Origin: Capitulum mitella
Taxonomy: Eukaryota > Arthropoda > Thecostraca > Pollicipedomorpha > Pollicipedidae
NCBI GenBank assembly: GCA_030062745.1
Contig: CP099842.1
Coordinates: 27,024,307 to 27,088,306 of the forward strand
DNA: 64,000 nt
Direction of reading: 5' to 3'
The notes under the pieces are model-generated. The model had not been told where the DNA came from and ran no database searches. It saw only the letters and a list, made by a program, of their open reading frames with translations. Within the stretch, counting starts at the first letter, position 1; each line of letters starts with the position of its first letter. This document shows, piece by piece, positions 1 to 64,000 of this stretch. Position numbers and translations under genes: made by a program.

Positions 1-123
1 AGTAGCGGGCCGGCCGGCGGCGCCCAGTCGCGGTCCGTGCCGAGCAGCCCGCACCAGCACCACATCCGGCCCGACCGGCCCCTGTCAGAGGTGGTCGGGT
101 CTGCCGACAGTCTGGTCGGCAGG
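1..123 (+). CDS. Calcium channel penultimate coding exon (5' end outside window)
   Basis: Open in frame 1 from the edge. It encodes a Ser/Pro/His-rich linker ending ADSLVGR, followed directly by GTGAGT. SLV just before the final conserved block is typical of Cav1 tails. Confidence 0.7.
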
Positions 124-606
124 GTGAGTATCGAGGGGCATGGTCTGGTCTGCAGGCCTAGCACTGGGGGGCAGACTGGCCGGCGGGGTGAGTAGCGGGG
201 AGACGGTCGGGGTCCTAATGAGGATCTGGGGCCGAGCCCCGGTTTTCCGGTTTTTCCTGCACGGCTCGGCGTTATGTCTGTGGTGGAAATGATGATCATG
301 AAGTACTCTCTCCCTCTGCCGCTGTTTTTTCTGGAATGCCCACAAAGTCTTGAGTCGATGCTCAGAGTTATCAGGGATGATCTGCCGCGCCCGACCGCCG
401 TCGTCCGGCGGGCGGTGAGCTGTACCGTCCGCTGACCGCCGTCCCCCGGCCGCCAGGTGCTGGCCGACCAGGGACTGGGTCCGTACTGCGACCCGCAATT
501 CGTGCGCACGGCCAGCCGCGAGCTGCAGGAGGCCATGGACATGACGCCGGAGCAGCTGGACCGGGCCGCGCACGCGCTGCTTTCGCGCACGCCGTCGCCA
601 CGGTAG
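1..606 (+). CDS. L-type voltage-gated calcium channel alpha-1 subunit, C-terminal end (partial, spliced)
   Basis: These are the last two coding exons of a Cav1-type channel. The pore-forming subunit sits in the plasma membrane and admits Ca2+ on depolarisation; the part seen here is the cytoplasmic distal tail, so no membrane segments are present. Exons are 1-123 (open at the window edge, frame 1) and 457-606. They join in phase 0 between ...ADSLVGR and VLADQGLG..., with donor GTGAGT at 124 and acceptor CAG at 454-456. The joined tail carries the family pattern: SLV, then QGLG, DP.FV, a Ser/Arg-Glu-Leu segment, then [16 protein letters not shown]. This matches the distal C-terminal regulatory region of Cav1 channels, and the stop is TAG at 604-606. 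Assignment to Cav1 rather than another Cav class rests on about 90 residues. It converges with the RNA-binding gene to its right. Confidence 0.8.
457..606 (+). CDS. Calcium channel terminal coding exon
   Basis: 49 codons plus TAG. It is preceded by a pyrimidine-rich tract ending CCGCCAG and begins [16 protein letters not shown]. It ends RTPSPR. Conserved helix residues MT.EQLD.AA are intact. Confidence 0.8.
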
Positions 607-2830
607 CGGCCCGCCCCGGCGGCCTCAAGTGCCTCTGCAGGCGGCGGCGCGCCGCCGGCGCCCGCCCGCTGCCGCCTGGCCCGCCCCACTTGTGATACGC
701 CCCGCGCGTGCCGCCCGCCCCAGTCTAGTCTCGCCCAGCTCAGGAGGCCCGGCGGCCGGCCGGCGGCCGCTCACGCGGCGCCGAGGCCGCGCCGCCTCCG
801 CCGGCCGCGCCCGGCCCCGTTTTTGTACCGTAGTAGGTTCGGTAGTGGTGAGCGACCTGCGTGTTGGTTGAAGGGTATACTGTCTGCGGTGGTCGTCTGT
901 ACATAGCCGGTTTGATTCTGTCGCGGCGGGAGAGCGGAGCGCCGACCGACTGGCGAGAGGAGATCTTGGACCATTATATGTCTTTCCCATCAACCGTCGC
1001 TTGCACTCTAACGTTTTGGCCGACTAGTTTCATCGCGCGCTGCAGCGGGTCGGTGCCTGAGGATACCAGCACAAACCATTCGTCCATTTTTCACCTTGTC
1101 GTCGGCGGCGTCGCCGGCGTCCGCGGCGTCGGTGGCTGCGCTTTTTGACCGGCCGCCGCGTCGCCTTGCGTCCCGGCCGGGCCGGGCCCGCGCCCCGGGC
1201 CGTCGCCGGCTTCGCCCCGGAACCCCTAGACTTGTTGCTGCTGGTTCAGGAACTCTAGTTAACGTTGACCGGCGGCGGCGGCCGCCCGGCGTGAGGGCGC
1301 GTTGCTGCGCAGTATTTGTCGCTTAAGGCATGCCCTGTTTTGCAGCGTTTTGTGATGGAGAAACGCGCGAGCGACGTGCGCGGCGGCGCGCGGCCGGCCG
1401 GCGCCGACCGCCGCCCCGCCCCTCCGTCGCTACACAAGTGCAATCGGCTGGTCTGACCTGTACACAGTCCGTCTTGCCAGCGCCACCTTGGGCGTCGGCG
1501 CGCCGCCGGTGGCGCCCGACGCGCGCCGCGCGGACCGGCGCGCGCGCGGCCGCCGGCGCGGCTCGCGAACGTGGTGCCAAAGCGGGCGGCGCTGGCGCGG
1601 CCGCCGGCGACGCACCACTCAGCGGCGCCGGGCCCGCCGCGCCGCGCGCGAAATCAAAATGGCCGCCGGCGCCACCTGGACGTTTACCGTGAGGGAAGTC
1701 TTACTCCAGCGACGTAATACATATTGTCCTCCCAGGAGAAGGCGTGTGTGCGGCGGCGGGTGACGGTCGTGACGGCGTGACGGTCGTGGCGTGGCGGAGT
1801 GGTAGGGCGAGCCGCCAGATTCGTGTGTGGCGTACTGTCGCACGGATACGGTCACGTGGTGTGTCAGCAGGCACCCTGCACGGTCTCGCACCGCACGGTC
1901 TTCAGTCACTTATTGCAGCAGCCCATAGCCGATGCATACAAATATTTCATTACCCTGTCCTTTGGCACGCGTTACATCAGCCCGTTGTCGGTGGACAGCA
2001 TATCATTACATTGCGTGCATAATTCACATGGCTGTCAGTCACTCGTTGCATCAGTACCCTGTGTACCCGTACGCCGTACTCTTAAAGACTGGGGAGCGCG
2101 TCTGAGATCCTGCAGTCTGCGGCTCCCTCGCGCGGAGAGAGGGGCTGCCCGGCGTTAGGCCGGGTGGTCGCGAGGGCCGCTGGCTGTCCTCCGTGAAGAC
2201 GCGCAGCACCGCTGACACTGGTGTCGATCGGAGCGGTGGTCATTGCGGCCAGCCGACCGAGCTGCCGCACTGCCGACGCAGTGCACTGCCGACGAGGCAG
2301 ACCGACAGTTTGTCCTCAGCTGCGCTGCTGTCCCAGCTTGGCCTCCCCCGGCACGTTTCGCGTTGGAGTTCCTTTCTTGAAATGGCGTGCCGCAGTCTTC
2401 ATTTAGCGCCCCTCCCCCTCATTTAGCGCCCCTCCCCCGTCGCCCCGCCGCCTGCAAGCGGCCCTCTTCTCGGGAAACGCCTGTGCCATTGCGACTCGTA
2501 GCGCTCGCATTACCCAACTTTTTACGTCTGAATTCATAGGCTAACTTACACAGTGGACCTGTCAGCCACACCACTTCGTCTCCTCTGTGAGACTGGCGCG
2601 TTCAATGCGACTAACGATCGCTTTGTCGGCCGGGTCATGGGTGAGTCATGTCCTGGTTCTGCGGGTGGTGTGACGCCACGTTGAAATTCAAACTGTAATG
2701 TTCCTTATCCCCTCCACCGGCGCCATCCCGGAATTTAACATACTGGTACTGGCCGAAAAAGTGCCTTCCACTCTGTCTACGCAAAAAATAAATAAATAAA
2801 ACTGTGTCCGTCAGTGTCCCGCACGCCAGT
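607..2830 (+). other. Calcium channel 3' UTR candidate, very GC-rich then AT-richer
   Basis: No coding exon is supported here. From the stop to about 1.7 kb the sequence is a CpG-rich, CGGCCGGC-type low-complexity stretch giving spurious ORFs in all frames. An almost exact 19-20-bp duplication (unit starting CATTTAGCGCCCCTCC) lies at about 2399-2437. The stretch ends near overlapping AATAAA signals. Treating all of it as 3' UTR is an inference; the transcript could end earlier. Confidence 0.4.
2787..2800 (+). terminator. Poly(A) signal cluster (three overlapping AATAAA)
   Basis: AATAAATAAATAAA is followed within 15 bases by a GT-rich stretch (CTGTGTCCGTCAGTGTC), the layout of a cleavage/polyadenylation site. 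It is the first AATAAA on the plus strand downstream of the channel stop that I noticed. Confidence 0.45.
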
Positions 2831-4600
2831 GTTCCGCCTTTCAAGTCAGCCGCAACATTTTGGCCTGGAAGTCGACCGAGGCGACACCCCGCACACACAC
2901 TCACAAGCACGTAATGCCCCGTTTCCTTGTCCCTCCGGTCCGACCCCTGCGGCTGGCGGCAGGGGCACCGGCGGAGATTCGCACACATCAGAACTGTCCA
3001 GTGGTCTCCCGCGGTGCTCTCGACCGCTGACCGTGGCACGCTCGTTGCCACCTGTTTGTGTGGCTTCGTTTCCCTTCAGAGAGCGCGTCGCCAGACCGCG
3101 AATGTTCACCGCGTTCCTTCCAAATGCCTTTAACCCGTCGGTGGCGAAACGCTGCTTTCACTTCTGTCAGGAGTAAAGGTGAAGACAGACGGCATACGAG
3201 ACTCGGTTGGAATTCGTCGAAATCAGTCGACAGTCAAAACAAACCAGATCAACTGTGAGCAACGTTTATTGCGATATTCATCTCGGTTATTCTCATCGGG
3301 CTAGATTCCCTCAGGCCGCGACCTCCGGGCACATTCAAACGCAGAAAACGTGTACCCCGTGGGTTATCATAAAACTTAATCTAAATGCACGCGTCTGTGC
3401 TGTTAAAACAAATTATAGAAGCACAAGCACCAACACAGAGCTCAAGCGGATACCAATCTGATACTATGCCAAGGACTTTTTGTTGCAGAAGTGCAATTTT
3501 AAGCACTGTTCTTGTGCAGTGGACCGGCTGTCCCGAATTCGTGGGACGTATAAAACCCGACGCGCAAATTATTCGCAAACGTCGTCCTTATCAACTCTGC
3601 GCGGTGCTCCACCCTAATCTACCCTTATCATATGACCCGCGGATCCCCGGATATGCAAATCTAAATCTAATTACCCGGATCGCTTATCTAAATCGCCTCA
3701 ATGTTCCGTTCCTGTTCAGGCTAGGCACCGAATGGACCAGTGGCCCCAAGAACGCCAGCACCTCTGACGTTTTCAATACGTACGGCTACGAGCTATTAGC
3801 ATTACCAGGACGCCTAGCCCTGCGTGGCCAAGGGCTTGATAACCAATTTCGGGGGAGAATAGGACGTGTTCGAGCAGTTTATCTGGGCGTCGGCAATGAA
3901 TTGACTCTGATCGTGACATTTTAAGGACTCACTTTCCGTGGGATCAGATTCCAACGCGGCAAAATCAGAACAGGTCGCTGCAACGCAGCGGATGCTCCAC
4001 AAAACGCTGTTTTAACAGGCGGCAGGGCCAGAGAGCAGCCCCGTCGCTGAGTATTCGCCACAGACGGGGCAACCCGCGGGGAGGCGGAGCAGAGAGCAAC
4101 ATGCAGAGTTATCACGTCCGTCCAAAGGTAAAACGCTCCAACAGCCAACACTTAAGCACCTAAAAATGGAACGCCTGGAACTCACGCCCATTCCACCTCG
4201 AGCCGAGAACGTTACGGCCTTCGTGACGTCCGCCCGGAGCATGGCGTCACGTTGTCCGCGACGTCGTCGCGGATAACGGGAAACGCTAATGATAAAATAA
4301 ACAGTTCTTCCTACAAAGTCATGCACAAAACAAAAGCTCGTCGCGAAAACAAACGTTACTTCTCTTCCATTTGAGCTAACCGGCAATGCCAACGAACGTC
4401 AACACCCGTCCAAAGAGGCGACCGTTGGCCCCGCGCGCGGCGAAGTCTCGGTTCCCTCCGTCCCGTCCGATCCACCTAGTCAGGTCCGCAGTCGAGCCGC
4501 CTCCGGTCCGGGCTGCCTCACCCCGGCGGCCGAGGCCGGCCGGGCGCGGCACGCCGGCGCGAGGCTGGCATCGTCGCCGGCAGGGACCGCCGCCGGCGGC
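2831..4600. other. Region between the two convergent genes, including the RNA-binding gene 3' UTR
   Basis: No exon recognised. It holds the minus-strand poly(A) signal and a 179-codon ATG-initiated plus-strand ORF (3385-3924) with no recognised family. Base composition is near 47% GC, below the flanking exons. Confidence 0.3.
3265..3270 (-). terminator. Poly(A) signal AATAAA on the minus strand
   Basis: Plus-strand TTTATT reads AATAAA on the minus strand and is followed by a T/G-rich stretch. It would give the RNA-binding gene a 3' UTR of about 1.3 kb and place the two convergent gene ends about 470 bp apart. Confidence 0.35.
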
Positions 4601-4677
4601 TCAGTAGATGGCCGGCGTGTGGCCGTGGTGTCCGCCCAGGCCGTAGCCGTCGTACACGCCATGGTGATCGAACGCCG
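4601..4677 (-). CDS. RNA-binding gene terminal coding exon
   Basis: After TTTTGCAG it encodes a Gly/His/Tyr-rich tail, [17 protein letters not shown], ending PAIY and TGA at 4603-4601. The phase fits exon 8. Confidence 0.8.
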
Positions 4678-7600
4678 CTGCAAAACAGCCACGGTGAACA
4701 CGAGCCCCGGACTGCGGCTAGTCCGAAATACCGTAAGCAAACTGGACCCCCCCCCCCTGGCAATGCCTACGGCATCAGTCAGGCAATTGGCGGGACTACC
4801 GTACAACAACGCGAAAGGAGTGACCAGTACCGCGTAGGCAGCGTGACACGATTCATAATGGTTCACCCACTAACACCATCGATTCGCATGACCGCCCCGA
4901 AAACTGAAACGAAAAACTTGCAGAAACTTCCTCAGCGTAAAGGATACCAAAACGTCACACCTGATTAGCCACTTGACAGGCATTATGTCACGTCTTCACG
5001 ATAGTCATTCAGAGATCCTGCCGTCCTCTGACCACGCCCAGCCGGGCCGGCGGCGGGCCGTACTGCTCATCGCAGGCTGCCCTGTCCGTCAGACGAGACC
5101 GAGCGTCACCTCCGGGCCCCGGCCGGCGGCCGCGCGCACTCACGGATCATCTTGCCGAAGAGGCACGGGTTGTACATGAGCTGGTAGGCGCCGCTGAAGC
5201 CGGCCGGGCTGGTGTTGGGTGACGGCGCGCTGTAGCCGCCGGGCGCCACCAGCGAGCGGGACATCAGCGCCTGCGGCGGCGAGCCGGCACCCTCGCCTGC
5301 CGGACACGGCCGACCGGCGGCGCTCTCGTCAGCACGGAGACACTGCAGAAGTGATCGACGGCAGCGCGCGGAGGCGATCATGAACAGACGCCGTGACGAT
5401 CGGTTTGGAGTTTAGTATACGCGCCACGTTCGCTGGTCACCAGATTGTAATCAGCCATTACAAAAAAACCCTCCGCGCCCCACTCCTACCCTCACCAGAC
5501 CAATTTTAATCGTCAATTTTTCGCACTCCCACAACTTGGTGGCTTCATGGAAAATGCTTGAACGGAACTGCTCACCAAAAAGGAGATAGCACCAAACCAG
5601 CGCTTCAAATGGTCCCCCGTTGCGTGCGTGACCGGCAAACCCATCCCAGCACACACTGCCACCCCTTCCGCTGGCGGCGGGACCAGCGCTGGCCACTGAC
5701 CGCTGTCCAGAGGCACGCCCAGTTGGCTGAGTGCCGCCTCGGCCGCCAGCACGCGGGCCTCCTCCGGGTTCAGGCTGAGGCGGCTCCCCTGGAACGTGCT
5801 GTACTCCGGCGGCAGGCTGGGCACGGTCACCTGCAGAGGGCGGAGGTCAGCGCTGGGCACGACCGGCCGATACCCGTGCACGCCAGGCACACACAGGTCG
5901 ACGGGTCTCGATACATCGAATCAAAAGACTGGCTCGGCTCAGCCAGACATAGCCGCGTGACAGGTAACCTCAGCTACACGGCGCAGTTCAGGTCAGCTCA
6001 CCGTGATATATCAGCTTGGCGGATGAAATTAAGACTGGCTCAGCTCGGCTCAATGAGACTCAGCTCAGCAGATCAGCGCAGACTGCCAGACCAGCCTGAT
6101 CCATCAGCTCAGCTCAGCTCAGCTCGATAGTGGGACGCGAATTACACTCTCCCAAAGATCCCAATCAGTAGTGTGACGTGGTGAGCAGATGAGCAACAGA
6201 CTGGTCTCAACTTTGGGGCCCGGCCGGCCTCCATTCTCGTTTCATAACCATCGAAACAAAACCGGAGGAACCCACTCACCGAGAGGGACAGAATCACTGA
6301 CCTTGTAGACGAACAGCTGAATGGGCATGTCGGGGTGGCCGGTCGGCTTCGTCGTCGACAGCAGCTGGTACTGCGGCTCGCCCCACTTGTTGTTGATGCA
6401 CAGGTCGTGCAGAATCTGTCGACAGACACCGCCTATCACAAACTGTTCAATATCAGTCACCCATGCGAGCAGTTGGAGCCTCGACGACGCTCTGTTTCAG
6501 CGCGCACTCGCATTTTTCGAAGCCACCTTCCGCGGCCGACTCCGCCATTTAACGGATCAACCGTAATGGCAGACCTATGTAAATGCCCACGCGTGCGTTA
6601 CTTATAAAACCACTTCTCGTTAAATTTGGCCTCCACCTTCCCGGACCAGAGGCATCGGATATCAATATAAACTACACCTGACGTTGTCAACGGCGGGCAA
6701 TTGCATAACCGGACAAACAGCGGCAGAGGGACCTGAGTGGTACTAAAAGCGACGTTGGGGTCATTCTTACGAATCCGCCCAACACAAGGAACCACGTACA
6801 CCAAGCGTAAAAGTATCGCACAAACCACGGGCGCATTTCAAGAGCGAAGCGTTGCACCCGCAGTGACAGGACTTCCTGGATGGAAGCGATGACGCAGAAA
6901 TACGAAATTCTAGACGAGAAGGATCAACGAATGAGCGGCGGAACGCTCTGGAGCGGGATTTCCGAAACATGACCCTGCGGCGGCATTAAGTCGTCAGCAG
7001 ACCAGTGTATCGGTCATTTCCTTGCAGAGCTGCCTGCGTCGGCGGCCAAGCTCAGACTGAGCAAAACCGAACATTTGCGCGGGTTTTCAGGACTCGACTG
7101 GGCTGCACTGTTCCAGTGTGTCGGTCGGTGACTGTCAGTGAGCGCTCGCCTGCAACACGGCGACAACTAGCGCAGGCAACACAAAACGCAACTCCCGACA
7201 CGGCAAACGCTGCGTGCCAACAAACCAGACCAAGCAGAAGGGCGCTGCACACTAGTGAACGTCACTTGTGACCAACGCAGGCAGGTTAGACATCAACACC
7301 GCTGCTAAGCTCCGACAAGACATGGCAAGAAGACACTGAAGCTCGCACGCCTGCACAACAAGATAGCAGCAGCAACAGGCAACGACACAGAACACCCCAC
7401 TCCGTAGCAACCGCCGGCCAGCGACGCCCAGCCGAGACCCAATCAACGATCAGGAGACAGACGAAGCCGGCACCGCGCGTCCCGGAGGACACCACAGCCG
7501 CGGTCAGCGCAGCTACCTGCGCCGCGTTCCGCATTGGTTTCAGGGTGCACGGGTTAGTGAGCACGAGCTCCGGCTCCGGCGGAACGTCGAACAGCGCCCG

Positions 7601-10600
7601 CATCTGAAACCGACGCCCGCCGTGTGAGCCGACGCTGGGCGGAGCTGCTGAGCTGCCCGAGGGCCGACTGCCGCGCCGCAGTACGGCGCAGGGGGTCGAG
7701 TTCTTTAAAGGTTCGTGCAGGAACAGCTCTGTGCAGACTATGCCCGTGACGGGCCGTCAGTGAAGATAGCTGACGGGTGCAATGCGCCAACCTACGACCG
7801 TTTCTAGCACTAGTGAGCGTGATCTGAGCAAAACTTCATCGCAGCGCGACACGGCGACTACCACTACACGGAATTCCGCCGACAGCCAATGAAAAGGACA
7901 GGTTCACGGACTACGCGGACCCAGCGTCCCAACAACACGGTAGCGATAACACGCGCGTGAAACGACAGCGGGCTGCAGCACGCGTTTCGGCCCGCACCTG
8001 CGGGAGAAATGTCACCAGCGGCTCCCCTCGTACGGGAGGAGCGCTCCCGCCCCCGGCACTGACCTCGACCGGCTTCCGGTGACCGACGGCTGCCCGGACC
8101 CCGGCCGGCGAGGGCGGCAGGAAGCCCCGCCCCCGCACGCCGGCCGCGCCGCGGCCCCGCTGTTTGCTCGGCGAGCGGAAGATCGGCTGGCCCGGCGAGC
8201 TGATGCACGGCGCAGCGTTAGTCACCCAGCGGAGACGTGGGCACGAAATACGGACCAGGGCGGGGTTAACAGGGACAGTCGACGCGCACCGTCCGGACGT
8301 GCAGCATACAGAAGCCGGTAAACATTCGCACCCGATGCAAGCTACACCGCAGCAAAAATCCGAACATTTTAAAGTTTTTTCATGATTCAAAAATTTCATG
8401 TTTCAAAAGTTGAGCAAAAACACAACGCCAAAGCGCAGTTTGTACTTAAAACCCAGCTGTGTTGCAGACCCCATCTCCATCTCCGCCAGTGAACACCAAC
8501 AAAAGAAGCGGCACCACATGTCACCACCGTCACGCAAAAACCCCATCCGATGCAAAGCTGTGCTTCTGAGCGGGCACGCTGACCTCGCCTGCGCCCCAGC
8601 GCGCCTACCCCGGGCTGCCGAGGCCGGCAGACAGGCTGAAGAACGGCGCCTCGGCCATGAAGGCGTGCGGCGGCGGCGGGTAGGCGCCGCAGTGCTGCTG
8701 CGCCTTGCACCGGTCGTGGCGCGACTTGTCGATCGGCTTGGCCCACGTGACCTCCACCAGAGAGCCGTCCAGCTCCGTGTCTGGCGGGCAGTGGCGGTTG
8801 CCGGTGAGGACCACGCGCAAACCCTGATCCGCCGTCTCGTCTCCTGCAACCCCGACCCTTCTCCAGACCCCTCCTTTCCGGCGCAATCCAAGTGCTATTC
8901 AAACCTGTTTCATTCACCCCATAGCTCTGAAATGACCAGAACTGGGCCAATGAACTCTATTCACAACCAAGCCAGTCGTCCGTCGGTTAACCAGGAACTG
9001 CGAGTTCCTACATCGCATATCCGTTAGCTGTGAAGTGTGAGTGACGAACTGCCGTGCAGCCTGTCGGTAAAATACGAACTCACGTCAGCACACAATCAAC
9101 CTAGGACTGACGTTGGTGTGCGAAGGATGCCAAATTGGCGTCAACAGCCGCAAACATCCAATGATGTTAAAAAGATCATCAAAGTCAGGACCCAGAAAGG
9201 CAGGTGAACTGCAATGTCAGGCCACAGGCAGGCAGGACGGGCAACTGTCCTACTACTCTCAGAGAATGATGGCGTAAGTCCTTGAGTGCCTCGTGGAAAG
9301 CAACCACTTTTATGGGCTCTACAATTCAAAAACGTGTGTAAAACAATGCCGAACCATAAAGACCAGCCTGAGATAAGACGAAACAATTTTAACCGATTGC
9401 AGTCAAATCGAAGGGACAAAATCCCGTTCGAAAAAACATGCACCAGAAATTCACAGCACCCAAACAGTGCAGCCAACAGTAATCGCCTGGTGGTAACATA
9501 TTTAACACAACAGACCAAACCGCCACAGAGTGCAATCAAACTGTCGACTAAGGGCATTTTCGCCGATAAGGCGTCGACAAATCAACCTAGTCATCACCAC
9601 GGCCCGGTTCGCCCGCCTGCTGAAGCAAATGGCCATTTGACTGATACGACTGGATTAGGCCGACCCGGTGTTCGTATCAGGAGCAAGGTTCAAATCGCAG
9701 ATACCGCGTCCGCCAGGCTGCCAGCTGGCGCGGATCTAGCCGAAGCCGCGGCCTTGCCCGAAGAAGGCAGGCTTTACGGCGGGGCGCTCTCCTGGCTAAC
9801 GCCACGGGTCACAGCAGGCGGCTTTTCAGTGGCGGTTGGGGCGAAGAGAGCGATTGCCTCTGAAGAGACTGGGACAACAGAACAACACAATCGCTCGTGT
9901 TGTTACGTTAGTAAATTTGAAATACCACGCAACGATACGAATTGCATTTCCTACAGAAAACGCGCCCAGTTAAAGCGTGCCAGAGTAATTCAGAGGACAT
10001 CTAGACGTCTCAAATAACATGAGGGCTCCACGGAGGTACTGCGCGCCACTAATCGGACAAGGCCCAAACTTCGCTTAAGTGAAAATAATGTTCGATTATA
10101 TAGTTCGACATCCTTTTCAAGTACACATCGATGGACACAGTGCAAAATGATCCGGCCAAAAGGATCTTCGTATGCAACGCCGGTGTAACACTTCCCTGGC
10201 GCACGACGAAGTTGTCACAGCCTATCCGAAACATCGCATACTGTCAGTGTTCTGTTGAGTCGAGGCAAGATTTCAGTAGTCATGGCAACAGCCGATCCCT
10301 ACCTGGCCTCACCACAGAGCACAAAATCCCGCACGTAAACGTACTACGTACAACATCAGCATACATGAAATGCCCGGTTCACCATCTGGGGGAGGCAAGG
10401 ACCTAACCCTTCCCTCACCAATGACGTCATCGTAGCGCCCATGAGCATTCAAAGGAAAGAAACGCCGTGAAAGAAATACAAGAAAAATCATCAATTACCT
10501 GCCGGATGAAAACCCGTCCGAGCCCGAAAACCAACAGACAAAAAACCGAATCTTGCAAAATATTTCGCCAAAGCAGCGGCTCCCGGTTCCCAGGTCAACA

Positions 10601-13600
10601 TGCTAGACACGAGAGCGCCGTTACGACTGACGCCGGGGAATGTTAAGACCGCACTGACGGCAATTACGTCAGACACTCCGCTGGAACACGGCCACGTCCC
10701 CACTCTCCCAGTGCTAACAAAGCAGTCTGGCGAGTCCATGACAATCGAAATCGTGACGGCTATTCGCGATACAGACGGCAACGTGACGCAGTGCGACGGG
10801 ACGTCACCTCGCGTGACGTGACAAGGTGTAACGTTAATTGCTGTAGTTACACGCCATGTGACGCGGCGAGACCTCACCTCAAGCGGCCTCGCATGGTGCG
10901 ACATCGCACGTGACATAACGTGACGCCGCGGGCTACTCACGGTCGAGCTTCTCCTGAGCGCGGCTGGCCCTCTCCCGGCTCGAGAAGTGCACGAACGCGA
11001 AATCGCGCAGCTTCTTGACGCGCTCGACGCCGCCGTCGGCGGCGCGGCTGAATGCGTCCCTGATCTGGTCCTCGGTGGTGGAGAGCAGCAGGTTTCGCAC
11101 GTAGAGCACAGTCACCTGCGGCGCCGCCGGCACGGGTCAATGCGAAGAAACGAGGGTGGCGCCGCCTGGGGACTTGGGGGTCATCGTCAGACGCACACAC
11201 TCGAAGAAAGGACTGTCTGAGAGCAGGGTCGGACTCTATCAAGAGTACCATCACGGAGTGTCTTTCACGTCACGACAGCAAGGCCGAAAACGTAAATCTG
11301 AAGCGGTGGCCAACTTTTTTCACGGTGTGTCCGGTCGACATGGGCATGAGGCGTCACAGGCTGTCCATGAGGGTGCTTGTGTTTTGAAGATGTGTGCACA
11401 ATAGCCCAGCACAGAACACGAGACCACGCGACCTCGCCATAACGGACTAGCTAACCAGCAAAAACAAACGTAGGAGAAGATAGATTCCCCTGTCACTGGC
11501 GTCACAGGTTCACGCGTGTCACGGAGACTGAGCCATCGGTCTTGTAATGCGCCTCAGTCTGGTTTTGTAAATCACAGTAGGGTGAAAGTGCCGCTCTGCT
11601 GTGATTTACAAAAGCCACCATGGCACCACGTCACGTCACGTCACGTCAGGTCACAATAGCGCTCCGCGGCACCACGTCATCCGTCACGTGTTTTTCACAT
11701 GGGAAGGAAAGGATCGTTTTCCTTTTCCTTTCATATGAGGAAGGGATCGCTTTAATCCAGGTTCCCTTGCTGAAGGGCTAGGACACTTGGCTGCCGTTTA
11801 GCCTGGCACGCCAGCGACGCAGTTCAAATCGTTAGCAATGACCACACCAGGACAAAACAACCAGCACACCAGTCAAACCCCTTCTCCAGCCAGGTCGCCC
11901 ATGGAGCTGTACCTCCGGACAGCTGCACCGACCTCAGAGTAAAAGAGCACCAACGCTCACGGAGCCCTCCTGGCGGTCTCTGATTTCCTGCACACGGCGG
12001 CTGGCTGTGCCGGCAGCGGGCACTGACCCGACCGAAACACAGTCGGACAGATGCGCCTCACCCGCGCACAGGGGCCCACGCCGGGACGGTGGGCACACGC
12101 CTTACCGGGCCGTCCCCAGGTCCGCAAAACATCACACCGTCGCAGTCCCGGACAACCACTGCATCGCGTCGGCAACGGGTGGCGTTTCCCGTGAGTCAGC
12201 CCTGCGAGTCCCCGGTGTGGCGGTTATCGGTGACGGTGACGCGGACTGCGTTACAAATGTTCCGCCGCGTGGTCTGAAGCCAGGCCCATTAAAGATGCCG
12301 TGATTCACAAACAAAGCGGTGTTTCTTCTTCGACGGTAAACCGGGGTTTGAGATCAAGCACTTACACGAGAAAACAGGGCAGGGCTATCACCCTCCCCCC
12401 ACGCCCCGGTGGACTCGTCCTGCGACCCGGGGCCGTTCGTCCCCAGGCTGAAATTCGAGCCCCCACGCCGGCGAGTGTGCGGGAGCGACGACAAACGCCC
12501 GGCTACAGGTCACGTGATCGCGGTTTCACTACAGGTCACGTGACCGGCGGGACTCGGCGCGTTGTGCGCCGGCCCGCAGCACGAACGGAACGGCCAAGGC
12601 AGGGTGACTCGCAAGCCAGGCAGTCGAAAATCGACCACAGCAATTATGTTATGACGCATGCAAACTCCATCGCTCGGCTGAGCGAACACAGCAGGTATAA
12701 TGAAACTAAGGGACACGACACGTTTTAAGCTCGCTACCGGGGACAGTTCACCTATCAGCAATTCACAATCTCAATCTGCGCCTGAGCCTGAGGGGCGGCG
12801 GCATCATGGTACGAAATTCGTGATTCTCAATGTGAGTTCCCCGTGCCAGTCCCGAGAGTCTGACCAACGAGGTATCCCCATTGTGCAAACTATGGAATAA
12901 CATGCAACACGCGAACAGTGGACTGCAGCAGCATGATAGTACGAGCTAAATGCCAGTGCCAGCTGAAAGTCATGGGATGACGTCATGTCCCGCCTGTCCT
13001 TACAAAGGTAAAAATCAAAATAAACGGCGTTCGTCTACAGCGTTATCAACGCCGCTTGATAAGAGTCATCACCGTAGACAACAGGTCGGCGAACGGCTGA
13101 AGCCAGGTCAAATGGGACCTGTAAGCACACACGAAACAGGAATTCGTAAGTGTGAACCAGGAGGGGTGAGGGTGACAAATGAGGAGCGTCAGATTTTGTC
13201 CAATTACCATGCGTTTCTTATTCGTCTAAATGACGTTAAAATGTACAGGCTCCCGGCTTCAGGCATGATCATGAAAATAAACAGCCTTCTTTATAACGGG
13301 AGTAGCTTTTTTATAGTCAACCACCCATGAACAGACGACCAAGAGTGCTCTTCTATCCAGTCCCCGCGACAAAAAGAACCATATGTGAACACCTCCGTTA
13401 GGAAAAACGAAAATGCAGCGTCGCGGCACTACATGGTAGGAAGGCGAAAAGAACAAGGTGAATGCACTACAGAGTAGTTACTAGACCCAACGTTAATTAT
13501 CGATACGTGGTAGTCTGCAAGACTGACAGCTGTTCCCACCAGAGTTAGCACGCACAAAAAGGGGTGTCCGTCTAGACACAGGAAAAGCACTTCCAGAACT

Positions 13601-16600
13601 AGCTCGGGCACTACCCACTAGAACCGAGACCTTGCAAAGCAGGAGCTTGACGCGAGGCTCCGAACAGTGGACAGTAGTTTAAAAAGGACGATTGGTTAAG
13701 CAGAAACATAGTCTCTAATCCCATAAACAGGGTTTACAAACAAAAAATATACATATAAAAGCGCTTTATCTTTAAGCCAAACTCAGGAGTGATAAACCAC
13801 TGAGGTAAAAAAATTCAAAATACTAAAGCACACGTCAGTCAGGAAAGAACCTCGGAACTAGACACCAACATGACTATGGAAAAAAGACATGTTTGTAACT
13901 GTGTATTGTAACTGAACTTGTTAGTGATGGGCCAAAATATACGTCAGGCCCTAGATTGCGTAGAATGGCACTAATACAAATCTGTGTTGTTCTGACCTTG
14001 TTCGCCTGTGTGATCGACAAATGCAGTTCATCCATTTAACTGTGGAGGGTCCGAATAGATAAAGAACCCTGGGTTGCGTCGATTTGCATTGGCGTAAATA
14101 ACGTATTTATATTTTCCTGTTCCTGTTGGTGCCTGCAGTTCTGAGATTATTTTACTGACGCGTGTTTTAGCATTCTGAATTCTGTAGCTTAATTTTTATA
14201 ATTCCTGAAGATGGCCTACGGCTGGAACGTTGAACCCAGGGTAATATAAACATATTTAGTGTGTAAATCTAAGTTCCTCCCAGCATAACAAAGGCAGTCC
14301 ATTTCCCTGACCATCTCTTGTTCGCTACATGATCCGGCATGGAGTGAACTGGCCAGTCAAGGAGTCAAGTAAAAACAAGTAGAACCTGCAGCAAGGCTGA
14401 TTTAGCCTCAGGTTTCGGGTCCATGTAATCAGCTGCTAATGAAACCAAGCCCGGAGTCCTATGATATTGTTTTCAAGGTCCGTAACATCGTCATCATCAT
14501 TATCATAACAGCATCTTAAATTTACAGCACGTACCGAGGGTGCCAAAAGAGTGATATGGATATTTTCATCTGCATTCCGATCTGTCCAATGCGGCAACCA
14601 TGGACTTCAAGTCATCGCACCAATTTAACATCTAGGGAATACGGACTAGACTGTGTCGCACCGTCACCACAACCGCATCCGCTCGCCGTCGGCAAGCCGT
14701 AAAATCCGGAGCCCACACGATGGCCTCTTGAACCCTCGCTGACAAGTTTCCTCCCGGGTGACCGGCCTCAGGCCAGCCACCCCGGCGGCGACACGGCGGG
14801 CAGCGCGCGGCGAGCCCGGGCGTCGCGTCGACTCATCGCACCTGACGCCCCAGCCGCATGCGACCGAGCGCGATTAGATAGCGGACGCCGGGGATAAGTG
14901 TGCGATCACGGGACTGCTTCGGACGTCAGCCGGCTTAGGGCGGAGATACGGGTTGGGCCCGCACCGCCCCGGCACCGAGCACCGGCCCCGGCCGGCGTCT
15001 GGGGCCGACCCCGCCGACCCTGTGCCGGCCACCGCGACCGCCAGCCGACGTGGGTTCAACCGCTCCAGGGTTCAGTCGCCGCCGACGACGGTCTTCGCGG
15101 GAGCATGGTGACTGGCGGGATTGTAACTAGATGATGTGCTTACATGGCAAGCCGGCAAACCCAACACCGGTGTACGAAGACCAGACCATACGGGACGCCA
15201 ATCAGAAGTGAGAGCGTGCTGCAGCTTCCGTTTCAATAACCTGCCTAAGCTTCTTCAGATTGGAATAACCTTTCTGAAGTGCAGACACTCCCAGGCTTAA
15301 TGTCTGCGCATGGGATTCCCGTGTCCAACCTGATAACAACTTGCCTCAAATCGACACATGCCCTCTGACACCACGTTGTCGCTACTGAAGTTGGACAATA
15401 CTCGTAGAAGACGGTTCCCCTGGTTCCTGACTATGGAGGTCACTTGCGGAAATGAAAATGGTTTTAGCTAACTCGGAACATGAACGGCGAATATTCGTGC
15501 AGACAGAGAAGTCATGCGGTTGTGTTGGCCACTGACCTGCGACAATCGGCAAGCTACGTTTACCATACTGGCTGGTTGGCATGGCTCCCCCATACATTTC
15601 AAATCACTTCTACAAGTACGCGGGCGCTGACTTACAATCTAATCCTTGCAGCCAATGACATCACCTAGGCTCCATCCGAAGCTCTCACGTAAAACACATA
15701 CGTTCAAGCACAATACAACGTAATACCAATATAGTCACTGACTGCAAAGTCTATTGGGACCCCAAAGACAGGCAGTGCGATCAGGATGAGCCGTCATTTT
15801 CATCGCCAGTACAATACCAATTGCCTTGAGTTCACCTCGACTTTTGTTCGCTCCGTCTCCCTTCGCGCCCAGCCAGTGCCAGATCGGAAGAAGGTGATCC
15901 CCTCCCCACAGATATGGCGGCTAGACTTCAGAACGGTGAATGTCTCGAAATTTAAGACCGGTCACGCATCGCTGCGGCTTCTTACAAGGGCAAATTCCAT
16001 GCGACAGTCTCTTCCTTTCGCGATATAGTTCATTCGCAAAAACATTTACTGTGACACTTTTATCCTGTATTTCGCATTAATATGCACCGATCTTAGCTAA
16101 CCATCCCCAGGAACAGTGCAGAAAAGTGTACCTATTACGTTTAACGTTCGGCACAGACTGGCAACGTTGAGCTACTCGAAACTATCTTTCTCGTAACCAC
16201 TGCAGCGAAAACGCACAAAAGAAGCGCAGATGACGCGGTTTGACAGGCGTCCTTCACGCAACGTCAAGGGCTTATGATCTGCTGAAAAAGTACCGTGCGA
16301 TACCATTACCCTCAACAGATTTTCCCAAGAAATAACCGCCATTTTGTGAAAACCCAACGGCATGACTCAGACTGTTATGAGGTATTCCCAAAACGGACAG
16401 GGGACGCACAACCCGAATGAACACTTCTAGTTCGGAAGCGCCTTCGATGTAGCATAGTCCAAGCATTTCTGCTATTTCCGTGCTCAAACCAACAATTCAC
16501 ATAATATAACTGACAAAACCACGCAGTCAGACGCAGTTATAGAGTTTCCGTCTCCCGTATTCTGAAGTAACTGCATTTGGAACTTTTCCATACATCTTCA

Positions 16601-18793
16601 ATTTGATTGCGAATAATATTCAGTGGCGAAATGAGATATTTGACGAATCAAATGTTTTCTTCAACTATGTTCATTCTATGCCAGGAAAATCAAAGCCGAA
16701 ATAACCATGTCTTTTCCGATTTCATTTCATTTTAACTATAGTTCTTTTGTTTCACGAATCTGGACTACTCGTTGAAGATCGCGAGTGTCCAGCAGGGTTG
16801 CACATCAGATTTTTGTTCTTGGTGTCGGGACATAATTTTTGTTTTGGAGTACAAGACTTAGCAAACAGTAATCCTTGTTTAAGTTGGCGTTCTTGATGTA
16901 ACTCAGTTACGACATCATATACCCGCTTCTTACTGAATGGAGGCAGTCACTTCCTTGCAGTCAGAACTTTGTCAACATGACTGCAATGTAGCTTTTTGAT
17001 ACAGGCACAAGATCAAACTTCTGGAGTATTACATGTTTTTGGAGCACGTATCTTCTGGAGTTCTTTAACACCAAAATAAAAACGGCACCTTTTCCACCTA
17101 GGCTAATAACCAACACGAATAATACCGAATCTTAACATCGCACGACCTATCTAAAAATTATTAATGCGCGGTTCGCACTGCAAAAACATGTTCCACATCA
17201 TAATAACGCAATCAGGACCTCCCAAATATTTCAGGCCCATTAGCCGTCTATCGGGGCTAGGCAGCGTCGAAAAACGATCACATCTTTATAACGAAAACAT
17301 GGAAACATTTTCACGGATTCAACTGGGCAATGTTCATCTAAAAAGGATTTCTCGAGGTTGTAAGCTTCGAACAGGAAATGATAGCCAACTTAAAACAACT
17401 GCCCACTCCACATCAAACAATTTTCCACTCCCACGCCATGACAAAAAATTATTGGTAGACAAAGACCAGTTTATATCTGCACGCCAAACCGGCAAAATTT
17501 GACGGTCAGGCGAAGATATGCATAATTTGGCATTTATTCCAATACCATGACAACAATTACCAACCAATGACAAAGACGTTATGATTTTTCACTAATGAAG
17601 TCAATATTCTATGATTTTTCCACAATCACGCCCTTGCTCAAACATACTTTTGAGACACCCGCACAGACTTTTGAGTCAGAAATGGTAGTTATTTCGGCAT
17701 TTCTTGAAACTAGAAAAGTACAAACGATACACAAACGCTATGACGAAAAATTTGCTTCCTATCATCTGCAGATATCAAGCAGGCCACAAAAACTTACGAA
17801 AAAGCGAGAACTTATGAAAACGATATACTCGCAGAAGATATTGGTTAACTTTAGCGCCGCACTAAATGAGGCTAACGTTTTCGCGAGTGATATTTTCCAC
17901 AACAGCATATTAACCGCAGCCAGCTTCGTGAGTATTTTATCGGTGTTCTTTCCCGTTCATATGCAAAGAACCACCACGACCGCCGACAAACAAAACCAGT
18001 CGCGGACGGGCAGGCCGCAAGCCCCAACACTTGGTTTCCAGCCGACCGTTCCTGGCCAAAGGAGCACCCACCTTCGACATTGTCTCCTCGTCAACGTCCG
18101 GCTCCGGCTCGGCCCAGTCGACGGCGATCGTCTGACCCCAAAGCTGGATCCGGCCTGGGATCAGCTTGCGGCGCGCCATGGCCGCCGCCTTGTGATTCTT
18201 GTACTCGACGAAGGCGAACCCGCGCGACTTGCTCTTGTCGGTCACCGAGCTGTACACGATCACGTCCACCACGCCCTCAGTCACTTTGGACATCTCCTCC
18301 AGGATTTCCTCGCGGACCTTGTTCTTGGGCAGGCCGCCGACGAAGAGTCGGCAGTTGTCGACCGACTTGACGACGCCGATGCAGCGGCCCTTGCGGATTT
18401 CGTAGTTGTTGAGCCGGCGCACGGCCAGGCTGGCTTCGGCCGGCGTGCTGAACATGACGAAGGCGTAGCCGCGGTTGGTCCCGCTGAAGTCCATCATGAG
18501 GCGCACCTCGTAGATGGTGCCGACCGTCTCGAAGACGGGCGCCAGCTCGTCTTCGAACAGGTCGCGTGGGATCTTGCCGACGAACACCTCGCTGCCCTTG
18601 ACCGGCGGCGGGCCGGTCCAATTGGGCGGCGGGCCGCCGTACTTGCGCTGTCCGTTCTCCTGGATGATGGTGTAACCGGTGCGCTCCATCAGCTTCAGCA
18701 GTGCCATGTCGTTCTTGGCGGCGGTGGCACGGCCCTCGGAGCGAGACGGCGGTGGCGGCGACGACGCATCGGAGTGCTTTTCGTCCGGCATGC
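4601..18793 (-). CDS. A1CF/RBM46/RBM47-family RNA-binding protein (complete, 9 coding exons, 587 aa)
   Basis: Coding exons on the minus strand: 18793-18072 (ATG at 18791), 11115-10941, 8780-8609, 8199-8064, 7603-7517, 6415-6302, 5830-5701, 5296-5144, 4677-4601. All junctions have GT-AG and compatible phases, and the coding total is 1764 nt. Domains: an N-terminal [19 protein letters not shown] block; RRM1 about 68-146 ([15 protein letters not shown]); RRM2 148-230 ([15 protein letters not shown], then AVDWAEPE); RRM3 241-315 ([14 protein letters not shown]); an RGRG-containing segment near 370-380; and a C-terminal DND1-type dsRNA-binding domain about 428-511. The length equals that of vertebrate A1CF/RBM47. 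Known family roles are mRNA editing cofactor, splicing and mRNA stability, in nucleus and cytoplasm. I cannot say which vertebrate paralogue it matches best. The CAG before the ATG-bearing exon implies at least one upstream non-coding exon, which I did not find. Confidence 0.93.
5144..5296 (-). CDS. RNA-binding gene coding exon 8: C-terminal linker
   Basis: 2 + 50 codons + 1, containing [20 protein letters not shown]. The acceptor at 5297 (CCGGCAG) was chosen over a second AG at about 5270 because only it keeps the phase. Donor GTGAGT. Confidence 0.75.
5701..5830 (-). CDS. RNA-binding gene coding exon 7: dsRBD second half
   Basis: Continues [10 protein letters not shown] and ends [21 protein letters not shown], the last helix of the dsRBD. 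Acceptor CTGCAG. Donor GTCAGT in phase 1. Confidence 0.88.
5925..6128. repeat. Pentanucleotide (TCAGC)n-rich tract in intron 6 of the RNA-binding gene
   Basis: Scattered AGCTCAGC/GGCTCAGC motifs culminate in four to five perfect CAGCT units at about 6108-6126. Confidence 0.7.
6302..6415 (-). CDS. RNA-binding gene coding exon 6: dsRBD first half
   Basis: 38 codons beginning [20 protein letters not shown] and ending QLFVYK. This is the helix 1/beta 1-2 part of the DND1-type dsRNA-binding fold. Acceptor CGACAG, donor GTCAGT. Confidence 0.92.
7517..7603 (-). CDS. RNA-binding gene coding exon 5: linker before dsRBD
   Basis: 29 codons in phase 0, with the conserved NP.TLKP element ([10 protein letters not shown]). 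Acceptor GTTTCAG, donor GTAGCT. Confidence 0.88.
8064..8199 (-). CDS. RNA-binding gene coding exon 4: Gly/Arg linker
   Basis: Encodes ISSPGQPIF then [16 protein letters not shown], corresponding to the AAGVRG..GRG linker of A1CF. Acceptor CATCAG, donor GTCAGT; 1 + 45 codons. Confidence 0.8.
8609..8780 (-). CDS. RNA-binding gene coding exon 3: end of RRM3
   Basis: Acceptor CCGCCAG. The split codon restores His, then [20 protein letters not shown], which closes RRM3 as in A1CF. A Pro-rich, Phe-rich tail follows. Donor GTAGGC is weaker than consensus but fits the phase. Confidence 0.85.
10422..10429. promoter_or_regulatory. CRE octamer TGACGTCA
   Basis: Perfect palindromic cAMP-response element in intron 2 of the RNA-binding gene; a second lies in intron 1 at 12978-12985. 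Sequence match only. Confidence 0.2.
10941..11115 (-). CDS. RNA-binding gene coding exon 2: RRM3, first part
   Basis: Starts [20 protein letters not shown] after CCGCAG and contains RNP1 RDFAFVHF. It ends in phase 1 at donor GTGAGT. Confidence 0.93.
11563..11613. repeat. Perfect 15-bp inverted repeat, 21-nt loop
   Basis: TTTTGTAAATCACAG at 11563-11577 and its exact reverse complement at 11599-11613. It could form a hairpin or be the termini of a tiny foldback element. Confidence 0.85.
12503..12545. promoter_or_regulatory. Two E-box/CLEAR-like GTCACGTGA sites
   Basis: A 15-bp direct repeat (CTACAGGTCACGTGA) occurs twice 26 bp apart. The second copy extends to the perfect palindrome GGTCACGTGACC. 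Such sites bind bHLH-zip factors in other animals; function here is inferred. Confidence 0.3.
14200..14240 (+). mobile_element. Penelope-like element tail with degenerate hammerhead-like motif
   Basis: CCTGAAGATGGCC, a short GCC/GGC stem and GGAACGTTGAA resemble the CTGANGA-stem II-GAAACG core found at the ends of Penelope-like retroelements. The GAAA of the core is changed (GGAAC), so a ribozyme would probably be inactive. Confidence 0.35.
16808..17083 (+). mobile_element. 280-bp inverted-repeat element, family R3, copy 1
   Basis: Begins TTTTTGTTCTTGGTGTC and ends with the imperfect inverse (ACACCAAAATAAAAA). It shares the middle (GTAAT..TGTTTAAGTTGGC, CTTGCAGTCAGAA, TTGTCAACATG) with copies at 32.9 and 44.3 kb. 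No ORF, so a non-autonomous element. Confidence 0.6.
18072..18793 (-). CDS. RNA-binding gene coding exon 1: start codon, RRM1 and RRM2
   Basis: The first in-frame ATG is at 18791; the open frame further upstream has only a GTG and sits behind a TTGCAG acceptor at 18794. The exon encodes 240 codons ending VDEETMSK, donor GTGGGT. The Pro/Ser-rich N-terminus ([11 protein letters not shown]) is less conserved than the RRMs. Confidence 0.93.
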
Positions 18794-19934
18794 CTGCAAC
18801 AGACGCGTCAGCCACGAGTCGGTTTGCCAGCCGGCCCAACACTCAATGGCGAGCTGGCAGCGGCACTGGTACCTGTCGCGCTCGCCGATATCGCTATCTT
18901 ATCGGCTTCCGCTGAGTGGCGGCCGCGGCCGCCCGCGTGCCTCCTATCCAACACTGGGGCTAGTGACATCACTCGCCAAATATATCATGACCCGTACTTC
19001 CGCGAATCGTGATAACACAACGGTCATGGGTGGCGTTTTCTTATCTGCAGCTTGCTGCGCATTGACAAAACACAATCCTCAACACGTAAACCCTTCAGAG
19101 ACCAACACACATATGCTTAACCCGTGAACATGCAATACGCACCTTCGCACTATTACATTTGTCCATATCAAACTACTACGATTGTTATACATCTCCCAGT
19201 CATCTTTACGAGGCACATGCGTTATCACCACGTAAATGGCGAATTCTTGACAAACGAAAAAATTATCAGAGACCCTCACCTGAGCTCCAGCACTTCAGAT
19301 AATCCTCATGAAAATACAGTTGTCGCCATTCCTCGTAAAGCGTGCTGACCTCCCCCATACTCTATTAGGCCGAATTCCAGATATCAAATCGAACCATATG
19401 GACCTACAAATTGCTTCTCTTAGGTTTAGCAGCACGCACTCACTAACCAACGCACAACGCGCACCCGCCAACTATATGATACCGCCACACGCAGAGCGCC
19501 ACTACCTCGACTGGCGGCAAATATTCAAGGTCGTTCATTCTACAGCAGAAATGTCTGGAGAGAATTTGGCGCGAAACAATGTCGCAGTACACACAAAGAG
19601 CCGCGCCACGGGTTGTTGACGGTAGGTTTTTCTTTGCGTCGGGATTCGCATAAAACGTTCCATTCAAAGAATTTTTTACTTTCTTCTGAACGTACTTAGC
19701 AGAATTGATATGCATAAATACGTTACATAAATATTGCTACGTTTTTAATGATATTGCTTGAGTTTGAAAATTGTTTCCACGTTCTCCATTTAAATATTCC
19801 AAAATGAAAGCATTAACCGACTGCATGGATTGCTCGAGAACATTCTGTGTTTCAGATCGTGAGTTACATCCAGCCTATCTGAAAGATGCCAGACATGTTG
19901 CCGCACATAACTAGCATTGCTTGTTATAAATTCC
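18794..19934. other. Upstream of the RNA-binding gene coding start
   Basis: Should contain the 5' leader and perhaps the promoter of that gene, but no TATA box, initiator or donor site could be picked with confidence. GC content falls sharply beyond about 18.95 kb. Confidence 0.3.
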
Positions 19935-20577
19935 CACAATGTCAGGGGCAAATCCAGGATTTCGCCATCGGGAAGCGAATGGTCTCAGCCCGGCCCCCCT
20001 CTCGGCCACCCCCGTATTTTTTTTTTTGTTCTTCAGATATGAATACACCTGACTCCGCGCGGGCCCAGCGGGAAATATTTTCCGTAATTTTGCGTTTCTT
20101 TTTTGCCATTGGAAGTAACCGGAGAAAATCAAGTGCGTCACCTTTGAGAACATCTTGTTTTTTTGTTTTGTTTGTTTTGTTGCTGAAGAAGAAAGACGAC
20201 AAAACGGCGTGGTTTTAGGCGGATGCGTCCCTCCATTTAAAATGTGGTGTCTGTATCTGGTCTCTACCCCCTTGCAGTTCCTGGGGACTTTTTCCAGCCT
20301 AGGTTAGGTTACCTTTTGCAGTTAAAGGGGCACTTTTCGTGAACTCGGGCCGTCTAGTGTGTAAGGGGGCCCTCTAGTGGTCGCTGGCTCTTTTTACAAT
20401 TTCACGTATCCCTCGAGACGTCTCAGGCGCTCCTTTACAGTTTCAGAGGCACCTCGCACAGTTTCAGGAACCCGTCTGGCAGTTTCAGGGTTCCGCCTTG
20501 TCGTCCCACGGATATTTTTGCCGTCTAAAGAGCCCGTCATGCATTAACAAGGACTCCTTTAAATCTGCCGTGACAGA
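19935..20577 (+). mobile_element. Dispersed repeat R1, copy 1
   Basis: Starts CAGGGGCAAATCCAGGATTTCG. Landmarks in order are CTTCAGATATGAA, GGGCCCAGCGGGAAATATTTT, TTAGGTTAGGTTACC and then a run of TTTCAG-type units. All recur in the same order at 31.69 kb. The CAGGG end resembles hAT-type termini; no transposase frame remains. Confidence 0.55.
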
Positions 20578-20779
20578 CAGGGACGTAGCCAAGGAGGGGG
20601 CCATGGGACTATGCTATTTCGCATGAATCCCTTGAAAGTCAAACATATTTTCCTTTGCTTTAGATATGAGATAAATTGCCTAAAATTGCTATCTTTTCTT
20701 GCAATTTCCGTCGTCTGTCTGTGGCATAGGACAAAATTTGGCATTTGGCCCCCCGAGGAAAATCTTGGCTACGTGCCTG
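20578..20779 (+). mobile_element. hAT-like MITE family R2, copy A
   Basis: Bounded by CAGGGACGTAGCC and GGCTACGTGCCTG, which are inverted copies of each other. Shares AATTGCCTAAAATTGCT and TCTTTTCTTG with copy C. A 6-bp GACAGA flanks both ends but is not a clean 8-bp duplication. Confidence 0.6.
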
Positions 20780-20860
20780 GACAGAGGCGACCAGGAGCGG
20801 ATCCAGCGACTCTGTTTTTTTTTGGGGGGGGGGCAAACCAGATTTTCCTGGGTCTGGATG

Positions 20861-21113
20861 CAGGCATGTAGTCAGGATTTTCCTCAAGGGAGTGCGTCAA
20901 ATGTCAAATAGTGTTACATACCACTGACATATGACGAAGTCTATAGGAAAACGTAACTGACCTCATATTTAACCCATATATAATGTTTGTTTTTGCAACA
21001 TATCTATGATCACTATTCCGTATTCCTGCGAAATCGCTATATATGTAGTGCAGACCGCTCGGCTTGGGGGGGGGGGGGCATGACACCCATGGCCCCCCTT
21101 GGTTACGTCCCTG
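20861..21113 (-). mobile_element. hAT-like MITE family R2, copy B
   Basis: Inverted copy. Read on the minus strand it starts CAGGGACGTAACCAAGGGGG, continues AAGCCGAGCGGTCTGCACTA and GCGATTTCGCAGGAATAC as in copy C, and ends ATGCCTG. The target-site duplication is not recognisable. Confidence 0.6.
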
Positions 21114-21254
21114 GACAGGGGACTTGGTTGGGGAGGCCGCGTGTAAGGGATCAGGAACAAGGGATTGGGACGGCAGACCAGGGACGCCAACAGAAAACTC
21201 AGACAGGAAAGGCAGACCGCGGTCCGGGCGCATATCATTTTTGAAAGATGACAT

Positions 21255-22532
21255 GCGTTAACACGCGCACTGGAAGGGGGTCTTTTTGTCTCCCCACCTG
21301 TTTTTCTTGAAAATTTCTAGAACGGATCGGAGCTGGCTGCTGCTACTTCGTGACATTTATGACAATTGAAAACTCCTCAATTGACGCAAGAAAGTCGGAA
21401 ATTGGCCGAAAATTTTTGAAGTTCCAAGCATTTGAAGTCAAGTGAACATAACGAAAATAATGGTCATCGCTGACAAATGGGAACTTTGTGAAACGACTAG
21501 CGTTTTACCTAAGAATACCGCTTGAACACAATCAGGCGACGTCATTCGGACATAAGTGATGGATGTACCAAGACAAAGCCAGGGTCAATAAGGGTCAAGG
21601 TCATAAAAGGTCAAGGTCAACCATCTTGTGACCTGATCCAGATTTGCCTTGCAACATGTCGGTTTGTATGAAATTATCATTCAGAGACCCTAATAAAAAC
21701 ACGTGTGCGCATACTAGTACGCTTACATATACCAGGGTCAGTGAAGGTCAAGTTCATCAAAGGTCAGGGTCAAATATCTTGTGGCCTGGTCCAGATTTGC
21801 TTTGGGACATGCCTATTTGTATGAAATATCCATTCAAAGACCCTAACAAAAACACATGTGGGCACATGGATACGCTTATAAATGCCAAGGTTAATACAGA
21901 TCAAGGTCAAGGGTAACTATTTTGCGACCTGGTCCAGATTTGTTTTGCAATATGTTGATTTGTATGAAATATGCATTCAAAGACCCTATTAAAAACACGT
22001 TTGGCAAACTGATACTCATATGTGTATACACATATACATATGCATACATACATATGGAAGCAATCAAATGTACCGATGTTGGCTACCTTTACTGAAAATA
22101 CGCCAGAAGATGCGTGTAGCGCCTTCATTTGCACTCAAGCTGTCCCGTGTTGCTCGAAATCTGATCTGCAAAAGATGAGAAATGACGACATAGGTCAATG
22201 ACCTGAAATGACCTCGGCCCGAAATCCTCAGTCAAGATGTCAAATGAATGGAAGTTGTCGTACTCCAAGTTTCAACGTTCAAACAAAGACCCTTTTCCCG
22301 TTCCGTTCGAAAAGTTGTACGGAATGGCCTGTATGGGCAGAGAAGATTTCCAAAGTTGACCTTTTCGACCCCATTTGACCTTGAAGATATTGACTTAAGG
22401 TCATGAAAATGGCACACAGTGTAAATCGTTATGGCCCTACTCTGTTCACAAAATTTGATGTCTCTAGCTCTTTCCGTTTCCGAGATCGGAGGGGATCCTT
22501 TCGGACCCCCTTTCCAGCGCGCGTTAGCGCGA
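21255..22532. mobile_element. 1.28-kb inverted-repeat DNA element with internal tandem repeats
   Basis: The left end (TTAACACGCGCACTGGAAGG then G-run) and the right end (C-run, then TTTCCAGCGCGCGTTAGCGC) are inverted relative to each other over about 25 bp. Between them lies a three-copy 143-153-bp tandem repeat. No transposase ORF. It sits between R2 copies B and C. Confidence 0.5.
21575..22020 (+). repeat. Three tandem copies of a 143-153-bp unit
   Basis: Each unit holds GACCTGRTCCAGATTTG, then TTTGTATGAAAT, CATTCA.AGACCCTA and AAAAACACRTKTG. Phased landmarks fall at 21628, 21781 and 21924. Units carry one or two TCAAGGTCA motifs. Confidence 0.85.
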
Positions 22533-22678
22533 AACCCCCTTCCATCTCGCGGGTTAAAGGAAGAAGTGAACTGTTTTGTCACACCTATTGAGCGGGGAAA
22601 CGGAAAAAAGCATCGCGAAGTGATATTGAAAGTGTTTGAATGAGCTTACTTTTCACCGTCGTGCCCCCTCACCTCCGC

Positions 22679-22951
22679 CAGGGACGTAGCCGGGGGGGGG
22701 GGCATGGGGGTCATGGCTCCTCCTTGAGCCAAGCGGTCTGCACTAGATACATGGCGATTTCGCGTGAATACGTAATAGTGATGTTATAAACGTTGCAAAA
22801 GCAAACATTCGATGTCTTCTGGTGTATTAAACATGGGATAAATTGCCTAAAATTGCTGTCTTTTCTTGTAAATTTCGCCATATGCCTGTGGCATATGACA
22901 AAATTTGACATTTGCCCACATCCCCTGAGGAAAATCCTGGTTACGTGCCTG
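22679..22951 (+). mobile_element. hAT-like MITE family R2, copy C with 8-bp target-site duplication
   Basis: Termini CAGGGACGTAGCC and GGTTACGTGCCTG are inverted repeats. The 8-mer ACCTCCGC lies directly before (22671-22678) and directly after (22952-22959) the element. CA..TG ends with an 8-bp duplication are the signature of the hAT superfamily. Length is 273 bp with no coding capacity. Confidence 0.8.
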
Positions 22952-22959
22952 ACCTCCGC

Positions 22960-25958
22960 CATATTGCACTTTGCACTCCTAGCAGCACTGATATTTCGCA
23001 AACCTGCCCTTGTTGATGGTATAGGTTTAGCTTTTGTGTAAAAAAAAACGGACTTATCTTAGTATTTTGCCAGATATTGGACGTTTTTCCAGCTATCCGT
23101 GTCTCGAGCCACTCGGATGACTCCATTCGCTTGCTAAAATTCACGTTCCGTTCGCTAAAATTGCCATATTGAGATTTTCGGGCCAGAAAACAAGGTACCG
23201 TCAAGCGAAATGTGACGGCCAGTCCCTTATGGTTTGAGAACTCGAGCCCTAGTAATTAAAGGCAAGTTTTTTTTTTCGTCGTCGCCTTTCTCCCTTCGGA
23301 GCATACCAGCTGCGCCCTCCTAGCAACCAGATTCGTCTCCACCGGTATTTGTCAGTTCGCAGTGTTTTTGATGTTTGCCGGTGAAAGCGTCCCAAAAATT
23401 TCCGTTTCGAGCGCCGCTCCCAAAGTTGCCATGCGTCGTGGAGCGTAATGGCATGGGCGTAACGGCTCGCTTCAAACCACGGTGCATCTCGTACCGGGCC
23501 CGGCGCAGAGCCTGAGTGATTCGAAGCCCGCGGCGCCACCCGCGCTGCTCGTAAGCGGCCGGACGTCTCAGCACACCCTCCAAAACGACCTGCGTACAAC
23601 AAACGCCAGTCATGCCGTTCACAGCGTGTATTTCAGTCGCGAAAGCCGCAACTTGAAGCCATCGACACATCACGGCCAGCGGAGACGATAACGCACGACT
23701 TCCCAGCTCATACGATGTAGGCGAAAGACAGGACGCCGAGGCTGAGCCGGTCATCGACGGCAGAACGCGCTAAAGTGGCAGGCCATGCTACTCCATCACG
23801 ACACGGAAAGTTTTCGGCAGGGCAGGATACCCACTGGGAAAACGACTAGGAATGTTCATCACATGCCATGTGAACACGAAGCAGCACAATGGAGGCTCGT
23901 TCTTGTACATTCACATAAGATCACATCAAGAAAACCAGGTAATGTCAACCGCAACGCAGTCTGAAAGAAAAACAACAGCTCTACAACAAAGTTTTGTCCA
24001 ACACCGTCAAAGCATCTCACTGGGTAACTGTGACTTAGCCCAATACTGCACTACGGTAAAAGCATCCAACACCATACAGCTCAGCTTGTGCTGCGTCGAT
24101 CCACGGAACCGGTTACCTTCATGTCACACACAAAACGTTCTGCCAAGGAAAACCACTACTGCGTGCATCTCAGGCCACCGCACGAGCTGCGCGGGCAAAC
24201 AGGAGCATCAGACATGCTCCACTGCGAACGCCACGCGCAAGAAGTGCTCCGCAACTGAATCTGTCCGCAGTGGCGTATTTCAGTCCCCACAAGCAGTCAC
24301 AGCGAGCGGACACCTCGGCCGTAAGCTCTTCACAGGCAATCGTCGCTGCACGCTAACGCGCGAGCGGCCGACAAAAACATCAAGCTGCCCAGACAGCCAA
24401 GGAGAGAGGGGTTGCTACCACACAGAGCTACTGTGGCTGTCCGCTGACCGGACACCTTCGCAAAGCTTCGCTGATTAAGGTATTTCAGAAGCGAGCATTG
24501 CGGGTCCTCCGCAACACGCACTGCAGGACGCTGTAAAGCGACAAAGGGGCGGACACAGAGAACAGGTGGGCACAAACGGCGCCCCGAAGAGACCTGGGCA
24601 GAGGCATGGCTAGAGGACGGGGCAGGCAGCGGGCAGCGGGCAGGAGCGGATGTTTCCGGCCACGTGGGCCGGGCACAGAGGTTGGCACGCCTGCGACCCG
24701 GGTAACAAGCGGGTCCCACAGCGGCCACATGTGACGACGGCACGGCAGGACTGGGCCCATCACGGAGAGAGGGGGCAGTCAGGGCAAGCAACAGGCACAA
24801 CCGCTACCGCGGATGGGGGGGGGGGGCAGGGTTCTCGGCTCCACTCAGCTGCGCCCACGGAGCCAGGAAAGAGACGTCGAGGACGCACATCGCTGAAATG
24901 CCGAGGTCACGCTACGCCTTACAGAGCACATCGAGAGGGAAGAGTTCCACCTTGGATAGAATTCTACGTTATTCTGTCAGCCATTTGGCAGACTAAAATC
25001 CAAATGGCGTAAATATCACATTACCCTTAAAAGAGATGGAGGATTCAACAGCAGCCAGCAGAGCCAGCACAGTGCCAGCCTTTAACTTAACGTATCCACA
25101 CGAATAATACGTTTAACGTATCCAAGCGTCGCTAACGGCGAGACATACTGCGAGCCTGATCAAAACGAACACAGAGGCTAGGGGAACAAGAAACTGCGAT
25201 ACCGCACCAATGAACGAACAATGCGTCTTCTCTGGAAGTCTCTAAACTACGTGCAAAGACTGAACGTTAACAAAACCAACACATGGGCCAGCAACCCATC
25301 GATCACCAATATTGCACAGATAAAATCGCTGGAATTTTTTACTCCGACACGGAGATGCCGATGACTGTGCGGCCTGCCCTCGACGTGGCCGCACGTCGAG
25401 TTCCTGTTTTGTTCGGACGTCCACGGGACGTTGCCGGGTGTTAAACCTGCTGCCACCTCATTATCAGGCTGCAGCACAGTCAACGGTGTCACGTCGCCTT
25501 CCGTTTCCTGGCCGGGAACCCGGGTATAAGTCTCTGACCAGACGGCTGACGACGGCAGGCGTCCAGCTCCGCACCCAACACCGACGTCTCGAGCGTGCCG
25601 CGCGGCTCCAGCCAGCACAGGCCCGATACGGTCGCCGGGGGATACATCGGATTCGTAAGGCCAAAGCCGGACTGCCAAGGCGGCTCAGAACATGGCAGAG
25701 GACTGAATGGACCCTCCTCGCCCTAAGAGCTTGCAGTCCCTTATGTCTTCGCGGCGCAAGCTCGACCAAAAGCCAAGCTTCAGCCACCTCGCCTCCTCAC
25801 AAGCAGCAGGAGAAAGCAAGCCTCACGCCGCCTGTCGAGGCCGTCAGCTGCCGAGAGCCAAGCGCCGCCAGCCAGACCCGCCGCACGCTGAAAGCTGCGC
25901 CGAATGGCGACCGGTCCTGCGCCGGACCGCCGGGCGTCGGACGTCCAGCCGCGCCGGC
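22960..25958. other. Gene-free stretch downstream of the transporter gene
   Basis: Contains no exon I can recognise. It includes ORFs without family resemblance, a G-run at about 24815-24824 and, at its right end, whatever 3' UTR the transporter has. No minus-strand AATAAA was found close to its stop. Confidence 0.3.
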
Positions 25959-28900
25959 TCAGAGCGGCAGCAGACGGCGGCCGCCCTCCCCGCCGGCGGC
26001 CGGGTACTTGGCCAGGTCGACCAGGTCCTCGTCGTCCTCCTGTGCGGCCAGCTGGTAGCCCTGACGCGGGTCAACGGCCGGTCGGCCGAGGCGCACCGTC
26101 AGTAGCGCGGCCGCCTGCGCCGCCAGGCACACGGCCACGCACGCCGCCAGCGCGTACGTGAGCGCGCGCGGCTCCAGGGCCATGAGCGCGCCCACGCCGG
26201 CCGGCAGGAGCATCTCGCCGAGCGCGCCGGCCACGACCAGCACCGCCGTCAGCCGGCTGGTCACGTGCACGTGCTGCTCGAGCCAGACCAGCGCCGACGG
26301 GAAGACGGAGGCCATGCCGAGCCCGGCGAGGCCGCAGCCGAACAGCAGCGCCGGCCGGCTCCAGTGGCCGGCGGCCAGCAGCACGGCGGCGCCCAGTGTC
26401 ACCAGCGCGTAGTCGGCCAGCAGCACGGCGGCGGGCCTCAGCAGGCCGGCCACGCACACGGACAGCGCCCGGCCGCCGGCGAACAGGCCCCAGAACACGG
26501 ACGTGACGTACGAGCCGCCGGCGCGGCTCAGGTGCACGCTGGCGCGCACAGAGAAACTCATCAGCAGCTGGCCCATGGCCACCTCCATGCCGACGTAGAA
26601 GCAGAGCACGACGGCCATGAGCGCCACCAGAGCGACCGTGTAGCAGCGCGACGGACCGGCGCGAGCCTCGGCGGCGGCGGGCGCGGCGCGCCGCGCGCGC
26701 GGGTCGTACACGAGCAGCGCCAGGAAGAACAGCGCCACCAGCAGTAGGCAGCAGCTGGCCAGCAGGTAGAGCTGCGCCAGCGGCGTCACGCCGTGGACGG
26801 AGGCCGAGCTCGAAAGCCGCGTCAGCAGGCCCTCCTCCTCCGACGTGTCGTCGTACGTGCCCGGCTTGTGCGGCCGCGCCGGCGCGTCGGCCGCCGGCGC
26901 CGAGGTGCCGGTCTGGTCGCCGTCCCCGGCGCCGGTCGGCGGCGGATTCGTCACGCTCTCGCCGGGGCGGTCGCCGCCGGCGGCCGGCGCGGGCGGCGCC
27001 TGGGCCGCTGTCGGGGCCTGCGTCGTCGCGCCGGACGGCTCGGCGCCGCCGCCGCCCGCTGCTGGCGCCTTCTCGCCGCCATCCTGCTCCGCCCCGGCTC
27101 CGGCGGCGGCCGCCTCTTCCGCGGCGGCGTGGGACGCTGCTGGTGGCGTAACTGCTCCCTCCTCCCCCTCCGACCCGGGGACGCTCATCTCGCCGCCGGC
27201 GGCGCCACGCTCCGTGGACAGCGGCAGCGGGGCGGAGCTGCTGGCGGGCGCGGCGGCCGCGGTGCCCACGGCCGGCGTCTCCCTCTCTATCGGGGGCGGC
27301 GGATCGGAGGGCTCCGCGACCGGCGCCGACTGGCCCCCGAGCGCCCGCTCTCGGCCTGGCGTCGCCGTCTGCTGGCCGGCCTGGCCGGTCTCGGGCGCCG
27401 GCTCCGTGCTGGCGGACTCGGACTCGTCGCCAGGCCGGCCCTGGTGAGTCCGCGCGGCTCCCTGACCGACAGCGGGAGCCGTGGGGTCGCCGGACTTCCC
27501 AGTGGGCTGGCCGATGCCGGTCGCTTCGATAGGGGTCTCAGAAGTCGGGGCCGGCTCCGGAGAGGGCTCGGCGCCGTTGGTCGGCGGCGTCGCCCTTCCG
27601 GAGCTATCCTCCGGCTTGCTCGCGTGATGGACGTTCTTGACCACCTCCGCAGCAGGATCCTTCCCGTTGCCCGCGTCGACGGCGGGGCCGGCAGCGTTTC
27701 CGGACTCTGTCGAAGCGCCGGCTCCGGCGCCGACTCCCGCCAGCGCCGCGCCGCGGTTACCCCCGCTTTCGGCGTCGACACCCTGCCCCGGTCCCGCGGT
27801 CGGCTCGGTTTCGTTTTCCGCTCCCGCCGTCGGCGCAGCATCGAGGCCCGGCCCGGCGGTGGGTTTCACTCCACCGTCCGCTTCCGCTGTAGGATCGGCA
27901 CCACCGTCGGCCTCGGCTCCAGCGCCGCCAGGCGGCGGACCGCTGGTCACCGTGCCGTTAGCCGGAGGAGGGTCGGTCCCCATGGCCGGCTTCAGGGTCG
28001 TCTGCGTGCCTCCGGCCGGTGGGGCGGTGGTCGCCTCATCCCCTGCAGGCTTGTCCGCCGGCGGCGGCCGCTCCGGCTCGGTGCGCGAGCCGGCTGGGCG
28101 CTGCGCCGGCTTCAACGGCGGCCGCGCCCACGTCTGGTCGTGCTCCAGCTTGTTGCCGTCGGTGAAGGCCGGCTTCGGCTTGGGCGTGTGGCGCGCGGCG
28201 CCGGCCGCCGGCGGCTCGGTGGCCGTGTGGTTGTCGTTCTCGGCGACGTCGGCGGGAGGCTCCGTCGCGGACGTGCCGTTCTCCATGTCGGTGGTATCTG
28301 CCGGACGTTGGGTCGAAGTGGGGGAATCAGTTCCAGCCGCGGCATCTGCTGGAGGTGACGAGTCGCTAGAGTTTCCGCCACCGCCGCCCGACGGCGCCAC
28401 AGTCGGGGCAGGGCTTCCTTCTTTTCCGGGCAGCGCTTCACTGGCTAACGGAGCCGCCATGGTAGAGGCGTTTCCGTCGCCTACGACAGGGACGGCGTCA
28501 CTTACCGCCGGCGTCGACGCCTGCAACGTCTGGGCGCCGCCAGCGGCAGTAGCACCGTCAGCTCCCCCGGCGGCGCCAGTCAAATTCCCAGTCGCGGTAC
28601 CGCCACCACCTCCACTGTCCCTCTGTCCCCCGGCCGGCGCTGGGCTGACCGTCACTCCAGCGGCGGCTCCAGCGCCGTCCTGTCGGCCGGCCTGCGGCGG
28701 ACCGGCCGTCACTCCGTCTCCCGACCCGCCGCTCTGCGCCTGCTGCTGCCTGCCGGCAACTGCCAGCCCGCCGGTCGGCGACAGGCCGCCACCCGCTCCA
28801 GCATCGTCGGCCGGCGGCGGCCGCGGCGGCCCGGCGCCGGGCGGTGCCGGCCCGCCGCCGGCTGCCAGCGCGGCAGCCAGCCGCTGCAGCCGTTCGTCGT

Positions 28901-29122
28901 CGAGCGGCGGCGCCAGCGCGCGCGGCAGCCGGACGGTGTGCAGGTGGCTGCGGCCCAGCAGTGCCGTGGCCGTGCCGTTGGTGTCGTTGTCCGGCGCGCG
29001 CCCGATGAACGGCACAGCCAGCAGCGGGGCCACGAAGGCGCCCAGCCCGAAGCTGAAGTGGATCGCCTGCATGTACGGCCCGCTCGATTTGCCCCAGAGG
29101 TCCAGCAGCAGCACGTTGCCGC
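25959..29122 (-). CDS. Transporter coding exon 4: TM5, mucin-like loop, TM6-TM12, stop
   Basis: A 3.16-kb exon open from GGNVLLLDLWG to the stop at 25961-25959. Loop sequence runs from about 28998 to 26790. The following hydrophobic stretch PLAQLYLLASCC...FFLALLVYDP is TM6, then six further TM segments. All third positions are strongly GC, which leaves long antisense ORFs open. Confidence 0.9.
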
Positions 29123-31397
29123 CTGCGGGCGGGTCAAGCCACGGTCAGACCGGGCCCGGGCCGGTCGGCTCGTAAGCCAGAGACCAGGCAGTCCAGGATC
29201 GGAAGAATTCCTGCACACAAAACGGTTTGGCTCGGAAACAGCCTTCAAGTTGCCGTAGAAACTTTAAGAACGAAAAAAGACCGGTGATGATAAAATAAAC
29301 ATAATGGGTCTTGTTTGTGGCAGTTAAAAGCCGCTCACACTTGGATCGATGCTCAATGGGTTCGGAACATTTGCTCTTAACCGCCCACCACCCCAACGAC
29401 AAGAAACGTTTCAAGACCACCGGCAGTCGGTCCAGACTGTCCCATCTCTCTCCCCCCCCCCCCTCCCGGCGGCCCACCTGTGTCCATGAATCCCATCGGC
29501 ACGCCGACGGCAGCGAAGGCGGCGTTCAGAGACCAGGCGGCGGTGAGCCAGGGCAGGGTGGCCATGCCGGCGGCCGTCAGCCCGATGCTGGCCAGCATCA
29601 TCAGCAGCCGGTTCAGCCGGTCGAACAGCAGGCCGCCTGGCGGGCGGCAGAGCGGTCAGCGGCGGACGGTCGGCGTGGCCGTGTCACGGGGGGGGGGGGC
29701 GACAGGGTCACGGCCACTGTGGACCGGGTCAAGCCCAGACAGTGGGAAGGGATCACCTGCATTGGAGATGGAGGTGGGTCAATGCAACGAGGTAGCGGTG
29801 ATCTCACCGGGAGGAAGGGGAGGTTCAGGTGCTCTGATGGAAGAGGGTGAGTCAAGAAAGCAGACAATACTCAAAGCCCTGCACATGCCATAAGACAGGT
29901 CTGAAAAATATCCTAACGATGTACATCATACTTTTATGCATTGCAATACAAACACGGAATAATCATTCAAGCTACAAACACAACACAGATGAGTCATTTA
30001 TCATATCACTTGGGTTACAATGCAGCAACGCCTTTTTCGGTAAAGGCATTCAGATGGGGAAAACGCCACTGAGTTAAAATGGCCAGACAGTGCAACTGCA
30101 AAATCGTCGACTGCCAGTCACGCCACCTGGATTTCGAGGAAAGCCAGTACAAAGTCACGCAACTTGAAGAATCTTGGTGAGACAACTGCTGATGACAGAG
30201 CCAACTCAAAGCAGAACAGTTTAAAGCTTACCGAAAAATTTGGAGTATAAAGTCCCCCGTAAATCCGAAAATGCGATTCACATAAAGACATCAAAGCGCA
30301 TTTATGCAAGGCGTTGACTGCAATGACGGTGAAATAACCTGGCTAACCGGAAATCGTACAATTTATCCACAGACATTTCAGCCAGATAGGGATTTCAAAT
30401 TACCTGTCCCAATTACATGACTTGGAATCCATGATGCGCCCAATGAAATGCCGACCAAAATATATAACCGCAATAGACAGCATGTCCAAAAACGCTGGCA
30501 CAAAGCCAGTTCTTCTCAAAACAAGATACACTTCCCCGCTCCCCGCCACCACAGGAAACGGGCACACCTGTCCGTACACACATCCTCGGTCAGAACAGCA
30601 CCACCCGCTGACCCACTCACTGAGCATCGAGCCGGCCAGGTATCCGACGGCGCGCCAGAGGAAGATCTGCGATATCTGCGCCAGCGGCGCCTGCACCTGG
30701 TCCCGCAGGTCGAGCAGCGTCGGCCCCGGCAGTGCCACGCACAAACCCTGCGAGCCGGCGCCGAGCGTCACAGGCCGCCGAAACAGCCAGTCCGCCCGGA
30801 GCCCGCCAGCGGCTGAGCACACACTCAGCGCACACTCCGCCAGATTGTCACAAGAGAGGTTTGGGGTGGGCGGGTAGCGTGATGGCGTATGAGGGACGTC
30901 AACGACTTACAGTGCTTTTCTGTGTATCCAACGTGGTACGGACAAGTTCAATTGTTTAAACGGACCGTCATTTCCGATCATATCGTTCATATAACCTTGC
31001 AACGACGACATTTTCCAACTACATTCATTCGCATTTTCGGAATGCGTGACTGAAATATATAAGGTCACGCAGAATAAACTACCACACTTTAAGCATGGCA
31101 AGTACCGACTTAAACAACAATGTGAAAATTCCGCCTCGTGCCGCTACGGCACGCCTGCCCACCACGGCCGTCCGTCCCCATCCCGGTCCTCCGGGCACGC
31201 ACCAGACAGAAGAACGCCAGACATATGGCGAGCGTCTTGACCAGCGCCAGGCAGCGGCCGGCGCCGGCGACGGGCCGCGGCGCGCGGCGGCGCCGGCCGG
31301 GCCGCGGCCGCGCCGGCGGCGTCAGCAGGGCGGCCCGGTCCTGCAGGCCGTCGTCGTCCTCGTCGCCGGCCGCGTCCGGCAGCGGCAGCCCGCTCAT
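25959..31397 (-). CDS. MFSD4/NaGLT1-like major facilitator transporter with giant mucin-like loop (complete, 4 coding exons, 1214 aa)
   Basis: Coding exons on the minus strand: 31397-31203, 30747-30621, 29636-29478 and 29122-25959. Phases fit throughout (3645 nt with stop). Family landmarks: GLCVALPGPTLLDL, GYLAGSMLS then GLLFDRLN, GVPMGFMDTGGNVLLLDLWG, MQAIHFSFGLGAFVAPLLA, SVFWGLFAGGRALSVCVAGL and GLGMASVFPSALVWLEQ. These match MFSD4A/MFSD4B (Na+-dependent glucose transporter 1) proteins of the plasma membrane; the substrate here is unproven. Family members are about 500 aa. This one is longer because about 735 residues (roughly 203-940) of Pro/Ala/Thr/Gly/Ser-rich sequence separate TM5 from TM6. 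The insert has about nine N-X-S/T sequons and no cysteine that I could see, as expected of an extracellular mucin-like domain. The C-tail is acidic (AAQEDDEDLVDL). Confidence 0.9.
26790..28998 (-). repeat. Coding low-complexity (PATGS-rich) segment inside transporter exon 4
   Basis: About 735 codons dominated by Pro, Ala, Thr, Gly, Ser, Glu and Asp, with loosely repeated motifs such as PTAGPG, ADGG and TEPP. Sequons include NDT, NGT, NLT, NAS, NSS, NHT and NET. No hydrophobic stretch long enough for a membrane helix. Confidence 0.85.
29478..29636 (-). CDS. Transporter coding exon 3: TM3-TM4
   Basis: Begins GLLFDRLNRLLMMLASIGLT and ends GVPMGFMDT. Acceptor CCGCCAG. Donor GTGGGC in phase 1. 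Confidence 0.9.
30621..30747 (-). CDS. Transporter coding exon 2: TM1-TM2
   Basis: Begins GLCVALPGPTLLDLRDQVQA after GCTCGCAG and ends GYLAGSML. Donor GTGAGT in phase 1; the split codon becomes Ser. Confidence 0.9.
31203..31397 (-). CDS. Transporter coding exon 1: N-terminus and start of TM1
   Basis: ATG at 31397; 65 codons. An acidic/Arg-rich cytoplasmic tail (GDEDDDGLQD, then PGRRRRAPRP) precedes hydrophobic LALVKTLAICLAFFCL. Donor GTGCGT, phase 0. Confidence 0.82.
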
Positions 31398-31692
31398 GGC
31401 CTCCGTCCTGGCGCCGGCGGCCGACCGTCAGGCGGCGGCCCGGCTGGCGGAGACGGCGAGTGGCACCGTGAGCAGGGCTTCAATATCCGGCCCGGCCTGG
31501 CCGAGGCCTGAGCTGATATTGCTAGAACATTCCAAAGGTGATGTAAGGCAGTAGGAACATAATGAGAGCGCCCAGTCTTAATGCCACATGGGCTTACTGC
31601 AGTCTCTTGCAGTCTGGCTGACGGACTGAATGCAGTTCCAAGTCTCACTGCAGGGGAAAGGAGCACAATTACAACAGGCTAGTCATCACAGG
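31398..31692. promoter_or_regulatory. Upstream flank of the transporter start codon
   Basis: GC-rich to about 31.5 kb, then dropping. No TATA box or clear initiator seen; it likely contains the 5' UTR because the exon is open to the ATG. Confidence 0.25.
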
Positions 31693-32530
31693 AAGCGGAT
31701 CCAGGATTTCGCTGGGGGGGGGATGGCCGGCATGGGCCCCTCTCCTGGCCTGCCCCACCCCCATTATTTGCTCTTCAGATATGAAAAAATGTGGATCTGC
31801 GTGGGCCCAGAGGAAATGTTAGATACAGTCTTGCGCTTTTTCTGCCAAATAAAGTAAACAAAAAGAAACATTCAGGTGAGTCACCTTATTTGACAAGATT
31901 TTACGTTTTCTTGCCATGGAGAGTGCCCAAAATATAACAAAAACGGCGAGATTTTAGGCAGCTGCATCACTTTCTCTAATTCAAATCCCGTCCCCGGATA
32001 CAAAAGTTTTTAGATACTTGGTAACGGACGGTCCAGGAGCCCCTCTCCGCCCTAGAAGTTTCTTGAGACTCTTTTTGCCTGCTCAGGTTAGCTTAGGTTA
32101 GGTTCCTTCTGGCAATTACAGGAGCACTTTTGGTGGTCTCGAACCGTCTGTCGTATCAGGGCCCTCTAGTGATCTCAGGCTCCTTTTACAGTTTCGCATG
32201 TCCCTCGTCTCAGACGCTCTTCTGGACAGTTTCAGGGACACCTCGAGCAATTTCCGGGACCCGTCTGATAGTTTCAGGGATGCTTTGGCTATCTCGGGTC
32301 CCTCCTGTCGTCCCAGGGACATTTTTGGTGTCTAAGGAGTCCCTCAGGCAGTCACAAGGGCCCTCTTTAAATCTCTCTGCCGTGACGAAGGCGCTTCCGC
32401 TAGTCCTCTAGGTCCTTTGGCAGTTTCAGGAACTATCCAAACGTCTCTGGGTTTAGTAGTTTCAGGGGCCCCTCTGGTCGTCTCAGGGGCACCTACAGCT
32501 AGAGACTGCAAGTGAGCAGTCTCAAAGGCC
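31693..32530 (+). mobile_element. Dispersed repeat R1, copy 2, running into a decayed array
   Basis: Shares GCGGATCCAGGATTTCGC, CTTCAGATATGAA, GTGGGCCCAGAGGAAATGTT and TTAGGTTAGGTTCC with copy 1, in the same order and strand. Past the shared part the CTCAGGGGCCC-type units continue on to about 34.45 kb. Confidence 0.55.
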
Positions 32531-34450
32531 CCTCTAGCATTCCCAGTGGATTAGTGTTGTTTATCGCAATCCCAATTCCAATTTTTCCTGGATTTTCCGA
32601 TATCCGAACCGGAAATCGGTTGGACTGATCTATCACAAAAGAAACTGGACAGCTGACTGTATGCCAGCTGCCAAAAAAAAAAAAAAAAAATAATACAAAA
32701 CTAAATGTTCCCCAGTATTTCAGTTATAAACTCAATTCAAAGCATGGCACAAAAGTAGCACTTTGATACAGCCATTCAACATCCTGGCTGGCTATGCTTC
32801 TGCACTTTGCCTACCCCATTCATATCCACATCTTTAAAAACTCATCCACAATACACACAACTGAAGTGAAACAAGACCATGTCTGGGAATTTCTTTTTTT
32901 GTTTTTGGTAGAACATGATTTTCGTTTTGGAGTGCAAAATTTTGCAATGAGTAATACTGGTTTAAGTTGGCATTCTTGGTGCAATTCAGTTGAGACCTTG
33001 CCTGTTTCTTATTGAATAGAGACAGAGCCTTTTGCTTGCAGTCAGAAATTTGACAACATGGCTATAATGGGTCAATAATATATGCTATAATCAACACAGC
33101 ATCAAGATTCTAGAGTATGAAATGTTTTTAAGAGCAAGGTCCTTTGGTGTTCTTCAACAGTAGAAAAAATCCTTTCGAATCCTGAGCAAGACTGTTGCTA
33201 GTCAAATCAATAATTATCGATTTCTAAGTGAAAACTAGTGTGTACCACATTTGCTCCAATTTTACTGTCTTTGTTATATCCAAACAGAATGCAAGATATT
33301 ATGCCACCACTTGCCAGAACAAACCAACATACTATACATGGAAACTGAAGGACACAAATCACCACCTGTAGTAATGTCTGCTACTAAAGTGCTACTGGAA
33401 AATATGCCAGAATTTTCTTGGACAGGCCAGGTTTTGGGAGAACTTTTAAAATTCACAAGACTTCCTCCTCAAAAATTGGTTCGAAACCGATATTTCCGAA
33501 TACAACAACAACTCTGCACAGCGACAACTCTGGAAAACATTTCTGCCATCCTAGAGGCCCTCTGGCAGTTATAAAAGACCTTTTAACAATCTCAGGGCCC
33601 CTGTTATCATGGGCCCTCTGAACATACAACAAACATGGGTGCTGAATGAGCTCGAAGTCGGCGCGCCACTTAGCCGCAATAGTCAATCAGTCAGTCAATC
33701 TGAACGTCTCTGATGCCTGTATTAGAGATACAGGTTCCTCTGTTAAGTGGGGTATATTTGGCAGTCTGAGGGCTCACCCAGCCATATCAGAGACCTCACT
33801 GAAAGTCTCAAGGGGAGTTTTTCCATGTCAGGGACCCATTTAACACAATCAGGGGCCCTCTGGCCATCCAGGGGACCCATGCCATCTTAGATGCCTTCTT
33901 ATTGTCTTTGCCCTCGCAGGACCCATCTCACCTCTTGGATGGTATCAAGGGCTCTCTGCCATGTAGGGGCCCATCTTGCCATCTCAGGACCCACCTGACT
34001 TTCCTGGGGCCTGCAACTCCACCAAGAATACCTCACATTTTCAAACAGGTCAGCATAGCCCATTTGGTTCCCTCTTGAGATTGAGAAGCTCACTGATGAA
34101 TCCCTGTTCAGGGGCCTCCTGCTGGCCAGGAGTTTCTTATGCCATCCTAAGCACCCTCTTAAGATCTTGCCATCTCAGGAAGTGTTCGGACACTTGATGC
34201 AGTCTCATGGACTCTGCTATGATGGGGCTCTGCTGTGGTCCCAGGGGCCCTTTGGGAGTTTCAGGAGCCCTTCTATCCATCTCAGGGGCCATCTAACCCT
34301 CCCTGAGATCCTTCACACTGCATCTAGAGCCTGTCAAGTTTTGACAGAGACCCTTACAAGTCCATAAAGAGCCCCATTGGAGCTGCACTTGAGTCTGAAA
34401 GGGGCCTCAGGAGTTCTTCTCAGGCCTAGGGGGTGTGATCACCCCCATTG
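32120..34450. repeat. Decayed array of roughly 30-bp CTCAGGGGCCC-type units
   Basis: Dozens of variants of a CATCTCAGGGGCCCNTCTNGC-like unit recur every 28-35 bp, interrupted at 32.53-33.54 kb by an AT-rich insert carrying R3 copy 2. The same units occur at 20.33-20.56 kb inside R1 copy 1. Confidence 0.6.
32893..33170 (+). mobile_element. 280-bp inverted-repeat element, family R3, copy 2
   Basis: Same orientation as the 16.8-kb copy: GTTTTTGGTAGAACATGATT..., GTTTAAGTTGGCATTCTTGG, then TTGCAGTCAGAAATTTGACA. It interrupts the decayed 30-bp array of the region, so it inserted after that array formed. Confidence 0.6.
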
Positions 34451-34524
34451 CTCCCTGGATCCTCCCCTGAGTCATCATGCCATAGGCAGTGACTGTGTTG
34501 TCTGTACAGTTGCTTTATCACAGC

Positions 34525-34675
34525 ACAGGAGAGATCAGTGGAACAGTCCAGTCCTGTCACAGGTGAGATCAGAGGTGTAGTCCAGTCCCATAACAGGGGA
34601 GGAGGTTACTGGAACAGTCCAGTTCTGTCACAGGCAGCAGAACGTTGGCACAACAGTCTGGTTTTGTCACAATGC
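34525..34675 (+). repeat. Four tandem copies of a 34-36-bp unit
   Basis: Unit approximated by AGATCAGTGGAACAGTCCAG followed by TCCTGTCACAGGTG; copies diverge at about 20-30%. Confidence 0.6.
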
Positions 34676-35305
34676 TACAAAATCAGTAGGCAACGTAATG
34701 AATGTCTAAAATGCCAAAATAATGTCCCACATGATGCAAAAATGGCATCTGTGGCACTATTACAGGTACGGGGAAGGGGTATAGCTGTTGTACCCAATGT
34801 TTTCTGACTGGGGAAAAAAATCCACATGAAAGTCCTCCCTTCAAAGGGCAGTATGGTACCATGTGCAAGGTTATAATTTTTCTTTCCTGGCCTGAAGCTG
34901 ATGACAACAAAATGGAAAAATGAGAACAAAACAGAAGTAAATCATACCTTTGTGTGTGGCTAGTGGGGCAAGTGTACAAAGACCAGTATTGAGGATTATG
35001 TTAATGTGATGCACATGCACAGATATTTACACAGTTGTGACACACACTTACAGAAACAATGTACTGCTATTTCAGAAATGGCAGCAGACTGATAATCTTG
35101 CCATGTAGAAAGCCACAAAAATTGTTAATAGGCATTAATACAATGGGGTAGCTGGATGAATGTGCAGGGCAGGGCTGTTTGTTTATCTGAGGACAAAAGA
35201 ACTCATTTCACCTAATCCCAAGATTTTGAACACAAAAAGTCCCAATGTCTAAAAACTTTCAAAAGTGCCCAAAATTCTAACCTTACCCACAGGGCAACCT
35301 ATTTC

Positions 35306-36523
35306 TTAACCCGTCCCCGACTGGGGGGGGCAGTTGGCTGCCCCCCCCGAGGTTTTTCTAGGATTGCGAGAGAACCAACAAACACAGAGTCACGAAACTT
35401 TGTGTACCTTTTACTCCATCAATTTTACATCTTGTGTCAAAATCTTGACCTCAGGTCAGGTCAAGTGTCTGACCTAGGTCAGGTCAAACAGACCTATGTC
35501 AAAAAAAGTTTAGCGCCCTCTAACTTTTTCGCAAAACAAGATATCTCAATAATACTTTCAGGGATTAGTGATCGTGACAGATGCAACAAATCTGCTATCT
35601 CAGATTTTTCGGAATTTTTCGGGTCATTGACCTTAGGTCAAGCCCATTTTTAAGACATATTGCCGTTTTTTTTGGAAATTGACGGAATATTCCTTAACAT
35701 TTTTAGTGTGGAGTGAACCAGACATCTAGCTACTGTCATTAGGCAAAGCATCAATGACTTCCAGCCATTGACCTGAGGTCAGGTCACGAAAAACTGTAGT
35801 GGGCCAAAATGTACCACTGTCAAAATCGATGATAAATTACTCAGAATGTGTAGAAAATGGCAGAACTAGCTTGCACAGACGTAATTAATACCAGGAACCT
35901 CAAAAAGTTTGAAAAAGTAGCGTATTTTGGAAATAAACAGGCTATCGCGAATAAAGCTCCGCCACCTTCGTAGATTGGTAACTAATCAATTTTTCCAAAA
36001 TTTAAGCATGAGAAACCATCACAAGAACCACTAAGATCAATAAAATTGACATAGACCGTCTTTTTTCGCGAAAATAAAGGAACGCCAAAATTGGTTCCCG
36101 TCAATTTGTCAACGGCAGCGGCTCACAGTGACAGCTAGCGGGAGAATTACCGTGTCTTTAACTCAACGTTTTGGCATATATATTTAACAAATCTGGGGAA
36201 ATTAGACGTGTATGGCATCTGCGGACCTTTACTTGTGCGCTGGTGCCTTTACCTATGAGTTATTAGTCACAGCCCTTGAGATTCAGGCCATTTCTCGGTC
36301 TCATGCAGTCGGCTATGAGAAAACATATATAGGGCGTAAATTGGCTTATAGATTATCTAAAACTAAAAATGAGACCAGTTCTGAGCTCTACCCGTCACAG
36401 GCTTTCCAACGATATGCTTATTTTTATCATGCAACCAACTGTTTGTGAGTTAGAGGGGGGCAGTCAATTGCCTCCCCCAGTCGCCCATGTTTGAGACGGA
36501 CCTGGCGGTCGTGCCCGGGTTAA
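35306..36523. mobile_element. TTAA-flanked piggyBac-like non-autonomous element, 1.2 kb
   Basis: The left end reads TTAA-CCCGTCCCCGACTG and the right end CGGTCGTGCCCGGG-TTAA, so CCCG/CGGG termini sit directly on TTAA at both sides, as in piggyBac insertions. Just inside both ends is a G-run/C-run hairpin (GGGGGGCAGTTGGCTGCCCCCC at left; GGGGGGCAGTCAATTGCCTC at right). No transposase. Left part carries repeated AGGTCAGGTCA. Confidence 0.6.
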
Positions 36524-39500
36524 GCTAACAGCAGTTTTTTCATCTGCTCAGCATGCATATCATTTCAGCTAACAATCTAACCTGAGATGTGACAGCCAAA
36601 CTTTCAGCCAAACTTTCTGCTGATGTTAAGTTGTCAAGACATTCCCAATTTGTTCAGTAATAAGTCCATCCTTGCTAAGATAATTCTTGGTAATTCTACA
36701 ATATGAGGTATAAATATCAGGATACAAGTCCTTTTGGGGATGACATTTCATATCAATCTCAAAATTTTTTTAACTCCATCGTGATCTCAATTTTGTAGAT
36801 GTCCTATTCCAAATGCACAAAATTTTTGATGCATTTTGCACAAACAAACCAGGCTGGGCCAGGTTTAAATGAATATTACCTCTGATACATGTTTCAAGAT
36901 GAGATAATTGAGTTATGGCTAAAAGACTTCAGAAATGGTTTATAATATGCCCTTACTTGCACCATTTTTAATTCTACACTCAGTTTCCAAATCATTTCCA
37001 ACAACCCTAGCAACCCTGTAGTCCTGTTTCATATATTCTTTGGATGAATGCTTCATCGCAACAGAGACATATCAGGCCATGTAAATGATATCAGATGACC
37101 TGGATTGTAATATCATTAATGGGTGATAACAGAAACATGGTCTACTACTGCCAATGCTGCTTACGTATTCCCCATGTGCGTGTGATGAAGGTTTTAGGGT
37201 GCACCAACTATGTAGTCAAGAGTGCCTGTACATATCCTTCCCCTGGAATCAGCAATGTTTCTCTGATATGTTTCTGTGTCAGGCACATAGGAACTGACCC
37301 TGAAACCTGCGGAAATTCCCTTCATCGGTAATTACCTACCTGTGGTTTGGTTAGTGATCCGATTGAGGCTTCAATCGATGAATTCACACCCCATCAGCAA
37401 CAAAACCCAGGTCGGCGGGAGAGCGTCTTCTTAACTATTGGCAGAGAAAGCCCTACGTAAAACATTTAAGTTGGTTCCTAAGAAGTTTCCGCGTTGATGG
37501 GTATAAATTGCGTTATTGTAGCACTTGCGCCAATCTGTTCCTTCGAGAATGGAAGGCGTCGTCCTTATATATATAGCGCATTGGGGTCGTCGGTTCGATG
37601 TCGGTCGATTGCTGCGCAGCACAGACAAATCCCGTCCTTCCCTAAATTTCCAGAACGATTGTTTATATTTCCTAATTTTTAAGAATATGTCAAAATAAAT
37701 GCACTTAAATTTATTTAATCAATTTAAGCTCCTATCATTAAGTTTTGTTTGTTAAAAAAATTGTTCAGGTACTGCTTAAATTCTGATATTCAACATTAAC
37801 ACTTAAAAATACCTTCTAGAGTATAAAACAACTACGGCGACTTTCAGGCAAACATTGCGCTATTTTACCGCAAGGCTCAACACTGCGTAGTGGGAGGGCC
37901 GAGGACCGGGTGAAGTGGGTGGGCAACGCTCAGCTCCCGCAGCAGAAGGGGGTGCGGCCGTTAGAGCCAGTGGCTGCTCTGGTGAGACTTAAGAGTTGAT
38001 TGTGTTCAATGAGTGTATTTGGAAGAACCAGCAAACCCAGTCATGGAAAGACGCATATATATTTACAGCTGCTAGAACTGCCCTTCAATGTAAATTTATT
38101 TGTTTATTTATTCCCATGTTCTCAGAGGCACTGGCCCGTCACGATCTCATTGCACTTAATAGTGAACACTACAGGTAACTGTACTGACAAATGTTGATGT
38201 TTCCATCCATGTTACTGGAATGGGCAGTTACCTCTAACATGTTTGGTTTTGGTAGCAATTCTGCTGTGTATTGAATTGTTCTCATTAAAAAGGGTGGTGA
38301 CCTGGTCCCTATCTGATGTAAAAGCAGACAAATTGCTGCTTTAGGATGGTGTTCCATGGCTTCTTGAATTTTTTCCAGTGATGCATTTTGCATCAAATGT
38401 AATGGTGATTTTGATGTGTATGGTATGCCATTGTGTTTCACATATCTTGTTTTAAGCTCCCAGTTTCCATCAGACATTGACTGGCACTTTTGATAACACT
38501 ATGTTTTCTAGGAGGTAACTCTACTTGATAGTATAAAGGCAAATGCAAATCCATCAGACAATGTGTATCCATATTGAGTGTGTGCAGGCATAACAGCATC
38601 ATATGCCATGTGCATGGTTGTCTCCATTTAGCCTTTGCCTGAAGAAAATTTTAAAGCTGGCATTTTCCCATTGCTAGGTAAAAAATGCTATAAGGGAAAT
38701 GGTGTGGAAGTCTACCCATCAAGATGTTTGGAGTGTTCATTCAGTAGAAAAGCTGGAGTGTTCATTCAGTAGAAAAGCATTTTTATTCTCTTTGTAATCT
38801 CAGTTTCAGGTGATGTGTAGAACTCTGTAATTCACACATACTGGTTTTATGTCACAAGCTGTTTCACAAAATTTTAAGTAAATGGTGCATGAACTTGATG
38901 TGGGGAGCATTTTTATCTGCCCATTTTTATCCAAGTACCACAATTTTGTACTTGTGAAACTAAATTGTCATTGCATTTCTTAGTGCATCATTAGTCTTCA
39001 TAGAACTTAATGATGTCTTTAATATTCTCTGAGTAATGTTTCACCCTTGGAACAATCTTAAGTGCATGGACATATGAAATTCACAGAATATTTCATATAC
39101 ATCATGGGCATTTTCTCCCCTGTTTACAGCTGACATGAGGATAGTGTGATAAAAGAAAGCAGTCATCTCCTGACATAGAGTCAGCTATCATCAATGGTTT
39201 CATCATGACAGTGCTTGGTACTGTCCACCTTCCACCTGTTGGGAAACATCTCCCAGACCTGAAGGTATGTGCCAGTTTTCTTCTTATTGTTTCCAAAGTG
39301 CATCAGTCATTGCATATGTTATGGAATTCCAGATAACTTGAGACATTGCTAGGCTACTGGTACAATGCAACACAAAAGAGTAGCAAAATTACAGGAGAAC
39401 AAATCCATTCCTACTCACATAAGCACAATATCTGTCAGCATTTGCAAAGTTCCCAAAACATATATTCATGAGCCTGGAGGGACTTACCTTAGTTTTATGT

Positions 39501-39900
39501 CATGTTGCATAGTTCCTGCTTTCTACAGTTTAATTTATTAGCCATTCATACCATTAGGATAAGAAGTACTCAGTATTATTTGTATTGTGCAATACTTTGT
39601 TGTGCATAATCTCCTGTTTATGATGCAACTTAAGAATGCCAATTCTTCCAGCACTAATTTGTAAGGTACTGTATGCCTGGGAAGAGGCCCACAAAGCATG
39701 CGTGATGTGCATTTGCAGTGTGTTGTTTGTTCAGCATTGTAGTATTTTGCATTATGGATGTCTTCTGGTGGGGTTTGACCTTGTCAGCATGCTGGCTCTG
39801 TCTGTTTGGCACTCTGGCAAACCATTGGTGAGATGTCAGCCCTTGCAACATTGTGCAACATTCCACAACATTATGCAGCAAGAGTCAGATACATCTCAGA
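36524..39900. other. AT-rich gene-free block
   Basis: No gene recognised. Minus-strand fragments at 38477-38169 and 39296-39060 look like decayed coding sequence but match no family I can name. A short GC-rich island lies at 37.88-37.99 kb. GC content jumps at about 39.9 kb. Confidence 0.4.
38729..38778 (+). repeat. Perfect 25-bp tandem duplication
   Basis: The unit starting TGGAGTGTTCATTCAGTAGA is present twice without mismatch. Confidence 0.95.
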
Positions 39901-41113
39901 CCCTGCTGGATGCGCGTGGGTCCCCCTCCCCGGCAGTGCCGCACCTGCCTGACGCAGCTGTGGCCGCTCCCGCTTCCGTCTTAGAGGAGCCGTCGCCTGC
40001 TGTGCCTTGGGGACGTCTCATACTGTCGGTCTGTGGATAGTCGGTTTGTGCCGTCAGCATCAGAACTTGTAGGTGGAGTCGTGCAAAGGTGTGTCGATCG
40101 GCTCATGCTCAGAGAAAGGATTTTTCCAACGATGCGTGAGTAAGCAAATCCGGGCGGTCGAATGGATTGGCTAATGGGTTCCTCTGTCCTCCACAGACGC
40201 CCGGTCACTTGGGTTCTCGAAAACATTACGGGTAAATAGCCCTCGAACGTTGTGGACGTGAATTTTGAGCGGCTGGGTCCCTCCCCTTGCTGAGTGAAAA
40301 TCTGTTTGTCTCCGAGGCCATGGACACTGCTAACCCCTGCCAAGCGCCGATCCGTTCCCGCTGGGTCTTCACCCTCCCCCACCCCATGTCAATTGTTTCA
40401 GCGTTAGATGCGTCCCTGTCCGTCGTTTGTCCTCTAATAAACTCCTGATGAGCCCGTTTCCCGTCCAGCGGTGAAGGGTTATCAGCCGCAACAGATTCCT
40501 CCAAAGCAGAGTAAATGCTCGACTCCAAAATCATGAGTAATGAAGACTTAATTCCAACCTGACGGACTCTGGATCGGCAGAGGACGTTGTCTGCACCACA
40601 GTCTTGTCCCTGTCCCTGGAATAACTCGGAGACCTTTCTGGGGTGGTCCCTGACTGGTGAAGCCATGCGGCATGGTGTCTCAGTCTGTGCCGATAAAAGT
40701 GCGGTGGTCAGGACTCGCTTCCAATCTAAGCACACTTATTGGCCCCGGCCGCAACTGAGTGGCTTTATCGAGCTATCGCTCCTTGACCGGTGCCGGGCCG
40801 TTTTGTGCCTTGGTTTAGACCTCGATCTCTCCGTGGCGCCTTTCCTTCGTTCCTTACCTCGCGAACAGGGGCCACCAGTCCTGGCCGGGTCCTGGGCTCC
40901 CACTGGGTGTCGCGATATCCCCATCCCCACTGCTGTGGTTCCAGCCCACCCGTTCTTAGGTGACTGTCCATCCCCAGGTGACATCCTCGCCACACCGGCG
41001 CCCCGGTTCACTCGCTCCGCAAGTGATTATCCCCTTCCTCGTAGGCGGAACCCCGCCGCCAAGCCGGAATCAAGCGTACCCGTGACGGCGTCTGCCAACC
41101 CCAGGCTGCTGTC

Positions 41114-41124
41114 AAGATGGCGGC
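41114..41124 (+). promoter_or_regulatory. YY1-type AAGATGGCGGC motif
   Basis: Exact match to the promoter-proximal YY1 motif, next to CGCGGGCGCG. A candidate transcription start region; sequence match only. Confidence 0.2.
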
Positions 41125-41554
41125 CGCGGGCGCGTCACCCCACACATGGATGGGTCCTGAGAATGCTTTTCACTTTTCTGAAAAAGTAATGGTCAGTACC
41201 TGAGTGCATTCTGGTGCCTAAGCCTGCATTCAGGAAATCTGTGTTGTGGCAGATTATTTTGACCAAAGAGTATTGCTGTGTTGGCTGCAAAGGCTCAGAA
41301 ATGAACGTTGTGTTTGCATGAGAGTTTTTGATTGAACTTTCCAGAATCCAAACTCTGTCGTCTTGAGCATCCTTCCAGAAACAGATGGTCGGCAAAATAG
41401 TTTTTTTTTAGAGTAAATCACAAGAGGCTTGTAGATGTAGGGACATGCCAGGCAACATCACATTTGTAAGTCCTTTGAGGTGTGGGATTGCCTCATGTCC
41501 GTGATTGATACTGAACTTTAGGCCAGCAGATTTTACTGCGCCGAACTCTGCCAG

Positions 41555-41596
41555 TGCCTGGTAACCAGCTGCCAGGCCGCAGCTGGTTACCAGGCA
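41555..41596. repeat. Perfect 18-bp-stem hairpin with 6-nt loop
   Basis: TGCCTGGTAACCAGCTGC at 41555-41572 is followed by CAGGCC and the exact reverse complement at 41579-41596. Confidence 0.95.
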
Positions 41597-42540
41597 AGTC
41601 GTTAACGTGCAGCTGGAATGCGTTTGTGCCGAATGCGTTTCAAATTCCCGCCGGAGGGCAGCTGATTTATTTTCCCCGGCATTTCCGAAGGGGGTTTCAG
41701 ACGCGGCACCTTTTCCCTGTCCGTTCCCTGTCAGTAGGCAGCACAGCATCCCCCAGTGTTCAGCGCCCGTCCGAGCGGCGTCGCTGCGGGGGGACGGCAC
41801 GTGTCGGCGGTCGTGATCGTGGCTGGCCGCTCTCGGCTGACCTCGACGCTACACCGGGCCTGCCGGTTCCCGGTAGCCGGTCCGCGATGCATTATGCATC
41901 GGCGGGCGGCTGGGCGGGGGCCGCGTCCCGCGCCGGACGAGCCACGCAGCCTCCGGTGCCGCCGTCTCGCCTGCAGCCCGTCGCCGCGCCTCCGGGCCTG
42001 TCGCTGCTGTCGCCGCCGCTCGGAGGCGGGAGGAGGACGGGTGCAGGCGGAGGGCCGGGGCTCACCTTCACGTGATGTGCGATGTTCCCGGGCCCTTGGA
42101 AAATACGTCGCACCTGTGCTTTCAAGGTGAAGCTTGGTTTCCTAAACATAGTTACAGCGGCATGTGTTTTGAGGGCCTTGAAATGGCCTGGCGTTGATCA
42201 AGGATAGTTTCCCTGTCGTGGTGTGGAACAGACGGTGATGTAAGCGGTTCAGGCAGAAGGGCGACCGACTTGTGGTCTCGAGGCCTTCGGCTGGATAAAC
42301 ATGGGCGACAGAGGCCGCCGACCGCGCTCCAAGGACCGGTATGGGGTGGTGCGCTGACCACGGATATCTGAGAGGGAAAAACGGTTGTGGGTCGAGCGCA
42401 CTGCGGGTCGATTCCGTTTTTGTCGGTAGTGTTGTCTGCACGCCTGCTGTCCGCGCTTCTCTGGTCTCCGCAGCGCGAGCCGGAAGACGCCGACCTCACG
42501 TCGAGGGAGCCCGTGGCGGGGGCGTGATGGGCGATTGCAC

Positions 42541-42715
42541 ACGTCTTGCGTCACTGGCGCCACTCGCGCGACGCCTTGCGTCTCTCGCGTCACTCGCGTG
42601 ACGTCTCGTCACTCGCATCACCGGCGTCACCCGCATCACTCGCGTCACTCGCCTCGCTCACATCACGCGCGTCACGGGTGATGTCGCTGGCGTCACTGGC
42701 GTCACCCTCGTGGCG
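42541..42715. repeat. 9-bp (CGTCACTCG)n-type minisatellite
   Basis: About 18 diverged units with 9-bp phase (CGTCACTGG, CGTCACTCG, CATCACCGG and similar). The phase keeps frames open, producing spurious DAS-repeat peptides. Confidence 0.8.
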
Positions 42716-43082
42716 CAGCGCCGGCCTGTCCTCGCGCCTGTAAATAACCGACGACCCGTCCACCGTCATTAGCGAACACTGCACTGCGGGGTCTCTCGTA
42801 ATCATTGCTTATCACTCGCGCCCACGGCAGCATTTGCATGCGTTCGAATGGGGCCGGTCTCGGGAAGGCGACATGGGCAGGGCGACGCCGGTGACGTGAG
42901 ACCGCGAACGTTTGGCGACGTTGCGCCGCCCGAAACCGGGTGCGATGTGTCCACGGCGCCACGTGAGCGGTGGCGCAGTTCATCAAGAAAGAGTGGTGCC
43001 GACGCGTGTTGTCAGAGTGATGCTGCGCCCTTGCGTCAGGTTCAGATATTGTTCTGTTGGGTGAGATTTGTGCTGAGAGTCG

Positions 43083-43141
43083 TGGTTGGCTGGTCAGCGT
43101 GTCGACTGTTCGCGGAAGGTCCCCGGTTCGAGACCGGCCGA
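43083..43141 (+). repeat. tRNA-like A-box/B-box sequence (possible SINE head)
   Basis: TTGGCTGGTCAGCG (A-box-like) lies about 35 bp before GGTTCGAGACC (a perfect B-box). The acceptor stem is not convincing, so this is not called a functional tRNA. Confidence 0.3.
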
Positions 43142-44308
43142 GCTGCAGACGTTTTTGCGACGGCCGGCGCGATAGGGCGCGACGCGAACGATCGTGGCAC
43201 CGAGAGCACCGATAAGCAGTTCACTCGCGCAAACGACAGCCGGCGTTGAAGCTAGCTCGTCTGTTTGCCCTCCTGCTTCGCCCTGCCGATGTTCGTGAGG
43301 CCGTGCTCTCGCGCTTCGCCCGGTCGTCGTCCGTCAGGCCGTGACGGGCTGATCCTTGGTAACGTGGCGTGCCGGGGTTGCTCTCAGTGACGCCGGCTGT
43401 CCGGCGGTTGCCATGAATCCGTCAATGTCAGGCGACCGGGCGGTGTCCGCGGGCCCAGGCCGGGCCGCCGGACAGGTGTCCGCCGCCGTGACGTCACCGC
43501 GGTCCGCCCGAGTCGGGGTGACCGCCGCCGCCTAAAGCCGACAGGTCACGGCACGCCTGACGTGACCGCGCGCCAAGCCGGGCCGGCCCGGCCCAGCCGG
43601 ACGGCGTAAAAATGACCGGCTTAGGGGCGGCCGGCCGGCGGAGAGCAGGGCGCCGCGGCCGGCCGGTGTGGGCTGGGCGTCCCCGCTCGGACGGCGCCGG
43701 CAGCAGAGCCGGGGGCGTCCCGCTGTGGAGCCGGCCTCCGGCGCCGCCGCCGCCGCCGCCGCCGGACGGGGTCTGATGAATGGCGCGTATGGGCCGGACG
43801 GATGGCGCGTGAGTCCAGGCTCAGTGGGCCGGGTGACGGAAGGTGCAGACTGGAGCAGGATAGATCCTGCCTGTCTCCAGCCGGAACAGGACAGGTCCTG
43901 CCTGACCTCTGCCGGAGCAGAACAGATATGATGAGGTCGCAGTGACATTTTTCATTACGTGGGCTCAACGTAGATACCTTCGTCAGTAGCACCAGTGATT
44001 GGTAGACATGAAAAGGGCACCAGCTATAAAAATAAACGCACAAATGATGATACGTGCATATACATATGAGGTTCTTCAAATTGACGTGGCCTTGCTGTTT
44101 ATAAGAGCTTCATCCTGATATGCGCGTATCATCATTCGTGCGCTTTGTTTTACAACTGATGCCTTTTTTTGTAAGTCACTGATCCCAAAGACGAGGGCAT
44201 TTCAAGTCGTGCCAATATGTTTTGGCCTTTGGGCCATACCCATACTCACGTGTACTTCCAAACAACTTGATCAGGACAGATCCTGCCCACTCCAACCAAG
44301 TTGGAAAA

Positions 44309-44589
44309 GTTGTTGTTTTTTTTGGTGCTGAAGAGCATCAGAAAATGTGTGCTCCAAAAGCATTTTATGCCGAAAAAGTTCGATCTTGTGCCTCCATCAA
44401 AAACCTACATTATGACCATGTTGACAAATTTCTAGTTCTGCGAAGAAAGGACTGTCTCCATTCAGAACGAAGCTGATGTGGTGTTATAACTGACTTGCAC
44501 CAGGGAGGCCAATTTAAACCGATATTACTGTTTGCAAAAGTTTTGTATTCCAGAACAGAAATTATGCTCCGGCACCAAGAACAAAAACC
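44309..44589 (-). mobile_element. 280-bp inverted-repeat element, family R3, copy 3
   Basis: Inverted relative to copies 1 and 2. Its minus strand starts GTTTTTGTTCTTGGTGCCGG and its plus strand starts GTTGTTTTTTTTGGTGCTG, so the two ends form recognisable terminal inverted repeats. Confidence 0.6.
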
Positions 44590-44622
44590 AAATTTCCAAC
44601 CCTGGCTCCAAGCGAGCAAGAC

Positions 44623-44825
44623 GGATCTTGCCCGTCTCTGGTCGGAGCAGGACAGATCCTGCCCGTCTCTGGCCGGAGCAGGACAGTCCTGCCCGTCTCT
44701 GGCCGGAGCAGGACAGATCCTGCCCGTCTCTGTCCGGAGCAGGACAGTCCTGCCCGTCTCTGGCCGGAGCAGAACAGTCCTGCCCGTCTCTGGCCGGAGC
44801 AGAACTGTCCTGCCCGGCCCGGTCC
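44623..44825 (+). repeat. 30-31-bp minisatellite, about 6-7 copies
   Basis: Unit GTCTCTGGCCGGAGCAGGAC followed by AGTCCTGCCC (sometimes with an extra A/T pair). Each unit contains the near-palindrome CAGGACAGATCCTG. Diverged single units occur at about 43.85-43.93 kb and 44.27 kb. Confidence 0.9.
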
Positions 44826-46019
44826 GCCGGTCAGACCGGTGAAGGGCGGAGTGGAGGGCACCTCTGGCCGGAGAGGAGATTTATTGGCCGGATTACTGCC
44901 TGTTGAGTGATCCTCCCTGCGAGCACCGCTAACACGGGGAACTTGGAGACGGATTTTAAGGTTTTGATTGATGCTGATCGCTGTGCATTTACTCTTTAAC
45001 GTCTCAAACCCAGCAGTGTTTATTAAATTCAGCAAGTATTCATAACCATGAACCTGGTTTTTATATAAAATTCCAGCCTGAATATTTTACATCAATTTGC
45101 GTGACAATCCTACTGAGCGAAATTTGTAATTCCGGTATATGTTTATCTCTTGGGTGAGGACCGCACAGGAATCACTTCCATGTAGAACTGGAACAGGCTT
45201 ATGAAAGACTCGGAGAAATGTGGATCCCGTTGCCTCGAAAAATGTTACGAGGCTGATGAGGCTCTATACTGGAAAGTGGTGAGTTTTGTATTGTGACCGT
45301 GAGGTCAATATGGTACTGTCCATTTGTTTGCTCGTGACCAAAACACTGGCTTTGGGACTTTAGAAAGGATTTCACTTTGCGAAGGAGACTTCTCCCTCAG
45401 AATGTCCAGCCGTGTCACCCTTGCTTCGGCGTACTTAACGGTCTCTTATCTCTGGCACCTCCGAGATTCTGCCACACGCAGTACAATCTGAGGCCACGCG
45501 ATGAGCTGCTAAACCTGCATTTTGTTGAAAATGCCTCTCGGAACTCGGGAGGAGGGGGCGGGGGGCGGGGGGTGAAGAAAAGTTAGCCAAACTTTCGCCA
45601 CATCTTGGATTGTTTCAATGCTTTCTTTACGCAGGGTAATAGTGTATGCAAGTGGTCGTTGGTCTCTTCTGGGAGTTTCAAGAAATATGAAGGCGTATTT
45701 TCTCAACATCCTTTTTAGTGGACACGCGGTGGTGCGCTTTGAAATAAAAAATCAAAGGCGTTAAACACTTGGGAAATGAAACGAATTTTGTTCTGAGCCG
45801 AGTGAGCAGTTAATGCAGTTTCTGAATGTTTCATAATTGAAAATCGCGCCTTTTGTAGCAGTATATTCACCACGAAATAAATTGATGTAAAACTGTAAGA
45901 ACCCATGTGATGCTCAACAGTACATTTCCCTCGTCGTGGTTCAAAACTGACCATCATTCTCGCTTTGCGATGGTCTGTTGGGCGACGCGACGGAACTGGT
46001 GTGACTGCAGTGCGGGAGT

Positions 46020-46320
46020 GGAGGCGGCCAGCGGACTGAATTATTTTCGACATCAGTAGAAAGGTCGGACTGGGCGGGATTATCGATGTTGCCGAACACA
46101 GGGAGGTCGAGGACATGCTCCTTCAATCTGACCTTTAGCCTGCCACTTTCACTGCGGCTCGCCCCACGTGCTACATACGGATGATTTGATATGCGACGTC
46201 TTTTTGGCTGTCCTTCGGAGCAGAATATTACGTCTTTGCTGGCTGCTGCTTCGGACGGCTGGACACATTTGTACGATGCAGTCAGTCGCGATCTTGTGGG
46301 GATCTGAAGACATTCTGTTG
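46020..46320 (-). repeat. Diverged inverted repeat, left copy
   Basis: Read on the minus strand it aligns over about 280 bp with 46735-47020: shared CTCCGAAGGACAGCCA, GTGAAAGTGGC, AGGTCAGATTGAA and AATAATTCAG.CCGCTGGCC. It lies in a 133-codon ATG-initiated minus-strand ORF (46342-45941). Confidence 0.6.
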
Positions 46321-46734
46321 CTATCTCTTCGACCGCTTTCATCAGGACCGACGATTCTGTTACCGACTAGTCGTTATATCTCTGATATCCTTAATTTGCC
46401 TTTTCGTCATTGCGTAGGAAGGGCTGCCACGATCTGACGTTTTATGGTCTGATTTGGGTAGCGTATTGTTTTGAGGGTTATAATTTATCTTTGTCGTGGG
46501 TGGTTTAGGGGAAAGCACCCCGGGAGACATAATTATAGGTGACGTGTGGGAGGGAAAAGTTGCCAGGATCGTAACGTTTTAAGAACGATTAAAACGTTTC
46601 ACGAGCGCTTAAAAAACGTTTAAACAACAATCAGTTATGTGAATCGACTCATCAGAAAGGAAAGGAACCTTCAACTGTTAAAAAAACACCAAATCAGGAC
46701 GCGACTTGCATGCCTCCCTTCCGTGTGCAGGCCA

Positions 46735-47020
46735 GTGAATGCAGCGCCAGGTGCCTAAAACCCCACGCGATTTGAACTGCAAATGCGGCCGGCCTCCAGA
46801 ACCAGCCAGCACGGCGAAGGATTCTCGTCCGAAGGACAGCCAGAAAGGCGTAGCGTTCGAGACTGCCTGCACTGCGTGCGGCGACAGCTACGTGAGTGAA
46901 AGTGGCTGGCAAGAAGGTCAGATTGAACGAGAATTCGTCGACGTGTGATTCTCCGGCATTGACGAATGCCGCTGGAGTCGGACGCTTCTACGGAAGTGTG
47001 AAATAATTCAGCCCGCTGGC
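46735..47020 (+). repeat. Diverged inverted repeat, right copy
   Basis: Partner of the 46.0-46.3-kb copy. Shared blocks are spaced alike and fall in the same reading frame in both copies (Lys-Cys near the start, SESG near the end), suggesting descent from a coding element. Family not recognised. Confidence 0.6.
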
Positions 47021-47804
47021 CTTCACCACTCTCGCTCTGGTGTTTGCCGACTCATCCGTTGACACTGTGAGGAAAACGGAGTGCGGAGTCCGATGCGGCT
47101 GCTGGAGTCGACCTGTCGGACCACCGTGACTCGGCTCCGCCTGCTCCGAGCCCGCCCCGACTCCGCCGAGAGTCGGCGGCCACGCGGCGCCTGCGCGGGC
47201 TGCCGGCCTCCGGCGTCCTCCGCCAGCCGCCCTGCAGTCGTCGAGAGGCCGCGCGCCGACCGCCAGCGCCGCAGCCGCCCGCCGCCGCTCCTGCTCAGAC
47301 CTGCTGCACGGCGCGAGACAGCCGACGGCGTCGTCCAGCGTCGGCAGCGACGCGGCGGCGGCCCGAGCGGCGCACGAAGCTCGGCGGCGGCGCCCGGTAC
47401 GTGCCGTGCGGGCCGGCCGCCCCAGCGGACGCCGGCGGCCGTGCGGCCATGTAGGGCGCTGGCCGCCGCCTGTCGGGCCGGCTGGCGGCCGTTCGTGCCG
47501 GGGCCCGGCTAATGAGCGCCGGCCGCCGGTGACGCCGCGCGGCTGTGGCGCCCGTCGCGGCGCGCCGAGTCGGCCGCCACAGCGGGCGCGCCGCGCGACC
47601 GGCGAGGTGATGTCCGCGCGGCTGCGGTGTCGGCGGCCGGGTTTCGCGAGCGTGCGGTGACCTCTGGACGTCCCTGGCGTGTAAGTACCCCGGGCGCCGG
47701 CGCTGGTCCCGCCGCGCCGGGGCAGGACCCCGGCCGCAGAGTCGAGCCGGCCCGGCCGGACGGGGACGGGCGCCGCGCTGGCGGGCGAGCGGCCTCCGCT
47801 CCCG

Positions 47805-48000
47805 GTGAACTGGTCACCGGTGCCGGACCACGGCTGGGTGCCGACAGGGAGTCGACCAGTGCGGCCATCATTCGCGACTGGGAGGTCTCGGGTTCGATCC
47901 CAGCCGTCGCCAAACCTTGTGGGCACCGTCGTTGTGGCCGCTGCCAAAGATTGCGCCGTGCTGATTGATGCAGAGCGCCTCTCGTGATCCAACACGGAGC
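47805..48000 (+). mobile_element. tRNA-derived SINE-like sequence
   Basis: GGGAGGTCTCGGGTTCGATC followed by CCAGCCG is the anticodon-to-T-arm part of a tRNA head with a perfect B-box. Its complement translates as GWDRTRDLPV, the familiar spurious peptide of tRNA-SINEs. The A-box part is degenerate. Confidence 0.5.
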
Positions 48001-48389
48001 AGTGCGTCACGACGCCGCCATGAGGCGTCTCGTGACCGCCGGAGCTCCGCCGTGGATGGTCCGTTCATTGACGTTTATTGACGGGCGTCAATGCGAGAGA
48101 CTTGGACTGAATTCCGACGACCGCTGAGGGTGCTGATGTCCAGGGACGTGTTGCGACCAGTGCAATCGCGCCGAGTCTGTTACCGTAATCCGTAAAGGCC
48201 CAGCGGCAGGCAGCGGTACCCCGGCCCGTCCTGCGGGGCCAGTGGGAGCGTTCAGACCGGGGACATGAGGCGCGAGCCGCTGAGCCGGCCGGACGGCAGG
48301 CCCGGAGGCTGCTGGGCCGAGGGGCTAATTTTAGCCTCCGGGCAAGCATCACAGTACGGCCCGGCTCAGATACGAGCCGGCTGTATCAC

Positions 48390-48715
48390 TGGACCCGGCT
48401 ACAGGCCAGTCTGTCTCACCAGGGACACGACCGGGCTATAAACGAATCTGCCTCACCAGGGATACGACCGGGCTGCAGGCCAGTCTGTCTCACCAGGGAC
48501 ACGACCCGGGCTTAGGCCAGTGTCTCACTAGGGACACGACCGAGGTGCGGGTCAGTCTGTCTCACTAGGGACACGACCGAGCTGTAGGCCAGTTTGTCTC
48601 ACCAGGGAAACGACCGGGCTGCAGGCCAGTCTGGTTCACCAGGGACGCGACCCGGCTGTAGGTCAGTCTGGCTCACCAGGGACACTATCCGTCTATATGC
48701 CGGTCCGTCTCAAAT
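48390..48715 (+). repeat. 37-bp minisatellite, about 9 copies
   Basis: Unit CACCAGGGACACGACCGGGC followed by TGYAGGCCAGTCTGTCT; point changes and small deletions in most copies. Confidence 0.9.
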
Positions 48716-51700
48716 GAGAGTGCAGACGGCTACAGGCCAGTTGTCCATCAGGGATGCGTCGCTTCGCAGTCTCCCCGTCGATCCCCCTCGAGACGCCGTG
48801 ATCAGGTCGAGAGGAAGATACCGCGGGAGGTATCTTAAGTTAGCTCTTTCGTCCAATCAGTGAGCACATTACCATCCCTGCGATAAGATAAACGCCGGTA
48901 TGTAGGCGCCCGCTGCGCTATGTCGGCTGCTGCGTTCTGGGCAGCAGGCCGGCCTCGGTGACTTCTCTCTGGGAACGCGTCGATACTGCCGGCACTCCTG
49001 GCTTGGGATCGCGGGCCGTGGTCTTGTGCCGTATTTCCGGTAGAATGACGCAGTCGGATCCCGTTCTTTCCTTTTCCGTTTTTTGTTCCTTATTTTTTTG
49101 GCTATGCTGATATTTCCCGGCGAAGCGTGTTGTGTAGAACAGTTTTATGTTGCGAAGTTTTATGAATGCAAATTTCTGTGGTGAAACACCGTTGCGGCAT
49201 GCCACGTTTTTAGCTGTCTCACCGCCGCGAATACCTGCGTCGCCAATGAACTCTCACCACAAGAACGATTGTTCGTTTTGTTTCCATTGCTCAGCCTCAC
49301 ATTTGAAGGGTTGTAGCGGGCACATTTCAGCTGTGGGCCACACGTTTCCGTTCCGTGGCGTTACCTTCGCTGCGCCCGCCCACGAAGGAAGCAACATGTG
49401 TGCTCGTATCAGTCATGTGCGCTCGGAGTATCGTCGGTGGCTGGAGGCGCCATTGCCCTCTCGATGGCCGTGTCCGGGTGACCAGCTCGTTGATGGCCGC
49501 CGCGTGCCGTGCTGGCAGCTCGGGCGCCCCGCCGTGCGGGCCCGGTGCCGGCGGCCGCAGCGCCTCTGCCGGGCGTTGTCGGCCGGTCAGCTGGCGGCGG
49601 CCCCACGCAGTGCCGGGCCGGCGGCGCGGCTCGGGCGCCGGCCGGTCGCGGCCAAGGCCGCCGCAGCGCGCACGCAGCGCCGAGCTCATTGCTCAGACGA
49701 GCTCGTCCGCCGGGCGGCCGGGGAGGGGGTGGCGCGGACCGCCGCGTCGGCGTGTCCGGCGGCCGGGGCCGGCGCGGCCTGCGCGTCTGCGCCCGGCGTG
49801 TGAGCGGGCTCGCCGCCCGTGTGAGGCTGTGGGGCGGGCCGCTCGTGGTCAGGCGGGTCGTGGTGCGGCTGTGACCAGGCCGATCCGTGGTCGACCGCTG
49901 TCGTCCTGGCCGCCCGGACCGTGACGGATGGTCGGAAGTAAGTCAGGACGCCTCAGCCGATGGCTTTCGATTCCCGGCTGCTCAGCTCTTCCCGGTGGTT
50001 TTCCGTGACTTGGTCTGACTCCACGCGACGAGGCTGCTGACTTTCCACGTGCCGGAGCCGACTCTCCACCTGGCGGCGCTGACCGTCGGGCCGCCGTCCG
50101 ACACCTGTCGGCGCCGTCCCGGGCGGCCCGCCGTCGGCGGCGGTGGAATGGGCTCGGCTCTGCCCGGCGCGGTCGGCCGTCGACACTCGGCCTGCGGGCC
50201 GGATCTGCAGCAATAAATATTTCGCGCCGTCGGACGCTCGATCGATGCGGTCCGTTTGAATCCGGCCGGACGGCCGACGGAAAACAGGACGGACCGACGC
50301 TCGGGGGCCGCCGCGGCGGCGCTGTGGAGCCGGGGGCCATTGTCTCTCTAAACATGCCCCTGGTCTGGTGCGCATCTGTCTCTCCAGACTGGCTGCTGGT
50401 CTTGTCCGCGTCCGTCACTCCTGAGTACAGGCAGGTGTCTGATGTTTTCTTTCCGTGCTTCCAAAGTAACTGCTATCTACCAGTTCTGTAATTGTAGCGT
50501 ATTGCATGCCTTCGATGCGAAGCATCATTAAAACCACCGTTGCCATCTCAAGAACATTATCACAGCCGCCGCCGCAAGAACACTAAAGCTAACATCATTA
50601 CAGGGCCCACCATCGGTATCATCACATCGTAGCACTGGTCAAGAACACCAAACCTAACACGATTATAGCGTCATTATCGATAGCGTCGTATCGATGACAT
50701 CATCTCAACATCACCGCCATCTCCGTAACACCACCATTGGTAGCACCGCAGTTGGCTGGGACTCCGTCATGAGCATTATCACCTCCAGCTCTACGCGTAC
50801 ATCGCCACCACGCCAGCGTCGCCACCATCATCGTCTCATCAACGCCGACCTCCCGGACAGTCAGATCCGGTCGGTCCGATTTCTGACAGGGCGGCGCATC
50901 CGGGCGCTAAATGGCCCCGATGTCGATCCCTCTAAAACACCATCACGCCCAAGAATGGAGTCGAGCGCCTCTCATTTCCAGAAGCTAAAGCCCGCAGCTC
51001 AGAGCGGCGCGACAGCGTTACCACCAGCCGCTGGGAGCAATTACGACGTCTCGGAACGGCGGTGAACGGGGTGTGCCAGCGGTGACGGACGTGACGACGG
51101 TGACGGCTCGCCGGCCCGAGCTCAGCGTTCGGGGTAGCTTGGACTGTGACCGGGATGAAACGCATGCGTGTTCCATTGCGTTCCTGTCGATATGTCGGCA
51201 TCGAAAAGGACCTGACGTCGCGCGCCGCAGCTCATGCCCGACTGCTCATCCGACAGCTGCCGAAGCGCGCGGGGTGGGCGTTTCGGCAGCACCGCGGGCC
51301 GGCGCAGCCCGTCCGCCCGACAGCTTTGGCGAACGGCCGCCGTAAAAATCGCGGACCCGGCAAAAGTGCGCTGATGCATAAACCGGTCGTCGGTCCGCGC
51401 CGAGTGAAAGCGGCTCTTTTTCAGTCGGATCGCGCTCGCATTAACAGTTCCCGACTTTGAAACGTGGTCATGCATGAGCCCGGGCGCCGCGGCCGGGCGT
51501 GGCGTGACTGCACCGGATCATATCACGCTGGCGGCGTAAAGCCAGCCCGTCGCAATTCGTCGACTCGCTCCGAGCAACATTCCGCTCCAGCGATATGGAC
51601 CGGATGTTGATATTCAGCGAAAGGCTGCGTTCTGTAGGCGGCAGGCGGTTGTGAACGCGGCAAAAAGGCTGAAGACGAAGGCCATGTTCGCGCTTACGTA

Positions 51701-52313
51701 AGCCACCTTTTCTCCCGCGCCTGAGGGGTTTCAGTCGGCCTGTGAACTGCGCACCGGACGTCCGCTGTTGCAGTGCCCACAGGAGAGACGGCGGGCTATC
51801 GCCAGCGCGGGCACCGCGAGCCGGACAGCTGCGCCGTCCCTCGCTCTCCTCTGGCACCTCAGCTCGCGGAGACGGCGGCGCAGACACTGGGCCTGGTGGG
51901 GACAGCGGATATGAATGCGTCCGCGGTCCCTTCCCCGGTCCATGGATGTCAGAAGGGTTTCTTGTCACGGCTGACTGTCGAAGTGGTTGCGCTAGGTGGA
52001 AAATGGGTCGGGGAAGGCTAGCCCAGGGTGCAGTTGTAAATCCAGGGCATTTTTTCGCACACTTGAGTCGCCTCAAATGCCGGAACCTCTCCAGGGAGGC
52101 TGGAGCCCTCCCGGGTCCCTCTTTCCCCACAGTCCTTGCCCCAGTTCCCTTCACATATCGTCAAGCTGCAAGGAGTGTGGGACTTCTGAGACAAGGGGCC
52201 GCATCGGTGTGATTGATAGTGGTAGTCGAAGAAATGGTCTAAGTTGCTTTGTTTCTGGCGAACAGAAACATCCAGCCGTCCTTTTTCAAGGCACCGCGCT
52301 GCGCGATTCCTCG

Positions 52314-52335
52314 CTTATTTATTTATTTATTTATT
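52314..52335 (+). repeat. (TTTA)n microsatellite
   Basis: Five perfect TTTA units. Confidence 0.9.
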
Positions 52336-52829
52336 TGCGTTGTGTGATCATCCTCCAAATCATGACCGAAATCATGGAGGCTATTCTGGATCCCGAGTCA
52401 TAACACGTGAAGGATGCAGGATGCAAGAGACACACACGCGGTACATTCGCTCCACGTGCCAGGCTAACTTTGTCAAAGAATGTTGAAAGAGAGGGCTGCC
52501 ATGCACAATCTAACATCACCTAGGGTGATAAGATGTCGCAATAAGGTGCTGCTTCAGCTGGCGTCTGAACAGTTGAATAGACGTGTCAGCGACGTCTAGT
52601 GGCAGCGTGTTGAGCAACGAGGCGGCGTCGCGTATGAATTGCCCGTCTCCAGCCGTCGAACCACGGATGCGAGGCAGGGTGAGCAGTGGTCCTACCGGAA
52701 ATGTCTCACGTCATCCAGCCGTTCGCCGTTCAAACAAAGCGATGCAGCAGGTGCTCTGGTTCGGATGAAGTAATGGATTGTATGAAATAATGTCAGCGTC
52801 AGGTACTCAAGCATGCCTTGAGAAGGAAG

Positions 52830-53567
52830 CTAGCCTAGGTTCTCCCGCGCAGCCGAAATGTGCGCATAATTCTTTCTGTCGGATATCACACGTGCGAACT
52901 GAAACACAGCGGAACTGAAAATTTTCTGCACGGCAGCCATGGTTTTGAGCGAACCGTTTCTATAAAAAGTGGAGCAAGGCTGGACGTGAGAAAAACGGGG
53001 CAGAGACAGTGATATGAATGGTACCGGAAGGAAACCAGTAACGGAGGTGGGAGATACCGGTAAGAAGTCCGAAACATTTCTGTGACAAGAGATATGAGAG
53101 GCCCGAGAAAGAAAACGATCGAAAGTGATTTCATTCTTCACTGCTAGAAATGACACAGACGGCACATTCTGACACGTTCCCTGAGGGATAAGTCCGAATT
53201 TATAATAGCCGGGCAGATGACGGCTCGAAACGCCCCACCTTCGGATGGGGTCACCCTGTGGCGGAGAGATCTCTGAAGCCATATTGACTGTGAAGCCCTG
53301 GTCATCGATCTCGGCGCGCCGCGGAGGCGACTGTGACCTTGTTGAAACGTTCGAATGGCCACGTGGGCCGCCTTTTAAGGTGTTTGGCTGCCCATTGGTT
53401 TCAGAGCCGGACATGATCTGATGTTTACAGGACCTCGGGTAGCGGATCCACAGAATACTGTTGCCATATTGCGTTGCTAATGTTGTTTGTATGTTGACGC
53501 TTTTGAAAAAAGAAACATGCGAATGTGGCTTCTGTCGCAGTGACGTCGTAATATCGTTCCGTGACAT
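52830..53567 (-). CDS. Unassigned 245-codon ORF (uncertain)
   Basis: Starts at ATG 53567 (MSRNDITTSL) and stays open to 52830 in sequence of ordinary composition; the same frame continues upstream through the 27-bp minisatellite. No domain, signal peptide or membrane segment recognised. It may be chance, or a remnant of a repeat-borne gene. No transcript evidence. Confidence 0.2.
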   Translation of the reverse strand: MSRNDITTSLRQKPHSHVSFFKSVNIQTTLATQYGNSILWIRYPRSCKHQIMSGSETNGQPNTLKGGPRGHSNVSTRSQSPPRRAEIDDQGFTVNMASEISPPQGDPIRRWGVSSRHLPGYYKFGLIPQGTCQNVPSVSFLAVKNEITFDRFLSRASHISCHRNVSDFLPVSPTSVTGFLPVPFISLSLPRFSHVQPCSTFYRNGSLKTMAAVQKIFSSAVFQFARVISDRKNYAHISAARENLG

Positions 53568-53640
53568 CAGACTCGCGTTCCTCTGTCTTCCATGGTTGTT
53601 CTTCTCTGAATCAACATCAAACGGAGTGTATGTCCTTGTA

Positions 53641-53990
53641 ATGTCTCTGTCCGTCTCCGTCTCAGCAGTCTGCCAGGTCGTCTCCGTCTCGACAGCCTGC
53701 CGGATCGTCTCTGTCTCGGCGGTCTGCCGAGTCGTCTCGATCTCCGCAGTCTGCCGGGTCGTCTCTGTCTCGGCAGTCTGCCGGATCGTCTCTGTCTCGG
53801 CATTAAGCCGGGGTCGTCTCTGTCTCTGCAGTCTGCCGGGTCGTCTCTGGACAGTCTGCCTGGTCGTCTCTGCCCTGCAGTCTGCCGGGTTTTCTCCGTT
53901 TAGGTAGTATGCCGGATTGTCTTTGTCTCGGCAGTCTGCCGGGTTTGGGCAGTCTGCCGGGTCGTCTCCGTCCTGCACTCTGCCGGGTTT
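53641..53990. repeat. 27-bp minisatellite, about 12 copies
   Basis: Unit GTCTCTGTCTCGGCAGTCTG followed by CCGGGTC. Early copies are regular and later ones are shortened. Because 27 is divisible by 3 the minus strand reads a nine-residue repeat (TAETETTRQ-like). Confidence 0.9.
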
Positions 53991-54609
53991 TCCTCATCTC
54001 TCCGTCGTCTGCCGGGCCGTCTCGGGCGTGCCCGGCGACCTGCCGCCGCTCGTTACGGGCCGGATTGCCGGCGGCGTTTCTGGCCGGCCGCTCATTAAGA
54101 CGCCGGCGGCCGGGCGGCAGGCACGCCGCCGCTGCTCCCGGTGATGCATGGCGCCGCCGCGGACGTGCCGCCAGCCCGACGGTCGTCGAAATCGACGGTG
54201 CCGCCGTCTCGGTCCGTCAGGAGGCAGAGCGTCGAGGTCGGCCGACGGCGCGAGGGTGTCGCGTCGTCTGGCGGGGCGGTCCTTCGAGCACTTTCGTTGT
54301 GTTTGCGTGTCGTAAAGATGTTGAACGCTGTCTGGGTTCTGCGTTTTTGGCGCTTGCCCATGTTTACGTGTCTGGCGCTGCACCGGTTCGCTCAGCTGTT
54401 GATAACTATGTTCCGGTCGTGAATCCAGACTCCTTATTGAAACGGACCTTGACCCTGTCCCGCACTGTCTCTGGTCCTTGAGGAATCTGATTCTGGATCC
54501 TGATCCCCAGCGTCGATGCTGGTGCCGAATCTCGAGACAGATCTGGATCTGGACGCCTGGACAGCTCCAAATTCCTCTGGAGTCAGCCGTAACCCGATTT
54601 ACCGCACCC

Positions 54610-54905
54610 TTGCCTGCCCTGACGTGACCTGACCTGACCTGATCTGACTTGACCTGACGTGCCCTCCCCTGCCTTAACCTGAACTGAATTGACATAATGT
54701 GACTTGGTCTGACCTGGATCTGAGCTGACCTGACCCGACCCGACCTGACCCGACCCGACCTGACTGAACCTGACCCGAGCTGACCTGACCTCACACGACC
54801 AGACCTCACTTGCCTGCCCTGCCCTGCCCTGCCGTGCCCTACCCCGCCCTGCCCTTACCTGGCTTGACCCGGTCTACCCTGACCTGACATGACTTGACCT
54901 GACCG
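54610..54905. repeat. (CCTGA)n / (CCTGC)n pentanucleotide array
   Basis: About 290 bp of CCTGA, CCCGA and CCTGC units ending roughly 60 bp before the cyclase ATG. The opposite strand is a run of AGGTC, giving many AGGTCA half-sites. Confidence 0.9.
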
Positions 54906-54963
54906 TGACGTGGCCTGGTGCCGGCAGATGCCCAGCTAGCCTCGGCGGCGGCCCGGCTGCGCG

Positions 54964-56440
54964 ATGGCGGCGCCGGCGGCGGCCGACCGGCCCGCCGGCG
55001 ACGCGCTGGAGGCCGAGCCGGAGCCGTACCGGCCGGCCAAGCTCTCGGACCTGAGCGGCCTGGCGTGCGACGTCCGGAGCCGGGCTGGCAGCCGGCGCGC
55101 GCGGCCGCCCTGCCTGTTCGAGCGGGCCGCCGCCAGCTGGTGGGAGCCGCGCTTCGACTCGGACATCCTGGAGGGCCAGTACCGGGCGACCACGCTGCCC
55201 CGGATCCGGCGCCGGCTGCAGCTGGCGCTGGCCTTCTCGCTGCTCGCCGCGCTCATCTGGTGCGTGTACGTGGGCACGGCGCGCGAGCGGCTGCTGCTGG
55301 CGCTACTCTGCCTGCTGGCCGTGCTGCCGCTGCTGGCCGTGCTCGGCGTCAGCGAGTCGACGCACCTGGAGCGGCACCTGGTGGCGGCGGCGGCCGTCAC
55401 GGCGGTCGCGCTCTGCCTGCTGTCGCTGCTGCCGGCGGCGGCGCGGCTGCCGGCGCTGCCTGGCGGGCAGGCCGTCTCCGAGCTGCAGCTCTTCACGTGG
55501 GCCGTGCTGACCGTGACGTTGATGTACACCATGCTGCCGCTGCCGCTGTACGCCGCCGTGCTGGCGGCCGCCGCGTACTCGGTGGCGCTGGAGGCGCTGA
55601 CGGTGGCGGCGGACGAGGGCGGCGGCGGCGGCGGCGCCGCGCGGCTGGCGGTGCGCGCCGGCCTCCACCTGTGCCTGCACCTGATCGGCCTGCGCGCCCT
55701 GCTGCTGGCGCAGGTGCACATGCGCACCACATTCACCACGGTCGGCCAGACGCTGCTGACGCGCCGCCAGCTCGAGATGGAGAAGCAGCTCAAGGAGAAG
55801 ATGATCCACTCGGTGCTGCCGCCGTCGCTGGCCGACTGGGCGCAGGACGAGATGCAGGAGGGCGCGCCGTCGCCGGCCGGCGCCGAGCGCGACGCCGAGC
55901 GGCCGCCCGCCTCTTCCGACATCAGCTTCAGGCCGTTCAACATGCAACCCATGGACCAGGTCAGCATCCTGTTCGCCGACATCGTCGGCTTCACGCGCAT
56001 GTCGAGCAACAAGACCGCCGAGCAGCTGGTCGGCCTGCTGAACGACCTGTTCGCGCGCTTCGACGAGCTGTGCGCACACCACGGCTGCGAGAAGATCAGC
56101 ACGCTCGGCGACTGCTACTACTGCGTGTCCGGATGCCCGGAGCCGCGCGCCGACCACGCGCACTGCTGCGTCGAGATGGGCCTGGCCATGATCGCCGCCG
56201 TCAAGCAGTTCGACGCGGACACCGGCGAGGACGTGAACATGCGCGTGGGTGTGCACACGGGGCGCGTGCTCTGCGGCCTGGTCGGCACGCAGCGCTTCAA
56301 GTTCGACGTCTGGTCCAACGACGTGACGATGGCCAACAAGATGGAGTCGTCGGGCCGGCCGGGCGCCGTGCACATCTCGGAGCGCACGCTCCACTACCTG
56401 GGTGGCCAGTACCGCGTGACGCCCGGCGAGCAGGTGGCAG
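54964..56440 (+). CDS. Adcy9: Adenylyl cyclase coding exon 1: N-tail, TM1-TM6, C1a
   Basis: ATG at 54964 in context GCGCGATGG. Donor GTGAGG at 56441, phase 1. Nearly the entire first half of the enzyme is in one intronless 1.48-kb exon. Confidence 0.95.
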
Positions 56441-59400
56441 GTGAGGCCGCTCGCTGGCGCGGGCGAGAGCGCGCAGGCTGCGGTCGGGCGGTCGGAGCGT
56501 GCGAACGGTGGGCCAGACGGCCCTGGGTAAGCATGAGAGAGTTCGCGGTGATTTGTGGGACTTAAGGAGGTGACGGGGTGGCGGTCGGCTTTGATTACAG
56601 GCGAAGGCTCTCGCCGGTGGGAGTGTGGAGCTGTGAGGCGGAGTAGGTCAGCCGGTTTGGCAGCGGTCCCGACAAGCTGGTCCCGCCGGCGATGCATCGA
56701 CGATCGTGCCCGTCGACGGCCAGCGTTCGCGCTGCTGCGCGGAGCGCGGCGTGGTAAACGATGCTCACCGTTTCGTTGAAATTTTGTTGGTCGTCGTTCG
56801 TCTGACGATGGAACCTCCTCTCCTCCTCCCCACTTCAGTCCAGGAAACTGGCGGCTCCGCCCGTGGCCGCACCAATTTGAGCGTCGATCTGAGCTCGCTG
56901 GCGGCGGGCCTGGCGTGGAGCGGCCCTGCGTGCGGCCCGGCGGCCCGGCGCGGCCGGGGGTCGGCCCACTGTTTGCGCGGTCACGCCCGCGGCAGACGCG
57001 GCGCTCCGGACGGCCGTGGCGCGGCGAAAACGGCCGGCGGGCGGCGCGGGCCGGCGCCGCCCCGACCCGTCACGTGCTGCGCAGTGTGACGCCCCCTGCC
57101 GCTGTCCGCACTATCACGCTGTGTTTACGCTGCGTTCGCTGCGTATCCTGGGGAAAGAGTGTGGGGGGGGCTTTTTTTGGGGGGGGATTTCCTTTTTCGG
57201 GGGGGTTAAATTTGTCGACAGTCACCGTTTTGGTATTCTAAGAGGGATGTCTTTATGAGATGTGTACGAGACGCTTCATCGGCTGATTTGATTGGCTGAT
57301 TAGCACGGCCGTGTCTGACCACATCAGATGTTTACCGTTATCAGATCAGCAATGCCCCCAGCAGCTGTGGTCTGTTCTGATGGCACAGCCCTGCTGACGT
57401 GCTAAGAATCCCAACTCACCCGTAAACAGCTTTCGCGGTGTGTTGCGCAGCTTCGGCCGCGGTCCGGGGTCAGCGTTCCCCATTGTGAACCAATCCCGTC
57501 GCCGGCTTCGTCACGCCGTCGTGTTCTGCGCGCAGTCCTCGTCCACCTCACGCCGCTGTCTAACGTCGTCCTCATGTCGCCGGCCGCAGTCCTCAGGCCT
57601 CCGCCCGCTGCCCGTCGTCCTCGCGTGGCTGCCTGCCGTCCCCACGTCGCCGCCGGTATTCCTTCTCAGTTCGCGGCACGCCCCGTCCTCCCCACGCCGT
57701 CGCCCACCGTCTCCCTGTCGTCGCTCCTCGGAGCGCCGTTCGCCGCCGGCCTCACGCCGCCGCCGGCCGTCCGCAGACCTGCAGACGTACTTCATCGTCG
57801 GCCGGAAGAGCCTGGTGGCGCAGCGCTCCGAGCCGGGCTCGCCCAGCGGTCTGGGCGCCGGCCCGCTCGGCAAGAAGTCCTGCTCGCTGCCCAGCGTCAT
57901 GCAGCCGCCCGAGTCGGCCGTGCAGGTGAGCTCGCCGCGGCAGGCGCGGGTCGCCGCCTGGCGCCGGGTCGGCGGCGGGTTCACTGCGCGCCGTAGGGGA
58001 CGGCGGGCCGTTGTCGTGCGAATGTGGCTTAGCGACTCAGTTTGCGGTTTTAGTGGTGTTTTTACGGAGGGATCAGCTTCAAAACCAATGACAACTAATG
58101 TTCCTTGTGGAATCACAAACAGGGTAATGCATCGTTGCAGTGTTGTTTCGGCCTTCGAGCTTTTTCATCGGTCCGGTTGCAACGGTCAAGATGGACCGCG
58201 AGCTCGTCATAAATTGTTATCACTAACCAGGTGGTCATGTCCTGGGTTCTGCATCGTCAGCGAAAGATTTGGAGCGCATGTGGAGGCAGCCAGATGTCCT
58301 AGCGATACCCCGTTGTCCGACTCAACCGGCGATCCAAGGCTCCGGCTTTTCGTCGGAAAGGAAGAACAGTTGCTCGCTCAGTTGGCACTGAATGTTTATT
58401 CAAACTGTGGCATCGCCGGTGATGGAATGGGGACAGCCCCCCCCCCCCTCCATGCACTGGGCTTTGCAGTGTGCCGTTATGCCTGTGGGTGGCACTTGAA
58501 AAAGGGACGACCTAAAAAGGCTCTGTCCCGCTTAACTTTGGCGTTAGTGGCCGCCTGAGCCACCTTCTCATTGGTTGAAGTTTCTGGAAACCTCACTTGA
58601 ACTTGACTCACTGGTCGGCATTGCGTGAGATTTGACACGCACCTTTATTGTTATCTGAACTGACCAGTCTGGAAATGTGAAGATATGACGTTTGGGATGG
58701 AATTTGGTTTTCCAAGGTTCAACTTCGCCACGATCGAGCCCGCGTACCCAGCACGACCGGCCGCCATAGCCCACCTGTAGTATAGGGCACTGTGAGCCGA
58801 AGATCTGTTGGCACGATGCATATTTTTCTCCCATTTGCTGTGATTTCAGAACCATTAGATGAGCGTTGAAACCATAGGTGCTTGCGGTTACCTTCATCTC
58901 ACCGTTTGTATTGCACGTGCTTTCTTTCCAGACCTGTTGCATGAGACGTTGCACCTGCATATCGTTCGGTTACTGGTTTAATTAGTAACGGAGTGGTTTA
59001 TAACTGGTTATGGTTCAGCAAGTTTTGTGGTTTCAGTGATCATTTCTGACCGTCTGCCGGCCATCGCGCCGTTGCACGGCCGCGCCGAACGGTCGTGCAT
59101 CATTGGACATTTTCGGACATAATCACAACAAAACGAACGTGTCGATAATTCTTTGATGTCATACAACGTCAGATTGACTGGAAAACGTGTGCACAAAGTG
59201 TGGCACGCCGAACGCGATCCATTTTGCAAAGACAGCGAAAAACTGAAAGGTATGAAAAACTGGAATGCAGGAGTGGAACTTGTCCAAAATGCGCGTCCGG
59301 TGGTCGTACGCGGCTTTCGTGCGTGCTCCCGTCTGCCACCCCCATTACTGACGGGGTCGCGGTGCGGGGTCAGCACGTGCCCCCTTTGTCACCCCGACCT

Positions 59401-62400
59401 GGGCGTGAGATCGCGAAGCCAGGGGTCGAGCGGCGCTGCGCTATTCCCAGCAGTACGTCCTTGGCTGGGGAGACGTGGGTAGCCGTGGTAAACGCTGGCG
59501 GGAAGTGAGTGCTCATCGCTGCCGGAGTTCATGGCATTGGTACAGTTTCCTGCTTTGGGCTCATCAATAAAAGGCATGTAATACCGATGGCAAGATGAGT
59601 TCATCGTTGCCGGTAAAATGCAGCAAGTTTTCACATCACTGTTCCTAAACTGTCGAACCAATCTTTATCATGTCTTTCATGAACAGTAGCCCAGTTTCCA
59701 TGACAGGATTGGATTACAGGTCGGATTTCCCTCGAGAGGGAAATCGGGGTTTCAGATGCCGTTTCCATGAACGTACACAGGAAATCCGGATTACATTCGA
59801 GATTACATGGTCCGGATTACTTCGGGAAATCTCGGATTAGCCGCCAATTACGGCGCGTTTGTGACGTTTCCCTTCAGAGCGTACGGAAATCTGTTCCATA
59901 GTACATTACCGTACATTACCGAATGGACTAAGTTTGCTGTAACGGACTGGTGTTGCATGGGATTAGAGAACGTTGTAGTGCCATTTTATCGTTTTGTTTT
60001 GTCAACAAACCGCCAACGGACAAGAAATTGATGTCGGATCTAGCTCCTGCTTCGTAGGACACCAAAACAAATGCGGCACGTAATGCTGCTAGATGCTTCC
60101 AGTTTACGGGTAATCCGGATTTCCTCGCGAAATCTTTTCCAGTCCAGATTACCAAATTTAATCCATTTTGCTAAAACAGGTGTTTCCATGATCTCTGAAA
60201 TCGGAATTTGAAATGAAAGGGAAATCCGGATTTGCTAGTGCCATGGAAACGGGGCTAGTCTCGATATAACTGCGCGTCTGGTGGTACCAAAACCAGAACA
60301 GTTAAAAAATGCGTGTTTTTATGAAGTTCACTGATACGTGGCTCACGGCCACAGGAAATTTGGCGGCCGGCCGGCCGTGCATCGTACGCGAGCGTCGGAC
60401 GGTGGAAATGTAAACCGCAGTAACTCAGAATAGATTTCGGTAAGTTAAAGTAGCAGTGGGGATGCGTGCCGAATGTCGTACAATTCTGAGGATCACACGT
60501 TAGAGGGAGGTCTAGATATCTTCCCGTCAATGCGAAGGTGGCTCGGGCGTCCTTCATTACGAAGCTCTTGCGTTGAAACTCCTCAACTTCTCCAATTTGG
60601 CTTTCGCTTGTTTGTGAGCAACGCTGCCTCATACCGGAACTGAATTACGGAAGGAGGAGTAAAGGGGTGCTGATTGGTCGGAAAGTGGTAGTGAACGAGA
60701 AGAGGGGGACACGAGCAACAAGCCGTCCCTTCCTCCAAGCCCAATATTGGAAAACTTCGCAGTATCCGGGTGGCGTGGCATGTAAAGAAAGGGCTCGGAG
60801 ATCCTCAGGTCTTTCCCCGGACCTTACTTGTGTCCGTTCTGTTTTGAATAGGTAGCGCCGGTGCTGCGGCCAAGAGCGAATTTAGATCGTTTTGTCATTT
60901 GTCACCAAGTTTCCAGCCAAGCCAGGTGCTACACGGCTAATCAGAAACATGTAGGAAAGTCGCGCTTTCTGTTTGTGCTGCATCACGACAAATCCAGCGA
61001 AGGCAAAGCGCCATAAGGCTTTAGGACGTCCGATTTGGAAAAATGGACTTTTGTTTTAAGACGCTGGTTATGAATTGTTCATTTATTTCAACTTCTTCAT
61101 TTCCTCGGTTGATTGATTGATTATTGGGGCTTAGGTGGCGCACCGACTAGGAGGTTGTTCGGCGGCCATTATTTCTTCGGCTAATGCGAGGTATCAAGAA
61201 GGGCATTAATGAAGCATAAGAAGGAAATGCATGCCGTTTCTTTTGTTTGATTTGATGTGTAAAAAGTCATCGATATCTAGCCGTCTTATACCCCGAAGGG
61301 ATCTGACCTCCACAAGATGTTGGACTGGATCCGCTTATGTGCTGACTTGTGCGTTGCAGACGTAAATTGATGACGTGAGGAAAATGTTTTCTGAGTCATC
61401 ATAGTAGATGTGTGGCTGCGATAACGCTGCTGTAAACGTTGCTTTTATAAGCGTTTTAGTTTCGCTCTTAAAATAAACTTTGGGGCACTGCAGTGGTAAT
61501 GGTTTTAACACTCCGGTCACTGAAAGGGCGCAGGATTTTGAATATGTCGATATGAGAGTTGGTTCATAGAAAATGAACATTGGTTGCCACTATTTGTTCT
61601 GTGCTACATGAAGTCCACCAAATGAAGGACGAAGGTGATGCGTTCTCACCGGCTTCGACGTAATATGGCAGTAGCGTGCAGCCGTTGCATTGAAAGGAGC
61701 ACCTAAAACCCCGATGACCGCTCCAATTGACCGGTGGCCGTCTGCCGCTGGAGACAATCAAACTCGTCGAACCACAGACCAACAAGTTGCTCCATCACCA
61801 GAGGTATTGACCGTCGTGTGAAGTCGAAAGGACCGTATATAGTCGTGTAGATCGAGGGCAACAAGGTTGTCAAAGAGTCTCACATTGATCTGAAACATCC
61901 CAATGGAGAACGCGTTCGTGTTTGCCGTGCTTTGAATGCAGACGACGTCAAGAAGAAACGCAGTCTAACAAAGATCGCTGGTATCGTCCCGTTTTGGTTT
62001 GGCTGGTTGCGTACTGCAGTGCGCCGAACCTGCTCTGAACGTTGTTCTGCCGACTGTCGCGCGTGCGAGACTCAGAGACGACCTTCATTGTAGTTATTGT
62101 TCATCGTGCGCAGCTGGACATTCGGAAGCGCTGCGACTCCGACGACGGGCGCGACAGATCGGCGGCAGTTGGGATTCCCGAAGGCGACTGATATCGATAA
62201 GCACGCTATCGCACTCTGACTCACTGTCATGACCTCATTGCCACTGTATACTGTCTGTAATGGATTTAGTGTAAACGTCAGAGCGAATTGACATTGATTT
62301 GATGGAGACAGACATAACGGAAGCTGCTGTGGCGGTGTCACCGGCCGCCGGCCGCCCGGTCTGGCCCGTTGGGTCCCCGCGCTGTTGACCGCGGTGTCAG

Positions 62401-64000
62401 CCGGCGGCCGGCAGGTCGTCGGTCGTCGTCGGGCCCGCGTCGAGCGGCCGGCTGCGGCGCCGCCGGTGGCCAGCCGGCCTGGCCGGGCGCGTGCTGTGTT
62501 TGGCGCCGCCGCCGGCGTCTGGCCCGGTGACGTCATTGTACCGGGTCAGCGAGGGCCCCGAAGGACGGCGGCGCGATGACATGTTGGGGTGACGTGCAGA
62601 AGGTCGGCGGCGGTAGAGCGGTCCTGGCGACGCCGTGGGATGGGTGGCATTGGAGGGGCATTAGGAAAGCAGCTGCAGCAGCTTAGTGTCCTGAAAACTA
62701 GCTCCTGCCTGAGGTGCGCTTTGTCAGACGATTCGGCGTATATGTGCTGTTTACGTCGCCGGCAGTCGTGGGGAGTTCCGCCACCGCTGGCAGCATCTGG
62801 AAGTTCAGTACTGTCGTGCGGCCCGAACGCCCACGGTCGTCCTGTTTCTGACCGGCGTTTGAGGATTAACTGTGCCGCCGATCCGCGGCGCGGCCGGTCT
62901 GTTGATTTAACCTCGCCCCGCAATCGAGGTCGGCCGGGGATGTCCTGGCGTCGGTGTGTCGAGTCTGGCGGCAAGCGGCGGTGTGTGGGAGGCCGCCGCG
63001 GCGCGAACCAAACACAGGCGGCGGCGCGAGACCTTCCCGATGCGCTCGCGGCAAAAATAAACACGGCCGCGGCAGCTATCGGCCGGCGCCATTGCCGTCC
63101 CCTGCCGACGCTGTCGCCGCTTCTGTCTGTCATTGCTCGGTCCGGGCCGCTCCCACGTGGCGTCCGCTCTGTCGCCGCTCGTCGGGCCGCCCTGAAATCG
63201 ACTGTGTGACCCGTCCGGCGTCGCGCCGAGTCGACGGCGCGCCCTGGCCCCGCCCTGCAGCTCGTCATGTTGCGTCCTGTGCTGCGGGGTCGGACAAATG
63301 GTCGGAAACAGTTCAGCTCGGCCCAGCTGTGGTTGAAACACGCTGAGACGTGTTTGGTTGCACTGGGTAGTTAGGTTTGCGTGCCGTCTGTGGCAATACC
63401 GTCTGTCAGATTTTCACGGAGTTTGTTCCACGGAAGCAATGGGCCAAGCGTTAACCGCGCATTGAGCCGCGAAGTTGTTGCGAACCTGTGGCTGTTGCCC
63501 TTTGAGTCCGCCTCGGTTCTTGGACGGTGAGACGCGGCGGGACATTACCATGAGCTTGTGTCCCAACATGTCTCACCGTACGAAGCGATTTGACCCGACA
63601 CGGTCCTCCGCGACCAGCGCAGATCGTCGTCTGGTGTCACGACTGAGTGTCTAAGTCACGGTCCACCGTGACCTTTCGTGGCTCGCTTTGATCTACGGCC
63701 GCTTGTCACTTGTTGCGACCTGCCTGGAATCTCGGCGACCCATTCCCAGTGATCTGCCCGTGGCGAACCGTTCTGACGTGCCGTGTGCCTTGTGTTTCTG
63801 CAGTGTTCCGGGGCGATCACCCTGCCCTGCCGTGACGGGCCGTGACCTGGTTGTGCCGCAGGTGGAGCCGCTGACGGAGCCGCTGCTGGACCGCGAGACG
63901 CCGCACACGCCCAAGACCCGCTCGGCGCGCCCAGGGGTCGACCCCCGCGGTCAGTTCTGGCCTCGCTCAGGGGTCAGCTCTTGCCGACCCCGAGGCTCGG
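54964..64000 (+). CDS. Adcy9: ADCY9/Ac13E-type transmembrane adenylyl cyclase, 5' part (partial, spliced)
   Basis: Makes cAMP from ATP at the plasma membrane. Exons: 54964-56440 (ATG, 492 codons), 57777-57925 and a probable third from 63862. Residues 51-70 (LFERAAASWWEPRFDSDILE) match the ADCY9 N-terminal signature. Six TM segments lie at about 87-250, followed by a signalling-helix region (MEKQLKEKMIHSVLPP). The C1a domain spans about 326-491 with metal-binding Asp339 (ILFADIVGF) and Asp383 (LGDCYYCVSG), then RVGVHTG and KFDVWSNDV. Exon 2 supplies LQTYFIVG, the end of C1a. The second TM cassette and C2 lie beyond the window. No inactivating change is seen. An acceptor-like CCGGCAG at about 54927 and the lack of a nearby promoter suggest a non-coding first exon upstream. 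Confidence 0.93.
56441..57776. other. Adenylyl cyclase intron 1
   Basis: No exon inside. Contains a G-quadruplex-like stretch and a Thr/Pro-like CCGTC-rich tract (57.5-57.75 kb) just before the acceptor. Confidence 0.6.
57150..57205 (+). repeat. Four long G-tracts (G-quadruplex candidate)
   Basis: G-runs of 4, 8, 8 and 7 at 57150, 57163, 57179 and 57199 are separated by 8-12 nt, on the transcribed gene's sense strand. Confidence 0.75.
57777..57925 (+). CDS. Adcy9: Adenylyl cyclase coding exon 2: end of C1a and C1b linker
   Basis: Acceptor CCGCAG. The split codon gives Asp, then LQTYFIVGRKSLVAQ, matching the family's TYLI.G end of C1. A Ser/Pro/Gly-rich linker follows. Donor GTGAGC, phase 0. 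Confidence 0.88.
59687..60257. mobile_element. 571-bp TA-flanked terminal-inverted-repeat element
   Basis: Left end TA-GCCCAGTTTCCATGACA and right end TGCCATGGAAACGGGGC-TA are inverted copies with few mismatches, each abutting TA. Several internal GGAAATCCGGATT motifs occur in both orientations. No ORF, so a MITE using a TA target. Confidence 0.65.
61812..61985 (+). pseudogene. Broken coding remnant, possibly from a retroelement
   Basis: One frame reads SKGPYIVV, an in-frame stop, then IEGNKVVKESHIDLKHPNGE and continues for about 58 codons. The GPY start loosely resembles the C-terminal tail of LTR-retroelement integrases; this is a weak suggestion. Confidence 0.25.
63862..63950 (+). CDS. 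Adcy9: Adenylyl cyclase probable coding exon 3 (C1b linker)
   Basis: After TTGTGCCGCAG the phase-0 frame reads VEPLTEPLLDRETPHTPKTR, a plausible C1b segment. A donor candidate GTCAGT lies at about 63951; the frame stays open to the window end, so the true 3' limit is uncertain. Confidence 0.55.

Follow-up and report, generated by a model that had tools for sequence, protein, structure and literature searches.

The human transporters MFSD4A and MFSD4B (SLC60A1/SLC60A2, NaGLT1) appear in a table of PMC5627054 with 514 and 518 amino acids, respectively, and the same table describes MFSD4B as an intracellular protein with sodium-dependent glucose transport. For the SV2 proteins, PMC5438990 reports N-glycosylated loops that matter for activity or targeting, and it discusses SV2A as a keratan sulphate proteoglycan within the vesicle gel matrix. 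In the case of bovine PepT2, activity was lowered by removing all N-glycosylation sites (PMC9497230). Among the matches listed in a literature search on giant, mucin-like or disordered transporter loops and on MFSD4/SLC60, which drew mostly on sources other than subscription journals, no such protein appeared in the titles or the openings of abstracts.

The window, i.e. the whole stretch of 64 kb that was analysed, contains on the minus strand (31397-25959) a four-exon gene with GT-AG introns. The encoded protein of 1214 amino acids has no internal stop and is a major facilitator superfamily (MFS) transporter. It shares the 12-helix MFS plan with MFSD4A and MFSD4B, and its core without the loop between TM5 and TM6 comprises 472 residues, thus somewhat fewer than the 514 and 518 tabulated for the complete human proteins (PMC5627054). 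In contrast, the TM5-TM6 loop itself comprises 742 residues, as compared to the few dozen at most that would follow for human MFSD4A/B from the total lengths given in the same source. A short loop at this position is not known to define the MFSD4/SLC60 group. The preliminary description of this DNA had put the loop at 735 residues; the giant size holds, and the motifs quoted there enclose 748 residues, of which 742 remain when the stretch is cut back to the edges of the membrane. The gene is composed of the following parts:

31203..31397, minus strand: exon 1, with the start codon, the Arg-rich N-terminus and TM1 (GT-AG model)
30621..30747, minus strand: exon 2, with GLCVALPGPTLLDLRDQ... and TM2 (exon model; the joined N-terminal half matches Pfam MFS_1)
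29478..29636, minus strand: exon 3, with the loop 2-3 motif GLLFDRLNR, TM3 and most of TM4 (exon model; helices by eye)
25959..29122, minus strand: exon 4, with the end of TM4, TM5, the giant loop, TM6-TM12, the C-terminus and the stop codon
28998..29081, minus strand: TM5 region, GPYMQAIHFSFGLGAFVAPLLAVPFIGR (hydropathy and exon model; helix in a low-confidence structure model)
26772..28997, minus strand: the 742-residue loop, aa 203-944 (hydropathy, composition and coding tests)
26700..26771, minus strand: TM6, LYLLASCCLLLVALFFLALLVYDP (hydropathy)

Upstream of the start codon, an in-frame stop is found at 31430 with no ATG between. The model of exon 4 is based on the open frame, the exon model and eight hydropathy peaks read as TM5-TM12; together with TM1-TM4, which were placed by eye in exons 1-3 and agree with the profile match, this gives 12 transmembrane helices. 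As claimed previously, the frame stays open from TM5 to TM6: it runs from 29144 to 25959 on the minus strand (1061 codons), and a single exon spans the region from before TM5 to the stop codon, loop included. The first codon of GLLFDRLNR is split between exon 2 and exon 3, and the completed sequence fits the MFS loop 2-3 motif, G-x-x-x-D-R-x-N/G-R/K. The junction of exon 3 and exon 4 restores ...MGFMDTGGNVLLLDLWGKSSGPYMQAIHFSFGLGAF..., which presumably resembles an MFSD4-like stretch. The 3' end of the gene is without support, because neither AATAAA nor ATTAAA occurs in the 3.5 kb that follow it on the minus strand; one AGTAAA is found at 25343.

Just upstream of the transporter gene, the stretch 33000-40000 is strongly depleted in CpG (observed/expected 0.36, TpG 1.3), as compared to 0.94-1.09 for four further stretches of the window that are largely non-coding, and looks like a methylated domain. 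Elsewhere in the window, Pfam RRM_1 matches indicate probable exons on the minus strand at 17940-18842 (two RRMs) and 10936-11136 (one RRM). These may belong to a single gene, which would then have three or more RRMs and presumably resembles the A1CF/RBM46/RBM47 group. On the plus strand, 54940-56562 is a large exon that encodes part of a membrane adenylyl cyclase, with a Guanylate_cyc match at E 2.6e-62 and an AC_N match that stays below its cut-off; its third-position GC is 0.98 over 54940-56440. Tandem arrays are located at 21579-21998, 44614-44816, 48392-48685 and 53652-54023, with periods of about 153, 30/61, 37 and 27 bases, respectively.

Profile searches were carried out with and without the loop. 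The joined core, with the loop left out, matched Pfam MFS_1 over profile positions 1-346 of 347 (E 2.8e-16, 59.8 bits, cut-off 33.4) and the N-terminal 201 residues matched it at E 6.6e-11; with its loop retained, exon 4 had no match to a Pfam family at E 0.1. In NCBIfam, the nearest family to the joined core was bacterial TsgA, over most of the core and with 24 bits where the cut-off is 221 (E 1.6e-5), and the single halves of the protein gave weak matches to gluP (exon 4 alone, E 0.0048), SfMCT and an aromatic-acid symporter. No PDB relative of exon 4 was detected by phmmer at E up to 1. The sole PDB match of the joined core, a chloride channel at E 0.33, is at chance level and was rejected as a solved relative. 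The 201-aa N-terminal half gave 81 pattern matches in prokaryote genomes, a collection without animal genomes, and 6 in viral contigs; none was confirmed, and both searches are uninformative on animal orthologues. Regarding the proposal of an MFSD4-type transporter, the MFS part is borne out by the MFS_1 match. The MFSD4 label, in turn, comes from the motifs GPTLLDL, DTGGN and GPYMQA-HFSF-GAF-APLLA, which we take to resemble the MFSD4 family, whereas the profiles gave MFS_1 and a TsgA match below its cut-off. Membership in the MFSD4 (SLC60) sugar-transporter group is the most likely assignment on these motifs and is best treated as a lead.

The loop is true protein-coding sequence, as seen from stop codons, periodicity, amino acid usage and the sequons described below. 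Its 742 codons contain no in-frame stop, while sequences of the same composition generated by Markov models contained 8.3-8.8 on average; stop-free loops occurred in 2 of 3000 simulations at order 0 and in none of 1500 at either order 1 or order 2. The other two sense frames over the loop hold 15 and 10 stops. For the central 515 codons of the loop the period-3 chi-square was 157, as compared to a maximum of 27 in 1000 order-2 simulations, 4.0-5.5 in the three introns of the gene and 2.3-5.6 in five control stretches. Furthermore, Arg amounts to 3.5% of the loop against 19.3% expected from random translation at order-2 composition, and in the same kind of random DNA Cys (0 in the loop) and Trp (0.1%) would be expected at 1.2% and 1.4%. 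This depletion of Arg, Cys and Trp indicates that the loop is more than GC-rich DNA that is open by accident.

An artefact, be it an assembly error or a chance open frame, is consequently hard to maintain, and we consider it very improbable. It could appeal to two long frames on the plus strand over the same DNA (536 and 515 aa), but 1000 codon-shuffled loops gave similar antisense stop counts, so that these frames follow from the codon make-up of the loop, and an antisense gene was rejected. A chance open frame was likewise rejected, since the stop, periodicity and Arg tests all oppose it. Regarding the assembly, the frame is unbroken from TM5 to TM6, the window contains no N and the loop no homopolymer longer than 5; thus, the sequence carries no sign of an assembly fault.

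Third-position GC was between 0.90 and 1.00 in windows of the core. In 60-codon windows of the loop it was 0.60-0.63 over aa 301-450 and 0.65 at aa 541-600, with 0.98 at aa 451-510 and again 0.97 at the C-terminal end of the loop, and even the dips lie above the overall GC of the introns (0.49-0.56). Codon bias is therefore relaxed in places within the loop. Along 26772-28997 (minus strand) the dips give the impression that parts of the middle arose later than the edges or experience weaker selection on codon use.

In composition, the loop holds 20% Ala, 16% Gly, 14% Pro, 9% Thr and 7% Ser, i.e. about 51% Ala, Gly and Pro. It is acidic (88 acidic versus 41 basic residues over 748; pI 4.4) and has a mass of 70 kDa. 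The most hydrophobic window of 19 residues averages 0.81 when the edges adjoining TM5 and TM6 are excluded, in line with the absence of a membrane helix noted in the preliminary description. Cysteine is indeed lacking, and the ‘about nine’ glycosylation sequons counted there are exactly nine N-X-S/T sites:

27807..28988, minus strand: stretch with all nine sequons (sequon count)
28988, 28979, 28586, 28472, 28373, 28280, 28232, 27959 and 27815, minus strand: codon starts of the sequon Asn residues

Nine of the 17 Asn residues of the loop are thus in sequons, where 2.34 would be expected, an approximately fourfold enrichment (P 1.3e-4 from 100000 shuffles, and 5e-5 from 20000 that were confined to blocks of 60 residues) that agrees with the proposed potential for N-glycosylation. 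Outside the loop there are none (0 of 3 core Asn), and the five other reading frames contain 0, 0, 1, 0 and 0. The nine sites show seven different middle residues and are therefore not copies of one unit. They are confined to the first 400 residues of the loop: in its first half 8 of 10 Asn belong to sequons, in its second half 1 of 7, which is at chance level (about 1 expected).

The topology was read with the positive-inside rule. GLLFDRLNR after TM2, the Arg-rich N-terminus and DPRARR after TM6 place the loop between TM5 and TM6 outside, and the sequon enrichment gives independent support for an extracellular or luminal position. The loop that had been called extracellular is thus outside by both lines, whether extracellular or luminal depending on the membrane that would host the transporter. 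In human MFSD4A, the termini and loop 6-7 are given as cytoplasmic (PMC5648162), in agreement with the topology here. Altogether, we estimate a probability of roughly 60% that the loop is translated at full length and lies on the extracellular or luminal side. By its composition it is probably disordered, with a narrow margin: in the charge-hydropathy plot its value of 0.430 lies barely on the disordered side of the boundary at 0.437. A single-sequence structure model of exon 4 (mean pLDDT 37) showed helices at the TM5 and TM6-12 regions and, in the loop, short helices early and late with nothing regular over the 676 residues between; its confidence is very low and it is too poor to decide on disorder.

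What kind of chain this is can be discussed by comparison with mucins, with which the loop has Pro/Thr/Ser-containing low-complexity sequence in common (PMC2515642). The preliminary description called the loop mucin-like; on this reading, a true O-glycosylated mucin domain would be fused into the transporter. A screen in Drosophila, as outlined in PMC2515642, used more than 25% Ser plus Thr and at least four ten-residue repeats, and a laxer rule of Lang et al., quoted there, uses at least 20% Ser plus Thr and at least 5% Pro. The laxer values are reached locally, in 100-residue windows covering aa 316-512 and 647-827 (378 of 742 residues), not by the loop as a whole; the Thr/Ser ratio is 1.38. 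Another rule asks for at least nine predicted O-glycosites in 50 residues (PMC9209528), and 317 of 693 such windows have at least nine Ser/Thr, a count of residues rather than of predicted sites. Ser/Thr with Pro at -1 or +3 are slightly enriched (41 of 119 versus 31 expected, P 0.019). However, the share of Ser plus Thr is 16% in the loop and 12.8% in the whole protein, with 25% in the best 100-residue window of the loop, so the loop lies below the stricter definition of PMC2515642 (more than 25% of the protein, plus repeats). Repeats are weak, of 10 and 20 residues, and restricted to the region near aa 560-610, where the best 20-residue self-match scores 53 as compared to 43-50 in eight shuffles that were scored less exhaustively. 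Within the loop, Tandem Repeats Finder reported nothing beyond two short GC-rich segments (47 and 55 bases), and a further repeat search gave diverged pairs and triples only. A recent tandem expansion of the loop was rejected, as long tandem arrays are lacking. Of the term ‘mucin-like’, this leaves about half of the loop passing the laxer rule, against 16% Ser plus Thr and no long tandem repeats overall. A genuine mucin domain thus appears quite unlikely, and the loop is better described as an acidic, Ala/Gly/Pro-rich and probably N-glycosylated chain with mucin-like patches.

It could also be asked whether the whole loop reaches the mature protein, as it contains one credible in-frame splice pair:

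27462..28505, minus strand: candidate in-frame exitron of 1044 nt, aa 366-713, with donor GCG|GTAAGT and acceptor CGGCTCCCGCTGTCGGTCAG

Removal of these 348 codons in some or all transcripts would leave a loop of about 394 residues, or provide a switch between a long and a short form. On scores derived from approximate donor and acceptor frequencies, valid only relative to the gene's own introns, the GTAAGT donor at 28505 (5.46) is stronger than the three real donors (1.38-4.21), and the acceptor (exon start 27461; 2.32) is within the real range (1.84-2.57). The segment is also stop-free, has exon-like GC and a length divisible by three, all of which are listed among exitron features in PMC10985678; the same list includes weaker splice signals, whereas the donor here is strong. 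Moreover, among 1000 codon-shuffled loops, an in-frame pair scoring higher than the weakest real sites was present in 41.8%, and a pair at least as strong as that observed in 10.8%. As such pairs arise by chance, the donor and acceptor are no evidence of splicing. The segment retains coding periodicity, and it carries six of the nine sequons, an enrichment by itself (1.86 expected, P 0.005). Altogether, an exitron seems unlikely. As a separate observation, the loop has one donor above the weakest real one where codon-shuffled copies have 4.4 on average, as if cryptic donors were avoided, and the lone strong GTAAGT is the exception to this apparent avoidance.

A more serious rival, although still on the improbable side, is that the loop is low-complexity sequence without a function, by which a GC-rich exon has expanded and which is tolerated owing to its position outside the membrane. 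GC-rich DNA favours Ala, Gly and Pro (16, 13 and 12% expected), these amino acids account for 40% of the N-terminal 60 residues as well, and codon bias is weaker inside the loop. Against this, long tandem arrays as left by recent slippage are not seen, Arg is cut from the expected 19.3% to 3.5% and sequons are enriched; the latter two indicate selection at least for composition and glycosylation. The functional alternative starts from an MFS transporter with 12 helices, which most likely belongs to the MFSD4 (SLC60) group and whose TM5-TM6 loop would have grown to 742 residues. Once translated, the loop would enter the ER lumen and be N-glycosylated mainly in its N-terminal half. The resulting chain, rich in Ala, Gly and Pro, would be unstructured and negatively charged, with both ends anchored in the membrane next to the outer mouth of the transporter. 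Such a chain may act as a tethered brush, in which bulk, hydration and N-glycans would hold proteases and macromolecules away from the transporter, and which may determine how the transporter is spaced in the membrane and how long it resides there, by analogy with the glycosylated loops of SV2 and PepT2 that serve targeting or activity. This function is the likeliest one, if tentative, and not exclusive of the rival explanations. For a protein of the MFSD4 type, a shield at the cell surface is disfavoured by the intracellular location listed for MFSD4B in PMC5627054. In its most complete form, i.e. a nutrient transporter with a built-in glycan brush, formed by a double-tethered disordered loop at the outer pore mouth and possibly shortened by 348 residues through the exitron to adjust the thickness of the shield, the proposal is speculative and somewhat improbable.

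Should the mature protein retain the loop, a disordered domain larger than the transporter itself, whether extracellular or luminal, can be part of such transporters. They would then offer a testable system for the effect of a tethered glycan brush close to the outer gate on substrate access, protease resistance, membrane spacing and residence time. For gene predictors, the locus is a warning, as such a GC-rich exon may be split or its loop called an intron.

Other carriers with long loops allow to place this architecture. The long loops of SV2 and PepT2 are folded, that of PepT2 having about 200 residues. SV2A, SV2B and SV2C (SLC22B) are also MFS-type proteins with N-glycosylated luminal loops (PMC5438990), but their long loop is described between TM7 and TM8 (PMC5627054), whereas here it lies between TM5 and TM6 and is probably disordered. 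PepT2 (SLC15) likewise has a large extracellular loop with N-glycosylation sites, which is situated between TM9 and TM10 rather than between TM5 and TM6 (PMC9497230). Finally, PMC5627054 presents MFSD6 as an atypical MFS carrier whose extracellular loop is likewise relatively long, in this case between TM3 and TM4 and in a protein of 791 amino acids in total.
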